Source: Promicromonospora sp. MEB111 (GTDB lineage Bacteria > Actinomycetota > Actinomycetes > Actinomycetales > Cellulomonadaceae). Taken from it: a stretch of DNA of 64,000 bases. The position numbers and the translations under genes are program-made. Below the pieces are notes generated by a model. That model saw only the letters and a list, made by a program, of their open reading frames with translations, was not told the DNA's origin and did not search any database. Shown in pieces: positions 1 through 64,000 of the stretch (position 1 is the stretch's first letter; the number at the start of each line of letters is the position of its first letter). The stretch spans positions 124,001-188,000 of the forward strand of contig NZ_JARVSD010000007.1 in the NCBI RefSeq assembly GCF_030209445.1. The letters are read 5' to 3'.

Positions 1-31
1 GTCGCAGTACGCATGCAGCGAAGGAGAAGAA

Positions 32-2212
32 GTGGCACGAGCAGGCCAACGCCGGTCCGGCCGCGCACGGAGCGGGTCCGGCACACGGACCGGGTCCGGC
101 GCACAGCGCCGCCGTGCCCCGCGTCCCGCCGAGCAGGGGATGATCCCGGTCCTGGCGGAGGCCGCCCGTGAGGTCGACGGCGCCGTCCGGAGGCCGCCGA
201 CCCGCCCGGCGACGCGGACGAAGTTCCAGGTCGTCGCCCTGCTCATGCGGGAGGAGCGGACCCGGGTCAGGGAGGACGGCACCCTGACCGAGCCCCAGCG
301 GGCCAAGCAGCTCAAGCAGCTCGACGCGGTCGGGACGCTGCTGGCGAAGATCGCCGCCCGCGACACCTCGCTGCTCGAGCTGCTCGCCGAGGACGCCCGG
401 GTCTCCGACGCGGCCCGCGAGCTCAAGGCGACCATGATGCGCGCGGGCGGTCTGGAGCCGCCCGAGGAGCCCCCGCCGGCCCCGCCTGCCCCGCCGTCGC
501 CCGGCGCCGAGAAGCAGGTGGTGCCCCGCTCTGTGATCTCGCGCCAGCTCGCGAACCCGTTCCTCGCCCCGGACTTCTCGGCCGCGGCCGAGCGGCAGGC
601 GCCGCGGGCCCGCCTGCTCGCCGGCTGGGAGCTGCTCGAACCGCTCTTCCGGTCCTTCGAGCACGCCGGCCCCGGCGCACCCGCCTGCATGCCCCTGCCC
701 GAGCCCCGCTCGTTGTCCGCCGCCCACGGCGGGAAGCTGATGCGGCACCAGGCCCAGGTCGTCGAGGCCACGGCCCGCGGGCACCGCACCTTCCTGCTCG
801 CCGACGAGCCCGGCCTGGGCAAGTCCGCGCAGGCGCTGCTCGCCGCCCAGGCGGCCGACGCCTACCCGCTGCTGGTCGTGGCGCCGAACGTGGTCAAGAC
901 GAACTGGGCGCACGAGGTCGAGCTGTGGACGCCGCGGCGCCGGTCCACCGTGGTCCACGGCGACGGCGAGCGGGTCGACGGGTTCGCGGACGTCGTGATC
1001 GTGAACTACGAGCTGCTGGACCGGCACGTCGGCTGGCTCGGCGACCTCGGCTTCCGCGGCATGGTCGTGGACGAGGCGCACTTCATCAAGAACAAGGGCA
1101 GCCAGCGCTCCCAGCACGTGCTCGCCCTCTCCGAGCGCATCCGCGCCCGGGCCGGCCGGCCCCTCCTGATGGCCCTGACCGGCACCCCGCTGATCAACGA
1201 CATCGAGGACTTCCGGGCGATCTGGCAGTACCTCGGCTGGATCGACGACGCCAAGCCGCTCGGGCCCCTGATGACCGCCCTCGAGGACGCCGGGCTCACC
1301 CCGGCCGACCCGGGGTTCTACGCGGCCGCCAGGACGAGCGTGATCGACATGGGCATCGTGCGCCGCCGCAAGGCCGACGTGGTCGCCGACATCCCCGCCC
1401 GCCGCGTGGCGGACATGCCGGTCGAGCTCGACGGCGCGGCGGGCCGCTCGATCCGGGCCGCCGAGGAGGCGCTCGCCAGCCGTCTGGTCGATCGCTACCG
1501 GTCCGCCGTGGCGGCGCGCGCCGAGAGCACCGTCGTGGACGACGTCGTCGTGGACGGCGTCGACCTCGACCTCGCCCGCCGGGTGGCGGCGGCCGAGCTG
1601 AAGGACTCGAGCTCGAAGGCCAAGGGCGACAACGTGTTCACCATGGTGCGCCGGATCGGCCAGGCCAAGGCCGGGCTGGCCGCGGACTACGCCGCGCAGC
1701 TGGCCCGCAACGTCGGCAAGGTGGTGTTCTTCGCCAAGCACGTCGACGTGATGGACCAGGCCGAGCAGACCTTCGCCGACCGCGGCATCGGCTACGCCTC
1801 GATCCGCGGGGACCAGACGCCCCGGGTGCGCGAGAAGAACATCGCCGCGTTCACGGACGACCCCGACGTGTCGATCGTGGTGTGCTCGCTGACGGCCGCC
1901 GGGGTGGGGCTGAACCTCCAGGTGGCCTCCAACCTGGTGCTGGCCGAGCTGTCCTGGACCTACGCCGAGCAGACCCAGGCCATCGACCGGATCCACCGGA
2001 TCGGCCAGTCCGAGCCCGTCACCGCCTGGCGGATCATCGCCGCCCAGACCATCGACTCGACGATCGCCGCGCTGATCGACAGCAAGTCCGACCTCGCCGC
2101 CAGGGCCCTGGACGGCGCGGGTGACGAGGATGCCGCGTCGTCCACGGACGTCCAGCTCGAAGCGCTCGTGGCGCTGCTCACCGAGGCGCTCGACGCGGAG
2201 GGCGTCGCCTGA
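32..2212 (+). CDS. SNF2-family DNA translocase/helicase
   Basis: Predicted SNF2/SWI2-type superfamily 2 ATPase (726 aa) that would use ATP to translocate on duplex DNA in the cytoplasm. The first 35 residues are R/S/G-rich and probably disordered. The helicase core shows motif I DEPGLGKS (K264), the DEAH box at 347-350, LTGTPL near 382 and motif VI IHRIGQ near 654, so both RecA-like lobes are complete. The GTG start is supported by AAGGAG at 21-26. No nuclease, methylase or zinc domain is visible, and no restriction or defence partner is adjacent, so the specific job (remodelling, repair, transcription) is open. The next gene converges on it 37 bp downstream. Confidence 0.9.
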   Translation: MARAGQRRSGRARSGSGTRTGSGAQRRRAPRPAEQGMIPVLAEAAREVDGAVRRPPTRPATRTKFQVVALLMREERTRVREDGTLTEPQRAKQLKQLDAVGTLLAKIAARDTSLLELLAEDARVSDAARELKATMMRAGGLEPPEEPPPAPPAPPSPGAEKQVVPRSVISRQLANPFLAPDFSAAAERQAPRARLLAGWELLEPLFRSFEHAGPGAPACMPLPEPRSLSAAHGGKLMRHQAQVVEATARGHRTFLLADEPGLGKSAQALLAAQAADAYPLLVVAPNVVKTNWAHEVELWTPRRRSTVVHGDGERVDGFADVVIVNYELLDRHVGWLGDLGFRGMVVDEAHFIKNKGSQRSQHVLALSERIRARAGRPLLMALTGTPLINDIEDFRAIWQYLGWIDDAKPLGPLMTALEDAGLTPADPGFYAAARTSVIDMGIVRRRKADVVADIPARRVADMPVELDGAAGRSIRAAEEALASRLVDRYRSAVAARAESTVVDDVVVDGVDLDLARRVAAAELKDSSSKAKGDNVFTMVRRIGQAKAGLAADYAAQLARNVGKVVFFAKHVDVMDQAEQTFADRGIGYASIRGDQTPRVREKNIAAFTDDPDVSIVVCSLTAAGVGLNLQVASNLVLAELSWTYAEQTQAIDRIHRIGQSEPVTAWRIIAAQTIDSTIAALIDSKSDLAARALDGAGDEDAASSTDVQLEALVALLTEALDAEGVA

Positions 2213-2249
2213 GCCGGCGCCGGCGTCGCGACTGGCGTCGCCCCGCCGG

Positions 2250-3176
2250 TCAGGCCCCCGCCGGGCCGGGCCGGGCCGCCAGGTCGAGGACCCGTCGCAG
2301 TGCGTCCTCGGGCGTGGTCGTGGCCGTGTCGAGGATCAGGTGCGGCTGGTGCCAGTCCTCCCAGCGGTCCTTCATCCGCCGCACGTGCGCCCAGGTGACG
2401 GTCGCCGGCCACCCGGGGATGCCCCGGTCGCGTCCCGCCACGCGGGTCCGGTGGACCAACTCGTCCGAGCACACGCACTCCACGCCGACGAACGTGGCGT
2501 CGAGGCTGTGCGCGAGCGACTCCAGCCGCGTGCGGAGCTCCTGGGTGTGACCCGTGGCGTCGATGACCGCGCCGAGCCCGAGCTGGAGCTGACGAGCCGC
2601 CGCCCCGACGAGCGTCAGCTCCGACAGCGGCCCGGTGTTGTCCGGGCGGAGCACGCCGAACGGCACCAGCGCACCGAGCTGCCAGTCCATCGAGAAGACC
2701 GGCGCCGGCAGTGCGGACGCCAGCGCCTCGGCCAGCGTGGACTTGCCGGTTCCGGGCAGCCCGGCCAGGAGCACCAGGGGCGGACGCGCGGCCCCGGCGG
2801 GCCGGGGCCGGGGCGCCAGGTCCAGGTACGCGGCGAACGCCCGGTCCCCCATCAGCACGTGGAAGTCCGCGCGGGCACGCGCCAGCCGGTCGTCGTCGCC
2901 CAGCACACCGAGCGCGCCCAGCAGCAGGTACTCGCAGCGCAGGTAACCGTCGCCGAGGATCTCCGCCTCGCGCCCGGCGGCCGCGAGCAGCTCCGCCCGC
3001 CCGAGCCGGACACGGTCGGCACCGTCGTCGTCGGCGGTGAGCGTGGTCAGGAGGTCGCCCACCACCCATCCGGGCTCACCGGCCACGGCGCTCATCACGT
3101 CGCGCAGGGTCGGGTCGGCGTGGGCCAGCCGGCGCCAGGCCGCCTCGGCCGTCGCGTGCAGCGGTACCGGGTTCAC
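2250..3176 (-). CDS. P-loop kinase/ATPase with Clp-N-like N-terminus
   Basis: A 308-aa protein with two parts. Residues about 25-100 resemble a Clp N-terminal repeat: the stretch GYLRCEYLLLGALG matches the 'Y-GTEH-LLGLL' signature of Clp_N. From about 130 there is a nucleotide-binding domain with Walker A GLPGTGKST, like the AAA_33/zeta-toxin/gluconate-kinase group, followed by DATGHTQELRTRLE as expected for a small-molecule or protein kinase of that fold. The substrate is unknown. The GTG start has AGGTG just upstream. It lies convergent to the SNF2 gene and divergent from the DUF1876 gene. The P-loop is certain; the Clp-N resemblance is judged by eye. Confidence 0.7.
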   Translation of the reverse strand: MNPVPLHATAEAAWRRLAHADPTLRDVMSAVAGEPGWVVGDLLTTLTADDDGADRVRLGRAELLAAAGREAEILGDGYLRCEYLLLGALGVLGDDDRLARARADFHVLMGDRAFAAYLDLAPRPRPAGAARPPLVLLAGLPGTGKSTLAEALASALPAPVFSMDWQLGALVPFGVLRPDNTGPLSELTLVGAAARQLQLGLGAVIDATGHTQELRTRLESLAHSLDATFVGVECVCSDELVHRTRVAGRDRGIPGWPATVTWAHVRRMKDRWEDWHQPHLILDTATTTPEDALRRVLDLAARPGPAGA

Positions 3177-3324
3177 GCGATCACCTGCTCCGCCGCGCCG
3201 GTACGAGGATCAACCAGGCGGTCGGACGGCGGCGGGACCAGGGCATGGACGGACCCTACCGGTGGAGGGCGATCGGGTGGCGGCCGGCCCGGCGACGTCG
3301 TGTGCCCTCCGTCCTGACGCACCC

Positions 3325-3352
3325 GGGCCGTTGGTCCCTGGCCGGACGGCCC
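3325..3352. promoter_or_regulatory. DosR-like box upstream of DUF1876 gene
   Basis: Positions 3325-3338 read, on the reverse strand, GGGACCAACGGCCC, differing at one base from the box before ppdK (GGGACGAACGGCCC at 7280-7293) and of the same GGGAC-N4-GGCCC form as 27737-27750. A second, weaker inverted repeat (GGCCGGACGGCCC) follows directly at 3340-3352. The box ends 88 bp before the ATG at 3427. Mycobacterial DosR sites are likewise ~20-bp GGGAC/GTCCC-type palindromes, often paired. The assignment to a DosR-like regulator is inference. Confidence 0.6.
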
Positions 3353-3426
3353 GGCGCGGCGAGAGGCTGAGATGGACGCGGGCGGCAGGGCGCGGGCCGG
3401 CGTCGCGGACCGACGGGAGCAGAGCC

Positions 3427-3708
3427 ATGACCCACACCTGGAACGTCGCCATCCACCTCTTCGACGCGGACGACCTCGTGCGCGACGGCCGCATGACCGG
3501 GGCGCACGCCGTCCTGACCACGTCGAGCGGGACCTCCCTCGAGGGCTACGGAAGCGCCCGGCGCAACCCGGAGGACGCCGCCGTCCCCGAGATCGGCGAG
3601 GAGCTCGCCGCCGCCCGGGCGCTGCGGGAGCTGGCCGACCGGCTCCTGCGCGCCACGTCGGACGACATCGCCCAGATCGAGCACCGCCCGGTGCACCTGC
3701 AGCGCTAG
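3427..3708 (+). CDS. DUF1876 (dsRBD-like fold) small stress protein
   Basis: A 93-aa protein matching the DUF1876 family in length and pattern (W-N-V-x-I-x-L-F near the N-terminus, A-x-x-L-G/GSARRNP in the middle, D-I-x-Q-I at the end). Mycobacterial relatives Rv1738 and Rv2632c are 93-94 aa, are induced in hypoxia or dormancy, and have been compared with ribosome hibernation factors. The ATG at 3427 follows GGGAGCAGAGCC. It is probably co-transcribed with the PIG-L gene 27 bp downstream, and a DosR-like box lies upstream. The molecular function is unproven; the family call is strong. Confidence 0.8.
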   Translation: MTHTWNVAIHLFDADDLVRDGRMTGAHAVLTTSSGTSLEGYGSARRNPEDAAVPEIGEELAAARALRELADRLLRATSDDIAQIEHRPVHLQR

Positions 3709-3735
3709 ACCCGGGCCGAACCGAGGAGAGCAGCC

Positions 3736-4401
3736 ATGAGACCCGAGGTCGTCGTCGACATCGAGCCGGACGCCGGGCAGACCGCCGCCGGACCCACCCG
3801 GCAGCGCTCACCGCTGCCGAAGACCCGGCGCCTGCTGGTGGTGTGCGCGCACCCGTTCGACGCGACGGTGACGCTCGGCGGCGTCATCGCGGCCTTCGCC
3901 GACACCGGTACGGCCGTGCAGGTCGTCTGCCTGACCCACGAACAGTGCGCCGTCGCCGGCGAAGGGCGCCGTCCCGTCCGGGCGGCCGAGCTCCTGCGGG
4001 CCGCCGGTCTGCTCGGCGCCCGGGAGGCGACGCTGCTGGAGCACCGCGCCGCGCAGCTCCAGTGGAACCCGCCGGAGGTGCTCGCCGCCGAGCTGCGGTC
4101 GGTCTCCGGCCCCGTCGACGGGGTGCTGACGATCGACGCGAGCGCCCCGGGCAGCCACCCGGACCTGGTGCGCGCGATGCGGGCGGCCCGCCGCGTGGCG
4201 GCCCGGCTGCGCTGCCCGCTCTACGGCTGGGTGCCCCGCACCTGGGGTACGGACGAGCTGCCGCACGGTGTGCTCGCCGTGGACTGCGACCGTGCCCGGC
4301 AGCGTGCCGCGATCGCCTGCCACGACGCTCCCGGGCCGGACGACCCGTGCACGGCGCCGGCAGGGGCCGACGAGCCGCGCGACTACCTCACCGTGTTCTG
4401 A
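3736..4401 (+). CDS. PIG-L deacetylase-like protein, altered active site
   Basis: A 221-aa protein of the PIG-L/LmbE/MshB fold (zinc-dependent N-deacetylases acting on N-acetylglucosaminyl substrates). The family motif A-H-P-D-D-E is here CAHPFDA (H39, F41, D42, A43): the two metal ligands His and the second Asp remain, but the first Asp, the usual general base, is Phe, and Glu is Ala. The third ligand is present as SHPDLV (H141). The first 30 residues precede the fold and look disordered. The ATG follows GAGGAGAGCAGCC and the gene sits in the DUF1876 operon. Either the enzyme uses another base or it binds without catalysis. Confidence 0.75.
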   Translation: MRPEVVVDIEPDAGQTAAGPTRQRSPLPKTRRLLVVCAHPFDATVTLGGVIAAFADTGTAVQVVCLTHEQCAVAGEGRRPVRAAELLRAAGLLGAREATLLEHRAAQLQWNPPEVLAAELRSVSGPVDGVLTIDASAPGSHPDLVRAMRAARRVAARLRCPLYGWVPRTWGTDELPHGVLAVDCDRARQRAAIACHDAPGPDDPCTAPAGADEPRDYLTVF

Positions 4402-4474
4402 CCCGGTCGCGAGAGGCCCGGGCGAGGCCCGGCGCTCGCCGTCAGGAGCACGCCCGGAGCGCACACGCCCGGCG

Positions 4475-7186
<2,712 letters not shown>

Positions 7187-7250
7187 GACGGCTCCGTGGG
7201 CAGGCGCTCGGTGCACCCGCGCTCCGTGGGCGGGCGCGTCTACCCGGCCA

Positions 7251-7293
7251 GCGTCCCTCGTCCGCCGTCCGCCGCACCAGGGACGAACGGCCC
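7251..7293. promoter_or_regulatory. DosR-like box in ppdK/ribonuclease intergenic region
   Basis: GGGACGAACGGCCC at 7280-7293 matches the reverse complement of 3325-3338 at 13 of 14 bases, and the flanks are also shared (cca before, gg after). A weaker half-matching site (reverse-strand GGGACGCTGGCC) lies at 7245-7256. The box is 94 bp upstream of the ppdK ATG and 122 bp upstream of the forward ribonuclease gene, so ppdK is the likelier target. Confidence 0.6.
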
Positions 7294-7414
7294 GGAATCT
7301 TCGCCGGACGGGACAGAAAGGAAAAATTCACCCGCAGGTCGGTGCGTCGTCGGGTCAGCGTCGACCGGATGGGCGAGGATTCACCCGGTCATTCCAACCG
7401 AGAGGGAGGTCAGC

Positions 7415-7831
7415 GTGTCCGAGAAGAACAGCACCGTGTCCAGCCTGGTCAGAATGCTCGTCGTCCTGTCCGCCATGGTCAGCCTCGTCGCCGGCGGCGT
7501 CTCCGTCGCCCCTGCGGCGGACGCGACCGTCTACAGCTCCTGCACGCACAGCGGCTGCACGGAGGCGTACTCCTCGAAGTCGATCTGGAGCTCCAAGGGC
7601 TACCCGAGCACCCGCGGCTGGGTGAGCTGGCCCAACGGCCAGTGCAACTTCGCGGGCGGCACGTACAACAACTACGAGGGTGAGCTCCCGGCGGGCCACT
7701 CCTACCTCGAGTTCGACGTCACGCCGCGGGCCTGCGGCGCCGCACGACAGTCCTACCGGCTCGTCCTGGACCGCACCACCGGGGTGGTCTACTTCTCGCC
7801 CAACCACTACGGCGACTTCTACCGGATGTGA
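7415..7831 (+). CDS. secreted guanyl-preferring ribonuclease (RNase Sa/T1-like)
   Basis: A 138-aa exported protein. Residues 10-37 form a signal peptide (hydrophobic MLVVLSAMVSLVAGG, cleavage near APAADA). The C-terminal half aligns with the microbial RNase N1/T1/Sa family: NYEGELP corresponds to the NRE-x-x-LP region, LEFDVTP contains the general base (E99), R111 and R115 match the phosphate-binding arginines, and NHYGDFYRM holds the general acid (H131). Spacing E-R-R-H is 12-16-32, one more than RNase Sa throughout. The N-terminal half of the mature chain is divergent and Cys-rich (C43, C48, C77, with C107 later). GTG start after GAGGGAGG. A barstar-like gene follows, supporting the call. 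Confidence 0.75.
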   Translation: MSEKNSTVSSLVRMLVVLSAMVSLVAGGVSVAPAADATVYSSCTHSGCTEAYSSKSIWSSKGYPSTRGWVSWPNGQCNFAGGTYNNYEGELPAGHSYLEFDVTPRACGAARQSYRLVLDRTTGVVYFSPNHYGDFYRM

Positions 7832-7837
7832 CCCGGT

Positions 7838-7882
7838 CCCGTGCGCGGCGTCCGGCCTGCTCGGCCGGACGGCGCGCACGGG
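7838..7882 (+). terminator. strong hairpin between ribonuclease and inhibitor genes
   Basis: Inverted repeat CCCGTGCGC...CGTCCGGCC, 5-nt loop, GGCCGGACG...GCGCACGGG, two perfect 9-bp stems separated by a small internal loop. It starts 7 bp after the ribonuclease stop and ends 33 bp before the inhibitor ATG. There is no T-run. It may terminate the nuclease transcript or attenuate the two genes' ratio. Confidence 0.6.
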
Positions 7883-7914
7883 TCCGGCCCGAACGGGACG
7901 GATAGCCTCGGACC

Positions 7915-8325
7915 ATGACCCGTGACCTCCCCGTGCTCGTCGTCGACGGAACGCGGTTCGGCGACCTCGACGGATTCGCCCGCGAGTTCTCCCGGCTGCT
8001 GAGCGGGTACACCTGGCGGGGAAACCTCGACGCCCTCAACGACGTGCTCCGCGGCGGGTACGGCACCCCGGAGCACGGCTGGACATTGCGGTGGGTCGGC
8101 TCGGAGACGTCCCGCGTGGCCCTCGGCCACCCGGAGACGGCCCGGCGGCTGGAGCGGATCCTGCCCGGCGTCGACCCGTCGAACCGCGCGGCCGTCACCG
8201 CGCGGCTCGACGAGGCGCGCCGCGGCGAGGGCCCCACGCTGTTCGACGAGATCGTCGCCATCATCCGTGAGCACGGACCCGGTGGCCGGGAGTCGGCGGA
8301 CGGGATCCTGCTCGAGCTGGCCTGA
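7915..8325 (+). CDS. barstar-family ribonuclease inhibitor
   Basis: A 136-aa cytoplasmic protein of the barstar (barnase inhibitor) family. VLVVDGTRFGDLDGFAREF matches the first strand and helix, and the second helix WRGNLDALNDVL aligns with barstar's GENLDALWDAL, keeping both acidic contact residues (D39 and D43, equivalent to barstar D35 and D39). It is longer than barstar (~90 aa) by an insertion between helix 2 and the last helix LFDEIVAIIREH. It would bind and block a cognate secreted RNase inside the producer; the gene directly upstream encodes such an enzyme. The ATG at 7915 is preceded by a promoter-like GATAGCCT. Confidence 0.75.
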   Translation: MTRDLPVLVVDGTRFGDLDGFAREFSRLLSGYTWRGNLDALNDVLRGGYGTPEHGWTLRWVGSETSRVALGHPETARRLERILPGVDPSNRAAVTARLDEARRGEGPTLFDEIVAIIREHGPGGRESADGILLELA

Positions 8326-8331
8326 GCCGGG

Positions 8332-9225
8332 TCAGCGCCGGAAGTCCAGGCTGCCGAGGAAGGTGTGCAGGTCCGCCCAGCCCTGCCCGGTGCCGTCGAA
8401 CTCGACCACGAGGAACAGGTTCTCGCCCCGGCCGCTCTGGTGGAGGTAGATGTGGGCGCTGTAGAACTGGGGCTCACCGCCCATGGTCGCGACCGACGGC
8501 TGGACCTCGGCGTAGTCCGCGCCCGGCACGGAGATCATCTGGGACATCGGTGCCACGTCCGTCTGCGTCCACCAGTTCCCGCCCGCCCTGCCGCCCTGCA
8601 CGTACACGCGCTCGTAGGACGGGTCCTCCTTCGTCGCCTCCTCGATCTCCTCCGGGGTGAGGTCGGGCGCCCCCGGCCACTGGTGGAGGTCCTCGGGATC
8701 CGCGCCTCCGTACACGTACGTCACCGTCTGGCCCGTCCACTCCACCCCGGGCGAGAACTGCCCCTCCGTCGCCTCGGAGGTCCACGACTCCGGCACGGCG
8801 AACGACAGGCCGTTGTGCTCCACCTGCTTCCAGCCCGCCGGGACCACGTGGTCGAGCGGTTCGAGCGTGGGGTGCTCGGAACCACCGACCGGCACGCCGC
8901 TCGGGTCCGGGTCGGCCTGGGCACCGTCCGTCGGTCCCGTCGACGAGGTCGGGCCGGCCGACGCCCGGTCGCTGCCCGGCAGCAGGTCCCCCCGGCTGAC
9001 GCCGGCCGCACCGAGCACACCGAGACCCGCGCCGGCGAGCGCGAGCGCCGCGACGCAGGCTCCCACCGTCCTGGCCACCCGGCGGCGCCGCACGTTCCGC
9101 ACGGCGGTCGCGACCATCAGCGTCGGGTCGAGGTCGTCCGGGGCCTCGATCATCGAGCCCGCCGCGCGGATGCCGGCCGCGAGCGCCGTGTCCTGGGCGG
9201 GGTGGGTGTCGTGCACGGTCATCAT
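8332..9225 (-). CDS. membrane-anchored partner of ECF sigma factor
   Basis: A 297-aa single-pass protein: about 50 cytoplasmic residues, an Arg-rich stop (RNVRRRRVAR), one transmembrane helix (~55-78), a Pro/Ser/Gly/Asp-rich linker (~80-110), and an extracytoplasmic domain (~115-297) with no motif I recognise. Its start overlaps the stop of the sigma gene upstream by 4 bp (ATGA), the usual arrangement for SigE/SACE-type sigma factors and their membrane companions. A role as anti-sigma or sensor is inferred from this context only; no HxxxCxxC zinc motif is present. Confidence 0.6.
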   Translation of the reverse strand: MMTVHDTHPAQDTALAAGIRAAGSMIEAPDDLDPTLMVATAVRNVRRRRVARTVGACVAALALAGAGLGVLGAAGVSRGDLLPGSDRASAGPTSSTGPTDGAQADPDPSGVPVGGSEHPTLEPLDHVVPAGWKQVEHNGLSFAVPESWTSEATEGQFSPGVEWTGQTVTYVYGGADPEDLHQWPGAPDLTPEEIEEATKEDPSYERVYVQGGRAGGNWWTQTDVAPMSQMISVPGADYAEVQPSVATMGGEPQFYSAHIYLHQSGRGENLFLVVEFDGTGQGWADLHTFLGSLDFRR

Positions 9226-9800
9226 CGTTCTCCCCCGTTGGGCACCAGCACGGTGCGCAGGCGTCGTAGGGCGTGTGCGGCGGTGGACTTGACGGTGCCC
9301 CCGGAGATGCCGAGCTCGGCGGCCGTCTCCGCCACCGAGCGGTCCAGCATGAACCGGAGCACCACCACGCGGCGCTGCTTCACGGTGAGCTGCATCAGTG
9401 CCCGGACCAGGCGGTCGCGGTCCACCACCTCCCCCTCGAACACCAGCACGTCAGGGCTGCGCACGGTGCTCGCCGGATCGTCGGTGAGCACCTCGCGGCG
9501 GGTACGGCGCCAGGTGTCGATGCGGGCCGTCGCCAGCACGCGGCGCGCGTAGGCGAACGGGTCGCCGTCGCCCACCTTCTTCCAGGCCTTGAAGGTGCGT
9601 TCGAGGGCGATCTGCACCAGGTCCTTCGCGCGGTGCTCGTCACCGCACAGCATGTAGGCGATCCGGTACAGCGCCGGGGTCTTGGCGTGGGCGAAGACCG
9701 TGAACTGCGCGACCGGGTCCGCACCGCTCCGGACGACCCGGACGTCCGTGGCGACCGTCCCGGGGACCGTGCCCACGGCGGACCCGCTCATCCGCTCCAC
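9222..9800 (-). CDS. ECF RNA polymerase sigma factor, SigE/SACE type
   Basis: A 192-aa group 4 sigma factor. Region 2 covers about 35-95 (LYRIAYMLCGDEHRAKDLVQIALERTF), region 4 about 130-185 (LTVKQRRVVVLRFMLDRSVAETAAELGIS followed by the GTVKSTAAHALRRLR recognition helix). The start could be 9800 or the next ATG at 9788; the first 30 residues are not conserved in kind. It is co-transcribed with the membrane protein it overlaps. The 240-bp gap upstream (9801-10040) holds its promoter and that of the divergent ligase; I see no certain box in it. Confidence 0.9.
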   Translation of the reverse strand: MERMSGSAVGTVPGTVATDVRVVRSGADPVAQFTVFAHAKTPALYRIAYMLCGDEHRAKDLVQIALERTFKAWKKVGDGDPFAYARRVLATARIDTWRRTRREVLTDDPASTVRSPDVLVFEGEVVDRDRLVRALMQLTVKQRRVVVLRFMLDRSVAETAAELGISGGTVKSTAAHALRRLRTVLVPNGGER

Positions 9801-10040
9801 CGTCCCCGGCAGGAGCGGTCAGGGACCGGTGTCGGTACTGCGTCGCGGCGTCGTGGACCCCGCATGGTTGGCGTCATGCACCATAGACGCAGGCCAGGTC
9901 AGGTGGGGTTCTGTGCAGTTCGAGAGACCGCGGACGGCCTGGCGTCCGGCCGGGCCGTCCCGCCTCTCCAGGTGCCCGACTTCTCCACTTCACCCCCTCT
10001 GTGACACAACGTTTCGCCCGCCTCGGACGTGTGAGGTGAC

Positions 10041-11294
10041 ATGAGGAACAAAGCGGTGCACCCAGTCATCCTCGGTGGCGACGCCGGCGCCTACAGCCTC
10101 GCGCGCGCCTTCCACGAGGGCTACGGGGTCAGGTCGACCGTCGTGTCCATCCGCCCGACGCCGAACGTCGCGCACTCCGGCATCATCCGCAACGTCGTCG
10201 AACCGCGCCTCGACGACCCCGACGTCCTGGTCGAGCTGATCCGCCGGATCGCCGCCGCCGGACCGGGTCCGGTCATCGCGCTGACCTGCGTGGACTGGTA
10301 CGTGCGGGCGCTCGCGGAGCACCGCGACCGGCTGGAGGACGTGGCGATCGTCCCCTACCCGTCGGTCGACCTGCTCGACCGGGTGATGGACAAGCTGCGG
10401 TTCTCCGAGCTGTGCCAGGAGATCGGGGTCCCGCACCCCCGCACGGAGGTGCGCGACGGCGGGGAGCCGGTCGGCGACCTCGACCTGCGCTACCCGCTGA
10501 TCGCCAAGCCCGGCGACAACACGGCGTGGCACCGGGTGTCGTTCCGCGGCAAGGCGAAGGTGCACCTCGTACGGGACCGCGACGAGCTGGCCGCGCTGCT
10601 GACGGCGGCCGGGGACGCGGGCTACCGACGGCCCGTGATCATCCAGGAGTACGTGCCCGGCGACGACTCGCAGATGCGGATCATGACCACCTACTCCGAT
10701 CTCACGGGCGAGGTGCGCATGGCGTGGGGCGGCCGGGTGCTGCTCGAGGAGCACACGCCCGGGACGCTGGGCAACCCCGCCGCGATCCTCACCGGGCCGC
10801 TCCCCCAGGTCGAGGCGGACGCCCGCCGGCTCGTGGAGCACCTGGGCTGGACGGGGTTCGCGAACTTCGACGTGAAGGTGGACCCGCGGACCGGCGTCGG
10901 GCACTTCTTCGAGCTGAACCCGCGCACGGGACGGTCCAACTACTACCTGACCGCGAGCGGCCTGAACCCCGCCGCCTACTGGATGGGCGACCACCTGACC
11001 GGGTTCTGGCCGCCGGCCGCCGAGCCGCTGGAGGTGCTGTACCGGATCGTCCCGGGCTTCCTGCTGGACCGGTACGTGCAGGACAAGCAGATGCGCGCCG
11101 CCGTGCGCCGCGCCCGCGCCGTGCACCCGCTCAAGTACGGCCGGGACCGGTCGCCGCGACGCGACGCGTGGGTCCGCCTCGCCGAGCTGAACCAGGTACG
11201 CAAGTTCTCGCAGTACCACCCGGCGCCGGAGGCGGGCGAGGCGAACGGGAGCCCCGGGGAGCCCGTCCCGTCCGGGAAGCGGGACGTTGCCTGA
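10041..11294 (+). CDS. ATP-grasp carboxylate-amine ligase, D-aspartate ligase-like
   Basis: A 417-aa ATP-grasp enzyme. The N-terminal domain (VILGGDAGAYSLARAFHEGYG) and central lysine motif (YPLIAKPGDN) fit the group that contains D-aspartate ligase (Asl/DdaA), which forms beta-aspartyl-phosphate and attaches D-Asp to the lysine side chain of the cell-wall precursor. The metal-binding C-terminal part is intact (FANFDVKVDPRTG, FFELNPRTGRSNYY). The substrate assignment rests on the racemase gene overlapping its 3' end by 8 bp, which would supply D-Asp. Related ATP-grasp ligases use other amino acids, so the exact amino acid is inferred. Confidence 0.75.
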   Translation: MRNKAVHPVILGGDAGAYSLARAFHEGYGVRSTVVSIRPTPNVAHSGIIRNVVEPRLDDPDVLVELIRRIAAAGPGPVIALTCVDWYVRALAEHRDRLEDVAIVPYPSVDLLDRVMDKLRFSELCQEIGVPHPRTEVRDGGEPVGDLDLRYPLIAKPGDNTAWHRVSFRGKAKVHLVRDRDELAALLTAAGDAGYRRPVIIQEYVPGDDSQMRIMTTYSDLTGEVRMAWGGRVLLEEHTPGTLGNPAAILTGPLPQVEADARRLVEHLGWTGFANFDVKVDPRTGVGHFFELNPRTGRSNYYLTASGLNPAAYWMGDHLTGFWPPAAEPLEVLYRIVPGFLLDRYVQDKQMRAAVRRARAVHPLKYGRDRSPRRDAWVRLAELNQVRKFSQYHPAPEAGEANGSPGEPVPSGKRDVA

Positions 11295-12048
11295 CGGCGC
11301 CGGTCCCGCCGGAACGCTGGTCGGCGTGCTGGGCGGGGTCGGGCCGCTCGCGACGGTCCTGTTCATGGAGCGCGTCGTCCGGCTGACCGACGCGGCGCGC
11401 GACCAGGACCACGTCGACATGGTGGTGCTGCAGCACGCGACCGTCCCGGACCGGACGGCGTTCGTGCTGGGGCGCTCCGCCGAGGATCCCGGTCCCGTGC
11501 TCGCCGCCGACGCGCGGCGGCTCGCCGCGGCCGGAGCCGAGTTCCTCGTGCTGCCGTGCAACACGGCGCACGTCTTCGCCGGTGCGGTCGCCGCGGCGAC
11601 GTCGGCCCCGCTGCTGACCGCGGTGGACGCGGCGGTGTCCGCGGTGTGCGACACCTGGACCGGTCGTTTCAGCGGGTCGCGGCCGGAGGCCGTGGGCCTG
11701 CTGGCGACCGAGGGGACGATCGAGTCGGGCGTCTACCTGGACGCCTTCAGCGCCCACGGCGTCAAGACCCTGGTGCCGGACGTCGCCGGCCAGGCGAGCG
11801 TGACCGCCCTGATCTACGACGGCGTCAAGGCGGGCCGCGGCGGCGACCTGACCGCGCTGGCGGGCGTGGTCGCCGACCTGCGGTCGCGCGGCGCCGGCGC
11901 GGTCGTGCTCGGGTGCACCGAGCTGTCGGTCGCGGCGGAGGCGACCCCGCCGGACCTCCTGCCCGGCGTCGTGCTCGTGGACGCCCTCGACGAGCTCGCC
12001 CGCGCGACGGTGCTGCGCGCGGGGCGCCGACTACGTCCGGCCGGCTAG
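11287..12048 (+). CDS. aspartate/glutamate racemase family protein
   Basis: A 253-aa member of the Asp/Glu racemase family. It begins GVLGGVGPLATVLFMERVV (aspartate-racemase-type G-G-x-G-P) and has the two catalytic cysteines in LPCNTAH (C91) and LGCTELS (C210), so two-base proton transfer is possible. It interconverts L- and D-aspartate in the cytoplasm. The start is a TTG overlapping the ligase gene by 8 bp with GGGAAG upstream, giving translational coupling. Together the pair probably makes and installs D-Asp in the interpeptide bridge. Confidence 0.85.
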   Translation: MPDGAGPAGTLVGVLGGVGPLATVLFMERVVRLTDAARDQDHVDMVVLQHATVPDRTAFVLGRSAEDPGPVLAADARRLAAAGAEFLVLPCNTAHVFAGAVAAATSAPLLTAVDAAVSAVCDTWTGRFSGSRPEAVGLLATEGTIESGVYLDAFSAHGVKTLVPDVAGQASVTALIYDGVKAGRGGDLTALAGVVADLRSRGAGAVVLGCTELSVAAEATPPDLLPGVVLVDALDELARATVLRAGRRLRPAG

Positions 12049-12186
12049 CCGCCCGGACCGACGCAGGACGACGGCCGGTGGGAGGTCCGGGGCGCCGTGC
12101 CGTCGCTGCCGGGCCGTTCCCGTGCGAGCCTGAAGACTTCCTGCGCCCAGCACGACGCACGTGCGCGACACCTCCGGGGAGGAACG

Positions 12187-13260
12187 ATGTGTGCGCAGCG
12201 GTCACCGGAAGCCGGACGCCGCGGGTGGCGCGGACCTGCCCTGGCGGCCGGGGCCGCGCTCGCGGCCCTCGCCCTCGGCCTGGCCGGGGGTGTGCTCGGC
12301 GCGCGGCTCGCGGCGGCCCCCGACCCCACGGGCGCGTGCGACGTGGCCGAGGTGGCGCCGCGCGTGCTCCCGACGATCGTCACGATCAGCGCGACGGGCG
12401 CCGGGTCGGGAACCGGCAGCGGCGCGATCCTCACCGAGGACGGCGCCGTCGTCACCAACGACCACGTCATCACCCCGGCCGTCCCCGACGGCCGGATCGA
12501 GGTGATCCTGGCCGACGGCGAGCGCCTGCCGGCCGAGCTCGTGGGACGGGACCCGCAGACCGACCTCGCCGTGCTGAACGTCGAGCCCGGGCGCGCGCTG
12601 CCCACCATCGAGCTGGCCGGGTCGGACGACGTGGCCATCGGGGAGCCCGTGGTCGCGCTCGGTGCACCGCTGGGGCTGTCCAGCACGGTGACGGCGGGCA
12701 TCGTCAGCGCGACCGGCCGCTCGGTGACGGTCCCGACCGGCGAGGGCGGCACCACGGTCCTGACCGGGGCCATCCAGACGGACGCCTCGATCAACCCCGG
12801 CAACTCCGGCGGTGCGCTGGTCGACTGCGACGGGCGCCTGGTCGGGGTGAACACGGCGATCTCGACGGTGCCCGACAGCGCGGGGCAGCCGGTGGGCGGC
12901 AGCGTCGGGATCGGGTTCGCGGTTCCCGTGGGCACGGTCCGGGCGATCACGGACGAGCTGCTCGAGCACGGCCGGGTCGAGCACCCGTCCTTCGGGATGA
13001 CCGTCTCCGCGCTCCCGCCGTCCGCCGCCGCGCGTCTCGGTGTGCCGCCGGGGCTCGTCGTCACCGGTCTGACGGACGGCGGCTCCGCGCAGGCCGCCGG
13101 TCTCCGGGTGGGCGACCTGATCACGAGCCTGGACGGCCAGGCCGCGCCGACCGACTCGACGCTCGCGCACGTCGTCGTCCACGCCGCCGACGGCGACGAG
13201 GTGGAGGTGGACGTCCTTCGGGACGGGCGGTCCCGCCAGGTGACGGTGACCCTGCGCTGA
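12187..13260 (+). CDS. S1C (HtrA/DegP-type) membrane-anchored serine protease
   Basis: A 357-aa trypsin-fold protease exposed outside the membrane. Residues about 15-42 form a signal anchor (ALAAGAALAALALGLAGGV). The catalytic triad is complete: H93 in VVTNDHVI, D126 in DPQTDLAVL and S207 in GNSGGAL. A PDZ domain follows (~270-355, FGMTVSALPPSAAARLG, GSAQAAGLRVGDLI). The ATG at 12187 has GGGGAGG just upstream; an in-frame ATG at 12097 has no ribosome site and adds non-conserved residues. It probably degrades or senses misfolded exported proteins. It stands alone after the racemase gene (138-bp gap). Confidence 0.9.
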   Translation: MCAQRSPEAGRRGWRGPALAAGAALAALALGLAGGVLGARLAAAPDPTGACDVAEVAPRVLPTIVTISATGAGSGTGSGAILTEDGAVVTNDHVITPAVPDGRIEVILADGERLPAELVGRDPQTDLAVLNVEPGRALPTIELAGSDDVAIGEPVVALGAPLGLSSTVTAGIVSATGRSVTVPTGEGGTTVLTGAIQTDASINPGNSGGALVDCDGRLVGVNTAISTVPDSAGQPVGGSVGIGFAVPVGTVRAITDELLEHGRVEHPSFGMTVSALPPSAAARLGVPPGLVVTGLTDGGSAQAAGLRVGDLITSLDGQAAPTDSTLAHVVVHAADGDEVEVDVLRDGRSRQVTVTLR

Positions 13261-13261
13261 G

Positions 13262-13357
13262 TCGGTTCACCGTCGCGACACCGAGGTCTGCGGCGACGTC
13301 CGCAAGGTGGTCTACCGCGACCCGGAGGGCAACGAGATCGGCTTCGGTGGCGGCCCG
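13262..13357 (+). pseudogene. C-terminal remnant of a VOC/glyoxalase gene
   Basis: In frame with 13262 the sequence encodes DTEVCGDVRKVVYRDPEGNE followed by IGFGGGP, the typical last strand of a vicinal-oxygen-chelate protein (metal-ligand Glu and the final IGFGG). No start, no upstream two thirds of the fold and no natural stop are present: the protease stop is at 13258-13260 and the frame runs on antisense through the TetR gene. It is a decayed fragment left by a deletion. Confidence 0.6.
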
Positions 13358-13971
13358 GCGTCAGCCGGCGGCCCCGGGACCTCCCGTGCCGAAGGGTCCT
13401 GGCTCGCCCGCGGCGTGGTGGCGGCCAGCACCCGGTCGATGAGGTCGTCGAGCGCCGCGGTACCCACCGGCCTGCCCTCGAACGTGACGAGCACGAGCAC
13501 CGCTCCGGTCAGGAGCGCGAGCGCGGGTTCGACGTCGCGCTGCGCGACGTGGGACTCGAGGACGGCGCGCAGGGCGCTGGTCCCCGTCTCGTACAGCCGG
13601 GTGCGCAGCCGGCCGACGACCTCGCTGTCGTTCGCCCGCTCGACGACGCCCGCCAGCAGACGGTCGAGGTGACCGTGCGTGAGGTCGTCGGCGAAGTCCG
13701 CCAGGCCGGCACGGAGGTCGGCCCGCAGGTCGCCGGTGGCCGCGGGATGCTCCGCCTCGTCGCAGATCTGCTCGATCGACGCGCTGATCAGGTCGAGCCG
13801 GGTGGGCCAGTGCGTGTAGACGGTCGCCTTGGAGTAGCCGGCGCGCCGGGCCACCGCGGCGTGCGTGACGGCGTCCCAGCCCTCGTCGAGCAGCAGCGCA
13901 CTGGTCGCGGCGACCACGTCGCGCCGCGTGCGGGCGATGCGCGGGTCCAGTGCTGCGGTCTCGCTCGTCAT
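13312..13971 (-). CDS. TetR/AcrR-family repressor
   Basis: A 219-aa one-component repressor. The HTH lies at about 10-60 (LLDEGWDAVTHAAVARRAGYSKATVYTHWPTR). Residues ~75-190 are the ligand-binding helices. The last ~25 residues (Pro/Gly-rich, ending PISLPSGSR) are not TetR-like: they are the antisense translation of the VOC remnant at 13312-13357, so the tail was gained by read-through. It is divergent from the metallo-hydrolase gene with a TTGAAC-5-GTTCAA operator between. Its own promoter (ATCCTA at 13978-13983 on this strand, -10 TAGGAT on the other) lies 6 bp from the ATG, so the message is probably leaderless. Confidence 0.85.
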   Translation of the reverse strand: MTSETAALDPRIARTRRDVVAATSALLLDEGWDAVTHAAVARRAGYSKATVYTHWPTRLDLISASIEQICDEAEHPAATGDLRADLRAGLADFADDLTHGHLDRLLAGVVERANDSEVVGRLRTRLYETGTSALRAVLESHVAQRDVEPALALLTGAVLVLVTFEGRPVGTAALDDLIDRVLAATTPRASQDPSAREVPGPPADAGPPPKPISLPSGSR

Positions 13972-13999
13972 GGCGCGATCCTACGAGTACTGGACCGCG

Positions 14000-14029
14000 T
14001 TGACACTGTTGAACACATCGTTCAATACT
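14000..14029 (+). promoter_or_regulatory. promoter and TetR operator before metallo-hydrolase
   Basis: TTGACA at 14000-14005 and AATACT at 14024-14029 form a -35/-10 pair with an 18-bp spacer. Inside the spacer, and partly over the -10, lies the inverted repeat TTGAAC-ACATC-GTTCAA (14009-14025). The -10 ends 7 bp before the ATG at 14037, so transcription should start at or next to it (leaderless). The position suits repression by the divergent TetR. Confidence 0.7.
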
Positions 14030-14036
14030 GACACAC

Positions 14037-14840
14037 ATGACCAACAAAGACGCCTCGCCCGCGGAGATCAAGGTCTTCCAGCTCCCCACGGGCTCCTACG
14101 AGACCCCGGCCGCCCTGGCCTTCCAGGGCGGCCGGTTCCGGGACCGCCGGCAGTTCGCCGCCACCGCCGTCCTGGTCCGGCACCCGCAGGGCGACGTCCT
14201 CGTCGACGCCGGGTTCGGCGCGCACGCCGAGGAGCACATCCGGATGCTGCCCGCGTTCCGGCGCTCGCCGCACCACCTCGGCGCGACGGCGAGCGAGCAG
14301 CTCGACGCCGCCGGCTACGACCGCAGCCGACTGCTCGGCGTGATCCTGACCCACTCGCACTGGGACCACGTCAGCGGGCTGGACTCCCTCGACGTGCCGG
14401 TCCTCGTGACCCCGGAGGAGCTGCGGTACGCGGCCGGCGGCCACGGCGACCGGGTGTTCGGTCGCGTCGTCGCGGGCCACGACGTGCGGCCGTACGCCTT
14501 CGACGGCCCGCCCCACCTGGGCTTCCCGGCCAGCCACGACCTGCACGGGGACGGCTCCGTCGTGATCGTGCCGGCGCCCGGCCACACCACGGGCTCGGTC
14601 GTCGTTCTCGTCACCGAGCGACCGGACCGGCGGTTCGCCTTCGTCGGCGACCTCACCTGGCAGCTCGACGGGATCACGCACGGCGCGCAGCGCCCCCTCC
14701 TGATGCGCCTGCTCGCCGACAGCGACCCGGCGCGGGTCCGGCAGGACCTGGCCCGGGTGTCCGCGCTCCCGCCCGACGTGCGGATCGTGCCCGCCCACGA
14801 CGCGCGGGGGTACGAGGGCATCCCGCTGCTGGGCGCATGA
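14037..14840 (+). CDS. metallo-beta-lactamase-fold hydrolase, AHL-lactonase-like
   Basis: A 267-aa MBL-fold enzyme. The binuclear zinc site is visible: THSHWDH (HxHxDH), then PAPGHTTGS for the third His, FVGDLTWQ for the bridging Asp, and a late PAHDARG for the last His. This arrangement is that of the N-acyl-homoserine-lactonase/quorum-quenching branch, which opens lactone rings, although many members hydrolyse other esters or lactones. No signal peptide. It is divergently transcribed from a TetR repressor that probably controls it, and ends at a clear intrinsic terminator. The ATG is leaderless or nearly so. Confidence 0.85.
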   Translation: MTNKDASPAEIKVFQLPTGSYETPAALAFQGGRFRDRRQFAATAVLVRHPQGDVLVDAGFGAHAEEHIRMLPAFRRSPHHLGATASEQLDAAGYDRSRLLGVILTHSHWDHVSGLDSLDVPVLVTPEELRYAAGGHGDRVFGRVVAGHDVRPYAFDGPPHLGFPASHDLHGDGSVVIVPAPGHTTGSVVVLVTERPDRRFAFVGDLTWQLDGITHGAQRPLLMRLLADSDPARVRQDLARVSALPPDVRIVPAHDARGYEGIPLLGA

Positions 14841-14878
14841 GGGCGACGCCCGGGCCGACCGCGGGCCAGCAAAGCTAC

Positions 14879-14898
14879 GCCCGGACCCCGGGCTTTTT
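14879..14898 (+). terminator. intrinsic terminator after metallo-hydrolase gene
   Basis: GCCCGG-ACC-CCGGGC stem-loop followed directly by TTTTT (14894-14898), and preceded by an A-rich AAAGC that can extend the stem. It is the cleanest rho-independent terminator in the window. Confidence 0.85.
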
Positions 14899-14970
14899 GC
14901 ATCTCGGACCGATCGGACGTACGGTGGAGTTACTAGTCAGTCTACCTAGATGAGTACGAGAGGCAATCCC

Positions 14971-15810
14971 ATGAAGTTCAGGACCTCCACGCGCCGCCTC
15001 GGCGCAGTCGTCGGTGTCGCCGTCAGCGCGGCGCTCGCCCTCGGCGTCGGCGCCGGCGCGGCCCAGGCCGACAGCGGCCACCGCCCCGACCGCGAGACGA
15101 TCAGCAAGCCCACCGTCGTCCTCGTGCACGGCGCCTTCGCCGACGCGAGCGGCTTCGGGGGCGTGATCGACAGGCTGCAGCGCGACGGCTACCCCGTGAT
15201 CGCCGTCGGCAACCCGCTGCGCGGGCTCGCGTCGGACGCCGCCTACGTGCGCAGCGTCGTCGACTCCATCGACGGCGACGTCGTCCTGGTCGGCCACTCC
15301 TACGGCGGCGGCGTCATCACCAACGCCGCCAGCGGCGCCGACAACGTCGACGCCCTGGTCTACATCGCGGCCTTCGCCCCCGACAAGGGCGAGACCGTCG
15401 GCCAGTTCAACGACCCCACCCAGTACCCCGGCAGCGAGCTCGAGCCCGAGTCGCTGGTGCTGCGCCCGTTCCCGGGCGGCGTCGACGCCACCATCGACCC
15501 CGCGGACTTCCGCGAGATCTTCGCCCAGGACCTGCCCCCGCAGCAGACCCGCCTCATGGCCGCGACCCAGCGCCCGGCCGATGTCGCCGTCCTGGAGGAG
15601 GAGTCCACCACGGAGCCGGCGTGGAAGACGATCCCCACCTGGTACCAGGTCTCGGCCCAGGACCACGCCCTGTCCCCCGTGGCACAGCGCTTCTTCGCCG
15701 AGCGCATGAACGCGCACACCACCACGATCGACGCCTCGCACGCCGGGTACGTCTCGCACCCGGCCGAGACGGCGAAGGTCATCGAGAGCGCGGCTCGCGC
15801 GACCCGCTGA
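14971..15810 (+). CDS. secreted alpha/beta hydrolase
   Basis: A 279-aa alpha/beta hydrolase with an export signal (MKFRTSTRRLGAVVGVAVSA, then a hydrophobic stretch and an AQA cleavage site near residue 32). The fold begins TVVLVHGAFADASG (oxyanion-hole HGAF); the nucleophile is in GHSYGGG; a late DASHAGYVSHP supplies the catalytic His. The substrate is unknown; relatives are annotated as esterases, salicylate esterases or dehalogenase-like enzymes. The start at 14971 has GAGAGG 7 bp upstream; an ATG at 14950 is possible. It is paralogous to the cytoplasmic hydrolase at 57085-57801 (shared VLVHGAFADA and GHSYGGAVI blocks). A strong hairpin follows it. Confidence 0.85.
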   Translation: MKFRTSTRRLGAVVGVAVSAALALGVGAGAAQADSGHRPDRETISKPTVVLVHGAFADASGFGGVIDRLQRDGYPVIAVGNPLRGLASDAAYVRSVVDSIDGDVVLVGHSYGGGVITNAASGADNVDALVYIAAFAPDKGETVGQFNDPTQYPGSELEPESLVLRPFPGGVDATIDPADFREIFAQDLPPQQTRLMAATQRPADVAVLEEESTTEPAWKTIPTWYQVSAQDHALSPVAQRFFAERMNAHTTTIDASHAGYVSHPAETAKVIESAARATR

Positions 15811-15820
15811 CCCCTCCGCG

Positions 15821-15853
15821 CCGGGCGCTCAGGTCACCGACCTGGGCGCCCGG
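15821..15853. terminator. bidirectional terminator hairpin
   Basis: CCGGGCGC-T-CAGGTC, loop ACC, GACCTG-G-GCGCCCGG: 14 paired bases with one T-G wobble. It sits between the convergent hydrolase (stop 15810) and SDR (stop 15862) genes and can serve both. Confidence 0.75.
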
Positions 15854-15861
15854 CACGCTGA

Positions 15862-16740
15862 TCACCCCGCCCGGCGGGAGCGCAGCCGGCCCACGACCGT
15901 CCACGCGATCATGCGCGCCATCCGCAGCGGCCCGTAGCGGACGCCGGACGCGAACGGCGCCTCACCGCGGAGCGTGGCCTCCGCCCCGCCGTCGACGAAG
16001 AGGACCTGCCCGGTGACGAACGCGGCGTCCGGCGTCAGGAGCCAGGCGATCGCCGCGGCGACCGGCTCGACCGGACCGGGCATCCCGAGGGGCTGCGGCA
16101 GGGCGTCCTGGAGCACCCGCACGCTCGCGGCGTCGGCGAGCAGGGTGCGGCGCGCCGTCCCGGTCTCGACGATGCCCGGGGCGACGGCGTTGAGGGGGAT
16201 GCGCGCGCCCGCCCACTCCTCGGTGACGGCGGTACGGCGCAGCCACCGGTTCAGGGCGATCTTGGTGGACCGGTAGATCACGCCCCCACGACCGCGCGCG
16301 ACCATCCGGTCCGCGACGGCCAGCGCGCGGGCCTCGTCACCGGCGAGACAGGCGTCCACCAGGTCGTCCTCGCCGGCGGAGAGCGACGAGGCCGAGCTGA
16401 CGACGACGGCACGGGGTGCGCTCCGGCACGCCAGGTCGCCGCGCAGGGCGGCGAGCAGACCGACGGTGCCGAAGTAGTTGAGGCCGACCGCGATGCGCTC
16501 GTCGGCGCTCCCCGCGACGAGCGCGACGCCGTCGATCCCGGACGGGGCCAGCTCCCGGACCCGTGCGACGGCGGCGCCGCGCCCGTCCGCGGTGGTCAGG
16601 TCCGCACGGACGTCGGCGGCCTCGGTGACGCCGCACCGCAGGACCCGCGCGCCCTCCCGTTCGAGCCGGTCGGCGACGGCGGCGCCGATCCCGGAGTCGG
16701 CGCCGGTCACCACGTAGGTCCGGCTGGTGTGCTGCGGCAT
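15862..16740 (-). CDS. short-chain dehydrogenase/reductase
   Basis: A 292-aa SDR. The Rossmann cofactor loop is TGADSGIGAA; the catalytic Ser region is VVVSSASS and the catalytic pair is YRSTK (YxxxK), followed by AVAPGIVETGTA. A longer insertion before the Tyr (EDDLVDACLAGDEARALA) is typical of the 3-alpha-hydroxysteroid-dehydrogenase-like SDR branch, so an alcohol or steroid-like substrate with NAD(P) is likely. The ATG at 16740 has GGAGG 5 bp upstream; a GTG at 16767 lies inside the operator and is rejected. It is probably controlled by the divergent TetR gene. Confidence 0.85.
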   Translation of the reverse strand: MPQHTSRTYVVTGADSGIGAAVADRLEREGARVLRCGVTEAADVRADLTTADGRGAAVARVRELAPSGIDGVALVAGSADERIAVGLNYFGTVGLLAALRGDLACRSAPRAVVVSSASSLSAGEDDLVDACLAGDEARALAVADRMVARGRGGVIYRSTKIALNRWLRRTAVTEEWAGARIPLNAVAPGIVETGTARRTLLADAASVRVLQDALPQPLGMPGPVEPVAAAIAWLLTPDAAFVTGQVLFVDGGAEATLRGEAPFASGVRYGPLRMARMIAWTVVGRLRSRRAG

Positions 16741-16761
16741 GGGCGCCTCCTCGACACTTTG

Positions 16762-16790
16762 ATGCACTAGTGCATTCCTACACTAGTGCA
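16762..16790. promoter_or_regulatory. double TetR operator between SDR and TetR genes
   Basis: Two near-identical palindromes sharing the core CACTAGTG: ATGCACTAGTGCAT (16762-16775, perfect 14 bp) and TACACTAGTGCA (16779-16790), centres 16 bp apart. A TAGGCT -10 (16803-16808) lies 6 bp before the TetR ATG at 16815, so that message is probably leaderless and the operators overlap both promoters. Confidence 0.8.
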
Positions 16791-16814
16791 CTCATTCCCC
16801 GCTAGGCTGGGCGC

Positions 16815-17411
16815 ATGAGCAAGGAGACCGGGATCCGGGAGCGCAAGCGGGCCGAGACACGGCGCGCGATCGTCGCCGCGGCCACGGCGCTGTTCCTCGA
16901 CCGAGGCATCGCCGCGACGTCGATCGAGGACATCGCGGCCGGCGCCGGCGTCGCACGCCGCACGTTCTTCCTCCACTTCCCCTCGAAGGAGGACGTGCTG
17001 TTCCACTACCTGGAGGCCCACGTCCGGCGGGCCGTCCTGACGCTGGACGACCTGCCGGCCGGCGCGGACACGGCGCAGGGTGTCCGCGCGGTGATGACGG
17101 CGTTCGTCGACCTCTTCGAGGACCCGCGTGTCGGAACCGACGCGCTCGCGGACCTGCGTGCCGAGCTCGTCACCGCCTCGCGCGGCCTGCCGGCGTCCCT
17201 CGTGGTGCGCCTGCAGCGGGCGCAGACCGACCTGGTCGGCGCCCTGCGCGAGAGGTTCCCGGACCGTGCCGGGTGGCCGCTGATGTCGGCGCACCTCGGC
17301 GCCTGCATGGGCGGCGCGACGGCGGCGGCGGTCGCCGTCGAGCGGCCCGAGGACCGGGCCGCCGCCATCCGCGAGGCCGTGGACCGCGCGAGCGCGGGTT
17401 TCGTGGCCTGA
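16815..17411 (+). CDS. TetR/AcrR-family repressor
   Basis: A 198-aa regulator. The HTH is at about 10-57 (RRAIVAAATALFLDRGIAATSIEDIAAGAGVARRTFFLHFPSKEDVL); the rest is a helical ligand domain. The start follows a TAGGCT -10 by 6 bp, so it appears leaderless. The twin CACTAGTG palindromes just upstream are the likely operator for itself and the divergent SDR gene. The inducer is unknown, probably the SDR substrate. Confidence 0.9.
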   Translation: MSKETGIRERKRAETRRAIVAAATALFLDRGIAATSIEDIAAGAGVARRTFFLHFPSKEDVLFHYLEAHVRRAVLTLDDLPAGADTAQGVRAVMTAFVDLFEDPRVGTDALADLRAELVTASRGLPASLVVRLQRAQTDLVGALRERFPDRAGWPLMSAHLGACMGGATAAAVAVERPEDRAAAIREAVDRASAGFVA

Positions 17412-17474
17412 CCGCACCGGCCACGGGGGACGTTACGCTCCAGGCGACGAGCTCCCGGTGACGAAAGGATGCCC

Positions 17475-17939
17475 ATGCCCGCAACTGCCGACCTCTACGA
17501 CGAACTCGGCGAGACGGTCCAGTCCGTGCCCGTCCAGTTCCAGCTCCACGGCGGCGTCGCCCGGTTCGAGGGGCCCGTGCGCACCGTGCGGTGCTTCGAG
17601 GACAACGCGCTGCTGAAGTCGGTCGTCTCGACGCCGGGCGACGGCGCCGTCCTGGTCGTGGACGGCGGCGGATCGCTGGAGCGTGCCCTGATGGGCGACA
17701 TGATCGCGCAGATCGCCGCCGACAACGGCTGGGCGGGCGTGGTCATCCACGGTGCGGTCCGCGACCGCGTGGCCCTGGCCGAGATCCCGATCGGCATCAA
17801 GGCCCTGGGCACCAACCCGCGCAAGAGCACCAAGACCGGCGCGGGCGAGGCGGACGTCGAGGTCGCCTTCGGCGGGGTCACGTTCCGGCCCGGCGCCCGG
17901 CTCTGGAGCGACGAGGACGGCATCCTCGTCGAGCGCTGA
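17475..17939 (+). CDS. rraA: RraA-family protein
   Basis: A 154-aa RraA-like protein with the whole fold: DLYDELGE at the N-terminus, [41 protein letters not shown] and GTNPRKS. In E. coli RraA binds RNase E and inhibits it; other members are 4-hydroxy-4-methyl-2-oxoglutarate aldolases, and the GDMIA...GAVRDR metal/oxaloacetate site is intact here, so either role is possible. Tandem ATGs at 17469 and 17475; AAAGG spacing favours the second. It stands alone, convergent with the uptake operon. Confidence 0.9.
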
Positions 17940-17962
17940 GCGGCCAGCCCGGGCGACGCGCG

Positions 17963-18988
17963 TCAGGCCCCCGCCGGCCTCCAGCCGAGCAGGGGCCCGA
18001 GGCGCGTCGCCAGGTCGGTGAGGATCTGCACGTAGTCCGGCTCGTCGAAGGTGAACGGCAGCGCGAACGCCACCTCGTCCACGGCCCGGAACCCGGCGTG
18101 CGCGCTCAGCCGCTCGGCGAGCTGCTCGGCCGGCCCCACGAGGTCGGGCGCGAAGAGCATGCGCCGCGGCCCCGCCGGCACGGGCGCCGCGGTGCGCGGC
18201 AGGCGTGCCGCCGCGTACGCCTCGTACCGGGCGACCTGCTCCGGGGTGGCGCCGTCCGTGGGGATCACCACCAGGCCCTGGGAGACCCGGGCCGCCTGCC
18301 CGGCCGGGTGGGCGGCCCGGAACAGCTCGATCTGCTCGCGCTGGAGCGCCGCGAAGTCCGGGTGCTCCGCGTCCCCGGCGTCCAGCACCGAGGAGGTCAG
18401 GAGGTTCATGCCCGCCGACCCGGCCCACGCCGCCGACGACGCCGAGGCGGCGCCGTACCAGACGCGCTCCCGCAGGCCCGGCGAGAAGGGCTGGATCCGC
18501 GTGGAGTACGTCTCGATGCCCTCGGTCCCCTCGAAGGTGGAGACCGCGCCGCCCGCCAGGTTGTGCAGCAGCCGCTCCACGCGCGCCTTGGAGAAGTCCT
18601 CGTGCTGCCACGTGGTCGGGTAGAGGTGGTCGCGCAGGTGGTCCCAGTGGATCGGCGGGCCCACGCTCACCCCGGGGTTGAGCCGGCCGCCGGACAGCAC
18701 GTCCACCGTGGCGAGGTCCTCCGCCAGCCGGAACGGGTTCTCCAGGCCCAGCGGGGTCACGGCGGTGCCCAGCTCGATCCGGCCGGTGCGCTGCGTGGCG
18801 GCGGCCAGCACCGCCACCGGGGACGAGATGCCGTGCTGCAGGTGCCGGTGGCGCAGCCACGCGCTGTCGAGGCCGAGCTGCTCGCCGAGCTCGATCAGCC
18901 GCAGGGTGGCCTCGTGCCCGGCGCGCGGGTGGTCCGGGTCGAACAGGCCGATGGTCAGGAAGCCGAGCTTGCGCAGGGGTCGCGTCAC
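17963..18988 (-). CDS. LLM-class flavin-dependent oxidoreductase
   Basis: A 341-aa bacterial-luciferase-like TIM-barrel protein that would use reduced FMN and oxygen (or F420) on an unknown substrate. Typical features are GFLTIGLFDP at the first strand, LGTAVTPLGLENPFRLAEDLATVD and SGGRLNPGVSVG. It is the last gene of the aminotransferase/ABC-transporter operon, 51 bp after the second permease, so it probably oxidises the imported compound or its product. A flavin reductase is not in the operon; an FMN reductase gene lies at 24817-25416. Confidence 0.85.
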   Translation of the reverse strand: MTRPLRKLGFLTIGLFDPDHPRAGHEATLRLIELGEQLGLDSAWLRHRHLQHGISSPVAVLAAATQRTGRIELGTAVTPLGLENPFRLAEDLATVDVLSGGRLNPGVSVGPPIHWDHLRDHLYPTTWQHEDFSKARVERLLHNLAGGAVSTFEGTEGIETYSTRIQPFSPGLRERVWYGAASASSAAWAGSAGMNLLTSSVLDAGDAEHPDFAALQREQIELFRAAHPAGQAARVSQGLVVIPTDGATPEQVARYEAYAAARLPRTAAPVPAGPRRMLFAPDLVGPAEQLAERLSAHAGFRAVDEVAFALPFTFDEPDYVQILTDLATRLGPLLGWRPAGA

Positions 18989-19039
18989 GGGGTCAGTGAA
19001 CCACGCGCACGTCAGCGGATCCGGTCACTCCTCGCTCCG

Positions 19040-19891
19040 TCACTCCTTGACCGACCCCGCCGTCAGGCCCTCGACGATCCAGCGGCTCGCCAGGGCGAAC
19101 AGCAGCATGGTCGGCAGCACGGTGAGCACCGCGGCGGCCGACATCGGGCCCCAGGCGATGTTGAACGTCGAGATGAACCCGTTGAGCGCGGCCGGGACGG
19201 TCTTGTTGGCGTCGGAGTTCATCAGCACGACGGACAGGAACAGCTCGTTCCAGCAGTTCACGAAGTTGAAGATGAACGCGGCGGCGATCCCGGGGGCCAT
19301 GACGGGCACGAGCACGCGGAACAGCGCGCCCAGGCGCGAGCACCCGTCGATCATGGCCGCCTCCTCCAGCGCGTCGGGCATGTTCTCGAAGAACCCGCGC
19401 AGCATCACGGTGGAGAACGGGATGCACATGGCCACGTAGACGAGGCCGAGCCCGGGCTTGGTGTCGACCAGGCCCAGGTCGGCGAGCATCGCGTACAACG
19501 GTCCGAGCGCGATGAACGCCGGGATCATCTGCGTGAGCAGGAACGCGCCGAGCACGGCGCCCTTGCCCCGGAACTCGAACCGGGCCAGCACGTAGGCGCT
19601 CAGCAGGGCGATGAGCGTCGCGGTGGCCCCGGCCACGAGCGCGACCACCAGCGAGTTGCCGAGGAACGTGCCGAAGGCCGACGTGGCGAACAGGTCGGTG
19701 TAGTTGGCGGTCGACGGCTCCGACGGCCAGTACTCCAGCGGCCACCGGTTGATCGAGCCGGGCGACTTGAACGACGTCACGACCACCCAGTAGAGCGGGA
19801 AGAGCGTGATGACCAGCCACAGCGTGAGCCCGGTGACACGGACGACGCCGCCCGTGGTCACCCGCGAGGAACCTTCTCGGAGCATCGTCAT
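19040..19891 (-). CDS. ABC transporter permease, MalG type
   Basis: A 283-aa inner-membrane permease of the carbohydrate-uptake class (six helices, first at about 20-40: VTGLTLWLVITLFPLYWVVV). The EAA loop that contacts the ATPase is DALEEAAMIDGCSRLGALFR, ending in VLVPVMAP. The ATG at 19891 overlaps the stop of the MalF-type permease by 4 bp. No ATP-binding subunit is encoded in the operon; actinomycetes often use a shared MsiK-type ATPase encoded elsewhere. Confidence 0.9.
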   Translation of the reverse strand: MTMLREGSSRVTTGGVVRVTGLTLWLVITLFPLYWVVVTSFKSPGSINRWPLEYWPSEPSTANYTDLFATSAFGTFLGNSLVVALVAGATATLIALLSAYVLARFEFRGKGAVLGAFLLTQMIPAFIALGPLYAMLADLGLVDTKPGLGLVYVAMCIPFSTVMLRGFFENMPDALEEAAMIDGCSRLGALFRVLVPVMAPGIAAAFIFNFVNCWNELFLSVVLMNSDANKTVPAALNGFISTFNIAWGPMSAAAVLTVLPTMLLFALASRWIVEGLTAGSVKE

Positions 19892-20829
19892 CGCTGGTTC
19901 ACCCGCCGCATCGCCGTCAGGTAGAAGGCGCAGAACACGAACAGGACGACCATGACGGCCAGCCCGATCGCGCTGGCCAGGCCGTAGCTGCCCTGCTGCG
20001 TGTACTCGATCATCCAGGTGGTGACGATGTGGGTGCGGCCCGCGGGCCCGCCGCCCGTCATCGCGTAGATGATCTCGGGAGAGTTGAACGTCCAGATCGC
20101 GCGCAGCAGCACGGTCAGCGCGAGCGTCGTCCAGATGTACGGGATCACGATGGAGAAGAGCCGGCGCACGGTGCCCGCCCCGTCGATGGCGGCGGCCTCC
20201 AGCACCTCGTCGGGCACCGACTGGAGGGCCGCGAGGATCATGATCGCGAAGAACGTCACCCCGTACCAGACGTTGGCGATGATGACGGCGACCATGGCGA
20301 GCTTCGGGTCGGCGAGCCACGGCAGGGGCGCGTCGATGGCGCCCGCCTTCATCAGCAGGTCGTTCACCACGCCGAACTCGGCGTTGAACATCCAGCGGAA
20401 CAGCATGCCGACCAGGAAGCCGGACACCGCCCACGGGTAGAAGATCAGCGCCTGGTAGAGCCCACGGAAGCGGAACCGCCGCCACAGCCCCAGGGCCACG
20501 AGGAACCCGATCACGAGCTGCGGCACGATCGAGCCCACGACCCAGACGACCGTGTTGCCGGCGACCACGGGGAAGACCGGGTCGGCAAGGATCGTGGCGA
20601 AGTTCGCCAGCCCCACCCAGGGCGTCGAGGTGAGGTCCCACAGGTCCCAGTCGCGGAACGCCATGTGGGCGCCCTGGAGCATCGGGAAGTACGTGAACCA
20701 GCAGACGAAGACGATGGCGGGCGCGAGGAACCCGAGGATCGTCAGCGCGTTCCGGCCCCGGAAGGTCCGGCGGTGCCGGGGCTCGCGCGGAGCCCCGGCC
20801 CGCGCCGGGCGGAGGGCGGTCGCTGTCAC
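19888..20829 (-). CDS. ABC transporter permease, MalF type
   Basis: A 313-aa permease partner of the preceding MalG-type protein. A basic cytoplasmic N-terminus (~1-28) precedes the first helix (LTILGFLAPAIVFVCWFTYFP); six helices follow. The EAA loop is EVLEAAAIDGAGTVRRLFS with IVIPYIW after it. Its start lies 1 bp from the stop of the solute-binding protein gene, so the three transport genes are translationally linked. Confidence 0.9.
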   Translation of the reverse strand: MTATALRPARAGAPREPRHRRTFRGRNALTILGFLAPAIVFVCWFTYFPMLQGAHMAFRDWDLWDLTSTPWVGLANFATILADPVFPVVAGNTVVWVVGSIVPQLVIGFLVALGLWRRFRFRGLYQALIFYPWAVSGFLVGMLFRWMFNAEFGVVNDLLMKAGAIDAPLPWLADPKLAMVAVIIANVWYGVTFFAIMILAALQSVPDEVLEAAAIDGAGTVRRLFSIVIPYIWTTLALTVLLRAIWTFNSPEIIYAMTGGGPAGRTHIVTTWMIEYTQQGSYGLASAIGLAVMVVLFVFCAFYLTAMRRVNQR

Positions 20830-20830
20830 G

Positions 20831-22135
20831 TCACTGCTCCGCGGCGTACTTCTCGGTCCAGAAGGCGTCCCACTCGTCGAGCAGCTCGCTCGTCGTCATG
20901 CTGCCGAGCAGGACCGCCTGCACGTCCTGGTCCGCCTTCTGCTCCCACTCGGTCCACCAGCTCACGCCGCGCGGCTGCACCACGTTGACGTACGTGTCCG
21001 GGTCCTCGGTCATGGCGACGTAGCTCGCCCACGGCCCCTCGGCGTAGAACGGGTCCTCCCCCGCGCCGTCGATGATCGGCACCAGGCTGTTCTCCTGGGC
21101 GAACCGGGTCGCGGGCTCCGCCCCCGAGAGGAACTCGACGAGGTCGGTCGCCTCCGCCTGGTGCTCGCTGGCCTCGGCCACGCCCCAGCCCGCCGTGGCG
21201 AGCGGCTGCGCCGCCTTGCCCGTGGGGCCGGTCAGCAGCGGGGCCGTGGACCACTGGTCCTGCGTGATCGTCGTCGACTGCGACACGGTCGCGATGACCT
21301 CCGGGTCCTGCAGCAGGAACGCCGTCGAACCGTTGGTGAAGCCCTCCACCATCTCGGGGTAGCCCCACGAGACGGCCGACGGCGGCGCCGCCTCCTCGAA
21401 CAGGGAGAAGTAGGTGTCGACGGCGTCCTGCGCCTCGGACGCCGAGAAGATGGTCGACCCGTCCGCGAGCAGGTAGGCGTTCTCCACGTCGAGGTCGTCG
21501 ATCGTGTACGCCTCCACGGCGGCCACCACGTTGCTGAACCCGTTCTGGCCGCCGCGGAACGCGTAGCCGTAGGTGTTCTGCCCCGGGTCCTGGATCGCGG
21601 AAGCCTGCTCCAGCAGCTCCGCCCACGACGCCGGCGGGCCGTCGAAGCCCGCGTCCTCGACGAGGTCGGTGCGGTAGAAGAGCGACAGCCCGTAGAAGCC
21701 GTACGGCACGTAGTAGCGGGCGCCGTCCTCCGCCGTGACGGCCTGCGCGTTGTCGGTGAGGTCGTCCCAGCCCGCCCACGCCGTGGCGTCGTCCGACAGG
21801 TCGTGGAGCCAGCCGTTGTTGCTGAACGCGCCCACGGTGCTGTCCCGCACCTCCAGGACGTCGACCCCCTTGCCGGACTGCAGCATCTGCTGCAGCTTCT
21901 GGTCGGCCTGGTCGGTGGGCGGGGACACGAGGTCGACGGTGACCCCGGGGTTCTCCGCCTCGAACTCGTCCAGCAGCTCGCGGATCAGCGTCGTGCGGGC
22001 CGGGTTGGTCAGGCTCTCGACCATCTGCAGGCGGACGGTGCCGTCGCCCGCGGACCCTCCTCCGGTGCACGCGGTGAGGGCGAGGAGGCCGGTGGCGGCC
22101 AGGCTCGCGGTGAGGGCAGTTCGGGTGCGGTTCAC
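20831..22135 (-). CDS. extracellular solute-binding lipoprotein, family 1
   Basis: A 434-aa substrate-binding protein of the carbohydrate ABC class. The signal ends in the lipobox LTAC (Cys24), followed by a Gly/Ser-rich tether, then VRLQMVESLTNPARTTLIRELLDEF typical of the MalE/UgpB fold and a second lobe with GWGVAE. It captures the ligand outside the membrane and hands it to the two permeases. The GTG start at 22135 has AAGGAGAGG 6 bp upstream. The ligand is unknown: the class mostly binds sugars, but the companion aminotransferase and monooxygenase point to a nitrogen- or sulfur-containing compound. Confidence 0.9.
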   Translation of the reverse strand: MNRTRTALTASLAATGLLALTACTGGGSAGDGTVRLQMVESLTNPARTTLIRELLDEFEAENPGVTVDLVSPPTDQADQKLQQMLQSGKGVDVLEVRDSTVGAFSNNGWLHDLSDDATAWAGWDDLTDNAQAVTAEDGARYYVPYGFYGLSLFYRTDLVEDAGFDGPPASWAELLEQASAIQDPGQNTYGYAFRGGQNGFSNVVAAVEAYTIDDLDVENAYLLADGSTIFSASEAQDAVDTYFSLFEEAAPPSAVSWGYPEMVEGFTNGSTAFLLQDPEVIATVSQSTTITQDQWSTAPLLTGPTGKAAQPLATAGWGVAEASEHQAEATDLVEFLSGAEPATRFAQENSLVPIIDGAGEDPFYAEGPWASYVAMTEDPDTYVNVVQPRGVSWWTEWEQKADQDVQAVLLGSMTTSELLDEWDAFWTEKYAAEQ

Positions 22136-22191
22136 GTGCGCACCTCTCCTTCTTCTGTTCGGGATGTGGTTCGCGTGCCGAGGGGCACGCG

Positions 22192-23421
22192 TCAGTCGCG
22201 GCGGCGTTCGTCGGCGAACGCCAGGATCTGGGGCACCGCGCGCTCGACGAACGCGTCGAAGTCGCGCTGCTCCGTGTACAGGTGCACCGAGAGGCGCAGG
22301 TAGCCCACGCCGCCGATGCTCGTGAAGGCAGACTCGACGCCGGCCAGGTCGAGCAGGCGCAGACGCAGCTCGTCGGCGTCCGTACGGTCCCGGCCGAGCC
22401 CGTCGGGCAGCCGGAGCAGGCGCATGGAGACCACGGGCATGCCCACGTCGGTGGCCACCGGGGCGTCCACGTGGGGCTGCAGGGCCGCGCCGATGACGGC
22501 GGCGCCGTGGTCGGCGAGCGCCGTCATGGTCTCGCGCGCCCGCGCCCAGCCGTGCTCGCGCTCGACGAACTCGATGGCGCGGCCGGAGGCGAGGTAGCTG
22601 GTCGCGTCGAGGGTGCCCTGCGAGTCGAACCGCCCCGGGTAGGGCTCCTCGGCGCCCCACGAGTCGATGAGCGGCCACAGGTCGTCGCGGTCGGCGGCCC
22701 GGGTCACGAGCAGGGCCGAGCCCCGAGGTGCGCAGGGCCACTTGTGCAGGTTGCCGAACCACCAGTCGCCGCCGGCGACGGCCGCGGCGTCGGCGACGAG
22801 GCCCGGGGCGTGCGCGCCGTCGACCAGCACGCGGGCGCCGCGCTCGTGGGCGAGCCCGGTGATCCGGGCGGTCGGGAGCAGGCGGGCGGTGGGCGAGGTG
22901 ATCTGGTCGACGACGACGAGGCGCACCGCGTCGGTGAGCTCCGTCCGGAAGCGTTCGACGACCTCGTCCGCGCTCGCCGCGAGCGGGATCGTGACCGTGC
23001 GGACCCGGGCGCCGAACCGGCGGGCGAGTCGCAGGGCGCCCATGGTGACGGCGCCGTACCCGTGGTCGGTCACGAGGATCTCGTCGCCGGGCTCCAGCCG
23101 CAGGGAGTTGAGCACCACCGTCGCGGCCGCCGAGGCGTTGGGCACGAACGCCGTGTCCTCGGCGCGGGCGCCGACGAAGGGCGCGACCTCGTGGCGGGCC
23201 GCGGCGACGAGCTCCGCGACCCGCGGGAACCAGCCCACGGGGCTCAGGTCCGCCTGGCGGCGCAGCTCGTCCTGGCGGCGCAGCACCTCGGTGGGCACCG
23301 CGCCGAACGAGCCGTGGTTGAGGTGCACCACCGCGTCGTCCAGCGGCCATGCCTCGCGCGCCGGACGGCCGGACGCGAGCCGGACGGGCGCCGTGGCCGG
23401 CGCCGTGTGTGTCTGGTCCAT
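22192..23421 (-). CDS. class V aminotransferase (isopenicillin-N-epimerase-like)
   Basis: A 409-aa PLP-dependent fold-type I enzyme. The N-terminus has LNHGSFGAVPTEVLRRQ, typical of the isopenicillin N epimerase/cysteine-desulfurase-like group; the PLP lysine lies in FGNLHKWPCAPRG, and DGAHAPG carries the Asp that pairs with the pyridine nitrogen. It could be an epimerase, desulfurase/lyase or transaminase. The ATG at 23421 has GAGAGG upstream. It is the first gene of the operon that continues with the binding protein 56 bp on. Two FadR-type operators lie just upstream, and the divergent GntR-family regulator probably controls it. Confidence 0.85.
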   Translation of the reverse strand: MDQTHTAPATAPVRLASGRPAREAWPLDDAVVHLNHGSFGAVPTEVLRRQDELRRQADLSPVGWFPRVAELVAAARHEVAPFVGARAEDTAFVPNASAAATVVLNSLRLEPGDEILVTDHGYGAVTMGALRLARRFGARVRTVTIPLAASADEVVERFRTELTDAVRLVVVDQITSPTARLLPTARITGLAHERGARVLVDGAHAPGLVADAAAVAGGDWWFGNLHKWPCAPRGSALLVTRAADRDDLWPLIDSWGAEEPYPGRFDSQGTLDATSYLASGRAIEFVEREHGWARARETMTALADHGAAVIGAALQPHVDAPVATDVGMPVVSMRLLRLPDGLGRDRTDADELRLRLLDLAGVESAFTSIGGVGYLRLSVHLYTEQRDFDAFVERAVPQILAFADERRRD

Positions 23422-23439
23422 CAACACCTCTCTCGGGAT

Positions 23440-23514
23440 TTGTCGGACAACCATGGCAGGCGGGACCCGGCAGCACCAGAGTTTCCCGGCAGATGACACA
23501 GATCTGTAGGACAG
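23440..23514. promoter_or_regulatory. pair of GntR/FadR-type operators
   Basis: TTGTCGGACAA (23440-23450, perfect palindrome around a central G) and CTGTAGGACAG (23504-23514) share TGT-N-GGACA. They lie 19 and 83 bp upstream of the aminotransferase ATG (23421) and 56-120 bp upstream of the regulator ATG (23570). FadR-subfamily regulators bind such short TTGTC/GACAA palindromes, so joint control of both directions is likely. Confidence 0.65.
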
Positions 23515-23569
23515 GTTTTACGGGCGCGAAATGTCCGCCCCGCCGCCGGGAACCTGCGATCCTGGAGGG

Positions 23570-24280
23570 ATGCACGAGGTGAGCGCAGTCGAGACGGCCC
23601 TGCACGGGCTGCGGACCCTGATCGCCGACGGCTCGCTCCAGCCCGGCGACCGGATGCCGAGCGAGGGCGAGCTGAGCGAGCGGCTCGGCGTCTCGCGCGG
23701 GTCGATCCGCGAGGCGATCCGCACCCTCTCGGCCCTGGGCGTCGTCGAGACGCGCCGGGGTGCGGGCACCTACGTGGGCGAGCTGCGCGCCGCCGACATG
23801 ATCCAGACGCTCTCGCTCACGGTCGGCCTGCTCCCGCTGGAGTCGATCCTGGAGCTGTACGAGCTGCGCCGGGTGCTGGAGGCGCACGCGGTCGCCCTGT
23901 CGGCCGCCCGCTGCGACGACGCGACGCTCGCCCGTCTGGGCGGCCTGCTCGACCGGCTGGAGGCCAGCGAGGACGTGGACGAGCAGTCGGCGCTCGACCA
24001 CGAGTTCCACATGGGCATCGTGCGGCTGTGCGGCAACGATTCGCTCGGCGCGCTGGTGTCGGTGCTGCGGTCCCGCTCGCGCGCCTACCCGGTGCTCACC
24101 CCGGAGACCAAGCGGGTCTCCGACGCGGGGCACCGCGCGATCCTGCGGGCGCTGACGGCGCGCGACCCCGTGGCCGCGTCGGTGGCGGCCGCCGCCCACG
24201 TGACGCAGAGCGAGGTGTGGCTCCGCGAGGTCCGGCCGGCGCCGGAGGCCGTGAGCCAGGCGCCGGAGGCCGTGAGCTGA
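23570..24280 (+). CDS. FadR-subfamily GntR transcription regulator
   Basis: A 236-aa regulator: N-terminal winged helix (~5-70, DRMPSEGELSERLGVSRGSIREAIRTL with GAGTYVG after it) and C-terminal FCD ligand domain (~85-220, ELYELRRVLEAHAVALSA, DHEFHMGIVRLCGN, GHRAILRAL), keeping the metal-binding His/Asp positions. The C-terminus ends in a duplicated APEAVSQ block. The ATG at 23570 is within GGAGGGATG and might be leaderless. It faces the aminotransferase operon with two palindromic operators between. The ligand is probably the transported compound or an amino or hydroxy acid from it. Confidence 0.9.
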   Translation: MHEVSAVETALHGLRTLIADGSLQPGDRMPSEGELSERLGVSRGSIREAIRTLSALGVVETRRGAGTYVGELRAADMIQTLSLTVGLLPLESILELYELRRVLEAHAVALSAARCDDATLARLGGLLDRLEASEDVDEQSALDHEFHMGIVRLCGNDSLGALVSVLRSRSRAYPVLTPETKRVSDAGHRAILRALTARDPVAASVAAAAHVTQSEVWLREVRPAPEAVSQAPEAVS

Positions 24281-24293
24281 GTACTGCCAGTAC
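24281..24293. promoter_or_regulatory. palindrome upstream of cupin gene
   Basis: GTACTGCCAGTAC is a perfect 13-bp palindrome around a central C. It starts at the base after the GntR stop and lies 71 bp before the cupin ATG, a typical operator position. The binding protein is unknown; no adjacent regulator other than GntR, whose own sites differ, is present. Confidence 0.45.
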
Positions 24294-24363
24294 CTCCCTA
24301 GTGCGCGCGGACGGACGTACCGTCGACCAGGTCAGCCCCGCGCAGCGAGAGAAGAGACATCCC

Positions 24364-24765
24364 ATGCACGCCCTCCCCCAGCCGGTGACCACCAAGAACC
24401 CGCCCGAGCAGTTCACGGGCGACGTGTGGCTCGACCTGCTGGTCACACCGCAGGACGGCGACCAGCGCACGATCGTGGGCCGGGTCCGGTTCGCGCCCGG
24501 CGCCCGCACCGCGTGGCATGCCCACGCCCGCGGCCAGTTCCTGCACGTCCTGGACGGCGTGGCGCTCATGGGCGCCCGGGACGGCACCGTCATCGAGGCC
24601 CGTCCCGGGCAGACCCTCTACTGCCCGCCCGGCGAGGACCACTGGCACGGTGCCGCGCCCGACAGCTTCATGGAGCACCTCGCGATCTCCGAGGGGGCGG
24701 ACGACCCCGCGCCGAGCACGATCTGGCGCGAGCACGTCACGGACGCGCAGTACGGGTCGCGCTGA
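24364..24765 (+). CDS. cupin-domain protein
   Basis: A 133-aa single-domain cupin. The metal-binding motif 1 is AWHAHARGQFLHVLDG (two His, with Gln where Glu often stands) and motif 2 is PPGEDHWHG (His). Small carboxymuconolactone-linked cupins of this type accompany quinone or aldehyde reductases, and an FMN reductase gene lies convergent 51 bp downstream. No enzymatic role can be assigned. The ATG is preceded by GAGAGAAGAG; the upstream 13-bp palindrome suggests repressor control. Confidence 0.8.
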   Translation: MHALPQPVTTKNPPEQFTGDVWLDLLVTPQDGDQRTIVGRVRFAPGARTAWHAHARGQFLHVLDGVALMGARDGTVIEARPGQTLYCPPGEDHWHGAAPDSFMEHLAISEGADDPAPSTIWREHVTDAQYGSR

Positions 24766-24816
24766 GCGGCGGGTCGCCGACGCCGTCGTGCCAGGCGGAA
24801 CCCGCCCCCGGAGCCG

Positions 24817-25416
24817 CTACTTGGTCGAGGCGGGGTCCTCGTCGCCGATGTGTCCCGGGGCGTTGGCGGCCAGGACCCGCTGGACGAACGCGCAGTACTC
24901 CCCCATGTAGTGCCGCAGGAAGGTCGCCGTGGTCTCGTTGACCACGGCGCCGTCCGGGCCGAAGTCGGCGGCGTCGAAGGTGATGTACGCCTCGGGCGCG
25001 TTGAGCTGCGGCGCGTCGAGGAAGCTCAGCACGCTGCGCATCGACGACTGCATGACGGCCGTGCCGATGCCGCCCGGCGAGGCGCCGATGATGCCGCTGG
25101 GCTTGCGGGCGAAGGAGTTCTGGCCCCAGGGCCGCGAGCCCCAGTCGATGGCGTTCTTCAGCGCGCCGGGGATCGAGCGGTTGTACTCCGGGGAGACGAA
25201 CAGCAGGCCGTCCGAGGCCTCGATCGCGGCCTTGAACGCCCGGCCCTCCGGCGGGAAGTCGGCGTCGAAGTCCCAGCTGTACAGCGGTAGGTCACCGATG
25301 GGGATCTCGGTGAACGCGAGGTCGTCGGGCGCCGAGGCGATCAGCGCCCTCGACAGCGTGCGGTTGATCGATCCCTTGGCGAGGCTGCCGACGAGGTAGC
25401 CGATCTGGTAGGTCAT
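24817..25416 (-). CDS. NAD(P)H-dependent FMN reductase
   Basis: A 199-aa flavodoxin-fold reductase of the SsuE/ChrR/azoreductase group: IGYLVGSLAKGSINRTLSRAL (phosphate-binding loop), IGDLPLYSWDFDADFP, SPEYNRSIPGALKNAIDWGSRP (the family signature around the flavin) and GASPGGIGTAVMQS. It reduces FMN, quinones or azo/chromate compounds with NAD(P)H in the cytoplasm. The ATG at 25416 has GGGAGG 5 bp upstream. It could supply reduced flavin to the LLM oxidoreductase at 17963-18988, though it is not in that operon. Confidence 0.9.
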   Translation of the reverse strand: MTYQIGYLVGSLAKGSINRTLSRALIASAPDDLAFTEIPIGDLPLYSWDFDADFPPEGRAFKAAIEASDGLLFVSPEYNRSIPGALKNAIDWGSRPWGQNSFARKPSGIIGASPGGIGTAVMQSSMRSVLSFLDAPQLNAPEAYITFDAADFGPDGAVVNETTATFLRHYMGEYCAFVQRVLAANAPGHIGDEDPASTK

Positions 25417-25559
25417 GACGCCTCCCTGCGTCAGTCGGTCGTCGACGCTCGCCGCCGGCGTGCCGGCACCCTCCGGTGCCGCCACTGTCCACTGTGCGCT
25501 CGCGCGCCCGGCCCCGCGAGTTCACCCGCGCGCCCAGCCGTCGCGCGCGGCGGGCGCGG

Positions 25560-26057
25560 CTACCTGCTGTCGCGCTTGCCCTGGCGGCGCGCGCCCTGCG
25601 CCCGGGTCGAGGCGTCCCGTTTCTTGCCGCCCGTCGTCTTCTGATGGCTCCGGGCCCGCCCGGGCCCGACCTTCGTGCCGCCCGGCCGGTCCGACGACCC
25701 CGGTCCGGACGACTTGCCCGCCCGGGCCTGGGCGAGCCGTTCGTCCTTCAGGGCCTCGGCCTGCACGTGCGCGACGTGCGCCAGCCGCCCGCTGACGACC
25801 GACAGCGCCTCCTCGAACGCGGCGGCCCGCCAGCGCGACTTGCCGCCCTTGGGCGCGGCCTTGCCGCGTGCGCCGAGCTCCTCGACGTTCCGGGCCGCCT
25901 TGCGGCGGTAGTTCTTGACGTGCTTGTTGCGTGCCCGCCGCACGCGGCGGTGCAGGTCCAGCAGGTCGTCCTCGTCGAGCGCCTTCAACCGCTTGGGTTC
26001 GAGCTCACGGACAAGGTCGAGCTCGTCGTCCTTGAGCACCCACAGGTAGTCGTCCAT
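25560..26057 (-). CDS. basic hypothetical protein
   Basis: A 165-aa protein I do not recognise. Residues 1-60 are charged and helical with a coiled-coil look (DDYLWVLKDDELDLVRELEP, then DLLDLHRRVRRARNKHVKNYRR), and the second half is an extended Lys/Arg/Gly/Ser-rich tail ending RRQGKRDSR. The ATG at 26057 follows GGAGGACGG. High basicity and a low-complexity tail suggest nucleic-acid binding, but no motif supports a specific role. It stands between the FMN reductase and the universal stress protein gene, same strand as both. Confidence 0.6.
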   Translation of the reverse strand: MDDYLWVLKDDELDLVRELEPKRLKALDEDDLLDLHRRVRRARNKHVKNYRRKAARNVEELGARGKAAPKGGKSRWRAAAFEEALSVVSGRLAHVAHVQAEALKDERLAQARAGKSSGPGSSDRPGGTKVGPGRARSHQKTTGGKKRDASTRAQGARRQGKRDSR

Positions 26058-26124
26058 CGCTGACCGTCCTCCGCGCCGAGTCCTGGGCACCCCCACCTTC
26101 GCAGGTTCGCCGCGCGGCGGCGCG

Positions 26125-27060
26125 TCAGGTCTTCAGGATCTCCCCGTCGCTCTCCAGGACGATCGGCACGCCGGAGGTCTTCCAGCGCAGCGGGACCACC
26201 TCGACCGGGGTGTCGCACACGTTCAGGATCGCCCGCGGGGTGCGCCCCAGCCGGGCGACGCGTCCCAGCCCGCGGTGGTGCCGCGCGACCATCAGGACGT
26301 CGGCGTCCGCCGCGGCCTCCACGAGCACCTCGTCCGGGCGGCCCGGCACCACCGACGTCTCCACGGCGACGCCCGGGTAGACGACTGCCCAGTCCCGCAC
26401 GACCGTCTCCAGCAGCCGGGTGGCGGCCGTCACCGACTCACCGGCGTAGGAGTTCGCGAGACCGAGGTCGGTGGCCAGGTCGGGCACCTCGACGGCGTGC
26501 ACCACCCGCACGGTGGCGTGCCGGCAGGACGCCACGGAGAGCGCCCGGGTCAGCAGCTCGCCGGCGCTGGTGAACGTCTTGATCCCCACGACGAGGCGGT
26601 TGTGCCCGCCGTCCCGCCAGCCCGCGGGCACGACCGCCACGGGGACCGGTGCCCGCGCGGTGACCTCGGCGGTCGTCGCCCGGGCGACCAGGCGTTCGCC
26701 CCCGTGCCGCGTCTCGCGGCCCAGCACCAGGAGGCCGCCGGCGGCGGCCGCGGCGACGAGCTGCGCCACGCGCGGCCCGAGGGCGAGCACCGGCTCGATC
26801 TCCAGGTCCGGTGCGAGGGAACGCGCCGCCTCCGCCTCCCGGGTGACCGTCCCGCGGCCCGCCCGTTCGAGGTAGGTGATGTCGCCCGCCTCGGCCGGCC
26901 AGAGTCCGCTCTCGGGCAGCGGTGCCGGGACCACGTGGACCATCCGCACCCCGCTGCGCCGGATCCGGGCCTCGTTGATCGCGTACCGGACGGCACCGGT
27001 GCTGCGGCGGCTCCCGTCCACGGCGACGACGACCGGAGCGGGCCGCTGGCCGGCGGTCAT
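26125..27060 (-). CDS. tandem-domain universal stress protein
   Basis: A 311-aa protein of two UspA domains (~6-145 and ~155-300). Domain 1 begins VVVAVDGSRRSTGAVRYAI and ends near APVPVAVVPAG; domain 2 begins NRLVVGIKTF and ends TPVEVVPLRW. The ATP-loop signatures are partly kept (LLVLGRETRHGG; VLMVARHHRGLG). Tandem USPs of this size (for example Rv2005c, Rv2623) belong to the mycobacterial dormancy regulon and bind ATP. The ATG at 27060 is 2 bp from the flavodoxin stop, so both are one operon, read from the promoter region with DosR-like boxes at 27715-27750. Confidence 0.9.
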   Translation of the reverse strand: MTAGQRPAPVVVAVDGSRRSTGAVRYAINEARIRRSGVRMVHVVPAPLPESGLWPAEAGDITYLERAGRGTVTREAEAARSLAPDLEIEPVLALGPRVAQLVAAAAAGGLLVLGRETRHGGERLVARATTAEVTARAPVPVAVVPAGWRDGGHNRLVVGIKTFTSAGELLTRALSVASCRHATVRVVHAVEVPDLATDLGLANSYAGESVTAATRLLETVVRDWAVVYPGVAVETSVVPGRPDEVLVEAAADADVLMVARHHRGLGRVARLGRTPRAILNVCDTPVEVVPLRWKTSGVPIVLESDGEILKT

Positions 27061-27062
27061 GG

Positions 27063-27656
27063 TCACGCCTCGCCCAGTCGGCTCTGCGGGTGAGGGTAAG
27101 GGCGCTGGAACGGTCGCTGGTACGTGGACCGGGCCACCGGCCTGGTGGGCCGCCGGACGGCGATCTCGGCGGCCAGGGCCTCGCCCCACGCGTGCGCTCG
27201 GTCGAGCTCGCCGTCCACGAGGGGGCCGGTGAAGTCGGTGACCCGGAAGCTCATGGGCGAGGCGACGAGGGGGAAGCCCAGCCGGTCCAGCCGGCGGCTC
27301 GCCGCGCGTGCGGCGGAGCCGGTCAGCCGCGAGGTCGCCCGGGTGTCGAACGTCGTCGCAACCGTCGGCGTGGTCACCCCCGGCAGCGCCCCGAGCCACT
27401 CGCGGATGCCACGGTCGCGCGAGATGACGGACGCCGACCGCCCGGCCGCGTCCCGCCGGGTCGAGGGCCAGGACATGCTGAAGGCGTGGGTGGGCCCGCC
27501 CACGATCAGCATCGTGACGTCGGCCGGCACGGTGGCGGGTGCCGCACTCACCTCGACGACGTCGGCATGCATGGACGCCTCGATCCCGTCCGCGATCGCC
27601 CGCGCGATCGCCGCGGTGTTGCCGAACATGGACTCATAGACCACCAGTGCGCGCAT
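27063..27656 (-). CDS. flavodoxin-domain protein
   Basis: A 197-aa protein with an N-terminal flavodoxin fold: MRALVVYESMFGNTAAIARAIADGI is the FMN phosphate loop (S/T-x-x-G-N-T) and LIVGGPTHAFSMSWPSTR the second flavin loop. The last ~35 residues form a basic Pro/Arg/Tyr-rich tail (RPFQRPYPHPQSR), possibly a binding arm. It probably transfers electrons at low potential under redox stress. The start at 27656 has GAGAGG upstream. It is the first gene of the flavodoxin-USP operon and divergent from the nitroreductase gene. Confidence 0.85.
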   Translation of the reverse strand: MRALVVYESMFGNTAAIARAIADGIEASMHADVVEVSAAPATVPADVTMLIVGGPTHAFSMSWPSTRRDAAGRSASVISRDRGIREWLGALPGVTTPTVATTFDTRATSRLTGSAARAASRRLDRLGFPLVASPMSFRVTDFTGPLVDGELDRAHAWGEALAAEIAVRRPTRPVARSTYQRPFQRPYPHPQSRLGEA

Positions 27657-27714
27657 CGTGGCCACCTCTCTCCGGTTCTGCCTCCACGCTCGTCCCCGGG
27701 CAGGCAGGGCGTCA

Positions 27715-27750
27715 GGGCCGTCCGGCCCACGTCCGCGGGACCTTTGGCCC
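27715..27750. promoter_or_regulatory. paired DosR-like boxes in divergent promoter region
   Basis: GGGACCTTTGGCCC (27737-27750) has the GGGAC-N4-GGCCC form seen before DUF1876 and ppdK. A second palindrome GGGCCGTCCGGCCC (27715-27728) lies with its centre 22 bp away, two helical turns. The region serves the flavodoxin-USP operon (start 27656) and the nitroreductase gene (start 27787). Paired boxes spaced by whole turns are typical for DosR-type response regulators. Confidence 0.6.
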
Positions 27751-27786
27751 GTGCCCCGCGCCCGCCCCGCCGCGAAGACTGAGGCG

Positions 27787-28761
27787 ATGGACGTCGTCGA
27801 CTCGCGGGTGGAGCGGATCCTGCGGGCCGCCGCGAGCGCCCCGAGCGTCTACAACACCCAGCCGTGGCAGGTGGAGGTCACGGGCCGCACCGTGGTTCTC
27901 CGGGCGGACCCAGCCCGGCAGCTGCACCACTGCGACCCGGACGGCCGGGAGATGCTGATCAGCTGCGGGGCGTTCCTGTTCAACGCCCGGGCGGCGGCGC
28001 GGCGGGAGTCGCTGAGCCCCGCCGTCCGCGTGCTGCCCGAGCGGGACGACCCGCTGCTGGTGGCCACGATGCGGCTCGACCCGGGACCGGCCCCGAACAC
28101 GGACGAGCTGGAGCTGGCCGTGGCGATCGCGCGGCGCAGGACGTCGCGGGTCCCGTTCGACGACCAGCCGCTGTTCACGGACGTGCTGATGGACATCCGG
28201 CAGTCCGCCCGGGACGAGGGTGCGGACCTGCGCCCGATCCAGCCCTCGGAGCCGGTGCGTGCGGAGGTGATGGGCCTGGTCCGCCGGGCCGAGGCCCTCG
28301 CCGCCGAGGACCCCGCCGCGAGGGGCGAGGAGCTGGCGTGGACGGCCACGGACGCGGACCGCGCCGACGGCATCCCGGCGGAGCTCCTGGGACCGGCGGC
28401 CGTCGACGACGGCGCGCCGGTCCGGCGGTTCCTCGCCAGCAGGGGCAGCGCCCAGTTCGAGCAGCACTCGACGATGGCCCTGCTCTCCACGCCCGGCGAC
28501 TCGCCCCGCGACTGGGTCGCCGCGGGGCAGGCGCTGGAGCGCGTGCTGCTGGTCGCGATCACCTACTTCGTCCACGCGTCGTTCGCGACCACCGTGCTGG
28601 AGAACCCGACGACGCGGCACGACCTGCGCCGGGTGCTGTCGCTCGACGAGGCGCCGCAGATACTGATGCGGCTCGGCTACAGCTCGCTGTCCCGGCACAC
28701 GCCGCGCCGGGCGGAGGAGGAGATCACGCGGGGAGCCGCGCACGGGCTCAGGAGCGGATGA
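27787..28761 (+). CDS. Acg-type nitroreductase-family protein
   Basis: A 324-aa protein like mycobacterial Acg (Rv2032) and its paralogues Rv3127 and Rv3131: [21 protein letters not shown] at the N-terminus (FMN phosphate region), [14 protein letters not shown] centrally, and [24 protein letters not shown] in the second nitroreductase half. Acg binds FMN but lacks ordinary nitroreductase activity and may sequester flavin in dormancy. The ATG at 27787 follows GACTGAGGCG. Divergent from flavodoxin-USP with shared DosR-like boxes. Its 3' end overlaps the convergent hydrolase gene by 14 bp. Confidence 0.85.
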
Positions 28762-29572
28762 ACTCCAGCAGGTCGGCGTTGATCACCTCGGCGTGCGTGG
28801 TCGGCATGCCGTGCGGGAAGCCCGGGTAGGTCTTCAGCGTGCCGTTCGGCAGCAGCTCGGCCGACATCGGGCCCGCGTTGGCGTACGGGACGATCTGGTC
28901 GTCGTCGCCGTGCATGACCAGCACCGGGACGGTGATCTTGCGCAGGTCCTCGGTGAAGTCGGTCTCCGAGAACGCCGCGATGCCGTCGTAGTGCGCCTTG
29001 GCGCCGCCCTGCATGCCCTGCCGCCACCAGTTGCGCACCAGCGGCTCGCGCGTCTCGACGCCGGGCCGGTTGAACCCGTAGAACGGGCCGGCGGGCAGCG
29101 CCGTGTAGAACTCGGAGCGGCTGGCCGCGAGCTGGGCCCGCAGGTCGTCGAACACGCTCTTCGGCAGGCCGCCCGGGTTGGCGTCGGTCTGCACCATCAG
29201 CGGCGGCACCGCGGCGATGATCGCGGCCTTGGCCACGCGCGACTCGCCGTGCCGGGCGATGTAGTGGACCACCTCGCCGCCGCCCGTCGAGTGCCCCACG
29301 TGCACGGCGTCGTGCAGGTCGAGGTGGGCGGTCAGCGCGGCCAGGTCGTCGGCGTAGTGGTCCATGTCGTGGCCGTCGGCCACCTGTGTGGACCGGCCGT
29401 GCCCGCGGCGGTCGTGGGCGATCACGCGATAGCCCTGGTGCAGGAAGAACAGCAGCTGCGTGTCCCAGTCGTCCGCGGACAGGGGCCAGCCGTGGCTGAA
29501 GACGATGGGCTGCCCGGTCCCCCAGTCCTTGTAGAAGATCTCGACGCCGTCATCAGTGACAATTTTCGGCAC
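28748..29572 (-). CDS. alpha/beta hydrolase, non-haem chloroperoxidase-like
   Basis: A 274-aa cytoplasmic hydrolase. It shows [14 protein letters not shown] (oxyanion region), [10 protein letters not shown], the nucleophile elbow GHSTGGGE, a late [10 protein letters not shown] for the catalytic Asp and GFPHGM for the His. This pattern is that of cofactor-free perhydrolases/chloroperoxidases and related esterases; the natural substrate is unknown. The ATG has GGAAACG upstream only, so the ribosome site is weak, and the leader carries two hairpins (29599-29645). Confidence 0.9.
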
Positions 29573-29598
29573 GTTTCCGTCTCCGTTCGCCGTCCGGG

Positions 29599-29645
29599 GG
29601 AGCCAGCCTCGGCGAGGCGGGCTCCGCGGGGGCCGCCGCGGCCCC
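29599..29645 (-). other. two hairpins in leader of hydrolase gene
   Basis: GGAGCC-A-GCCTC-GGC-GAGGC-G-GGCTCC (29599-29625) and GGGGCCGC-C-GCGGCCCC (29629-29645) lie 27-73 bp upstream of the hydrolase ATG (29572). They could be a bidirectional terminator for the VOC gene (stop 29748, same strand, reading toward them) or a structured leader. No T-run follows. Confidence 0.5.
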
Positions 29646-29747
29646 GCCCCCAGCCAGCATCCGCCGCCCGGGCCGCAGCCGCAGTCCAGGATCGGCCCCG
29701 CGGGTGACTTACCCGGGTGATAAACGCGTCGTCCCTGGTCCCGGCCG

Positions 29748-30134
29748 TCAGTCCTGGATGAGCGCGATGACGTTGCCCGCCGGGTCGGTGATCCAGCCGA
29801 TCGTCGGACCCTGGGCGGGGTCGGTGCTGCGGGCCACGCCCCGTTCGTCCTGGTCGAACCCGGGGTATCGCAGCAGGCTCACCCCGGCGGCCTCCAGCTC
29901 CGTGACCGCCTTGTCGATGTCCGGCACCACGAGGTTCAGCACGGTGTACGACGCCGGTGCGTGGTCCTTGCCCTTGGGGTAGACGAACACCGACGACCCC
30001 TCGGTCAGGTCGATCTGGAGGCCGCCCATGTCGCTGGTCCGGGCGGGCAGGCCGAGGGTGTCGCGGTAGAAGCGGAGGGCGGCGTCGACGTCGTCCACCG
30101 AGAAGCCGCTGAAGCTGCGGAGCGTGGTGACCAT
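29748..30134 (-). CDS. VOC (glyoxalase-fold) protein
   Basis: A 128-aa vicinal-oxygen-chelate protein. Paired beta-alpha-beta-beta-beta modules: [20 protein letters not shown] in the first half, [23 protein letters not shown] and [14 protein letters not shown] at the end. Metal-binding positions are only partly visible, so it may be a resistance or binding protein rather than an enzyme. It is monocistronic, with GGAAAGGAACTCACC before its ATG, and divergent from the ArsR-SulP operon. Confidence 0.85.
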
Positions 30135-30239
30135 GGTGAGTTCCTTTCCTCGGTTCGGTCCTACGGCAGACGCCGGGGCGCCGCGGAACTCATCGGCGAC
30201 AGCGGGTCCGACGCCACGGTTTCAGCAACTGCTAAATTC

Positions 30240-30701
30240 ATGCCGGTGGACACCCAGCCCCTCTACGCGATCAAGGCGGAGCTCTTCAAGAGCCTCGCCC
30301 ATCCGGTGCGCATCCAGGTGCTGGAGGTGCTCGCGGCAGACCCCGACCTGACCGCGCCCGTCTCCCGCCTGCTGACCGTCACGCGGTCCGAGCCGTCCGC
30401 GCTCTCCCAGCACCTGGCCGTGCTCAAGCGCGCGGGGGTCGTCGAGGCGGCCCGCTCGGGCAACGCCGTGTGGTACCGGCTCACCGAGCCGCTGGTGGCC
30501 GAGCTCCTGGTGGTCGCGCGCGCCTTCCTGCTGCACCGGCTGGCCGGCCGGGACACCGACGCGGACCGGCTCGCCGCCGCCCGGAGCCTGCCGGCCCTGC
30601 CCGGCGCGAGCGCCCGCGCCGTGCTGGAGGCAGCCCTGGCGCGGACCGGGCCGGGCGGGCCCGGACCCGACGGCACGGCGGCGGTCGGGGCGGCGCGGTG
30701 A
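30240..30701 (+). CDS. ArsR-family winged-helix regulator
   Basis: A 153-aa regulator. The winged helix spans about 10-95 (LFKSLAHPVRIQVLEVLA, SALSQHLAVLKRAGVVEAARSGNAVWYRL), with LLVVARAFLL as the dimer helix. The metal-site motif ELCVCDL of classical ArsR is absent, so it does not sense arsenite in the usual way. Its stop overlaps the SulP start by 4 bp (GTGA), making the transporter its probable target. The sequence AGCAACTGCT at 30224-30233, just before the ATG, could be its operator. Confidence 0.9.
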   Translation: MPVDTQPLYAIKAELFKSLAHPVRIQVLEVLAADPDLTAPVSRLLTVTRSEPSALSQHLAVLKRAGVVEAARSGNAVWYRLTEPLVAELLVVARAFLLHRLAGRDTDADRLAAARSLPALPGASARAVLEAALARTGPGGPGPDGTAAVGAAR

Positions 30702-32416
30702 CGACCGTCCGCGACGCCCTGGCCACCCTCGACGTGCGCGACCTGCTCCCCCGGCGTGACGACTACGACCTGCGACCCCGGTCGCTCGGCGCCGACCTCC
30801 TGGCGGGGCTCACGGTGGGGGTCGTCGCGCTGCCGCTGGCGCTCGCGTTCGGCGTCAGCTCGGGCACGGGGCCCGCGGCGGGTCTGGTGACCGCCGTGGT
30901 GGCGGGCGTCGTCGCGGCCGTGCTCGGCGGCTCCCGCTTCCAGGTCTCGGGCCCCACAGGGGCGATGGCCGTGGTGCTGGCGCCGATCGTCGCCGAGCAC
31001 GGGCTCGCCTCGGTCGCCCTGGTCACCGTGCTCGGCGGAGCGATCGTCCTGCTCGCCGGCGTGCTGCGGCTGGGCCGGCTCGTCACCTTCATCCCCTGGC
31101 CGGTGGTCGAGGGGTTCACGCTCGGGATCGCGGCGATCATCTTCCTCCAGCAGGTCCCCGCTGCCCTCGGGCAGGAGGCCGCAGCCGGGAGGAACCCGCT
31201 GGCCGCCGCGATCGGGGCGATCGGTGCCACGGCCGAGGCGCTCGGGAGGCTCGCCCTGGACGCGACCACGCTGTGGGCGCTGGCGGTGGTGCTGCTGGTC
31301 GCGGCCGTCCTGGTGCTCCTGCCGCGTCTGCACACCGCGATCCCGGCCTCGCTCGTGGCGGTCGCTCTCGCCACCGTGCTGGCCGAGGTGGCCGGCGCAC
31401 CGGTGGCCCGCATCGGCGCCCTGCCCCACGCGCTCCCCGCCCCGGCGCTGCCCGGGACCGGCGCCGCGGCGGTCGGCGACCTGGCGGGCGCGGCGGTCGC
31501 GGTCGCGGCACTGGCCGCGATCGAGTCGCTGCTGTCCGCCCGCGTGGCGGCCACCATGGCCCCCGGCTCGGTGTACCACCCGGACCGCGAGCTCGTGGGA
31601 CAGGGCCTGGCCTCGCTGGCATCGGGACTGTTCGGCGGGATGCCCGCGACCGGCGCCATCGCACGGACCGCGGTCAACGTGCGCTCCGGGGCACGCACCC
31701 GCCTGGCCGCCGTCGTCCACGCCCTCGTGATCCTCGCCGTCATCTACCTCGCCACCGGACCCGTGAGCCACATCCCCCTGGCCGCGCTCGCCGGCGTGCT
31801 CATGGTCACCGCCTTCCGGATGATCGGCGCGGGCACCGTCCGGGCGGTGCTGGGCTCCACCCGGTCCGACGCCGTCACCTTCGTGGTCACGGCGGTGATC
31901 ACCGTCGCGTTCGACCTGATCGAGGCCGTCCAGATCGGGCTGGTGGTGGCCGCGTTCTTCGCCCTGCGCCGGCTGGCACGCGCCTCAGCCGTGCACCGGG
32001 AGCCGCTGCCCGGGGCCGCGCACGAGGGCGACGAGCGCATCGCGCTGTTCCGCCTGGACGGCGCCATGTTCTTCGGGGCCGCCGACCGGATCCTCGGCGA
32101 GGTCACCGACGCCTCGGTCCGGGACGACGTGCTGGTGGTCGTCCTTCGCCTGTCCCAGATCGACATGGTCGACGCCACCGGCGCGCGCGCCCTGGCCGAC
32201 CTGGTCACCGCCCTGGAGCAGCGCGGGGTCACGGTGCTGGTCAAGGGAGTTCAGCCACGGCACCGCAGGCTCATGGCCGCCGTCGGCGTGCTGGACGGGC
32301 TCCGGCACGAGAACCACGTGTTCGCCTCCCTGGACGACGCCGTGGACCACGCCCGCTCCCACGTCCGGCGCGCCGCGCGGGGCGTCGACGTGCCGCAGCT
32401 CGACGGGCGGCGCTGA
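30698..32416 (+). CDS. SulP-family anion transporter with STAS domain
   Basis: A 572-aa membrane transporter of the SLC26/SulP family. Residues ~25-430 hold the 14-segment transport domain (LAGLTVGVVALPLALAFGVSSG and SGPTGAMAVVLAPIV near the N-terminus, ATGAIARTAVNVRSGARTRLA in the middle), and a STAS domain lies at ~450-560 (IALFRLDGAMFFGAAD, IDMVDATGARALADL). The substrate could be sulfate, bicarbonate or another anion; the sequence does not decide. GTG start within the ArsR stop, so expression is coupled to that regulator. Confidence 0.9.
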   Translation: MTTVRDALATLDVRDLLPRRDDYDLRPRSLGADLLAGLTVGVVALPLALAFGVSSGTGPAAGLVTAVVAGVVAAVLGGSRFQVSGPTGAMAVVLAPIVAEHGLASVALVTVLGGAIVLLAGVLRLGRLVTFIPWPVVEGFTLGIAAIIFLQQVPAALGQEAAAGRNPLAAAIGAIGATAEALGRLALDATTLWALAVVLLVAAVLVLLPRLHTAIPASLVAVALATVLAEVAGAPVARIGALPHALPAPALPGTGAAAVGDLAGAAVAVAALAAIESLLSARVAATMAPGSVYHPDRELVGQGLASLASGLFGGMPATGAIARTAVNVRSGARTRLAAVVHALVILAVIYLATGPVSHIPLAALAGVLMVTAFRMIGAGTVRAVLGSTRSDAVTFVVTAVITVAFDLIEAVQIGLVVAAFFALRRLARASAVHREPLPGAAHEGDERIALFRLDGAMFFGAADRILGEVTDASVRDDVLVVVLRLSQIDMVDATGARALADLVTALEQRGVTVLVKGVQPRHRRLMAAVGVLDGLRHENHVFASLDDAVDHARSHVRRAARGVDVPQLDGRR

Positions 32417-32522
32417 GCCACGCGCGAGTTCACCCGCCGAACCCGCGGGACGCCCCCGCGAGCCGTATCACGTCGCCTCCCCCGCGACTCCCTCCGGGTA
32501 GGCGGACAAGGAGGTGCGCCTG

Positions 32523-33083
32523 ATGCGACACCAGACAAGTATTCGCTCGGCGCGACGGCGGCACGCGCCGCTGGCCCTGCTCGTGGCGCTGGTGCTCTCG
32601 GCAGGAGCGGCCTGCTCCTGGGGCGGCGACGACACCACGGGCGACGACACCACGCAGACCGACAGCACCGATGACGGCGGCGGCGGAGGCGGCAATGACA
32701 ACGGCGGCGGAGGCGGCGGAGGCGGCGGCGGAGCACAACCCTCGCCGATCCGCCTCGGCAGCCCCCTGGACCGGGCCGGTGGCGACCAGACCGTGTCCGA
32801 GATCGCCGACCTGGCAGCGGATGCGATAGCGGGCCAGTGCCCCGGTGGGGACCTGTGTGTCGAGATCACCTTCGAGCCCGCCGTGCGCGACTGCATCTAC
32901 TCCGGATCCGACCCGGCGGAGGGTGACCTGATCGAGGTCGGTGCAACGCTGACGTTGTTCGGGGACCCCGAGAACCCTGAGGGCTGTGCGGACGGCGGCG
33001 AGAACGGCGAGGAAGTCGATCCGACAGAGGAGACCACCGACGACGGCACGGACGAGAGCCCCTCCGAGGGCAGCCAGGGGTAA
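32523..33083 (+). CDS. Gly/Asp-rich lipoprotein
   Basis: A 186-aa secreted lipoprotein. The signal ends with lipobox AGAAC (Cys near residue 29), followed by an Asp/Thr-rich stretch (DDTTGDDTTQTDSTDD), a Gly-rich spacer of about 20 residues, a small folded part (~80-150; paired Cys in GQCPGGDLC and later CIYSG/EGCADG, perhaps two disulfides) and an acidic tail. No known family. The ATG at 32523 has AAGGAGG 8 bp upstream. The next gene starts 7 bp after its stop, so the two probably act together at the envelope. Confidence 0.75.
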   Translation: MRHQTSIRSARRRHAPLALLVALVLSAGAACSWGGDDTTGDDTTQTDSTDDGGGGGGNDNGGGGGGGGGGAQPSPIRLGSPLDRAGGDQTVSEIADLAADAIAGQCPGGDLCVEITFEPAVRDCIYSGSDPAEGDLIEVGATLTLFGDPENPEGCADGGENGEEVDPTEETTDDGTDESPSEGSQG

Positions 33084-33089
33084 CCCGGG

Positions 33090-34043
33090 ATGAGCGGTCG
33101 GGAGAGGACCGTGCCCGACGAGGACACGCCGGCCGACATCGGCCGGATCGTGCGCGTCGCCACGGAGGTCATCGCGCCCGTCACCCTGGTCACCGCGCTG
33201 CTGTACTTCTTCGGGCGCAAGCAGATCACGTTCTTCTTCGAGTACTTCGGCGTGGACGTCTCGACGCTGGGGCTGACCACCACCGACTACCTCTACCTCG
33301 CGCAGGACGGGCTCCTGATCCCGCTCGCCGTGGTGGCCGCGGGGGTGCTCGTGGCCCTGTGGGTCAGGGGCGGGTCCCGCGCCGGGGGCTCCCGGCCCGA
33401 CGTCGACCGCTGGATCGTGCGCGTGGCGGGCCCGGTCGGGGCGGTCCTGGCCCTGTTCGGGCTCATCCAGGCGTTCTGGCCGGGCGCGGGCCTGGCCGAC
33501 TGGGTGCCGTCGTGGGTAGCCCCCCTCTGCCTGGCCGGCGGGGTGCTGCTGCTCGGCCTGGCCGTGCGCCGTCGGCGCACGATGCGACGTCGCGACGACG
33601 AGCCCTGGGTCCCGCCGTCGCAGGCGGCACGGCTCGCCGAGTGGGGTGCGATGTTCGCGCTCGTGGCGGTGGCGCTGTTCTGGGCGGTGGCGGACTACTC
33701 CGCGGCGGTGGGCCACGAACGGGCCGCACGGTTCGCGGACGGCCTGCCGGAGGACTCGTCCGTCGTGGTGCGCAGCACCGTGGACCTGCAGATCGTCGGG
33801 CCGGGTGTCACGGCGACGGCGTGCCCGTCGGGCGCGGACGGGTTCCGCTACCGGTACGACGGCCTGGTCCTCATGGCCGCCTCGGGCGGCCGGTACGTGC
33901 TGATCCCGCGCGCCTGGTCGCCGGACACCGCCGGCGTGGTGTCGGTGCCGGTGTCCGACGACGTCCGGCTCGACCACCTGAGCCCGTCGCCCGACGGCCA
34001 GGCACGTCAGGGCCCGACGACCGAGCCCGGCTCACCCTGCTGA
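33090..34043 (+). CDS. multi-pass membrane protein, unknown
   Basis: A 317-aa integral membrane protein I cannot assign. Five likely helices: ~22-40 (IAPVTLVTALLYFF), ~70-90 (LLIPLAVVAAGVLVALWV), ~108-125, ~133-155 (VAPLCLAGGVLLLGLAV) and ~185-203 (MFALVAVALFWAVADY). The last ~110 residues form an extracytoplasmic domain with strand-rich VVVRSTVDLQIV and GRYVLIPRAW and two Cys. Co-transcribed with the lipoprotein upstream (7-bp gap). Confidence 0.75.
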   Translation: MSGRERTVPDEDTPADIGRIVRVATEVIAPVTLVTALLYFFGRKQITFFFEYFGVDVSTLGLTTTDYLYLAQDGLLIPLAVVAAGVLVALWVRGGSRAGGSRPDVDRWIVRVAGPVGAVLALFGLIQAFWPGAGLADWVPSWVAPLCLAGGVLLLGLAVRRRRTMRRRDDEPWVPPSQAARLAEWGAMFALVAVALFWAVADYSAAVGHERAARFADGLPEDSSVVVRSTVDLQIVGPGVTATACPSGADGFRYRYDGLVLMAASGGRYVLIPRAWSPDTAGVVSVPVSDDVRLDHLSPSPDGQARQGPTTEPGSPC

Positions 34044-34085
34044 CCGCGCTTCGTGAGCGGCCGGCGATCGGGTAGCCTCCCTGCC

Positions 34086-34580
34086 GTGCGCGTGCTCTCG
34101 CTCCTCCGCTCGGCCCTCACCGGCCCTCGGCAGGGCCTGGTCGGAGCGCTGGCGATCCTCACCGTGATCGTCGGCGTGGTCACGATGCACTCGATGAGCG
34201 GTTCGCCGGCCTCCCACGGGCACGCGGTGCCCCACGAGGCCGCCGCGGTCGTGTCGGAGCAGGTCATGTCGGAACAGGTCGCGTCGGCGCTCACCGGCAC
34301 GACGCAGGCCGTCACCGGACCCGTCCTGGTCCAGGCCCCCGCGACGGACGACCACGCGGCCGGTGACGAGGGCTCCTGCTGCGACGGGTGCGGCGGGCAC
34401 GACGCCGCGATGGCGATGTGCCTCATGATCCTCGTCGCGCTCCTCGCCCTGGTCGCCCCCGCGCGACGGCTGCTGTGGCGGGCCCCGCTCCGGCTCGCGG
34501 CGTCCCTGGCCCCGGCGTTCGCCGGCCTCCGCGACCTCGCGGCCCCCTCCTTGCACGAGCTCTGCATCTCCCGGACGTAG
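34086..34580 (+). CDS. DUF6153-like small membrane protein
   Basis: A 164-aa protein with an N-terminal helix (~12-32, GLVGALAILTVIVGVVTMHSM), a His/Glu-rich extracytoplasmic loop, the Cys motif SCCDGCGGHD, and a second helix (MCLMILVALLALVAP). This matches small His/Cys-rich DUF6153-type proteins that stand next to copper genes, so metal binding is likely. The GTG at 34086 follows a TAGCCT -10 (34073-34078) by 7 bp, so the mRNA is probably leaderless. It heads the DUF305/CopCD region and is followed by a hairpin. Confidence 0.6.
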   Translation: MRVLSLLRSALTGPRQGLVGALAILTVIVGVVTMHSMSGSPASHGHAVPHEAAAVVSEQVMSEQVASALTGTTQAVTGPVLVQAPATDDHAAGDEGSCCDGCGGHDAAMAMCLMILVALLALVAPARRLLWRAPLRLAASLAPAFAGLRDLAAPSLHELCISRT

Positions 34581-34585
34581 ACCCG

Positions 34586-34610
34586 GGTCCGGCGCGTACC
34601 CGCGCCGACC
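34586..34610 (+). terminator. hairpin after DUF6153-like gene
   Basis: GGT-C-CGGCGCG, loop TACC, CGCGCCG-ACC: ten paired bases with one bulge, 6 bp after the stop codon. No T-run. Confidence 0.5.
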
Positions 34611-34682
34611 GACGAGCGTGACCGTGCCCCAGCGCGGTCGCGCCAGTGAGTGCTACCCCGAGACGAACCAGAGGAAGACACC

Positions 34683-35246
34683 ATGAAGCGCACCCTTCTG
34701 TCCGCGATCGCCCTGTCCGCCGCACTCGCCCTCACGGGCTGTGCGGGTTCCGAGGAACCCGGCCAGCAGACCGCGGCGGAGCACGCCGGGCACAACGACG
34801 CGGACGTCATGTTCGCGCAGATGATGATCCCGCACCACGAGCAGGCGATCGAGATGGCGGACGCCGTCCTGGCCCGGCCCGACGCCGACCCGCGGGTCGC
34901 CGAGCTGGCCACCCAGGTCAAGGCCGCCCAGGCCCCCGAGATCGAGACGCTCACCGGCTGGCTCGACACCTGGGGCGCCGAGCCCGCCGGCGAGCACGGG
35001 GGCCACGCGGGGATGGACGGCATGATGTCCGACGAGGACCTCCAGGCGCTCGCCGGCGCCACCGGCCCCGCCGCGGACCGCCTGTTCCTGGAGCAGATGG
35101 TCGTGCACCACGAGGGCGCCGTCGAGATGGCGCAGGCCCAGGTCGAGTCGGGCCAGGAGGCGGGCGCGGTCGAGATGGCGCAGACCATCGTGGAGACGCA
35201 GGCGGCCGAGATCGAGACGATGGAAGAGCTCCTCGCCTCGATGTGA
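34683..35246 (+). CDS. DUF305 lipoprotein
   Basis: A 187-aa lipoprotein (lipobox LTGC, Cys20) with two copies of the DUF305 four-helix motif: FAQMMIPHHEQAIEMAD and LFLEQMVVHHEGAVEMAQ, each a Met/His-rich helix likely to bind copper or another soft metal. HAGHND and EHGGHAGMDGMM add further His/Met ligands. It lies outside the membrane. A CopC-CopD fusion follows, separated by a strong hairpin, so a role in copper handling is likely but not shown. Confidence 0.85.
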   Translation: MKRTLLSAIALSAALALTGCAGSEEPGQQTAAEHAGHNDADVMFAQMMIPHHEQAIEMADAVLARPDADPRVAELATQVKAAQAPEIETLTGWLDTWGAEPAGEHGGHAGMDGMMSDEDLQALAGATGPAADRLFLEQMVVHHEGAVEMAQAQVESGQEAGAVEMAQTIVETQAAEIETMEELLASM

Positions 35247-35251
35247 CCGAC

Positions 35252-35285
35252 GGGTGGTGCGCCGGCGCGGTCCGGCGCACCACCC
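35252..35285 (+). terminator. 14-bp perfect hairpin after DUF305 gene
   Basis: GGGTGGTGCGCCGG, loop CGCGGT, CCGGCGCACCACCC, starting 6 bp after the DUF305 stop and ending 20 bp before the CopC-CopD ATG. A terminator or processing hairpin that could set different levels of the two products. Confidence 0.7.
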
Positions 35286-35305
35286 CCTCCCGAAGGAGCC
35301 TGCCC

Positions 35306-36769
35306 ATGCGCAGTTCTCTCGCCGGAGCGCGCCCTCGCGCGGTCCGCACCGGGGCGGCGTCCGCCCTGCTCGCCCTGCTCGCCTCGCTCGTCCTGACGCT
35401 CTGCTGCGCGCCGCCCGCCGCCGCACACACCCGGCTCGAGTCGTCGGTACCCGCCGCCGGGACGACGGCGTCCGCCCCGGTCACCGCGGTCACGCTGCGG
35501 TTCACCCTGCCCGTGAGCCTGCTCGGCGACGGCGTGGTGATCGACGGCCCGGACGGCGTCGTCACGGCCGACGTCGCCGCCGCCGAGGACGGCCTGGTGC
35601 TGGTCGCGACCCCGGCGGCGGCCCTGGCCGCCGGCCCGTACACGGTGACCTGGACCGCCGCGGCCCAGGACGGCCACCCGCTGGAGGGGACCTTCGGCTT
35701 CACGGTGGCGGGCGGGGCGCCTGACGACGCAGCCGACGAGCCCTCGGCCGGCGCGTCCACCGGGACCGGCCACGACATGAGCGGGATGAGTGGCTCGGAC
35801 CACGGCACGGGGCACGACATGGGCCACGACCCGGCCGCGATGGGCAGCCCCGCGACCGACGCCGCGGGGATCGTCACCCGGCTGGGCGGCGCCGCCGCGC
35901 TGTGGGGCGGCCTGGTCGCCGCGGGGGCCCTGGTGTTCGCCGGCCTCGTGCTGCGCGGGCGGGACGAGGCGGACGTGCCGGCCGTGCTGCGGCTGGTCCG
36001 CCGGTCGGGAGTGCTGCTGCTCGGCGGGCTCCTCGTCCGCGTCCTGGCGAACGCGGTGCTCGTGGCACACGGCGACCTCGCGGCCGCGATCTCAGCGGCC
36101 GCCATCGGTGACTCGCTCACGGGCACGACGCGCTGGGACGTGGGCCTCCAGGCCGCCGGCGCGGTCGCCCTCGTGCTGGGCGCCCGGCGCACGCTGCCCG
36201 CGTCGTGGCCCGCGGCGCTCGGCGCCGCGCTGGCCGGCGCCGGACAGGTCCTCGGCGGCCACAGCAACACCGTCGAGCCCCGGTGGCTCGTGGTCACGGC
36301 GGACGTGGCGCACCTGGCGGCCGCCGCCACCTGGGTGGGCGGCGTCGTCACGCTGACGCTCCTGCTCCGGGCCCGGCGCCGGGACGGGCGCGACCTGGAC
36401 GCCGCGCTGCTGGGCGCCCGCTTCTCGGTGGTCGCGGGCCTCTCCCTCGCGGTGGTCGGCGTGGCCGGGGTGCTGCTCGCGGTGGGGATCCTCGACCGCC
36501 CTGCACAGCTCTGGGAGAGCACCTGGGGCCTGTTCCTGCTGGCGAAGGTCGGGGTGGTCGTGCTGGTCGCGGCGATCGGCACGCACAACCACCTCCGCGT
36601 CGTCCCGCGGCTCACGGCGCGCCGCCGGGCGGTGGTGCGGCACGCGGGACGGTCGCGCAGCGCGGGCGACGCGCTGCGGCGCAGCGCGCGCCGGGAGACG
36701 GCGCTCATGGTCGCGGTCGTGCTGCTCACGGCCTGGCTGGTCGCGGCGTCCGTCCAGGGATCCGGGTGA
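35306..36769 (+). CDS. CopC-CopD fusion copper protein
   Basis: A 487-aa fusion. A signal peptide ends at AAA with the mature chain starting HTRLESS, so the N-terminal His that ligates Cu(II) in CopC is present; the CopC beta-domain runs to about 145 (AAQDGHPLEGTFGFTV has the second His). A His/Met-rich linker follows (GHDMSGMSGSDHGTGHDMGHD), then a CopD domain of about eight helices (~190-485). It takes up or moves copper across the membrane. Ribosome site GAAGGAG upstream of the ATG. Confidence 0.85.
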   Translation: MRSSLAGARPRAVRTGAASALLALLASLVLTLCCAPPAAAHTRLESSVPAAGTTASAPVTAVTLRFTLPVSLLGDGVVIDGPDGVVTADVAAAEDGLVLVATPAAALAAGPYTVTWTAAAQDGHPLEGTFGFTVAGGAPDDAADEPSAGASTGTGHDMSGMSGSDHGTGHDMGHDPAAMGSPATDAAGIVTRLGGAAALWGGLVAAGALVFAGLVLRGRDEADVPAVLRLVRRSGVLLLGGLLVRVLANAVLVAHGDLAAAISAAAIGDSLTGTTRWDVGLQAAGAVALVLGARRTLPASWPAALGAALAGAGQVLGGHSNTVEPRWLVVTADVAHLAAAATWVGGVVTLTLLLRARRRDGRDLDAALLGARFSVVAGLSLAVVGVAGVLLAVGILDRPAQLWESTWGLFLLAKVGVVVLVAAIGTHNHLRVVPRLTARRRAVVRHAGRSRSAGDALRRSARRETALMVAVVLLTAWLVAASVQGSG

Positions 36770-36862
36770 TGTCGCTCCGCCGCGGTATCAACGCGAACGC
36801 CGTCGGCTCCGCATCTGTGAGAGCAGTACGCAGGGGGCAGCGGCAGAAGAGGCGATGGTGCC

Positions 36863-38245
36863 ATGTCCACGAACATCCCCTGGACCGTCCGGCAGGGTCC
36901 GCGCGGGCCCGTCCCCGTGTACGTGCTCCAGTTCGACGCGCGGGGCGCCCTGACCTCGCCGCGGTCCCTGGCGGCCCTGGTCGAGGACGCGCGGGACGCC
37001 ACCGACCTCGTCGTCGTCTCGCACGGCTGGAACAACGACTGGCTGGCGGCCACCTCGCGCTACGACGAGTTCTTCGACCACCTCGACGCGGTGCTGCGGT
37101 CGCACCCGCCCGCCCCGGACCGCCCGTTCCGCCCCGTGTACGTGGGCGTCTTCTGGCCCAGCGCCGCGCTGGTCATGCCCTGGGAGCGGGGCCCCGACAT
37201 CGCGGGCGGCGGCGACGGCCTGGTCGGCGAGCTGGCCGACGAGCTCGCGGTGCTGAGCGGGGACCTCGGACCGGAGCTGAGCGCCGAGCTGCACGCGCTG
37301 CTGGCCGACCCGGCGCTGGCCGACCCCGGGACGGGCGGGGACCGGGCCGACCTGGCCGCCGAGATCCTCGCGCACCTGCCCGTCGCCGACCAGGACGAGA
37401 CCGGCGCGACGGGCACCCGGGTGGACGGGCCCGCGCTGCGGGCCGTCTGGGAGGACACGCTCGCGCGGATCGAGCCGACACCCGTCCGCCCCGGCGGCAT
37501 CATCCCCGACGACGTCCCCGAGGTCGGCGGCCCCGGGGAGGGCGGCGCGGCCGCCCCGCAGGTCGCGGGCTTCAACCCGCTGGAGCTGATCCGCTCCGGG
37601 ATCCGCCTGGCCACGGTGCGCCAGATGAAGGACCGGGCCGGTCGCGTGGGCGGCACCGGCGTGGCCGCCGCCCTGCGCCGGCTGGCCGACGAGACGCCCG
37701 CGCGGATCCACCTGGTGGGCCACTCGTACGGCGGGCGGGTCGTGCTCTCCGCCGTGTGCAACGGCCCCTGGCCCGGCCGGCCCGTCGACTCGGTGCTGCT
37801 GCTGCAGCCGGCGCTGTCCGCCTGGGCCTTCGCGGGCGACGTCGACGGCCGGCCCGGCGGGTACCGGCCGGCGTTCGACCGGGTGCGCAACCCGATCATC
37901 ACCACCCGGTCGGCGCACGACCTGCCGCTCACGCGCGTGTTCCACCTGGCGCTGCGGCGCCGGGCCGACCTCGGCGAGGCCGAGATCGCGGGACTGCCGC
38001 CGTCGCGGTTCGCCGCGCTCGGCGGCTACGGCCCGCAGGGCGTGGGCGCCGAGGCGCTCCAGATCGACCGGATGCCCGACGTCGGCCAGCACTACCCGAT
38101 CGGCGAGCACGCCGTCGACAGCCGGTACGAGGTGATCGGCGTGGACGGTACCTGGTGCATCCCGGGCCACGGCGCCGTCCAGTCCGACCAGACCGCCTGG
38201 GCGCTGCTGAGCCAGATGCGGGCCGCGGCGCACACGGACGGGTGA
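36863..38245 (+). CDS. alpha/beta hydrolase heading CHAT-protease operon
   Basis: A 460-aa protein with an alpha/beta-hydrolase core: LVVVSHGWNND for the oxyanion region and HLVGHSYGGRVVLSAV with nucleophile S288; a His near the C-terminus (CIPGHGAVQ) may complete the triad. Between ~110 and ~265 is a long acidic insertion without known motif. No signal peptide, so it acts inside the cell. It is closest in type to DUF900/lipase-like esterases. The next gene begins 11 bp after its stop. In this context a lipase or esterase effector controlled by the downstream proteases is plausible but unproven. Confidence 0.7.
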   Translation: MSTNIPWTVRQGPRGPVPVYVLQFDARGALTSPRSLAALVEDARDATDLVVVSHGWNNDWLAATSRYDEFFDHLDAVLRSHPPAPDRPFRPVYVGVFWPSAALVMPWERGPDIAGGGDGLVGELADELAVLSGDLGPELSAELHALLADPALADPGTGGDRADLAAEILAHLPVADQDETGATGTRVDGPALRAVWEDTLARIEPTPVRPGGIIPDDVPEVGGPGEGGAAAPQVAGFNPLELIRSGIRLATVRQMKDRAGRVGGTGVAAALRRLADETPARIHLVGHSYGGRVVLSAVCNGPWPGRPVDSVLLLQPALSAWAFAGDVDGRPGGYRPAFDRVRNPIITTRSAHDLPLTRVFHLALRRRADLGEAEIAGLPPSRFAALGGYGPQGVGAEALQIDRMPDVGQHYPIGEHAVDSRYEVIGVDGTWCIPGHGAVQSDQTAWALLSQMRAAAHTDG

Positions 38246-38256
38246 GGGAGGCGTCG

Positions 38257-39678
38257 ATGGCGAAGACCCTGCGCTCGGAGATCGACCTGCCGACCCTGCG
38301 CATCAGCGTCGACCTGGCCACCTCGGAGGCCGTGTTCGCGGCGGTCCGCGGACGGCGCCGGCCCACCGAGGTCGCGCGCTGCCCCCTCGCGGACCTCGGC
38401 CTGCCGCCGAGCGCCGTCGAGCACGTGCGGGACGCCGACCTGACCGTCCCCGTGACGGTCGTGACCCGGCTCTCGGCGGCCGCCGAGAACCTCGGTACGT
38501 CGCCGCTGCCCCCGCACAACGCCCTGTGGCTGGAGTTCCCCGTCCCGCGCGGCCTGGTGCACGTGCTGCCCTGGGAGCGGCTGCTCGCAGGGCTGGGCCG
38601 GCCCCTGTTCCGGCTGCCGTTCCACCCCGTGCGCCCGCAGAAGCCCGGGGTGCAGCTCGACGTCGCGATCTGCTCCAGCTCCCCCTTCCCGACGGTCCGG
38701 TTCGACCCGGCGCGCGTGGTCGCCGAGCTCGCCCACCAGTACCTCGACATCCCGGGCCGGCACGTCACGGTGCACCTGTTCACCGACGCCGACCGGTACG
38801 CAGCGACGTGCGACGCCGTCCACCCGCTGCTGGGCCGCGGCGACGTCGTCGTGCACGTGCCGGCGGAGCGGGACGCCGCGGCGCGGCGCACGATCGCCCG
38901 CCCCGGGGGCCCGCACGCGATCGCCAACCCGTGGCTGACCTGGATCCTGGACGCCGTCGAGGGCGGGCGGCTCGACATCGTGCACTTCGTGGCGCACGGG
39001 CACCTGTCCGACGGCCGCGGGGCGCTGGTGCTGGCCGGCTCGCCTGCGTCGAACGACGGGCCCGCGACGTTCGTCGAGGCCGTCGAGGTGATCGAGCTCC
39101 TCACGCGGGTCGGGGCCGTGGGCCTGGCGCTCTCCGACCCGCCCGGCAGCGACAGCGCGGCGGGGCTGCGCGACCTCGCCGACTACGTGGCCCAGTCCAG
39201 GCCGGGGGTCACGGCCGTGCACGACGTCGCGGCGGACCCGGGCGGCGAGCAGCTCGCCAGGAGCCTGCGCACGGCGCTGACGCCGTCCGGCCCACTCACG
39301 GCGCCGTTCCCGGCGATGACCGCCTGGGTGCACCCGCTCTTCGTCGAGGTCGTCCGCGACCCGGAGCCGGCCGGCGAGCCGCTGACCACGGACCTGCGCG
39401 AGCTCACCGACGGGCTCATGCTCCGCAAGGACGGGCGGTCCGCGTTCCTGCACGAGGCCACGCGCAAGGCCGCCGTCGAGGTCGACGGCGACTCGTGGGT
39501 CGCCTCGGCGTCGCGCAGCATCGAGCACCTGCAGATGAGCTGGCTCCCCTACACGGCCGACCTCCCGGTCGACCAAGCCGCCGTGGACGCGCTGAACCGC
39601 GTCTCGGCCCTGCTGGAGCGGCACGTCCACCTGGCGTACCCCGAGGAGCCCGAGCCCCCGGAGGGTAGTTCCCGATGA
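38257..39678 (+). CDS. CHAT-like protein, predicted inactive
   Basis: A 473-aa protein. The N-terminal ~130 residues have no recognised motif. From ~140 a CHAT (caspase-like) fold is suggested: LDVAICSSSPFP for the first strand, VELAHQYLDIPG-type helix, and IVHFVAHGHLSDGRGALVLA with the catalytic His (H247). At the place where CHAT proteases have L-S-A-C the sequence is GLALSDPPGSD, so the Cys is missing, yet the following helix (LRDLADYVAQ) and VTAVHD are kept. It resembles a pseudo-protease. The C-terminal ~100 residues are helical. ATGA overlap with the next CHAT gene. Confidence 0.6.
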   Translation: MAKTLRSEIDLPTLRISVDLATSEAVFAAVRGRRRPTEVARCPLADLGLPPSAVEHVRDADLTVPVTVVTRLSAAAENLGTSPLPPHNALWLEFPVPRGLVHVLPWERLLAGLGRPLFRLPFHPVRPQKPGVQLDVAICSSSPFPTVRFDPARVVAELAHQYLDIPGRHVTVHLFTDADRYAATCDAVHPLLGRGDVVVHVPAERDAAARRTIARPGGPHAIANPWLTWILDAVEGGRLDIVHFVAHGHLSDGRGALVLAGSPASNDGPATFVEAVEVIELLTRVGAVGLALSDPPGSDSAAGLRDLADYVAQSRPGVTAVHDVAADPGGEQLARSLRTALTPSGPLTAPFPAMTAWVHPLFVEVVRDPEPAGEPLTTDLRELTDGLMLRKDGRSAFLHEATRKAAVEVDGDSWVASASRSIEHLQMSWLPYTADLPVDQAAVDALNRVSALLERHVHLAYPEEPEPPEGSSR

Positions 39679-41078
39679 GCCGCGTCGTCTTCCAGCTCTC
39701 CGCCTTCGGCGAGGAGGGCGCGACCACGCCGCTGGTGCGGCTGGTCGAGCCCGTCGACGACCAGGCCCTCGACCGGACCTTCGACTGCCCCACGGGCAGC
39801 CCGGCCCGCGCCCAGGCCCTCGACGCCGACGTCAACGCCCGCGAGGGCGACCGGCTGTTCCAGGCGCTCGCCGCGCACGAGCAGCTCGGCGACCAGCTCG
39901 CCGTGGCGCTGCACAGCGCCGACCACAGGTTCCCCGTCTACGCGGAGATCCTGCCGCGCAGCGGGGCGGACGGCCTGCCGTGGGAGGCCCTCCGGTTCCC
40001 CGGCGACGGGCCCTACCTGGCGCTGGAGGACAAGTACGCGCTGGCCCGCGTGGTGCGCACGACGGCGCCGCCGGTGCCCCTGTACCAGCTCGAACCGCCG
40101 CTGCGGATCATGGCCCTGCTGTCGTGCCTGGGCCTGGGCGCCGCGGCCGAGCTGCGCGAGCTGCGGGCCGCCGCCCTGGAGGCCGGGCCGGGCATGGCCC
40201 GCCTCCTGGTCGTCGTCAGCGAGGAGGAGCTGGCCAGCGGCCTGCAGGCCGAGGTCGACGCCGGCACCGCCCCCGAGATCGCGGGCGTGCACCTGGTGCC
40301 GCCCGACCACCACGACCTGGTCCGGCTGGTCAACGAGTTCAAGCCCCACGTGCTGCACCTGTTCTGCCACGGCTCCGCCGAGCCCGTGCCGCACGTGCGG
40401 CTCGCCCTCAAGCAGGACTGGTCGGCGGCGGACCCCGGCATCGGCCTGGCCCTGGAGAAGGAGCAGTTCGCGAAGTTCGTCTGGGACACGGACGGCGGGC
40501 CCTGGCTCGTCGTCCTTAACTGCTGCGAGGGCGCCGCCTCGTCGGGGGACGGGGCGACGTCCCTCGCTCGCGACCTCGTCACCAAGGGCGTCGCGCCCGC
40601 CGCCGTCGGCATGCGCGAGCCGATCCGGAGCGCAGTGGCCAGCACGCTGACGCAGGGCCTGTACGGCGCCCTGCTGGGCGAGCTGACCACCCGGACCAAG
40701 GCGGGCGCGACGCTGTCGGCGCCCCTGGACTGGGCGGCCCTGACCGTGGCGGCCCGCAACCGGCTGGTCACGGAGCTCGGCGCGGGGCTGTCGCCGACGC
40801 AGGCGCGGAACCAGAGCCGCGAGTGGACCCTGCCGGCGCTCTACCTGCGCTGGGAGGAGTTCCAGCTCCAGCTCACGCCCGCGCGGAACGGCGGACCGCC
40901 GCGGGTCGACCCGGAGCAGGCCCGGACCTGGCGCCTGGAGGTCGCCGCGCTGCAGAGCCTGCTCGCCGCGCTGCCGCCCGGCCAGGGCGCCGCGTTCCGC
41001 GCCGGCGCCGTGGAACGGATCGCCGAGCTCGCCGGGCTGCTCGGCGTCACGCCGGAGGCCCTGGAGGAGTCGTCGTGA
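39675..41078 (+). CDS. CHAT-domain cysteine protease
   Basis: A 467-aa CHAT protein. The domain runs from about 95 to 345: LPWEALRFPG (typical CHAT entry), RIMALLSCLG, PHVLHLFCHGS with catalytic H232, WLVVLNCCEGAAS with C283/C284 as the nucleophile position, then LVTKGVAPAAVGMREPI and FxxxLYGALLGE-like helix. Unlike most CHAT proteases it has no TPR array; the C-terminal ~120 residues are helical and unassigned. It overlaps the preceding pseudo-CHAT and the following C25-like genes by 4 bp each, so the three are made together. Confidence 0.75.
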   Translation: MSRVVFQLSAFGEEGATTPLVRLVEPVDDQALDRTFDCPTGSPARAQALDADVNAREGDRLFQALAAHEQLGDQLAVALHSADHRFPVYAEILPRSGADGLPWEALRFPGDGPYLALEDKYALARVVRTTAPPVPLYQLEPPLRIMALLSCLGLGAAAELRELRAAALEAGPGMARLLVVVSEEELASGLQAEVDAGTAPEIAGVHLVPPDHHDLVRLVNEFKPHVLHLFCHGSAEPVPHVRLALKQDWSAADPGIGLALEKEQFAKFVWDTDGGPWLVVLNCCEGAASSGDGATSLARDLVTKGVAPAAVGMREPIRSAVASTLTQGLYGALLGELTTRTKAGATLSAPLDWAALTVAARNRLVTELGAGLSPTQARNQSREWTLPALYLRWEEFQLQLTPARNGGPPRVDPEQARTWRLEVAALQSLLAALPPGQGAAFRAGAVERIAELAGLLGVTPEALEESS

Positions 41079-42553
41079 CCGTCACGCCCGGTGCCGCCCC
41101 CGCCGTCGACCCCGGCTACGAGATCACCAGCGACGCGTGGTCGGGCACGGCCCCGGTCGCGGGGCGGTTCGCCGCGGACGTGCGGCCCTGGCTCACCCAG
41201 GAGTTCACGGTCGCCGAGCGCACGGCGCGGCCCGCCCCGGCCGACCCGTGGGACTGGCGGCACCCGGACGTCGGCTGGGGGCTCGTGGCTCGCGAGCCCG
41301 AGGGCGCCACCCGGGACGAGCTCCTGGCCATGGCCGACCTGCCCGCGGACATCCGGCGCCTGGTCGCGGCGCGCGACGGCCGGGTCTTCCGCTACCGCCC
41401 CGCGGGCGGCTACGCGCAGTGGACCCTCGTCGACCACGCGGGCGACGCCCAGCCGTTCGTCCCGGCCGCCCCGGCGGGGGCCGACGCCGGGGAGCTGCCG
41501 GCCTTCCTGCTCATCTACGGCAGCCCCGAGCAGGTCCCGTGGCGGGTGCAGTACATCCTCAACCCGGTGCGCCACGTGGGCCGGCTCGACCTGACGGGCA
41601 GCGCCCTGACGCGCTACGTCGACGCCCTGCTCGGCGAGTGGCGCGACTCGGCGGCCCAGTGGTCCAGGCCCGTCGTCTGGGCGGTGGACCACCGGATGGG
41701 CGAGATCACCACCCTCATGCGCGACGTCGTCGCGGAGCCGCTCAGCGGCGACCTGAGCGCGGACGCCGAGCTGACGCCCACGTTCGTGGACGGGCGGACC
41801 ACGCCCGCCACGGTCGCCGCGCTGACCGCGGCGCTGACGAGCAGCCGGCCCGCCGTCGTCGTCACCACCAGCCACGGCCAGACCGGGCCGCTCGCCGACC
41901 CCGCGCGCCTGCGCGCGGACCTCGGCAAGCCGGTCGACCACGACCACGCGCCGCTCGACCCCGAGGCCCTGCTGGCCTCCTGGCAGCCCGACGGCGCGAT
42001 CTGGTTCGCCCAGGCCTGCTGCTCCGCCGGGGCGGACAGCCCGTCGGCCTACGCCGGGCTGTTCGACGGCGACCTGGGCCGGACGTTCGACGGCGTCGCC
42101 GCGCTGGGCGCCCTCACCTCGCCGCTCCCCCGGGCCCTGCTCGGCGCCCGGAAACCGCTGCGCGCCTTCATCGGGCACGTCGAGCCCACCTTCAACTGGA
42201 CGCTCAGCTTTCCGCCGAACGCGCAGCCGCTGACCGCGCAGCTGCGCGAGGCGCTCTACGCGCGGCTGTTCCTGGGCCGGCCGGTGGGGTACGCGATGGA
42301 GCCGTACTACCGGCCCATCGGAGCCCTGCTCCAGGGCTACCAGCTCGCCGAGAAGGAGTTCCAGACCGCCTTCGGGGCCAGGGCGAGACCCAGCCTCGAC
42401 ATGATGGTGTACAGCCGCGTGACGGCCCACGACCGCGCCAGCACGGTCATCCTGGGCGATCCCACGGTCGCGATCCCCCTGCCGTCGGCCGGCCGGGCAG
42501 AGCACGGTCCGGCAGAGCACGCTCAGGCCAGGAACTCCAGCCAGAGGGGGTAG
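41075..42553 (+). CDS. C25-like caspase-fold cysteine peptidase
   Basis: A 492-aa protein. AFLLIYGSPEQVPWRVQYIL and VGRLDLTGSALTRYVDALLGEW match the start of gingipain-type (C25) domains; VVVTTSHGQTG holds the likely catalytic His (H267) and WFAQACCSAGADS the Cys (C315/C316). Spacing of 48 residues is right for clan CD peptidases. The N-terminal ~130 residues and C-terminal region are unassigned; no signal peptide, unlike secreted gingipains. GTG start overlapping the CHAT stop. The 3' end overlaps the reverse-strand EEP gene by 31 bp. Confidence 0.65.
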   Translation: MTVTPGAAPAVDPGYEITSDAWSGTAPVAGRFAADVRPWLTQEFTVAERTARPAPADPWDWRHPDVGWGLVAREPEGATRDELLAMADLPADIRRLVAARDGRVFRYRPAGGYAQWTLVDHAGDAQPFVPAAPAGADAGELPAFLLIYGSPEQVPWRVQYILNPVRHVGRLDLTGSALTRYVDALLGEWRDSAAQWSRPVVWAVDHRMGEITTLMRDVVAEPLSGDLSADAELTPTFVDGRTTPATVAALTAALTSSRPAVVVTTSHGQTGPLADPARLRADLGKPVDHDHAPLDPEALLASWQPDGAIWFAQACCSAGADSPSAYAGLFDGDLGRTFDGVAALGALTSPLPRALLGARKPLRAFIGHVEPTFNWTLSFPPNAQPLTAQLREALYARLFLGRPVGYAMEPYYRPIGALLQGYQLAEKEFQTAFGARARPSLDMMVYSRVTAHDRASTVILGDPTVAIPLPSAGRAEHGPAEHAQARNSSQRG

Positions 42554-43488
42554 TGGTCGCTCAGGCGCCACGAGACCTGGTTCCGGGTGAGGTCCCGCAG
42601 CGCGTGCGGGAGAAAGTCGAAGCTGCCGCCGTGCCCCGTGTAGGTGAGGCCCTCCAGGAGCGACGGGGCACCGGGCCGCGCGGGGTCGCTGAACCAGGCG
42701 ATCTGGTCGTACTGGTGGTTGGTCCGGTCGTCGTCGAAGATCGTGCGCGGCACCGTGTTCAGCTCCGCGGGCGGCCAGAGCCCGGTCGAGGCGAACGCCG
42801 CGAAGAGCGGGTCGTCCAGCCGGTCGAGGTTGAAGTCGCCCAGGACGAGCAGGTTGTGGTTCCAGTCGTCGGGCCGGTCGGCCCAGCCCCGCATCCACGT
42901 GGCGAACGCAGTCAGCTCGCCGATCCGGTCGGCGGGCGCCTTGCCCCACAGCACGTGCACCGTCGTCAGGATGAACTCGGTCGCGCCGCGCACGAAGCCC
43001 GCGGCGTACGGGGTGCGGGCGAACTGGTCGACGTCGTTCCGCGCGTCCTTCGGCAGGACGAGCTCCCCGACCAGGCCGGAGGCCTGGACCCGCTCGGAGT
43101 CGTAGACGTAGGCGAGGCGCTCGCCGTTGCCGGGACCGCCCTCGGTGACGTCGGAGGCGATGACCTGGTAGCGCGGGCCCAGCAGGCTCAGGAGCGCGAA
43201 CAGGGCCGTGGTGTCGCGCCGGGTCTCCTGGACCGCCGTCACGTCGAACCGTTCGACCACCTCGGCGATGCAGGCCAGCGCGTGCCAGTCGCGCTTGGGG
43301 CGGTCGTCCTGGGCGGACTGCCACTTGTGCGTGAGGTCGCCGAAGGCACGCAGGTTCCATGTGCCGACCAGCAGGTTCTTGGTCGTCTTGGCCGGGATCT
43401 GGGCCGCGAGCGCGGCGCGCACCCGGTCGACGTCGCCGGTGACCCCGCCGGGCACCGGCCCGGGCGGCGGGGCGATGGTCGTGGTCAT
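42523..43488 (-). CDS. endonuclease/exonuclease/phosphatase-family protein
   Basis: A 321-aa EEP-fold metal enzyme with all hallmark motifs: TWNLRAF (Asn), AVQETR (Glu), LLVLGDFNLDRLDD (Asp-Phe-Asn), YDQIAWF and SDHYPLWLEF (catalytic Asp-His). The family includes DNase I-like nucleases, inositol phosphatases and sphingomyelinases; the substrate cannot be read from sequence. It lacks a signal peptide. It converges on the caspase-like operon with a 31-bp antisense overlap, and the ATG has AGGTGATGTGCC upstream. Confidence 0.85.
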   Translation of the reverse strand: MTTTIAPPPGPVPGGVTGDVDRVRAALAAQIPAKTTKNLLVGTWNLRAFGDLTHKWQSAQDDRPKRDWHALACIAEVVERFDVTAVQETRRDTTALFALLSLLGPRYQVIASDVTEGGPGNGERLAYVYDSERVQASGLVGELVLPKDARNDVDQFARTPYAAGFVRGATEFILTTVHVLWGKAPADRIGELTAFATWMRGWADRPDDWNHNLLVLGDFNLDRLDDPLFAAFASTGLWPPAELNTVPRTIFDDDRTNHQYDQIAWFSDPARPGAPSLLEGLTYTGHGGSFDFLPHALRDLTRNQVSWRLSDHYPLWLEFLA

Positions 43489-43681
43489 GGCACATCACCT
43501 GCAGACGGAGAGATCGGGAGGTACCGATACCTGACAGGAGGGCGGCCGGCCGAGGGCTGATACCGCCGGACCCGGATGAAACAGGTGATATCACAGCTAA
43601 ATTTCGATGCTTCCGCATCCAGGGCGAGACTGCTGCCAGCCGGTAGAGACCGGGCAACGTGTGCGCAGGGGGCAGGTTCAC

Positions 43682-43903
43682 GTGACGTCCATCAGTGCTG
43701 TGCGGGTCGACCGGCAGGAGTGCCGGTCCACCCGCGCCGCGATCCCTGGTTACCTCGACCGACGCCTCGAACCGCGCAGCCTGCGCCGCTTCGAGACCCA
43801 CATCGATCAGTGCCCCGGGTGCATCCGCGCGTTCATCGACGTGCGCCAGGTGGCCTGGGCACGGCGTAACGCGGACGCCCGGCGGCTCGGCCGGGTCAGC
43901 TGA
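43682..43903 (+). CDS. small zf-HC2 zinc-finger protein
   Basis: A 73-aa protein with the zf-HC2 pattern: C at 15 (QECRS), then HIDQCPGC (H-x3-C-x2-C) at about 41-48, inside helices PGYLDRRLEPRSLRRFETH. This is the zinc-binding anti-sigma domain, here without a transmembrane part and without an adjacent sigma gene. GTG start at 43682 behind GGGGGCAGG. It may bind a sigma factor encoded elsewhere. Its last 8 bp overlap the convergent WYL regulator gene. Confidence 0.7.
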   Translation: MTSISAVRVDRQECRSTRAAIPGYLDRRLEPRSLRRFETHIDQCPGCIRAFIDVRQVAWARRNADARRLGRVS

Positions 43904-44924
43904 CGGGGTCCGCCGACGGGAGGTCAGCGGCGCGTCCCGCGCGCCCGGCGAGGTCGGCGAACGCGTCCCGCAGGGCCGGCGGGCCGACCACCTCGATCTC
44001 CGCGCCGAACCGCGCCAGCGCGGCGGCCAGCGCCGCCCAGGACCACGACCCGGTGCGCAGCCTGGTCCGGTCCGGGCCGAGCTCCTCGACGAGCCCGTCC
44101 CCGGCGAACGGCGCCACGCGCGCGACCGGCAGCGCGAGCACCACGTCGCCGATGCAGGGCCACGCGCCGGCGCCCGTGGATCCCTCGAGGTCCGTCGAGC
44201 CCCTGAAGCGGGCGGCCAGGAACGCGCCGACGTCGCCGCCCGGTACCTGGCGCGGGGTGAACCGCGGGCCGTTCGGCACCCGGGGCGTCATCCGGTCCAC
44301 CCGGTAGGTGCGCCACTCCCCCGGCTCCGGGGCCCAGCCGACCAGGTACCAGCGCCGCGCGCGGACCACGAGGTGGTGCGGCTGCACCCGCCGCGGGGGC
44401 GTCCCCGCGTCGGGCCGGCCCGGGGACGCGTAGTCGAACCGCACCTCCTCGTGCGCCCGGAGGGCGGCGCCCAGGGCGAGCAGGACGTCGGTGTCGACCT
44501 GGTCGCCGTCCCCCGGACCGGCGGGCTCGGCCGCGGTCAGCTCCAGGGCGTCCACCCGCTGCCGCAGACGGGCGGGCAGCACCTGGCGCACCGTCGTCAG
44601 CGCCCGCGCGGCGGCCTCCTCGATGCCCGCGCCCGTCACCACCGCGAGCCGCAGCGCCACGGCGAGCGCCACCGCCTGCTCGTCGTCGAACAGCAGGGGC
44701 GGCAGCTCGCTGCCCGCCTCCAGGCGGTAGCCGCCGTCGGGCCCCCGGGCCGTCCGCACCGGGTAGCCGAGCTCCCGCAGGCGGTCGACGTCGCGTCGCA
44801 CGGTGCGGTCGCTGACGCCGAGCCGGCGCGCGAGCTGCCCGGCCGGCCAGTCGCGGCGCACCTGGAGCAGCGACAACAGGGACAGGAGGCGGGCGGAGGT
44901 CATGGTCGAGGCGGCGGTGGGCAT
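43896..44924 (-). CDS. WYL-domain transcription regulator
   Basis: A 342-aa regulator of the YafY/PafC type: N-terminal HTH_11 winged helix (~8-65, LLSLLQVRRDWPAGQLARRLGVSDRTVRRDVDRLRELGYPV), then a WYL domain (~145-230, VRFDYASPGRPDAGTPPRRVQPHHLVVRARRWYLVGW) and a WCX extension. WYL domains bind nucleic acids or nucleotides. The ATG at 44924 is preferred over an upstream ATG at 45050 that lies inside the divergent gene. A 9-7-9 inverted repeat 20 bp upstream is its likely operator, and the divergent VOC gene its likely target. Confidence 0.9.
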   Translation of the reverse strand: MPTAASTMTSARLLSLLSLLQVRRDWPAGQLARRLGVSDRTVRRDVDRLRELGYPVRTARGPDGGYRLEAGSELPPLLFDDEQAVALAVALRLAVVTGAGIEEAAARALTTVRQVLPARLRQRVDALELTAAEPAGPGDGDQVDTDVLLALGAALRAHEEVRFDYASPGRPDAGTPPRRVQPHHLVVRARRWYLVGWAPEPGEWRTYRVDRMTPRVPNGPRFTPRQVPGGDVGAFLAARFRGSTDLEGSTGAGAWPCIGDVVLALPVARVAPFAGDGLVEELGPDRTRLRTGSWSWAALAAALARFGAEIEVVGPPALRDAFADLAGRAGRAADLPSADPVS

Positions 44925-44943
44925 GTCCGCCACGATGACACGA

Positions 44944-44968
44944 GTACCGGACGATCCCTGTCCGGTAC
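44944..44968. promoter_or_regulatory. operator between WYL regulator and VOC gene
   Basis: GTACCGGAC-GATCCCT-GTCCGGTAC, a perfect 9-bp inverted repeat with 7-bp spacer (centre to centre 16 bp). It lies 19 bp upstream of the WYL ATG (44924) and 68 bp upstream of the VOC ATG (45037). Confidence 0.75.
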
Positions 44969-45036
44969 GGCTGGCAGGTTGGGGTTCGTCGCCGGGGACC
45001 TCCGGCCACGAACCCGTCGCGTGAGGACACAGCACC

Positions 45037-45501
45037 ATGTCGATCAGCACCGTTGCCCACCTGAACTTCCACGGCCAGGCCCGCGCGGCCCTGGAGCTCT
45101 ACCACTCCGTGTTCGGCGGGCAGATCCTCGTCACCACCTACGGCGACCTCGGGATGCCCGCCGGGCTGCCCGACGCCGGCAAGGTCGTGTTCGGCCAGGT
45201 CGTGTCCGACAACGGCTTCCGGGTCATGGCCTACGACGTCCCCGGCGACGCACCGGCCTCGGCGGCGGCGCCCACCACCCGCCGGGAGAACGGCACGACC
45301 ATCACGTCGGAACCCTTCTTCCTCTCCGTGCGCGGCGAGAGCGTCGAGGAGGTGGCCGCCCTGTGGGCGGGGCTCGCGGTCGGCGCGACGATCGTCGAGC
45401 CCTACGCCCCGGCGCAGTGGGCGCCCGCCTTCGGCATGCTCACCGACCGCTTCGGCGTCACCTGGGTGCTCGACGTCGCGGCCGAGCACGCCCCGGCCTG
45501 A
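45037..45501 (+). CDS. VOC protein, PhnB/DUF1428-like
   Basis: A 154-aa glyoxalase-fold protein of the PhnB-like branch: VAHLNFHGQARAALELYHSVFGG, GKVVFGQVVSDNGFRVMAYDV, FFLSVRGESVEEV and DRFGVTWVLDV. Such proteins are common partners of WYL regulators in actinobacteria, but their function is not known. Divergent from the WYL gene across a clear operator. A small hairpin follows. Confidence 0.85.
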   Translation: MSISTVAHLNFHGQARAALELYHSVFGGQILVTTYGDLGMPAGLPDAGKVVFGQVVSDNGFRVMAYDVPGDAPASAAAPTTRRENGTTITSEPFFLSVRGESVEEVAALWAGLAVGATIVEPYAPAQWAPAFGMLTDRFGVTWVLDVAAEHAPA

Positions 45502-45521
45502 CGCCGTCGCGCACCCCCGCT

Positions 45522-45537
45522 CCGGGCCGGCGCCCGG
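45522..45537 (+). terminator. short hairpin after VOC gene
   Basis: CCGGGC-CGGC-GCCCGG, 20 bp after the stop. Six base pairs, no T-run. Confidence 0.4.
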
Positions 45538-45581
45538 GCACAACCCGAGGCGCCGGTCCTCGCGACTCCATCGAGGGGGCT

Positions 45582-45614
45582 TCCAGGTGAACATCAGATG
45601 AACGATGAAGGAAC
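45582..45614 (-). promoter_or_regulatory. PHO box (three 11-bp direct repeats)
   Basis: On the reverse strand the sequence is three consecutive 11-mers: GTTCCTTCATC, GTTCATCTGAT and GTTCACCTGGA. This is the actinobacterial PhoP binding pattern (GTTCA-CC-type direct repeats of 11 nt). It ends 62 bp before the GTG start of the PiT gene and lies over an alternative upstream ATG (45605), which argues against that start. Confidence 0.75.
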
Positions 45615-45676
45615 AGTGCCTTGATATCAGCCAAAAACACGGATCACCCCAAGGTTCGCCTCGCAAAATCGAGGCC

Positions 45677-46957
45677 GTGACCGAAACGCTCCTGCTCGCG
45701 CTCGTCGTCGTGACCGCGCTCGCCTTCGACTTCACGAACGGATTCCACGACACGGGCAACGCGATGGCCACCTCCATCGCCACCCGTGCCCTCAAGCCCA
45801 AGACAGCCGTCGCGCTGTCCGCCGTCCTCAACCTCGTCGGCGCGTTTCTCTCGCTCGCCGTCGCCGCGACCATCGCGAAGGGCATCGTCGACGCCGGTGT
45901 CATCACCCTGCCCGTCGTGCTCGCCGGCCTGGTCGGCGGCATCGTCTGGAACCTGCTCACCTGGTTGCTCGGCATCCCGTCCAGCTCCTCGCACGCGCTC
46001 GTCGGCGGCATGGTCGGCGCCGTGCTGGCCGCCGTCGGCACCTCGGGCGTGCTGTGGACCGGAGTGGTGTCCAAGGTGCTGGTGCCGGCCCTGCTCGCCC
46101 CGCTCATCGCGATCGCCGTGGCCGGCCTCGGCACCTGGTGCGTCGCCAAGCTGACCCGCGGAGTGCCGCAGGACCTGACCAACCGGGGCTTCCGCTGGGG
46201 CCAGATCGGCTCCGCCTCGCTCGTCTCCCTGGCGCACGGCACCAACGACGCACAGAAGTCGATGGGCATCATCCTGCTCGCCCTCATCGCGGGCGGCGCC
46301 GTGCCCGCCGACTCGAACGTGCCGCTCTGGGTGATCCTGAGCTGCGCGGTCGCCATGGCGCTCGGCACCTACCTGGGTGGCTGGCGGGTCATCCGCACGC
46401 TCGGCAAGGGGCTCGTCGAGATCGACACCCGGCAGGGCATGGCCGCCGAGACGTCGTCGGCCGCCGTCATCCTGCTCTCCAGCCACTTCGGCTTCTCGCT
46501 GTCCACGACGCACGTCGCCACCGGCTCGGTGCTCGGCTCCGGCGTCGGCATGCCGGGCGCGAAGGTGCGCTGGAGCGTGGCGGGGCGGATGTTCGTCGCC
46601 TGGGGCCTCACCCTTCCGGCGGCCGGCCTGGTCGGCGCGCTGTGCCAGTGGCTGGAGTCCGCCATCGGCGGCACGTTCGGCGTCGTCGCCGTCTTCGCCG
46701 TGCTGGTGATCTCGTCCGCGGCCATCTGGCTCGTGTCGCGCCGCAAGCCGGTGGACCACACCAACGTGAACGAGGAGTGGGACGAGGACAAGGGCGCCGG
46801 CATCGAGCCCGTCGCCGCCACGACGGGCCAGGCGGGCGGCGAGCGCGTCGGCCCCGTGCCCGCCCTCGCGACGGCGTCGTCCGTCGGCCCGGCCATCGAG
46901 TCCGTGGGGACGGTGGGCGCCCCGGGTGCCGACGCCCCGTCGAAGGGAGACAACTGA
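45677..46957 (+). CDS. pit: PiT-family inorganic phosphate transporter
   Basis: A 426-aa low-affinity phosphate:cation symporter. Both PiT signatures are present: DFTNGFHDTGNAMATSIATRA at the N-terminus and SLAHGTNDAQKSMGI centrally; about ten helices, and a hydrophilic Pro/Gly/Val-rich tail of ~70 residues. GTG at 45677 chosen because the PHO box covers the upstream ATG. PhoP control by the three-repeat PHO box is likely. The stop shares one base with the start of a small membrane protein gene. Confidence 0.9.
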   Translation: MTETLLLALVVVTALAFDFTNGFHDTGNAMATSIATRALKPKTAVALSAVLNLVGAFLSLAVAATIAKGIVDAGVITLPVVLAGLVGGIVWNLLTWLLGIPSSSSHALVGGMVGAVLAAVGTSGVLWTGVVSKVLVPALLAPLIAIAVAGLGTWCVAKLTRGVPQDLTNRGFRWGQIGSASLVSLAHGTNDAQKSMGIILLALIAGGAVPADSNVPLWVILSCAVAMALGTYLGGWRVIRTLGKGLVEIDTRQGMAAETSSAAVILLSSHFGFSLSTTHVATGSVLGSGVGMPGAKVRWSVAGRMFVAWGLTLPAAGLVGALCQWLESAIGGTFGVVAVFAVLVISSAAIWLVSRRKPVDHTNVNEEWDEDKGAGIEPVAATTGQAGGERVGPVPALATASSVGPAIESVGTVGAPGADAPSKGDN

Positions 46958-47262
46958 TGAGCGACTTCATCGAGTGGGGCGCGCTGAGCCAGGTCCTCGT
47001 GGCCGGCGTGCTCGTCGGCGCGGGCATCCCCGCGCTGTTCGCGCTGGGGCTCCGCCTGCTGGCGGGCCCGGCCCGGGACCGCGGGGACGCGGTGCCGGGG
47101 GCCGGTGAGGCGGCGGGACGCCGCACCTCGGACGACGGCGCCGTCGCCGTCGCGATCCCGCGCCCCGGCCCCGCGCGCCTGGCCGGAGCGGCCCTGTGCC
47201 TGGGCCTCGTCGTCGCGGCGGTCGCCACGGGCCTGTTCGTCGTGGTCTCCGGCGGGCACTAG
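46957..47262 (+). CDS. small membrane protein coupled to pit
   Basis: A 101-aa protein with two helices (~10-33, SQVLVAGVLVGAGIPALFALGL, and ~75-98, LAGAALCLGLVVAAVATGLFVVV) joined by a charged Gly/Arg-rich loop. It starts within the pit stop codon (TGATG), so it is translationally coupled and may be an accessory subunit of the transporter. No family recognised. Confidence 0.75.
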   Translation: MSDFIEWGALSQVLVAGVLVGAGIPALFALGLRLLAGPARDRGDAVPGAGEAAGRRTSDDGAVAVAIPRPGPARLAGAALCLGLVVAAVATGLFVVVSGGH

Positions 47263-47271
47263 CGACCCCCG

Positions 47272-47934
47272 CTACGGTGCGCGGCGGATGTGCGACGGCG
47301 GCCGGGCCGGCGTTCGCGGCGGGAACTCCCGGACCAAGATGCCGTGCGCGAGCCCGAGGCTGCGCCGGAGGTGGTCGGTCCACTCCGCCGCGGGGGCTCG
47401 CCGGGCCGACCAGAGGGCGTGCCGCATGATGCTCCCGGCGAGCGCCGAGGTCATGTGGGCGCGTTCGGCGATCTCGGTCGTGGTCAGGCGCGGGTCCCGG
47501 CGCAGGCGGCGCTCGACGGTGTCGAGCTGCCACGAGCCGGGCGCCTCGGACCGGTCCAGCTCCCGTGCCCGGAGCTCCGGGTTGCCGTCGATCAGCTCGA
47601 ACCTGCGCCGGAAGAGCTCCAGGTTGCCCACGGCGTCCAGCGCACCGGTCACCAGGAGGGTGAGCAGGTCGCCGAGCAGCGGCCCGTCGGCGTCGACGAA
47701 CGCCTGGATCGCCTGGGGCGTGGGGCGGGGCGAGCGCCCCAGGATGGCGGCGTCCTTGCTGCCGAAGTAGTTGAAGAACGTGCTCTGCGCGACGCCCGCG
47801 GCGGCGCAGATCTGCGCGACGGTCACGGAGTCGTAGCCGTTCCGCAGGCACAGGTCGATGGCGATCTCCTCGACCCGTGCCCGGGCCGCGGCGCGCTTGC
47901 GTTCCCGTAGCCCGGGCACCCTGTGCTCGGTCAT
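47272..47934 (-). CDS. TetR-family regulator
   Basis: A 220-aa regulator: HTH at about 15-60 (RARVEEIAIDLCLRNGYDSVTVAQICAAAGVAQSTFFNYFGSKD), followed by a helical ligand domain. Its start overlaps the stop of the CotH gene by 4 bp, so it is the last gene of the VTC-DUF4956-CotH operon, probably feeding back on it. It converges with the small membrane protein gene 9 bp away. Confidence 0.9.
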   Translation of the reverse strand: MTEHRVPGLRERKRAAARARVEEIAIDLCLRNGYDSVTVAQICAAAGVAQSTFFNYFGSKDAAILGRSPRPTPQAIQAFVDADGPLLGDLLTLLVTGALDAVGNLELFRRRFELIDGNPELRARELDRSEAPGSWQLDTVERRLRRDPRLTTTEIAERAHMTSALAGSIMRHALWSARRAPAAEWTDHLRRSLGLAHGILVREFPPRTPARPPSHIRRAP

Positions 47935-49577
47935 CCGTTCCCGGCGGCCGGGCCGTCGACCGCAGCGGCACCGGCGTCGTCCGTGGCCACGAGCTCGGCC
48001 CGCACGGTCTCGGCGTCGGCGTCGATCGTCGCCTGGTCGACGGCGTCCGTGGCCGGGACGCGGGCGGCGACCTCGTCGACGAGCTGAGCGGCCCTGCCGC
48101 TGTCGATCCACTCGGCCGTCAGGTCGCTGACGGCCCGGTCGATCATGGCGACGAAGGTGGTGTTCTCCTCGAACCGGGTCACCAGGGCGTTCTCGCCCAT
48201 CATGCCCCCGCCCATACCGCCGCCGCCCCGGCCCCCGCTTTCGCCCCCGGGCTCGAAACCCTCGGGCGGCTCGAAGCCCTCCGGCAGCTCCATGCCCTCC
48301 GGGGGCTCCATGTCCTCGGACGGCTCGGGCATCCCGCCTCCACCGGCCCCCTCGGCGGCCTCGCTGCCGGGGCCTGCGGCACCGCCACCGGGCATCGACA
48401 TGCCGCCCAGCGCGAGGTTGAGGTCCCACGACACGACGCTGATCAGCTTCGTGTCGAGGTCGTAGTAGAGGTAGGCGTTCCGGCCGGGGCCGGACATCGT
48501 GTCGAAGTTGCCGAGCACGTCCTGGGTGCCCAGGTACGTCGCGAACGACTCGACGTCCAGCCACTGGTCCAGGTCGCGGGCGAACTCCTCGTCGGAGGCG
48601 TCGTCGAGCCACTCGAGGAACGAGACGAGCGGCTGCAGGTCCTGGCTGCCGTTGAGGTTGACCTGCTTGAAGTCGTCCGTGTACTCGGTCTGGTCGCCAC
48701 CCTGATAGGTGAACGAGCTCGTGGACAGCAGCTTGTAGAGCACCCCGTCGCCGTCGAGCTCAGCGGCGTACTGCGGGTCCGGGTTCTCGACGACGAGGCG
48801 GGTCGTCGTCGGACGGTCGTTCACGGCGTAGGTCGCGAACGAGTAGTCCTGCGTGGGCTGGCCCGACTGCTCCGTGAGCTCCAGCGCGACGGCCTCGTTG
48901 AGCGACGGCGTGCTCGCCGCGCTCGCCGGGCGGATCGAGAGCTCGGTCATGCCCTGGTAGGCCCGGCCGGGCTGGTTCTCGTCGAAGCTGACGAGCAGGG
49001 GCAGGTTCTCCGGCTCCTCCGTGGTCAGCGACGCGCCCATGCCGGCGAAGCCGACGGCCTCCCCCGCGCCGCCCGGCATCGGGCCGCCCTCCGGCATCTG
49101 CCCGCCACCAGGCATCTCCGGCATCTCGCCACCACCCCCGCCGATCCCGCCCGGAGCGCGCTCGCCCTGGGTCTCGGACCTCTCGCGGTCGTCGACCAGC
49201 GACGACAGCGTGGAGTTGCCCTTGAGCCGCACGGCCACAGAGTCGATCGTGGTGCCGTCGACCGTCAGGTCGGCCGTCATCCACTCCTTCTCCCCCTCGG
49301 CGAAGTACGTGTCGAGCATCCGGTCGTAGTCGTCCTGGGAGTAGGACAGCGAGATCTCGTGATCGACGGAGTCGTCGAACAGGTCGACCGTGCCCTCGAT
49401 GTCCTGGGTGATGCGCTCCTCGTCGGTGACGGCGGCCGAGCTCGTCGAGTACGGCCGGACCGTCACGTCGCCGAAGACGGTCAGGGCGACCACGATCCCT
49501 GCCAAGCCGGCGGTCAGTGGGATCCAGTGCTGGCGCAGCCGCACCGGAAGGCGTTTGCGCAGGTCTGCAAGGCTCAT
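47931..49577 (-). CDS. CotH-kinase-domain membrane protein
   Basis: A 548-aa protein with one N-terminal helix (~22-42) and a large extracytoplasmic CotH domain. CotH proteins have an atypical protein-kinase fold; the usual marks are seen: VAVRLKGNSTL (nucleotide loop), YLYYDLDTKLISVVSWDLNLALGG (metal-binding D-x-N-type). Two low-complexity Gly/Met/Pro/Glu-rich insertions interrupt it (~150-180 and ~420-475). Start at 49577 has GAGG(AGGG) upstream. Third gene of the VTC operon. Confidence 0.85.
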   Translation of the reverse strand: MSLADLRKRLPVRLRQHWIPLTAGLAGIVVALTVFGDVTVRPYSTSSAAVTDEERITQDIEGTVDLFDDSVDHEISLSYSQDDYDRMLDTYFAEGEKEWMTADLTVDGTTIDSVAVRLKGNSTLSSLVDDRERSETQGERAPGGIGGGGGEMPEMPGGGQMPEGGPMPGGAGEAVGFAGMGASLTTEEPENLPLLVSFDENQPGRAYQGMTELSIRPASAASTPSLNEAVALELTEQSGQPTQDYSFATYAVNDRPTTTRLVVENPDPQYAAELDGDGVLYKLLSTSSFTYQGGDQTEYTDDFKQVNLNGSQDLQPLVSFLEWLDDASDEEFARDLDQWLDVESFATYLGTQDVLGNFDTMSGPGRNAYLYYDLDTKLISVVSWDLNLALGGMSMPGGGAAGPGSEAAEGAGGGGMPEPSEDMEPPEGMELPEGFEPPEGFEPGGESGGRGGGGMGGGMMGENALVTRFEENTTFVAMIDRAVSDLTAEWIDSGRAAQLVDEVAARVPATDAVDQATIDADAETVRAELVATDDAGAAAVDGPAAGNG

Positions 49578-49588
49578 GGTCGCCCTCC

Positions 49589-50260
49589 TCACATGTCGGA
49601 CTGGTCGTAGCCGGTCAGGACCGTGACCTTCTGCCCGGAGTTGATCTCGCCGAGCGCCCCGATGATCTCGGCCGTGGTGACCCCCGGCTTGAGGCGCACC
49701 GAGTAGAACAGCTCGGTCAGCGCCCCGCCGCGCACGGTCTCCACGCTGACGAGCTCGAACTCACGCGTCATGCGGACCAGCACGTCTGCGACGTCCTGCT
49801 GGTACCGGGACTCCGGCGGCACCTGGACCTTGACCACCTGACGCTGGATGTCGAGCCTGAACCAGTCGAACCGCTGCATGAGGAAGACGACCAGCAGGAT
49901 GACCACGGTCGCAGCGGCCGCCAGCAGGTAGAACCGGGTGCCGACCGCCATGCCGATCGCCATCACCAGGAAGATGAACCCGACGTCGCGGGTCTCCTTG
50001 ATCGCGTTGCGGAACCGGATCACCGACAACGCGCCGACGAGGGCAAAGGCCCGGGCGATGTTCGAGCCGACCACGAGCATGATGACGGCGACGACCATGC
50101 CGATGATGACGAGCGTCTGGACGTAGGACTGGCTGTAGGAGATGTTGCGGTGCGTCCGCTTGTACACCCAGCCGATGGCGGCGGACAGGACGAACGACAG
50201 CACCAGCGTCATCGTCACGTCGAAGACGGAGAAGGTTCCGCTGAGGTCTTGGAGATTCAT
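49589..50260 (-). CDS. DUF4956 membrane protein
   Basis: A 223-aa membrane protein: helices at ~17-35 (MTLVLSFVLSAAIGWVY), ~48-68 (TLVIIGMVVAVIMLVVGS), ~72-82 and ~95-128, then a cytoplasmic ~90-residue domain with ferredoxin-like look. The family signature FALVGALSVIRFRNAIKETRDVGFIFL is intact. DUF4956 proteins occur with VTC polyphosphate polymerases. It overlaps the VTC stop by 4 bp and precedes CotH by 11 bp. Confidence 0.85.
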   Translation of the reverse strand: MNLQDLSGTFSVFDVTMTLVLSFVLSAAIGWVYKRTHRNISYSQSYVQTLVIIGMVVAVIMLVVGSNIARAFALVGALSVIRFRNAIKETRDVGFIFLVMAIGMAVGTRFYLLAAAATVVILLVVFLMQRFDWFRLDIQRQVVKVQVPPESRYQQDVADVLVRMTREFELVSVETVRGGALTELFYSVRLKPGVTTAEIIGALGEINSGQKVTVLTGYDQSDM

Positions 50261-51243
50261 CGGGCGAGAACACTCTTTCGGGTAGCGGCGGCGTCGACGC
50301 CGTCGGGGTGGATCGGTCCCGCGGTCGCGGTGCCGGGTGCGCCGGCCGACTCGTCGCGCAGGATCGCGTCGACCTCGTCGGGGGCGTGCATCGTCGAGCG
50401 GGGCGCGAGTCCGAACGCCTGCACGCTCTGGCAGTACTTGGAGATCCGGACGACGTCGAGGCTCATCCGGGCCGTCAGGTCGGTGACCCATCCGGGCACC
50501 CGCTCGTTCGCCTTGACCTCCAGCACCGAGAGGCGCGGCGGCAGCGTCAGCCGGTTGACGCTCTCGGAGGAGAGGTGGAAGTCGCGGTCCCGGCCGCGCA
50601 GCCGGTGGTCGAGCGTGACGCGCAGGCCCAGGTCCGCCTCTCGCCCCACCCATGCCTCGCGGTGGTAGCCGGTCGTCACGGTGGGGCGCAGGTCGAGCTC
50701 GCCCACGAGGGTGGACACCTCGTCCAGGAAGGCCCGCTCGCGGTTGCTGATCTCGCCGGTGGGCTCGTAGCCCTCGGGCGAGCACAGCGCCAGGGCGTCG
50801 CGGTACGGCAGCGACACCCGCCGCTTCTGGGTGACCCGGTTGACGCGCTGCTTGATCTCCACGAACACGTCCGACTCGGGCGTCAGGTCGTCGGCCGTGC
50901 CGTAGTGCCGCACGCGCAGCTTGCGCCGGAACTTCAGACCCTCGATCTTCTCCCAGTAGAACTTCAGGTGCGCCGTGTCGTAGTAGACGCTCGTGATCGG
51001 GTAGCCCGCGTCGCCCGAGTAGGCGTCCGCGTCCATGTGCCGCACCAGCTCGGCGCGGAGCTCGTCCGCCTGGTCCTGCGGCACGAGATACTTGATCTCG
51101 AACCGGTTGAAGGCGTGCAGCCGGCTCGCGGTGGCCGTGCGTGCGGAGCTCGCGGCGTGCGCGTTCGGCTCCTCGCCTGTTGACCGATCGCCTGGCGTCG
51201 GTCTCGGACGTGGGTCGACTGCGCGTCGGGACAGGGGTCGCAC
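50257..51243 (-). CDS. VTC-domain protein (polyphosphate-polymerase-like)
   Basis: A 328-aa cytoplasmic VTC domain like the catalytic part of yeast Vtc4, which makes polyphosphate from ATP. FNRFEIKYLV, SVYYDT, KFRRKLRVRHYG, VFVEIKQRVNRVTQKRRV and LEVKANERVPGW give the basic tunnel and metal-binding Glu residues. GTG at 51243 has GAGGAG 7 bp upstream; longer starts would include a tail without homology. First gene of the operon, reading away from an OmpR-type regulator. Whether it makes polyP is inferred from family residues. Confidence 0.85.
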   Translation of the reverse strand: MRPLSRRAVDPRPRPTPGDRSTGEEPNAHAASSARTATASRLHAFNRFEIKYLVPQDQADELRAELVRHMDADAYSGDAGYPITSVYYDTAHLKFYWEKIEGLKFRRKLRVRHYGTADDLTPESDVFVEIKQRVNRVTQKRRVSLPYRDALALCSPEGYEPTGEISNRERAFLDEVSTLVGELDLRPTVTTGYHREAWVGREADLGLRVTLDHRLRGRDRDFHLSSESVNRLTLPPRLSVLEVKANERVPGWVTDLTARMSLDVVRISKYCQSVQAFGLAPRSTMHAPDEVDAILRDESAGAPGTATAGPIHPDGVDAAATRKSVLAR

Positions 51244-51350
51244 GGGCCAGCTCCTCTTGTCGGCAGCCCGGCGCCGAGATGAACGGCACCTGGCCAGCAG
51301 ATGAACACCGAGAAACCGACCCTGCCGGGTGAATCTTTGTGTCTGCTGGA

Positions 51351-51385
51351 AACGTGGAGGCGAACGTGGATCGACTCCACGTTCG
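51351..51385. promoter_or_regulatory. AACGTGGA repeats, likely response-regulator site
   Basis: AACGTGGA occurs at 51351-51358 and 51363-51370 (12 bp apart) and inverted at 51376-51383; the last two form a perfect 10-5-10 inverted repeat (51361-51385). It lies between the VTC operon and the OmpR-type regulator gene. OmpR-family proteins bind direct repeats 10-12 bp apart. Confidence 0.55.
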
Positions 51386-51464
51386 CGGGCGGTCCGGCCC
51401 GGCACATAGCCAACGCACAGGTTCGGCCCAGGAACACCCCGGGATCGGGGCGCACCCTGGTGCG

Positions 51465-52229
51465 ATGAGCTCCGCACCCGCCGGTTCCCCCGACCAGCCC
51501 CGTCCGACCCGCGCGGACGGGTCGCCCGTCCGGGTCCTCGTGGTCGACGACGAGCCCAACCTCGCCGAGCTCCTCACGTCCGCCCTGCGCCTGGAGGGGA
51601 TGGACGTCACCGCCGCCCTGGACGGCGCCTCGGCGCTCCGCGCGGTCCGCGAGTCCGTCCCGGACATCGTGGTGCTCGACATCATGCTCCCGGACATGGA
51701 CGGGCTCACGGTGCTGAGCCGGCTGCGCGAGCACGGCGAGCGCGTCCCGGTCCTGTTCCTCACGGCGCGCGACGCTGTCGAGGACCGGGTCAAGGGCCTG
51801 ACCGCGGGCGGCGACGACTACGTGACCAAGCCGTTCAGCCTGGAGGAGGTGGTCGCCCGGCTGCGCGGGCTGCTGCGGCGGCAGGGCGCGACGGCGCAGA
51901 ACGGGAACGGCGTGCTGGCCGTGGGCGACCTGGCGCTCGACGAGGACGCGCACGAGGTGTGGCGGGCGGGCGAGGAGATCCACCTGACGGCCACGGAGTT
52001 CGAGCTGCTGCGCTACCTCATGCGCAACGCGCGGCGCGTGCTGTCCAAGGCGCAGATCCTCGACCGGGTCTGGAACTACGACTTCGGCGGGCAGGCGAAC
52101 ATCGTCGAGCTGTACGTGTCCTACCTGCGCCGCAAGATCGACAAGGGGCGCGAGCCCATGATCCACACGCTGCGCGGCGTCGGGTACGTGCTGCGGCCCG
52201 GCAAGGTCAGGGACGAGGCCCGTGCCTGA
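51465..52229 (+). CDS. OmpR/PhoB-family response regulator
   Basis: A 254-aa two-domain regulator. Receiver at about 22-140 with VDDEP acidic pocket, phosphorylation site D72 (VVLDIMLPDMDG) and switch residues FLTARD and TKPFS; a winged helix follows (~160-245, HLTATEFELLRYLM, LSKAQILDRVW, VSYLRRKID, TLRGVGYVLR). Overlaps the kinase start by 8 bp. Probably controls the divergent VTC-DUF4956-CotH operon. Confidence 0.95.
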   Translation: MSSAPAGSPDQPRPTRADGSPVRVLVVDDEPNLAELLTSALRLEGMDVTAALDGASALRAVRESVPDIVVLDIMLPDMDGLTVLSRLREHGERVPVLFLTARDAVEDRVKGLTAGGDDYVTKPFSLEEVVARLRGLLRRQGATAQNGNGVLAVGDLALDEDAHEVWRAGEEIHLTATEFELLRYLMRNARRVLSKAQILDRVWNYDFGGQANIVELYVSYLRRKIDKGREPMIHTLRGVGYVLRPGKVRDEARA

Positions 52230-53835
52230 CGTCGTCGCGCCCACCGACCGCGCCCCCTCGACCCGCCGGCCCACCGCGCTGCGGCGGCGGCTCGTGCTCG
52301 TGCTCGCCGCCGTCGTCCTCGTGGTCACGGCGGGCCTGGCCGTGGCGTCGACGGCGGTGCTGCGCTCCCAGCTCCTGAACCAGGTGGACAGCGAGCTGGA
52401 GCAGGCGAGCCAGCGGCTCACACAGGGTCCCGTGCAGATCCGGTTCCGCGACGCCGCTCCCGGCGACGACGCCTCCGGCACCCAGCCGGGCCAGGAGATC
52501 CCCGCCCTGCCGATGCCGGCGCCGGGCGAGGCCTCCGACACCACCCGGCCCGCGTTCCCGCCGGGCCTGGGCCCCGGCAGCGCCGTCGTGCGCTACGTGG
52601 ACGGCGAGCCGGTGCTCGCCGACCACGTGACGACCTCGCTGGAGCGCGAGGCCCTCGACGACGACCAGGTCGCCGAGCTCCTGGACGTCCCGGCCGACGG
52701 GCGCCCGCACGACGTCCGGCTGGACGGCCTCGGCGCCTTCCGTGCGGTGCACGTCACCACGGACGACGACGAGCCACTGGTCGTGGCGACCAGCACCGCG
52801 ACCGTGGACGCGACCGTGCACGGCTACGTGCTCGTCGAGGTGGCGCTCGGTGTGGCGGCGCTGCTGGCCGCCGTCGGCGTCGGCGCCTGGCTGGTGCGCC
52901 GCTCCCTGCGGCCGCTCGACGGCGTGGCGGACGCCGCGAGCCGCGTCTCCGAGCTCGAGCTCTCCCGCGGCGCGATCGACGCCATCCCCCGCGTGCCCGC
53001 GACCCTCACGGACGAGCGGACCGAGGTCGGGCAGGTGGGCGCCGCCCTGAACCGCATGCTCGAGAACGTCGAGGTGTCGCTCCAGGCCCGGCACGACTCG
53101 GAGACCCAGGTGCGCAGCTTCGTGGCGGACGCGAGCCACGAGCTGCGCACGCCTCTGGCGTCGATCCGCGGGTACGCCGAGCTCGTGCACCGCGCCCCCG
53201 AGGAGCTCCCGCCCACCGCGGCGCGGTCCCTGGACCGCATCGAGTCCGAGGCCGTGCGCATGACGGGTCTGGTCGAGGACCTGCTGCTCCTGGCCCGGCT
53301 CGACGCCGGACGCGGGCTCGACCGCGCGCCCGTCGACCTGGTCGCGCTCGCCGTCGACGGCGTCATGGACGCCCACGCGGCCAGCCCCGGCCACGCCTGG
53401 AAGCTGGAGCTGCCGAGCGGGGCGGACGACGACGCGCACGCCGGCGGTGACCGGGCGGACGAGCTGGTCGTCACCGGGGACGAGGCCAGCCTGCGCCAGG
53501 TCGTGGCGAACCTGCTCGCCAACGCGCGCACCCACACGCCGGCGGGCACGCAGGTGCGTGTGCGGCTCCTGCGCGAGGGCGACGCCGTCGTCCTGCACGT
53601 CACCGACGACGGACCCGGCATCCCCGCCGGGCTGCGTCCCTCGCTCTTCCACCGGTTCACGCGCGGCGACGTGGCGCGCAACCGCAACGGCGGGTCGACC
53701 GGCCTCGGCCTCTCGATCGCGGACGCCATCGTGACCGAGCACGGCGGGAGCATCGCCGTCCGCTCCCGCACGGCGGACGAGGGCCCCGCGACCGGGACCA
53801 CGTTCACCGTGCGGCTGCCGCACCGGATGCGCTAG
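52222..53835 (+). CDS. sensor histidine kinase
   Basis: A 537-aa membrane kinase. TM1 at ~24-46 and TM2 at ~205-228 enclose a ~155-residue extracytoplasmic sensor with a Pro/Gly/Asp-rich part. HAMP (~229-290), HisKA with phospho-accepting H306 in VADASHELRTPLASIRGYAEL, and HATPase_c with LLANARTHT (N box), DDGPGIP (G1) and STGLGLSIA (G2). GTG start overlapping the regulator stop. The signal is unknown; cell-envelope or phosphate stress would fit the likely target operon. Confidence 0.95.
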   Translation: MPDVVAPTDRAPSTRRPTALRRRLVLVLAAVVLVVTAGLAVASTAVLRSQLLNQVDSELEQASQRLTQGPVQIRFRDAAPGDDASGTQPGQEIPALPMPAPGEASDTTRPAFPPGLGPGSAVVRYVDGEPVLADHVTTSLEREALDDDQVAELLDVPADGRPHDVRLDGLGAFRAVHVTTDDDEPLVVATSTATVDATVHGYVLVEVALGVAALLAAVGVGAWLVRRSLRPLDGVADAASRVSELELSRGAIDAIPRVPATLTDERTEVGQVGAALNRMLENVEVSLQARHDSETQVRSFVADASHELRTPLASIRGYAELVHRAPEELPPTAARSLDRIESEAVRMTGLVEDLLLLARLDAGRGLDRAPVDLVALAVDGVMDAHAASPGHAWKLELPSGADDDAHAGGDRADELVVTGDEASLRQVVANLLANARTHTPAGTQVRVRLLREGDAVVLHVTDDGPGIPAGLRPSLFHRFTRGDVARNRNGGSTGLGLSIADAIVTEHGGSIAVRSRTADEGPATGTTFTVRLPHRMR

Positions 53836-53845
53836 CGGGCAGACC

Positions 53846-55873
53846 CTACGGGCGTGCGGCGGAGCTGCCGGCCTGGTCCGTCCGGTCGGTCAGGATCTGG
53901 CGCGTGAGCTGGTCCACGAGCTGCGTGACCTCCGGCTCGTCGCCGCCGGGCCACTGCTCGACGTACCGCTGCAACCGGACCCGCTCCGCCTCCCGGATCG
54001 CCTCCGCGACGACGTCGCCCGCGGGCAGCGCCCGGACCGTGTCGCCGTCCACGGCCACCAGCCCGCGGGTCGCGAGGGTGTCCGCGACGCCGCGCACCAC
54101 GTCCTCGGGGCGGCCCGTGTGCTCGGCCATGAGGCGCACCGACCGGGTGCGCTTGAGCGAGGCGCGGGTGAGCATCCACGCCTGGCCGGGCGTCAGGCCG
54201 ACGTCCTGCGCCACGAGGTCGTAGACCCGCAGGGGGTCCCGTTTGCCCACGCGGCGCCACAGGATCATGCGCAGCTCCTCGAGCGACGTGCGCGACGACG
54301 GGAGCGCGAAGGTGGCGCCGGTCGCGTGACCCACCTCGTCGTCGCCGCCCCGCGTGGCGGTGCGCAGCTCGACCTCGGGCAGGAGCCACGTCAGGAGGAA
54401 CGCGAGCACGGCGACCGGCACCGCCCCCAGGAAGACGACGTGCAGCGCGCCCGTGTAGGCGTCGAGGAACCAGGTCTGCACGTCGGGCGGGCACTGCGCG
54501 AGCGCCTGCGTGGACGCCGTCAGCGCCTCGGGCCCGCAGGTGCCCTGGGCGGCGTCCGGCACGGACGTCGCCGCCTCGGCCGCGAGCCGGTTCGCGAAGA
54601 TGGTGCCGAACACCGCGACGCCCACCGACGAGCCGATGGTGCGGAAGTACGTGGTGCCCGACGTCGCGGTGCCCAGGTCGCGGTAGCTCACGGCGTTCTG
54701 CACCGCGATGACGAGCACCTGGGTGACCATCCCGAGCCCGGCGCCGAACACGAACATGCTCAGGCCCGCCTGGAGCGTGGTGGTGCCCTGGTCCATGAGG
54801 GAGAGCAGGTAGAGCCCCACGGCGGTGACCGCGGTGCCGACGATCGGGTAGACCTTGTAGCGCCCGGTGCGGGAGATGAGCTGTCCCGAGCCGATGGACG
54901 TGATGAGCAGGCCGAGCATCATCGGCGTCATCTCCAGGCCGGACTCGGTGGGCGTGGAGCCCTTGACCGTCTGCAGGTAGAGCGGAATGAAGGTGATGGC
55001 GCCGAACATCGCGAAGCCGACGGCGAAGCCGATGACCGCGGAGACGGAGAAGACCCGGTTGCGGAAGAGGTGCAGCGGCAGCACCGGCTCGGGGGCGCGC
55101 CGCTCGACCGCGACGAACGCGACCAGCCCGAGGACCGCGAGCGCGATCATGGCCCAGACGGGCGCGGAGCTCCAGCCCCAGGTGGTGCCGCCCAGGCTGG
55201 TGACCAGCACGACCGCCGTCGAGATCGTGGCGAGCAGGATGATGCCGGCGTAGTCGATGCGGGGCCTGGTGTCGGTGGTGATGCGGGGCAGCACGGAGGC
55301 GACGACGACCAGCGCGATGATCCCGACCGGGATGTTGACGTAGAAGACCCAGCGCCAGTCGAGGTTGTCGACGAAGAACCCGCCGAGCAGCGGGCCGGCG
55401 ACGGAGGAGACGCCGAAGACCGCGCCGAACAGCCCCTGGTACCGGCCGCGGTCCCGGGGCGGCACGACGTCGCCGATGATCGCCTGGGAGAGCACCATGA
55501 GCCCGCCGCCGCCCACGCCCTGCACGGCGCGCCAGGCGATGAGCTGGCCCATCGTCTGCGACGTGCCGGACAGGATCGACCCGACCAGGAAGATCAGGAT
55601 GCAGGCGATGAACAGGGTCTTGCGCCCGAACAGGTCGCCGAGCTTGCCCCAGAGCACGGTGGTCGCGGTGCTGGCCAGCATGTAGGACGTCACGACCCAG
55701 GACAGGTGCTCGGCGCCGCCGAGGTCGGAGACGATCGTGGGCAGCGCGGTGGCGACGATGGTCTGGTCCAGGGCGGCGAGCAGCAGCGCGAGCATGAGCC
55801 CCGCGAAGATGGCCCAGACCCTGGCCTGCGGCAGCAGTGCCTGCGGCTCCGCCTCTGCGCTCGGTGCGGTCAT
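53846..55873 (-). CDS. DHA2-family MFS exporter fused to winged-helix-like domain
   Basis: A 675-aa protein. Residues ~15-510 are a 14-helix drug:H+ antiporter of the DHA2/QacA type (ALDQTIVATALPTIVSDLG motif D1, GKLGDLFGRKTLF motif A, SQAIIGDVVPPRDRGRYQG). The last ~150 residues are cytoplasmic and not part of the transporter: LMAEHTGRPEDVVRGVADTLATRGLVAVDGDTVRAL resembles a MarR-type winged helix. ATG at 55873. No regulator gene is adjacent, which makes the fused domain more interesting. It converges with the kinase gene 10 bp away. Confidence 0.85.
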   Translation of the reverse strand: MTAPSAEAEPQALLPQARVWAIFAGLMLALLLAALDQTIVATALPTIVSDLGGAEHLSWVVTSYMLASTATTVLWGKLGDLFGRKTLFIACILIFLVGSILSGTSQTMGQLIAWRAVQGVGGGGLMVLSQAIIGDVVPPRDRGRYQGLFGAVFGVSSVAGPLLGGFFVDNLDWRWVFYVNIPVGIIALVVVASVLPRITTDTRPRIDYAGIILLATISTAVVLVTSLGGTTWGWSSAPVWAMIALAVLGLVAFVAVERRAPEPVLPLHLFRNRVFSVSAVIGFAVGFAMFGAITFIPLYLQTVKGSTPTESGLEMTPMMLGLLITSIGSGQLISRTGRYKVYPIVGTAVTAVGLYLLSLMDQGTTTLQAGLSMFVFGAGLGMVTQVLVIAVQNAVSYRDLGTATSGTTYFRTIGSSVGVAVFGTIFANRLAAEAATSVPDAAQGTCGPEALTASTQALAQCPPDVQTWFLDAYTGALHVVFLGAVPVAVLAFLLTWLLPEVELRTATRGGDDEVGHATGATFALPSSRTSLEELRMILWRRVGKRDPLRVYDLVAQDVGLTPGQAWMLTRASLKRTRSVRLMAEHTGRPEDVVRGVADTLATRGLVAVDGDTVRALPAGDVVAEAIREAERVRLQRYVEQWPGGDEPEVTQLVDQLTRQILTDRTDQAGSSAARP

Positions 55874-55959
55874 GCGGTGCCTCCCGGGTCCGGTGGACGG
55901 CGAGGCCTGCGCGCCCGTGCGTGTGCCCCGGAGGCAGACTGTCACGGCCCGCGCGGGTC

Positions 55960-56002
55960 GGCGCGGGGAGGGCGTCGGCGGTGCGGCGTCCCTCCCCGCG
56001 CC
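55960..56002 (-). terminator. 13-bp hairpin after esterase gene
   Basis: GGCGCGGGGAGGG and CCCTCCCCGCGCC, a perfect 13-bp stem with a 17-nt loop, beginning 8 bp after the esterase stop (reverse strand). No T-run. Confidence 0.6.
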
Positions 56003-56010
56003 GGGACCGG

Positions 56011-56973
56011 TCAGTCCTGGAGGGCGGACCGGAGCGTGGCGGACGCCTGGGCGACGGCGGCCTTCGCGGCGTGCGTGTCGTGCAGGGCGTTGAGCATGAC
56101 GAAGTCGTGGATGACCCCGCCGTACCGGACGCTGGTCACGTCCACGCCGGCCCGGCGGAGCTTGGCCGCGTAGGCCTCGCCCTCGTCACGCAGCACGTCG
56201 GCCTCCGCGGTGATGACCAGCGCGGGCGGCAGCCCGGCGAGCTGCTCCTCGGTGGCCCGCAGCGGGGAGACGGTGATCAGGTCCCGCTCCTGCGGGTCGG
56301 TCGTGTACTGGTCCCAGAACCAGCGCATGCCCTCCAGCGTGAGGAAGTAGCCGGTGGCGAACTCGTGGTAGGAGGCGGTGTCGAACGCGGCGTCGGTCAC
56401 CGGGTAGAACAGCACCTGCTGCCGGAAGGTGACGTCGCCGCGCTCCTTGGCGAGCAGGGTGAGGGCGGCGGACATGTTGCCGCCCACGGAGTCGCCGGCC
56501 ACGGCCAGGCGACCGCCGTCCAGTCCCTGGTCCGCGCCCTCCTTGGTGACCCACCGCGCGACGGCGTAGGCCTGCTCGACGGCGACGGGGTACCGCACCT
56601 CGGGCGACCGGTCGTACTCGGGGAAGACGACGGCGGCCTGCGCGCCGATCGCGAGGTCGCGCACGAGGCGGTCGTGCGTGTGCGCGTCGCCGAACACCCA
56701 TCCGGCGCCGTGCACGTAGAGCACCACGGGTAGGGGGCCCCGGGCGCCGGCGGGCCTGACGATCCGGACCGGCACCGTGCCGGTGGGCCCGCCCTCGACG
56801 GTGACCCAGACGTCGTCGACCTCGGGCTTGAAGATCTCGCTCGACTGCACGTCGTCGACGGCCTTGCGGCCGTCCGCGGGCGCGAGCTGGTACAGGTACG
56901 GCGGGTTGTCGGTGGCCTCGGCGAACGCCTGGGCGGCGGGTTCCAGGGCCAGGCCGTGGGGGTTTGCGGTCAT
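56011..56973 (-). CDS. alpha/beta hydrolase, HSL/lipolytic family IV
   Basis: A 320-aa carboxylesterase of the hormone-sensitive-lipase group: YVHGAGWVFGDAHTHDR (the HGGG-type oxyanion motif, here HGAG), GDSVGGNM with nucleophile Ser, ALVITAEADVLRDEG for the Asp and GVIHDFV for the His. Acyl chain and alcohol preference unknown; no signal peptide. GGAACCG precedes the ATG. Co-directional with the hydrolase gene upstream, separated by a tandem repeat. Confidence 0.9.
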   Translation of the reverse strand: MTANPHGLALEPAAQAFAEATDNPPYLYQLAPADGRKAVDDVQSSEIFKPEVDDVWVTVEGGPTGTVPVRIVRPAGARGPLPVVLYVHGAGWVFGDAHTHDRLVRDLAIGAQAAVVFPEYDRSPEVRYPVAVEQAYAVARWVTKEGADQGLDGGRLAVAGDSVGGNMSAALTLLAKERGDVTFRQQVLFYPVTDAAFDTASYHEFATGYFLTLEGMRWFWDQYTTDPQERDLITVSPLRATEEQLAGLPPALVITAEADVLRDEGEAYAAKLRRAGVDVTSVRYGGVIHDFVMLNALHDTHAAKAAVAQASATLRSALQD

Positions 56974-57024
56974 GACGGTTCCTTCGTTCCGGGGGGGGTG
57001 CTGGGTGTGCTGGGGCGTGCCGGG

Positions 57025-57072
57025 GTGCGCGGCGGGCCGGCGTGCGCGGCGGGCCGGCGTGCGCGGCGGGCC
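57025..57072. repeat. 17-bp tandem repeat
   Basis: GTGCGCGGCGGGCCGGC is repeated exactly twice (57025-57041, 57042-57058) and a third time with a truncated end (57059-57072), in the gap between two hydrolase genes and next to a G8 run at 56991-56998. Probably a slippage-prone minisatellite. Confidence 0.8.
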
Positions 57073-57084
57073 GCGCGGCGCCGG

Positions 57085-57801
57085 TCAGGCCGTCTGCCCC
57101 GCGGCCCGGGCGATGAGCCCGGCCACCTCGGCGGGGTGGGTGAGCATCACCAGGTGCGGCGCGTCGAGCTCGACGCTCTCCCGCACCCCGGCGCGCTCGT
57201 AGCCGAAGCGCTCGACGTCGGGGTTGATGGTGTGGTCCGCGGCCGCGACGATCCCCCAGGACGGCTTGGTCCGCCAGGCGGCGACCGGCGCCGGCTCCCC
57301 GAAGGCCACGGCGGACAGCGGGCGCTGCGAGACGGCGAGCACCGTCGCGACGTCGTCCGGCACGCCGGCGGCGAAGACCGCGGGGAACGCGTCGACGGCC
57401 ACGGACACGTCGGTGCCCGGCTCGGCGCCGTCGACCGGGTACGGCGTGTAGACCAGGTGGGCCGCCAGGTCGGAGTCGGGGAAGCCGCCCTGCAGCTCGC
57501 CCAGGCTCTCGCCCTCGGCGAGCGCGTAGCCGGCCACGAAGACCAGGCCGACGACGTTCTCGGCCGCGCCCGCGACCGTGATCACCGCGCCGCCGTAGGA
57601 GTGGCCCGCGAGCAGCACGGGGCCGTCGATCGCCTCGACGACGGACCGCACGTACGCGGCGTCGCCCGTCAGCGAGCGGTTCAGCACGGGCGGGACGACG
57701 ACCCGGAAGCCCTGGTCGAGCAGCGCGCGCGTGACCGGGGTCCAGCTTCCGGCGTCGGCGAACGCGCCGTGCACCAGCACGATGGTGGGAGTGGATGACA
57801 T
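57085..57801 (-). CDS. cytoplasmic alpha/beta hydrolase
   Basis: A 238-aa hydrolase without signal peptide, paralogous to 14971-15810: TIVLVHGAFADAGSW, GDAAYVRSVVEAIDG, GHSYGGAVIT (nucleophile), AADHTINPD for the Asp and a late LTHPAEVAGLI region; the catalytic His is in DAPHLVM. The substrate is unknown. GAAAGGAACCCC precedes the ATG. It is divergent from the XRE-STAND regulator gene, 115 bp away, which may control it. Confidence 0.85.
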   Translation of the reverse strand: MSSTPTIVLVHGAFADAGSWTPVTRALLDQGFRVVVPPVLNRSLTGDAAYVRSVVEAIDGPVLLAGHSYGGAVITVAGAAENVVGLVFVAGYALAEGESLGELQGGFPDSDLAAHLVYTPYPVDGAEPGTDVSVAVDAFPAVFAAGVPDDVATVLAVSQRPLSAVAFGEPAPVAAWRTKPSWGIVAAADHTINPDVERFGYERAGVRESVELDAPHLVMLTHPAEVAGLIARAAGQTA

Positions 57802-57916
57802 GGGGTTCCTTTCCGCGGGACGACCGCGGGAGCACGGCCGTCACGATGAGACACTTCGATCCAAGGCCGTCACCGGTGACTGCGTCCACGAAGGAAGCAC
57901 GCAGGAATGGGGAGAG

Positions 57917-60154
57917 ATGACCGAGGCGCTGGGTCCGCTGCTCCGCCGGTTCCGGCACGAGGCCGACCTGACGCTCGAACGGCTCGCGGAGCTCTCCGGG
58001 GTGAGCGACCGCACGATCAGCGACATCGAGCGCGGCGCCAGCCAGGGTCCGCAGCGGCGCACGGTGGACCTCGTGGCGGACGGCCTGGGCCTAGCGCCTG
58101 CCGACCGCGCGGCGCTCCTCGCAGCGGCCCGGGCGGGCCGGCACCGGCCCCCGTCCGGCGTCGTCGCCCCGCTGCCGCTCCCCCGCGCCGTCGCCGACCT
58201 CGTCGGCCGGGACGCCGAGCTGTCCGCGATCGGGGCGCACGTGGCGTCGGGCGCCGACGGCGCGCCGTCGCCGCTCGTGGTGCTCTCCGGGCCCGCGGTG
58301 CTCGGCAAGACGTCGCTCGCGGTGCGCGCCGCGGGCGACGTCCGCGACCGGTTCGACGCCGTGCGGTTCATCGACCTGGGCGGGTTCGGCGGGCGCCCGC
58401 TCGACCCGCTCGTGGTGCTGCGCCGCCTGATCCAGGCCTGCGAGCCCGCCGTGCGCTCCGTGCCGCCCGGCCTGGACGACGCCGCCGCGCTCTGGCGCTC
58501 CCTCCTCGGCGACCGCCGGGTCCTGGTGGTCCTCGACGACGCCGCCGGGGAGGAGCAGGTGCGCCCGGTCCTGCCCGCCACCGGGCCCTCCGCGGTGATC
58601 GTCACGGCCCGCCGTCCGCTGGCCGGGCTGGACGCGTCCCTGCGCGTCGAGCTCGACCGGCTCGCGCACGACGACGCCGTGACGCTCCTGCGCCGCATCA
58701 TCCCCGCCGCGCAGGCGCCCGAGGCCGACCTGCACCGGCTCGCCGACCTCTGCGACGGATGCCCGCTGGCCCTGCGCATCGCCGGCAACCGTGTGGCGAG
58801 CCACCGCGCCTGGACCGCGGGCCGGCTCGCGGACCGGCTGGCGTCCGAGGACCACCGCCTCGACGGGTTCCGCGCGGGCGACCTCGAGCTGCGCAAGGCG
58901 TTCGCGATGTCCTACGACCAGCTCTCCGACGCCGCGCGGACGCTGTTCCGGCGCCTCGGCGTCCTGACCGGGCCCACGTTCACCGCCGAGCTCGGCGCCG
59001 TCCTGGTCGGCTCCGGCCGGCACGCGGCCGTGGACCTGCTCGACGAGCTCGTGGACCTCGGCCTGCTGGAGGCCGCCACCCACGACCGCTACCACCTGCA
59101 CGACCTGCTGCGGATCTTCGCGCGCGACCGGCTCCGCCAGGACGAGGGCCCGCACGCGCAGGCTGGGCACGCGGAACGTCTGCGGCACTGGATCCTGGCG
59201 ACCACCGTCGACGCCGGTCTCTGGTTCGAGCCCGCCCACGGGCGCGGCCCGGACCAGCCCGGGCTGGCCGACCTGTCCACCCGCGAGGCCGCCGGCGCCT
59301 GGCTGCACGACGAGGCGGACCACTGGTTCCACGCGCTGCGCGCCGCGGCGGCCGACAAGGACGACGCCCTGGTGGTGCGCGTGGCAGAGTCGCTGCACTG
59401 GTTCTCCGACCTGTGGGCGCAGTGGGGCCAGTGGCACGAGGTCTATGCCCTGGCCGTCCAGGGGGCGGAACGCCTCGCCGACGACGACCTGCTGGCCACC
59501 CAGCTCGGGTACCTGAGCTGGGCCGAGCTCTACACGCGGGACGACCCGGCCCGCGGCCTGGAGCGCGCGCACCGCGCCCGGGACGTCGCGCGGCGCGCGG
59601 GCAACCGCGCCCAGGAGGGCTGGGCCCTGTACTACACGGGCTGGTGCGAGCTGCTGCTCGGCTTCCCCGGCGACGTCGTGCGCGACGCCGAGGACGCCCG
59701 CCGGTGCTTCGCCGACGCCGACGACGCGGCCGGCCTGCTCCAGACGCACCGCATGCTCGCCGAGGCGTTCACGCTGCTCGGGCGGCGCGCCGACGCCATC
59801 GGCGCCGACCGGGCCGCGATCGACCTGCTGGAGCGGCAGCCGGACCGGTTCCCCCGGGACATCGCGCTGACCACCCGGGTCGCCGCGGCGTCCGCGATCG
59901 TCAAGAACCTCGTCGAGCTCGGCGACGGCGCGGGCGCGCTCGCGACCGCGGACGCCGCCGCGCCCGCCGTCGACGAGCTCGACGTGCCCGCCCACCGCGC
60001 CATGTACCTGCGCGTGCGGGCCCTGGCGCTCGCCGCGACGGGGCGGAGGGCCGAGGCGGCAGCCGCGCTGGGACGGGTCGTGGAGATCCGCGAGGCACTG
60101 GGCGACCGTCGGCGGGCCGACGCGGCCCGGGAGCAGCTCGCCGGGCTCAGCTGA
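57917..60154 (+). CDS. XRE-STAND ATPase-TPR regulator
   Basis: A 745-aa signalling protein: XRE-type HTH (~6-62, LERLAELSGVSDRTISDIERGAS), STAND/NB-ARC-like ATPase (~85-350; Walker A GPAVLGKTSL, Walker B RVLVVLDDAAG, CDGCPLALRIAGN as the GxP/ARC motif), winged part, and C-terminal TPR-like helices (~430-745). Such proteins switch from an ADP-bound closed state to an active oligomer when the repeats sense a ligand, and act as transcription regulators in actinomycetes. ATG with GGGGAGAG upstream. Confidence 0.9.
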   Translation: MTEALGPLLRRFRHEADLTLERLAELSGVSDRTISDIERGASQGPQRRTVDLVADGLGLAPADRAALLAAARAGRHRPPSGVVAPLPLPRAVADLVGRDAELSAIGAHVASGADGAPSPLVVLSGPAVLGKTSLAVRAAGDVRDRFDAVRFIDLGGFGGRPLDPLVVLRRLIQACEPAVRSVPPGLDDAAALWRSLLGDRRVLVVLDDAAGEEQVRPVLPATGPSAVIVTARRPLAGLDASLRVELDRLAHDDAVTLLRRIIPAAQAPEADLHRLADLCDGCPLALRIAGNRVASHRAWTAGRLADRLASEDHRLDGFRAGDLELRKAFAMSYDQLSDAARTLFRRLGVLTGPTFTAELGAVLVGSGRHAAVDLLDELVDLGLLEAATHDRYHLHDLLRIFARDRLRQDEGPHAQAGHAERLRHWILATTVDAGLWFEPAHGRGPDQPGLADLSTREAAGAWLHDEADHWFHALRAAAADKDDALVVRVAESLHWFSDLWAQWGQWHEVYALAVQGAERLADDDLLATQLGYLSWAELYTRDDPARGLERAHRARDVARRAGNRAQEGWALYYTGWCELLLGFPGDVVRDAEDARRCFADADDAAGLLQTHRMLAEAFTLLGRRADAIGADRAAIDLLERQPDRFPRDIALTTRVAAASAIVKNLVELGDGAGALATADAAAPAVDELDVPAHRAMYLRVRALALAATGRRAEAAAALGRVVEIREALGDRRRADAAREQLAGLS

Positions 60155-60268
60155 TCCGCACCGCCGCTCCTCCATCCGGGACATGGCGTCGAGGGCGGCG
60201 TCCGCCACCGGGAGCAGGTGCACGTCCGCCCAGCTCCCGCTGGTCGAGCCCGGCCGCGCGGGCGGCGC

Positions 60269-60299
60269 TTGACCCTACCCTCAGGGGAGGGTCGACGGT
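60269..60299 (+). promoter_or_regulatory. MerR-type promoter/operator
   Basis: -35 TTGACC (60269-60274), 19-bp spacer, -10-like GACGGT (60294-60299). The palindrome GACCCT-N11-AGGGTC (60271-60293) fills the spacer, as in MerR-family promoters that need DNA untwisting. 22 bp before the ATG at 60322. Confidence 0.75.
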
Positions 60300-60321
60300 G
60301 TTGCGCAGGAGGTGAGACCCC

Positions 60322-61062
60322 ATGACCTACACGATCACCCGCGTCTCCCGGCTGTCGGGAGTGACGCTCAAGACGCTGTACCACTACGACCGGATCGGGC
60401 TGCTCGTCCCCGCACGGGACGAGCGCAACGACTACCGGTCCTACTCGGACGACGACCTCGAGCGACTCCAGCAGATCCTGTTCTTCCGGGAGCTGGACAT
60501 GCCGCTGGACGCGATCGCGGAGGCTCTGTCGGGTCGCGTCTCCCGGCTCGAGTGCCTGCTGGGCCAGCGCGCCATGCTCCGGTCACGTGGAGCACGGCTC
60601 GCCCAGGTGCTGGCGACGCTCGAGCAGGCCATCGCACACGAGAGAAAGGGAGAACCCATGGCTGCCGACAGCATGTTCACCGGCCTGGACCAGGCCGGCT
60701 GGCAGGACGCCCTCGACGAGCAGAACGCCCACCTGCGGGACGCCTACGGCGTCGAGCTCGACACGGCCGGCCTCGACGCCGACCGGATGAACGCGGCCGC
60801 CGCCGAGGCCACCGCGTTCATGACGACCATGGCCGACGCGCTGCGCGCCGGGCTGCGCGCCGACGACCCGACGGTAGTGAGCGCGATCGAGCGGCACCTC
60901 GCGGCGCTGAACGCCACGCACCCGACGGACCCTGCCGGATTCGCCGGCCAGGCGCGCTTCTTCGTCACGGACGACTTCCACCGGCAGATGCTCGAACAGC
61001 AGCAGACCGGACTGGCCTACTACCTGCTGCACGCCGCGGAGGCGTTCCGCGACGCGGCCTGA
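60322..61062 (+). CDS. MerR-family regulator with TipAS domain
   Basis: A 246-aa regulator: MerR winged helix (~1-70, YTITRVSRLSGVTLKTLYHYDRIGLLVPARD), dimer coiled coil (~80-115), and a TipAS domain (~125-245, GWQDALDEQNAHLRDAYGV). TipA binds thiopeptide antibiotics and activates its own promoter; the ligand here is unknown. It sits behind a typical MerR operator and probably autoregulates. Internal ATGs with GAGAAAGGGAGAA at 60658 could give the TipAS domain alone, as known for TipA. Confidence 0.9.
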   Translation: MTYTITRVSRLSGVTLKTLYHYDRIGLLVPARDERNDYRSYSDDDLERLQQILFFRELDMPLDAIAEALSGRVSRLECLLGQRAMLRSRGARLAQVLATLEQAIAHERKGEPMAADSMFTGLDQAGWQDALDEQNAHLRDAYGVELDTAGLDADRMNAAAAEATAFMTTMADALRAGLRADDPTVVSAIERHLAALNATHPTDPAGFAGQARFFVTDDFHRQMLEQQQTGLAYYLLHAAEAFRDAA

Positions 61063-61183
61063 GGTGGGGCCGGACCGGGTACCGCGCCAGGCGGCGGAGT
61101 GGATACCGGACGTCGGAGGCGGTGCCGGTGCCGAGGCGGACTCAGTGCCGACACCTGGGCCCGACTCCGGATCAACCCGCCGC

Positions 61184-63244
61184 TCAGAACGGAGGCACCC
61201 CCGACCGGGGCGGGTCGGTGGCAGCTGCCGCCGGCTCGGCCGTGATGTAGGCACGGGGCAACCGGCGTCCGGTGAGGGCACGCACCGTCAGGTCGCTGCT
61301 GGTGCCCGGGTCGACCTGGTCCAGGTCGACCCGGGTGTCCAGGACCGTCGGCGGCCGGGCGTGCGTGCTGCCCGCGGGCGTGGTCCAGGTGGTGATCCCG
61401 GTGACCGGGTCACGTTCGACGCCCCAGCCGGCATGGGTCTTGAGCAGGTGGTGTCGGCGGCAGAGTGCGTGCAGGTTCCACGCGTTCGTCTGTCCGGGCT
61501 GGTTCTTCCCCGCAGCCCCGGCCCGCTCTCTCCACTCGTGGTCGAAGGGGTCGATGTGGTCCAGGTCGCACGTTGTCGCCGGGGTGTCGCACCCGATGAA
61601 CGTGCAGGTCCCGTCCCTAGCCTCCACCGCCGCCCGGAGCACCTTGCCTGGCGTGTACGCCTGGGACGAGTAGTCGACCAGCACTCCCGTCACCGGGTCC
61701 GTCACCAGGCGCCGCCAGGTGGCGTCCTCCGCGAGAAGTCGCGCCGTCTCGGCCGGGATCGGTCCGAACCCGTCGAGCTCACCCGGGGCGTCGTCCAGGC
61801 CCAGGAGGGTGCTCGCCGGGACGGTGACCCGGACGACCGGCCGGGTCGGCGTCACCCGCACGACCGTCTCCTGCACGACGGGCGCCCGTCCACCACACGG
61901 GCAGACGAAACCGTCGGCGGCACTTGTACTCGTATTCGTGCTCGTGTTGGCCGTGCCGGTCGGCTTGCCCGTCCTCATAGCGGTCGTGGTGCTGCCGTCG
62001 GTTGCCGCCTCGTCGCCAGACGGGCTCCCTGAGGTCGTCGTGCTCACCGGTTCTACGATCCCCGTGCTCCCCTCGGCCTGGATGCCGGGCGCGAACCGGT
62101 CTCCCGGCAACAGCCGACCCGTCACGATGCCGGTCAGGCAGTCCGCACGGAGCTGACCCAGGGTGCGCTCCTCACCAGCGGTGTACCGGAGCTGGTGCGC
62201 CATGTCGTCCACGACACCCCAGACAGCCGCCGCGTCCACCGCAGGCAGGTACGCCGACAGCCACCCCATGTCGTTCTCCGCCCGGTCCAGCTGCACGTTG
62301 CGGTCCAGGGCCGCGGCCCTGGCCGTCTCCTCGGCGCCGTGCCGGGCCTTCGCGAACGCCAGAAGCTTGTTCCGCAGCCACCGCCACGTCCGGTACGGGG
62401 CCTGCGGCAGGTACCGGGCGATCGCCTCGGCACGCTCAGCCACCGTGAGCCGCGTAGCGGACCGCAACAGGGTGTGCGCCTTACGCACATCGATCCGACC
62501 CTGAACCAACGCCGCAATCACCGTCGGATGCTCCGCACCCGACTCCGCCCGCACCACCACCTCGGACCCCTCGGCCTGTGTCACCACCAGCTCAGCCGTC
62601 ACCTGCCCGACCAGCGATTCATGAGCCAACGGACTCGTCTCCCGCGCGGCCCGCTCCCCCACGACACGCGCCTGCACACCGGCCGCCCACGACTGCAGCC
62701 GCACGCACGCGGCCACCAGGTCCGCGAGGGCGTCGTCGGACAGCGCGCCGAGCCGGGCCGAACCGGCCTCTGCGGCAGCGGAACCGGCAGCGGACTCGGC
62801 GGGCGGTCCACCGGCGAGTTCGGCGCCTGTGCCACCGCATGGTGTGGCACCCAGCCCGGTGTACTCGGCGACCACGTGCGCCAGCTCGGCGCCCGGCGGT
62901 CCGGCCAGAGCCTCCCGCAACACCTCGACCGGCCACACCGCCACGGGGCCGTGAGACAACGCCACGTCGGGCGCCCTGTCGAACCAGTCCGGCCCCGCAG
63001 GGACGTCCGGGGCGCGCTTAGGTTCACACTCGCCGAACAGCGCGTCACCCTCGGCGAACAATGCTGCGAGCCACGCGTCGTCAGGCATGCTGCCGTCCGC
63101 GAGATCGTCCGCACGCACGACGGGCGCCGTGGTCACGGCGTCATCGACCTGCCACGCCGCAGGGCGGCTCCGCACGGCCCTCCCACCGGGCCTGCGAGCG
63201 ACCCACGTCGCACGTGCCCCACCGGCGACCGACACCTTGTCCAT
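61184..63244 (-). CDS. DUF222 - HNH endonuclease protein
   Basis: A 686-aa protein of the DUF222/13E12 group: DUF222 helices (~150-390, LVAACVRLQSWAAGVQARVVGE, VIAALVQGRIDVRKAHTLL) and C-terminal HNH nuclease (~560-630; CTFIGCDTPATTCDLDHIDPF, NAWNLHALCRRHHLLKTH), with His/Asn/His positions filled. A Ser/Thr-rich linker (~425-465) joins them. Many copies occur in actinobacterial genomes; function is not known. ATG at 63244 has GGGAGGGGG upstream. Codon use in the linker is less GC3-rich than neighbours. Confidence 0.85.
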   Translation of the reverse strand: MDKVSVAGGARATWVARRPGGRAVRSRPAAWQVDDAVTTAPVVRADDLADGSMPDDAWLAALFAEGDALFGECEPKRAPDVPAGPDWFDRAPDVALSHGPVAVWPVEVLREALAGPPGAELAHVVAEYTGLGATPCGGTGAELAGGPPAESAAGSAAAEAGSARLGALSDDALADLVAACVRLQSWAAGVQARVVGERAARETSPLAHESLVGQVTAELVVTQAEGSEVVVRAESGAEHPTVIAALVQGRIDVRKAHTLLRSATRLTVAERAEAIARYLPQAPYRTWRWLRNKLLAFAKARHGAEETARAAALDRNVQLDRAENDMGWLSAYLPAVDAAAVWGVVDDMAHQLRYTAGEERTLGQLRADCLTGIVTGRLLPGDRFAPGIQAEGSTGIVEPVSTTTSGSPSGDEAATDGSTTTAMRTGKPTGTANTSTNTSTSAADGFVCPCGGRAPVVQETVVRVTPTRPVVRVTVPASTLLGLDDAPGELDGFGPIPAETARLLAEDATWRRLVTDPVTGVLVDYSSQAYTPGKVLRAAVEARDGTCTFIGCDTPATTCDLDHIDPFDHEWRERAGAAGKNQPGQTNAWNLHALCRRHHLLKTHAGWGVERDPVTGITTWTTPAGSTHARPPTVLDTRVDLDQVDPGTSSDLTVRALTGRRLPRAYITAEPAAAATDPPRSGVPPF

Positions 63245-63605
63245 GCCGCCACCCCCTCCCACCATAACGTCCAACCATCGCGAGCATTCGACCCAACACT
63301 TGTACGACCATAGGCCCAGCCACTGACACCCGCTCGTTGTTCTGCCCGCCGCGTAAACGAGGCCGGTCGACAAGTGCGACGTCGTCACGACCATGCCCTC
63401 ACAGCGACGGAAGGCCGTCCAGGCCCCGGCGGGCGTCACGGCTGCGGCAGAAGGCGCGCAGCGGCACGATGCCGTACCGCCGGCAGGGTCCGACACGGCG
63501 AAGCCCTTTGTGGTTCCATCTCCATCACCATCACGAAGCTAGCCAGTCAGCCAGCCGGCGAACACGCTCACCGGCCCTCACCGGCGCAGCCCCCAGGAGG
63601 CCTCG
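63245..63605. other. 361-bp gap, no gene supported
   Basis: Lower in G+C than its surroundings near 63260-63320. It holds the promoter of the HNH gene on the reverse strand and the ribosome site (GGAGG at 63596-63600) of the next gene. Open frames exist on both strands but have no ribosome site or family pattern; CATCACCATCAC at 63522-63533 is simple sequence. Possibly the remains of an older gene. Confidence 0.4.
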
Positions 63606-63932
63606 TTGGAAACCCGCCCGCAGATCGTGTGCCTGTGCGGCTCGACCCGGTTCGCTCAGGAGTTCCGCGCGGTGAACCGTGACCTCACGCTCGCCGGGAC
63701 GATCGTCGTCGCGCCCGGTGTGTTCGAGCACGCCGGCGACCGGATCACCGACGAGCAGAAGGCTGCGCTGGACGCACTGCACCTCGCGAAGATCGACCTC
63801 GCCGACCGCGTCCTGGTGGTCAACCCGGGCGGGTACGTCGGAGAGTCCACGCGACGCGAGATCCGCTATGCACACCAGACCGGGAAGCCGGTGGAGTACA
63901 CCCACGCACCCGACTCCGCCGTCGCCCCCTGA
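63606..63932 (+). CDS. nucleoside 2-deoxyribosyltransferase-like (DUF4406-type) protein
   Basis: A 108-aa protein with the fold of small deoxyribosyltransferase/DUF4406 proteins: IVCLCGSTRFAQEFRAVNRDLTLAGTIVVAPGVF and LADRVLVVNPGGYVGESTRREIRYAHQTGKPVEY, including the G-E-S-T-R catalytic-type loop. Phage and plasmid genomes often carry such genes, but no other mobile gene is seen here. TTG start behind GGAGG. The stop lies in a short CCCTG-AC-CAGGG hairpin. Confidence 0.7.
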   Translation: METRPQIVCLCGSTRFAQEFRAVNRDLTLAGTIVVAPGVFEHAGDRITDEQKAALDALHLAKIDLADRVLVVNPGGYVGESTRREIRYAHQTGKPVEYTHAPDSAVAP

Positions 63933-63939
63933 CCAGGGC

Positions 63940-64000
63940 TCACCCGACCGGTCGCTGCCGCCACCGCCACACCAGCTTCCGCAGCTCGTCGAACCACAGC
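63940..64000 (-). CDS. C-terminal end of a gene cut by the window
   Basis: On the reverse strand the frame from 63999 reads LWFDELRKLVWRWRQRPVG and a TGA at 63940-63942. A basic, Trp-rich end with no in-frame stop before the window edge fits a gene that starts beyond 64000. Family unknown. Confidence 0.4.
   Translation of the reverse strand, partial: LWFDELRKLVWRWRQRPVG

Follow-up and report, generated by a model that had tools for sequence, protein, structure and literature searches.

The window examined here, a stretch of 64,000 nucleotides from contig NZ_JARVSD010000007.1 of Promicromonospora sp. MEB111, raises the question of why a gene for an alpha/beta hydrolase should share an operon with three genes for proteins of the caspase type. 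The four genes lie on the plus strand and are here called A (36863..38245, 460 aa, ATG start), B (38257..39678, 473 aa, ATG), C (39675..41078, 467 aa, ATG) and D (41075..42553, 492 aa, GTG). The initial annotation had described a four-gene operon running in a single direction with gaps of 11, -4 and -4 bp for A/B, B/C and C/D; this layout is borne out by the list of open reading frames and by a purpose-written codon-usage gene caller, which chose the same four ORFs. None of the four proteins showed a segment resembling a signal peptide or a membrane span, an NCBIfam search of A-D gave nothing informative, and only C of the four matched a PADLOC model. We regard a laterally moving protease-effector operon as the best explanation of the A-B-C-D unit, with proteolytic control of the hydrolase as the best reading.

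For A, the initial annotation named S288 alone. The serine stands, within a G-x-S-x-G nucleophile elbow, and the alignment adds the remainder of a putative Ser-Asp-His triad that had been missed: S288, D353 and H436 are each kept in 19 of 19 aligned rows, as is H54 of an HGW motif. With its triad complete, A is predicted to be a serine hydrolase. We term it hydrolase-like by motif because no curated Pfam hydrolase family scores above its cut-off, the values being 16.9 bits against 20.5 for DUF900, 14.9 against 25.8 for Abhydrolase_1 and 13.5 against 24.3 for PGAP1. A search of solved structures with an A profile was uninformative; its best match, a lysozyme fusion at E 9e-4, was taken as chance. 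Between a WPS motif and the nucleophile elbow, A carries a variable insertion (residues 101-240, 37163..37582 on the plus strand), which ranges from 116 to 151 residues over the 19 rows and is the least conserved segment of the protein, with a mean column identity of 0.37 versus 0.43-0.73 in the rest. This insertion may be a cleavable gate.

The other three genes had been taken to encode three caspase-fold proteins, which is supported for C and D. C scores 49.5 bits on the Pfam CHAT family PF12770 (cut-off 24), its best solved relative is the SAVED-CHAT structure PDB 8tl0 (E 1.3e-10), and the PADLOC SAVED_CHAT model matches it at E 8e-9. By Pfam, C lacks a SAVED domain, and none of the four proteins has a domain related to CRISPR. 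The catalytic residues proposed earlier for C (H232 with C283/C284) and for D (H267 with C315/C316) are all in place. In C, the dyad of H232 (codon 40368-40370) and C284 (codon 40524-40526) is present in 14 of 14 aligned rows; the alignment points to the invariant C284 as the nucleophile, position 283 being Cys in 10 of 14. Three CHAT matches, C among them, occur in the whole source genome (6.2 Mb, 35 contigs). B had been described as a CHAT-like protein with His and no Cys, and His247 is indeed found at the CHAT His position (His in 9/14 rows). None of the 14 aligned rows has a Cys where the nucleophile would be expected, so that the His-Cys dyad of a CHAT protease is missing. B stays below the PF12770 cut-off (15.2 bits versus 24), and just three of its 14 relatives give any CHAT match with E up to 1, the strongest being 0.00021; a profile search of solved structures returned nothing informative. 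Judged by its residues, B is most plausibly a dead CHAT, a CHAT-related pseudoprotease devoid of the catalytic Cys. For B, C and D, residues were counted over the rows of loci other than L027 and L029-L032.

Structure prediction of D gave a caspase-type fold, as had been expected of it, the best VIA-align matches being to chains of gingipain, separase and Craspase, and the model has the predicted fold of a gingipain catalytic domain. The putative catalytic Cys is kept in 18 of 18 aligned rows and the His (H267, codon 41873-41875) in 17; these rows take in two distant D-like paralogues (L012, L013) and omit locus L021. Since C315 (codon 42017-42019) is invariant and position 316 is Cys in 14 of 18 rows, the alignment assigns the nucleophile to C315. 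The only row that lacks the His comes from Ruegeria (L018), whose A also carries a stop. Pfam PF01364 does not recognise D of the window, and a single one of the 18 rows matches it, at E 0.14; a search of solved structures with the D profile was not informative. The D profile does match proteins of Nostoc and Sinorhizobium (E 3e-66 and 4e-62) that both pass PF01364, and for these two reasons we call D C25-like and do not file it as a member of C25. Both C, a CHAT protein, and the gingipain-like D are thus predicted to be cysteine proteases of clan CD, and both have their catalytic residues.

That the four genes belong together is supported by their recurrence elsewhere. Loci with D were collected from a genome scan (14 loci, L008-L021), from genomes of the same family and the same phylum, and from plasmid records. 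Five of these carry D; four were taken, and the one left over is another Bradyrhizobium record. Including the window and removing duplicates gave 22 loci with a full-family D; a D-like stretch at L026 was left out of every such count. A-B-C-D in this order and on one strand was found at 18 of the 22, spread over three phyla (the window, L008, L009, L010, L014-L018, L020-L023, L027 and L029-L032). L008 is an Isoptericola halotolerans contig with the same D coordinates as the same-family genome G008. Two copies look decayed or misread, L018 with a stop in A and the His of D lost, and L021 with D over two frames. In 10 of the 18 full loci the four proteins diverge in step, their pairwise distances correlating at r 0.955-0.975, a value to which shared species history contributes, and in a Mantel test on these 10 loci none of 2000 permutations attained any of the six correlations; the comparison leaves out L018 and L021, whose genes are broken, L016, where B is split in two, and L027 and L029-L032, which were not part of the alignments used. 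D itself is patchily distributed. Within the genus, 2 of 13 genomes have it (G000 and G288), and among the genomes drawn from the family, the order and the phylum the counts are 4 of 150, 2 of 198 and 3 of 396, respectively. The source genome is included each time, and one of the three genomes counted for the phylum has only a distant D-like gene.

A congener, G261 (locus L094), provides what corresponds to an empty site. Here only about 9 bp separate the two flanks known from the window, 32457-36753 and 42532-47260, and the missing 5.78 kb (36754..42531 of the window) comprise A, B, C and all of D except its last 22 bases, which overlap the neighboring EEP (Exo_endo_phos) gene. Among five congeners, both flanks are joined in G261 alone, and the other four match the flanks in part. 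A-B-C-D is gained or lost, and co-inherited, as one unit. The full operon is also present on a conjugative Bradyrhizobium plasmid of 182 kb and on a Gemmobacter plasmid of 311 kb. Two Embleya records named plasmids, with lengths of 3.1 and 5.7 Mb, carry the operon as well. Several forms of carriage were considered and rejected. A transposon with ends is not indicated, as no direct repeat of at least 10 bp is shared within 150 bp of both junctions; inverted matches near the junctions measure only 10-11 bp, and none lies at the junctions themselves. Foreign composition was discarded (GC 0.762 for the segment versus 0.740 for the window), as was carriage by phages, D relatives being absent from 50,697 phage records and from two viral-contig scans.

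The genes around the operon in the window look ordinary, with copper-resistance-type and phosphate-transporter-type genes by our own reading and a WYL regulator and EEP by Pfam, and the operon of the window does not lie in an evident defence island. These surroundings weigh against our best explanation, as do the failure to find D relatives in the phage and viral sequences scanned and the lack of PADLOC matches for three of the four proteins. These chromosomal neighbours are common to L022. The EEP gene (42523-43488) was tried as a fifth member and rejected, for it is retained at the empty site of G261. Relatives of EEP occur in 6 of 15 genomes, counting the source genome and one fragment, both with and without the operon, and full-length relatives are found without it in G261, G270 and G300; EEP is therefore a bystander. 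Nor is there another conserved fifth gene, as the downstream neighbours vary by lineage among the loci scanned: EEP in the window, a convergent PLD gene at L011, Endonuclease_NS at L019, a haem peroxidase at L010, DUF2278-LTD at L017 and L032, and VanY/PG-binding at L023 and, by our own reading, at L008. On the Bradyrhizobium plasmid, an HmaC/DUF499 gene lies 3.5 kb upstream of A (E 6e-283 to the PADLOC HmaC model) and a gene annotated as DUF1156 at 6.8 kb; the HmaC-type gene speaks for our best explanation. In Viridilinea, proteins whose domains we read from the sequence as NB-ARC, TPR and CHAT-like are encoded near A and D.

Relatives of A are more widespread than the operon and keep varied company. 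Plasmid records with a relative of A number 24, nine of which were inspected; four of these are A-B-C-D loci. A Nostoc plasmid has, in order, a haem peroxidase, A, a C25 gene, a CHAT-nSTAND1-WD40 gene and another CHAT gene; on a Planktothrix plasmid A is followed by CHAT-nSTAND1 and, about 8 kb further on, by C25; on a Sinorhizobium plasmid A adjoins C25, and on one of Rhizobium johnstonii an S8 gene precedes A. No protease was seen near the A copy of a Rhodococcus plasmid. A haem peroxidase gene is located near A at both L010 and L033. Within the phylum, 16 of 396 genomes, the source genome included, have a relative of A, and our actinobacterial survey covered 16 loci outside the source genome (L027 and L057-L071; the short fragment G359:C99 was omitted). 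Eight of them have an adjacent protease gene, one as A-B-C-D and seven as S8 upstream of A. At seven of the 16, a profile search for C25, CHAT, B and S8 found no adjacent match to these families; five of the seven belong to a single genus and the others are L063, with S8 6 kb away, and L071. L070 has its upstream side cut by a contig end. In L069 and L071, two of these seven loci, Gly replaces the catalytic Ser. Protease partners of A are thus frequent and drawn from two unrelated clans, and they are not universal; the seven loci and the Rhodococcus copy show that a protease partner is not obligatory. As these orphan relatives keep the insertion-bearing fold, they weaken the idea of a gate.

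An intracellular pathway outside immunity, in which an ester-linked component (a lipid, a polyester or an acylated protein) is processed or turned over and the proteases regulate or mature A in metabolism or stress, would suit the ordinary-looking chromosomal neighbours that the window has in common with L022, the protease-free A-family genes in five genomes of one genus and the haem peroxidase gene of two loci. We consider such a pathway unlikely, since the patchy distribution of D, the conjugative plasmid and the gain or loss in one piece fit a role in conflict better, and the STAND and CHAT neighbours in cyanobacteria and Chloroflexales are likewise better suited to that role.

The four D loci that depart from the full order bear on which of the proteins is the effector. 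CHAT and caspase-like proteases are directly active in other systems, and C and D might themselves be the damaging effectors by cutting essential host or phage proteins, with A as an uncut parallel effector or as a regulator. In line with this, a Myxococcales MAG (L019) has B-C-D with no adjacent A, upstream of a 285-aa gene and an Endonuclease_NS gene, an observation that also counts against our best explanation. On the other hand, A and D are found without B and C at three loci (L011 of Variovorax, L012 of Viridilinea and L013 of a Chloroflexales MAG), so A-D represents the minimal pair, and at L012 a single open frame of 941 codons contains both. L012 and L013 possess in addition a second, distant D-like gene upstream. 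In the D tree, the Variovorax copy is sister to D of a full Rubrivivax operon (support 98/99), which suggests that B and C were lost in Variovorax. The association of A relatives with the unrelated S8 protease further suggests that the protease serves A and not the reverse, and we judge effector proteases to be quite improbable here. That the proteases restrain A by degradation, as an antidote, is very doubtful: linkage of proteases and hydrolase is by itself silent on the sign of control, but two proteases, a pseudoprotease and varied protease families would by analogy resemble the activating pairs described in PMC12799240 and PMC12881547.

The earlier suggestion that the peptidases control the hydrolase is upheld in part, the A-D fusion, the unrelated proteases beside A relatives and the one-piece gain or loss speaking for it and the 7 of 16 A-family loci with no adjacent protease against it. 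Neither of the two conditions named earlier as refuting it came true, for the four genes do recur as a unit, C is matched by the CHAT family and D is predicted to have a caspase-type fold. Under proteolytic control of A, the large variable insertion would hold the hydrolase inactive. B, as a scaffold or as the sensor of the trigger, and C, as the initiator, would form the regulatory half of the system. A trigger, probably infection, would lead to the release of C, and C would activate D, or C and D would jointly cut the insertion. Freed A would then attack a cellular ester, most likely a membrane lipid, and arrest or kill the cell ahead of phage release. In such a scheme an initiator caspase would act through an executioner caspase on a lytic effector. 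We infer the lipid substrate, the activation by cleavage and the role in conflict, and give the explanation as a whole, a lateral operon with a protease-switched hydrolase effector that is probably triggered by infection, about an even chance.

More tentatively, the operon could belong to a class of bacterial protease-gated alpha/beta hydrolases, in which one family with a cleavable insertion is combined with whichever protease is at hand, be it CHAT, C25-like, STAND-CHAT or an S8 subtilase. The operon of the window would then be the most elaborate form, a two-step cascade in which a dead CHAT holds a CHAT initiator and a gingipain-like executioner, and the class would be an enzymatic, lipid-cutting counterpart of gasdermin-protease pairs; this generalization is possible, and we would not call it probable. 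Proteolytic switching of effectors is already known in bacteria for pro-nucleases and gasdermins. If the proposal is true, it would add a new hydrolase class of effectors and a bacterial two-protease cascade with a pseudoprotease, which could be compared with initiator, executioner and dead caspases, in a four-gene unit small enough for a test in a laboratory host. The use of S8 and CHAT proteases for one bacterial effector family would parallel the control of fungal gasdermins.

Among the matches listed in a search of the open-licence literature we found no paper on this gene combination, which is weak evidence of its absence. Of the known proteases, gingipains (family C25) resemble D in their fold, and D has a conserved His-Cys pair arranged in the customary order. 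Gingipains are secreted proteases; D, unlike them, starts without a signal-like segment and does not match the C25 family of Pfam directly. A type III-B SAVED-CHAT proteolytic cascade, in which CHAT stands ahead of a second caspase-like protease, was reportedly described by Steens et al. in 2024. The operon likewise places a CHAT protease, whose best solved relative is the SAVED-CHAT structure 8tl0, before a second caspase-like protease, and differs in that Pfam detects neither SAVED in C nor any domain related to CRISPR in the four proteins. In Craspase, the TPR-CHAT protein Csx29 is RNA-guided by Cas7-11, in agreement with the chain titles, and no hydrolase takes part, unlike in the operon.

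The available excerpts of PMC10907252 cover CHAT in other conflict systems without any word beginning with 'hydrolase'. Precedents are offered by pro-nucleases that partner proteases open at insertions blocking the active site, and more classes of enzymes switched on by proteolysis are suggested to exist (PMC12799240). As in the Canu caspase-nuclease system (KaeCanABC) and the Hachiman and AVAST pro-nuclease-protease pairs, a caspase-family protease is linked here to an insertion-bearing enzyme, and there, too, the partners co-evolve and move between genomes; CanB partners the caspase of Canu, as B may do here (PMC12799240). The Canu effector is an MBL-fold nuclease and CanA is MALT1-like with an Ig fold, whereas the operon has a predicted alpha/beta hydrolase together with CHAT, C25-like and pseudo-CHAT proteins, and no MBL domain was found in A-D by Pfam at E 0.1 or better (Canu as described in PMC12799240). 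No gasdermin match was obtained in A-D by Pfam at E 0.1 or better either, and with a predicted hydrolase in place of a gasdermin the damage would come from catalysis, not from pore formation. In the gasdermin-protease clusters of bacteria and fungi, as described in PMC12881547, a protease gene (CHAT, S8 or other) adjoins an effector that attacks the membrane; fungal gasdermins are under the control of CHAT or S8 proteases, and these same two protease types recur in the gasdermin clusters and beside the A family.

An S8 subtilase gene lies immediately upstream of the gene for the A-family alpha/beta hydrolase in several actinobacterial loci (L057–L062 and L065) and on a Rhizobium johnstonii plasmid (L036, 5511–8525), and the two genes apparently make up a recurrent two-gene unit in actinobacteria and on this one rhizobial plasmid. 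We also found the A-family gene without a protease in five genomes of a single genus (L064, L066–L069), where its neighbors vary and include DUF1343/NamZ-looking, short-chain-dehydrogenase or penicillin-acylase-like genes. In a further actinobacterial locus (L070) a truncated A-family gene and a gene (1126–3159) showing an FtsH-like AAA region and a HEAGH metalloprotease motif are arranged tail to tail; this description, like the names of the varying neighbors, comes from reading the sequence.

The hydrolase A and the C25-like peptidase D are held in one single reading frame in Viridilinea (L012, 5774–8596). Directly upstream in both Chloroflexales loci, L012 and the metagenome-assembled genome locus L013, is a second, distant D-like gene, close to CHAT, NB-ARC and WD40-type proteins. 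Another distant D-like gene (genome G583, contig C191, 1713–2744; locus L026) is oriented tail to tail with a gene that by its sequence appears to encode a lecithin:cholesterol-acyltransferase-like lipase, a further case of a caspase-fold protease adjoining a putative lipase.

At the end of the Promicromonospora operon, an EEP (Exo_endo_phos) gene on the minus strand (window 42523–43488) overlaps the 3’ end of D by 31 bp, tail to tail. The operon-free genomes G261, a congener, G270 and G300 carry the EEP gene as well, which is therefore independent of the operon. Genes encoding DUF2278–Lamin-tail-domain proteins are located 3’ of D in two Embleya loci (L017, 12663–13733; L032, 11247–12458), and an animal-type haem peroxidase gene is found near the hydrolase-protease genes in Mycobacterium (L010, 11281–13137) and on a Nostoc plasmid (L033, 4634–6409). 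The Variovorax locus (L011) lacks the CHAT-related genes B and C; there, a protein-kinase-domain gene (7380–8459) overlaps the start of A by 1 base and might provide the input.
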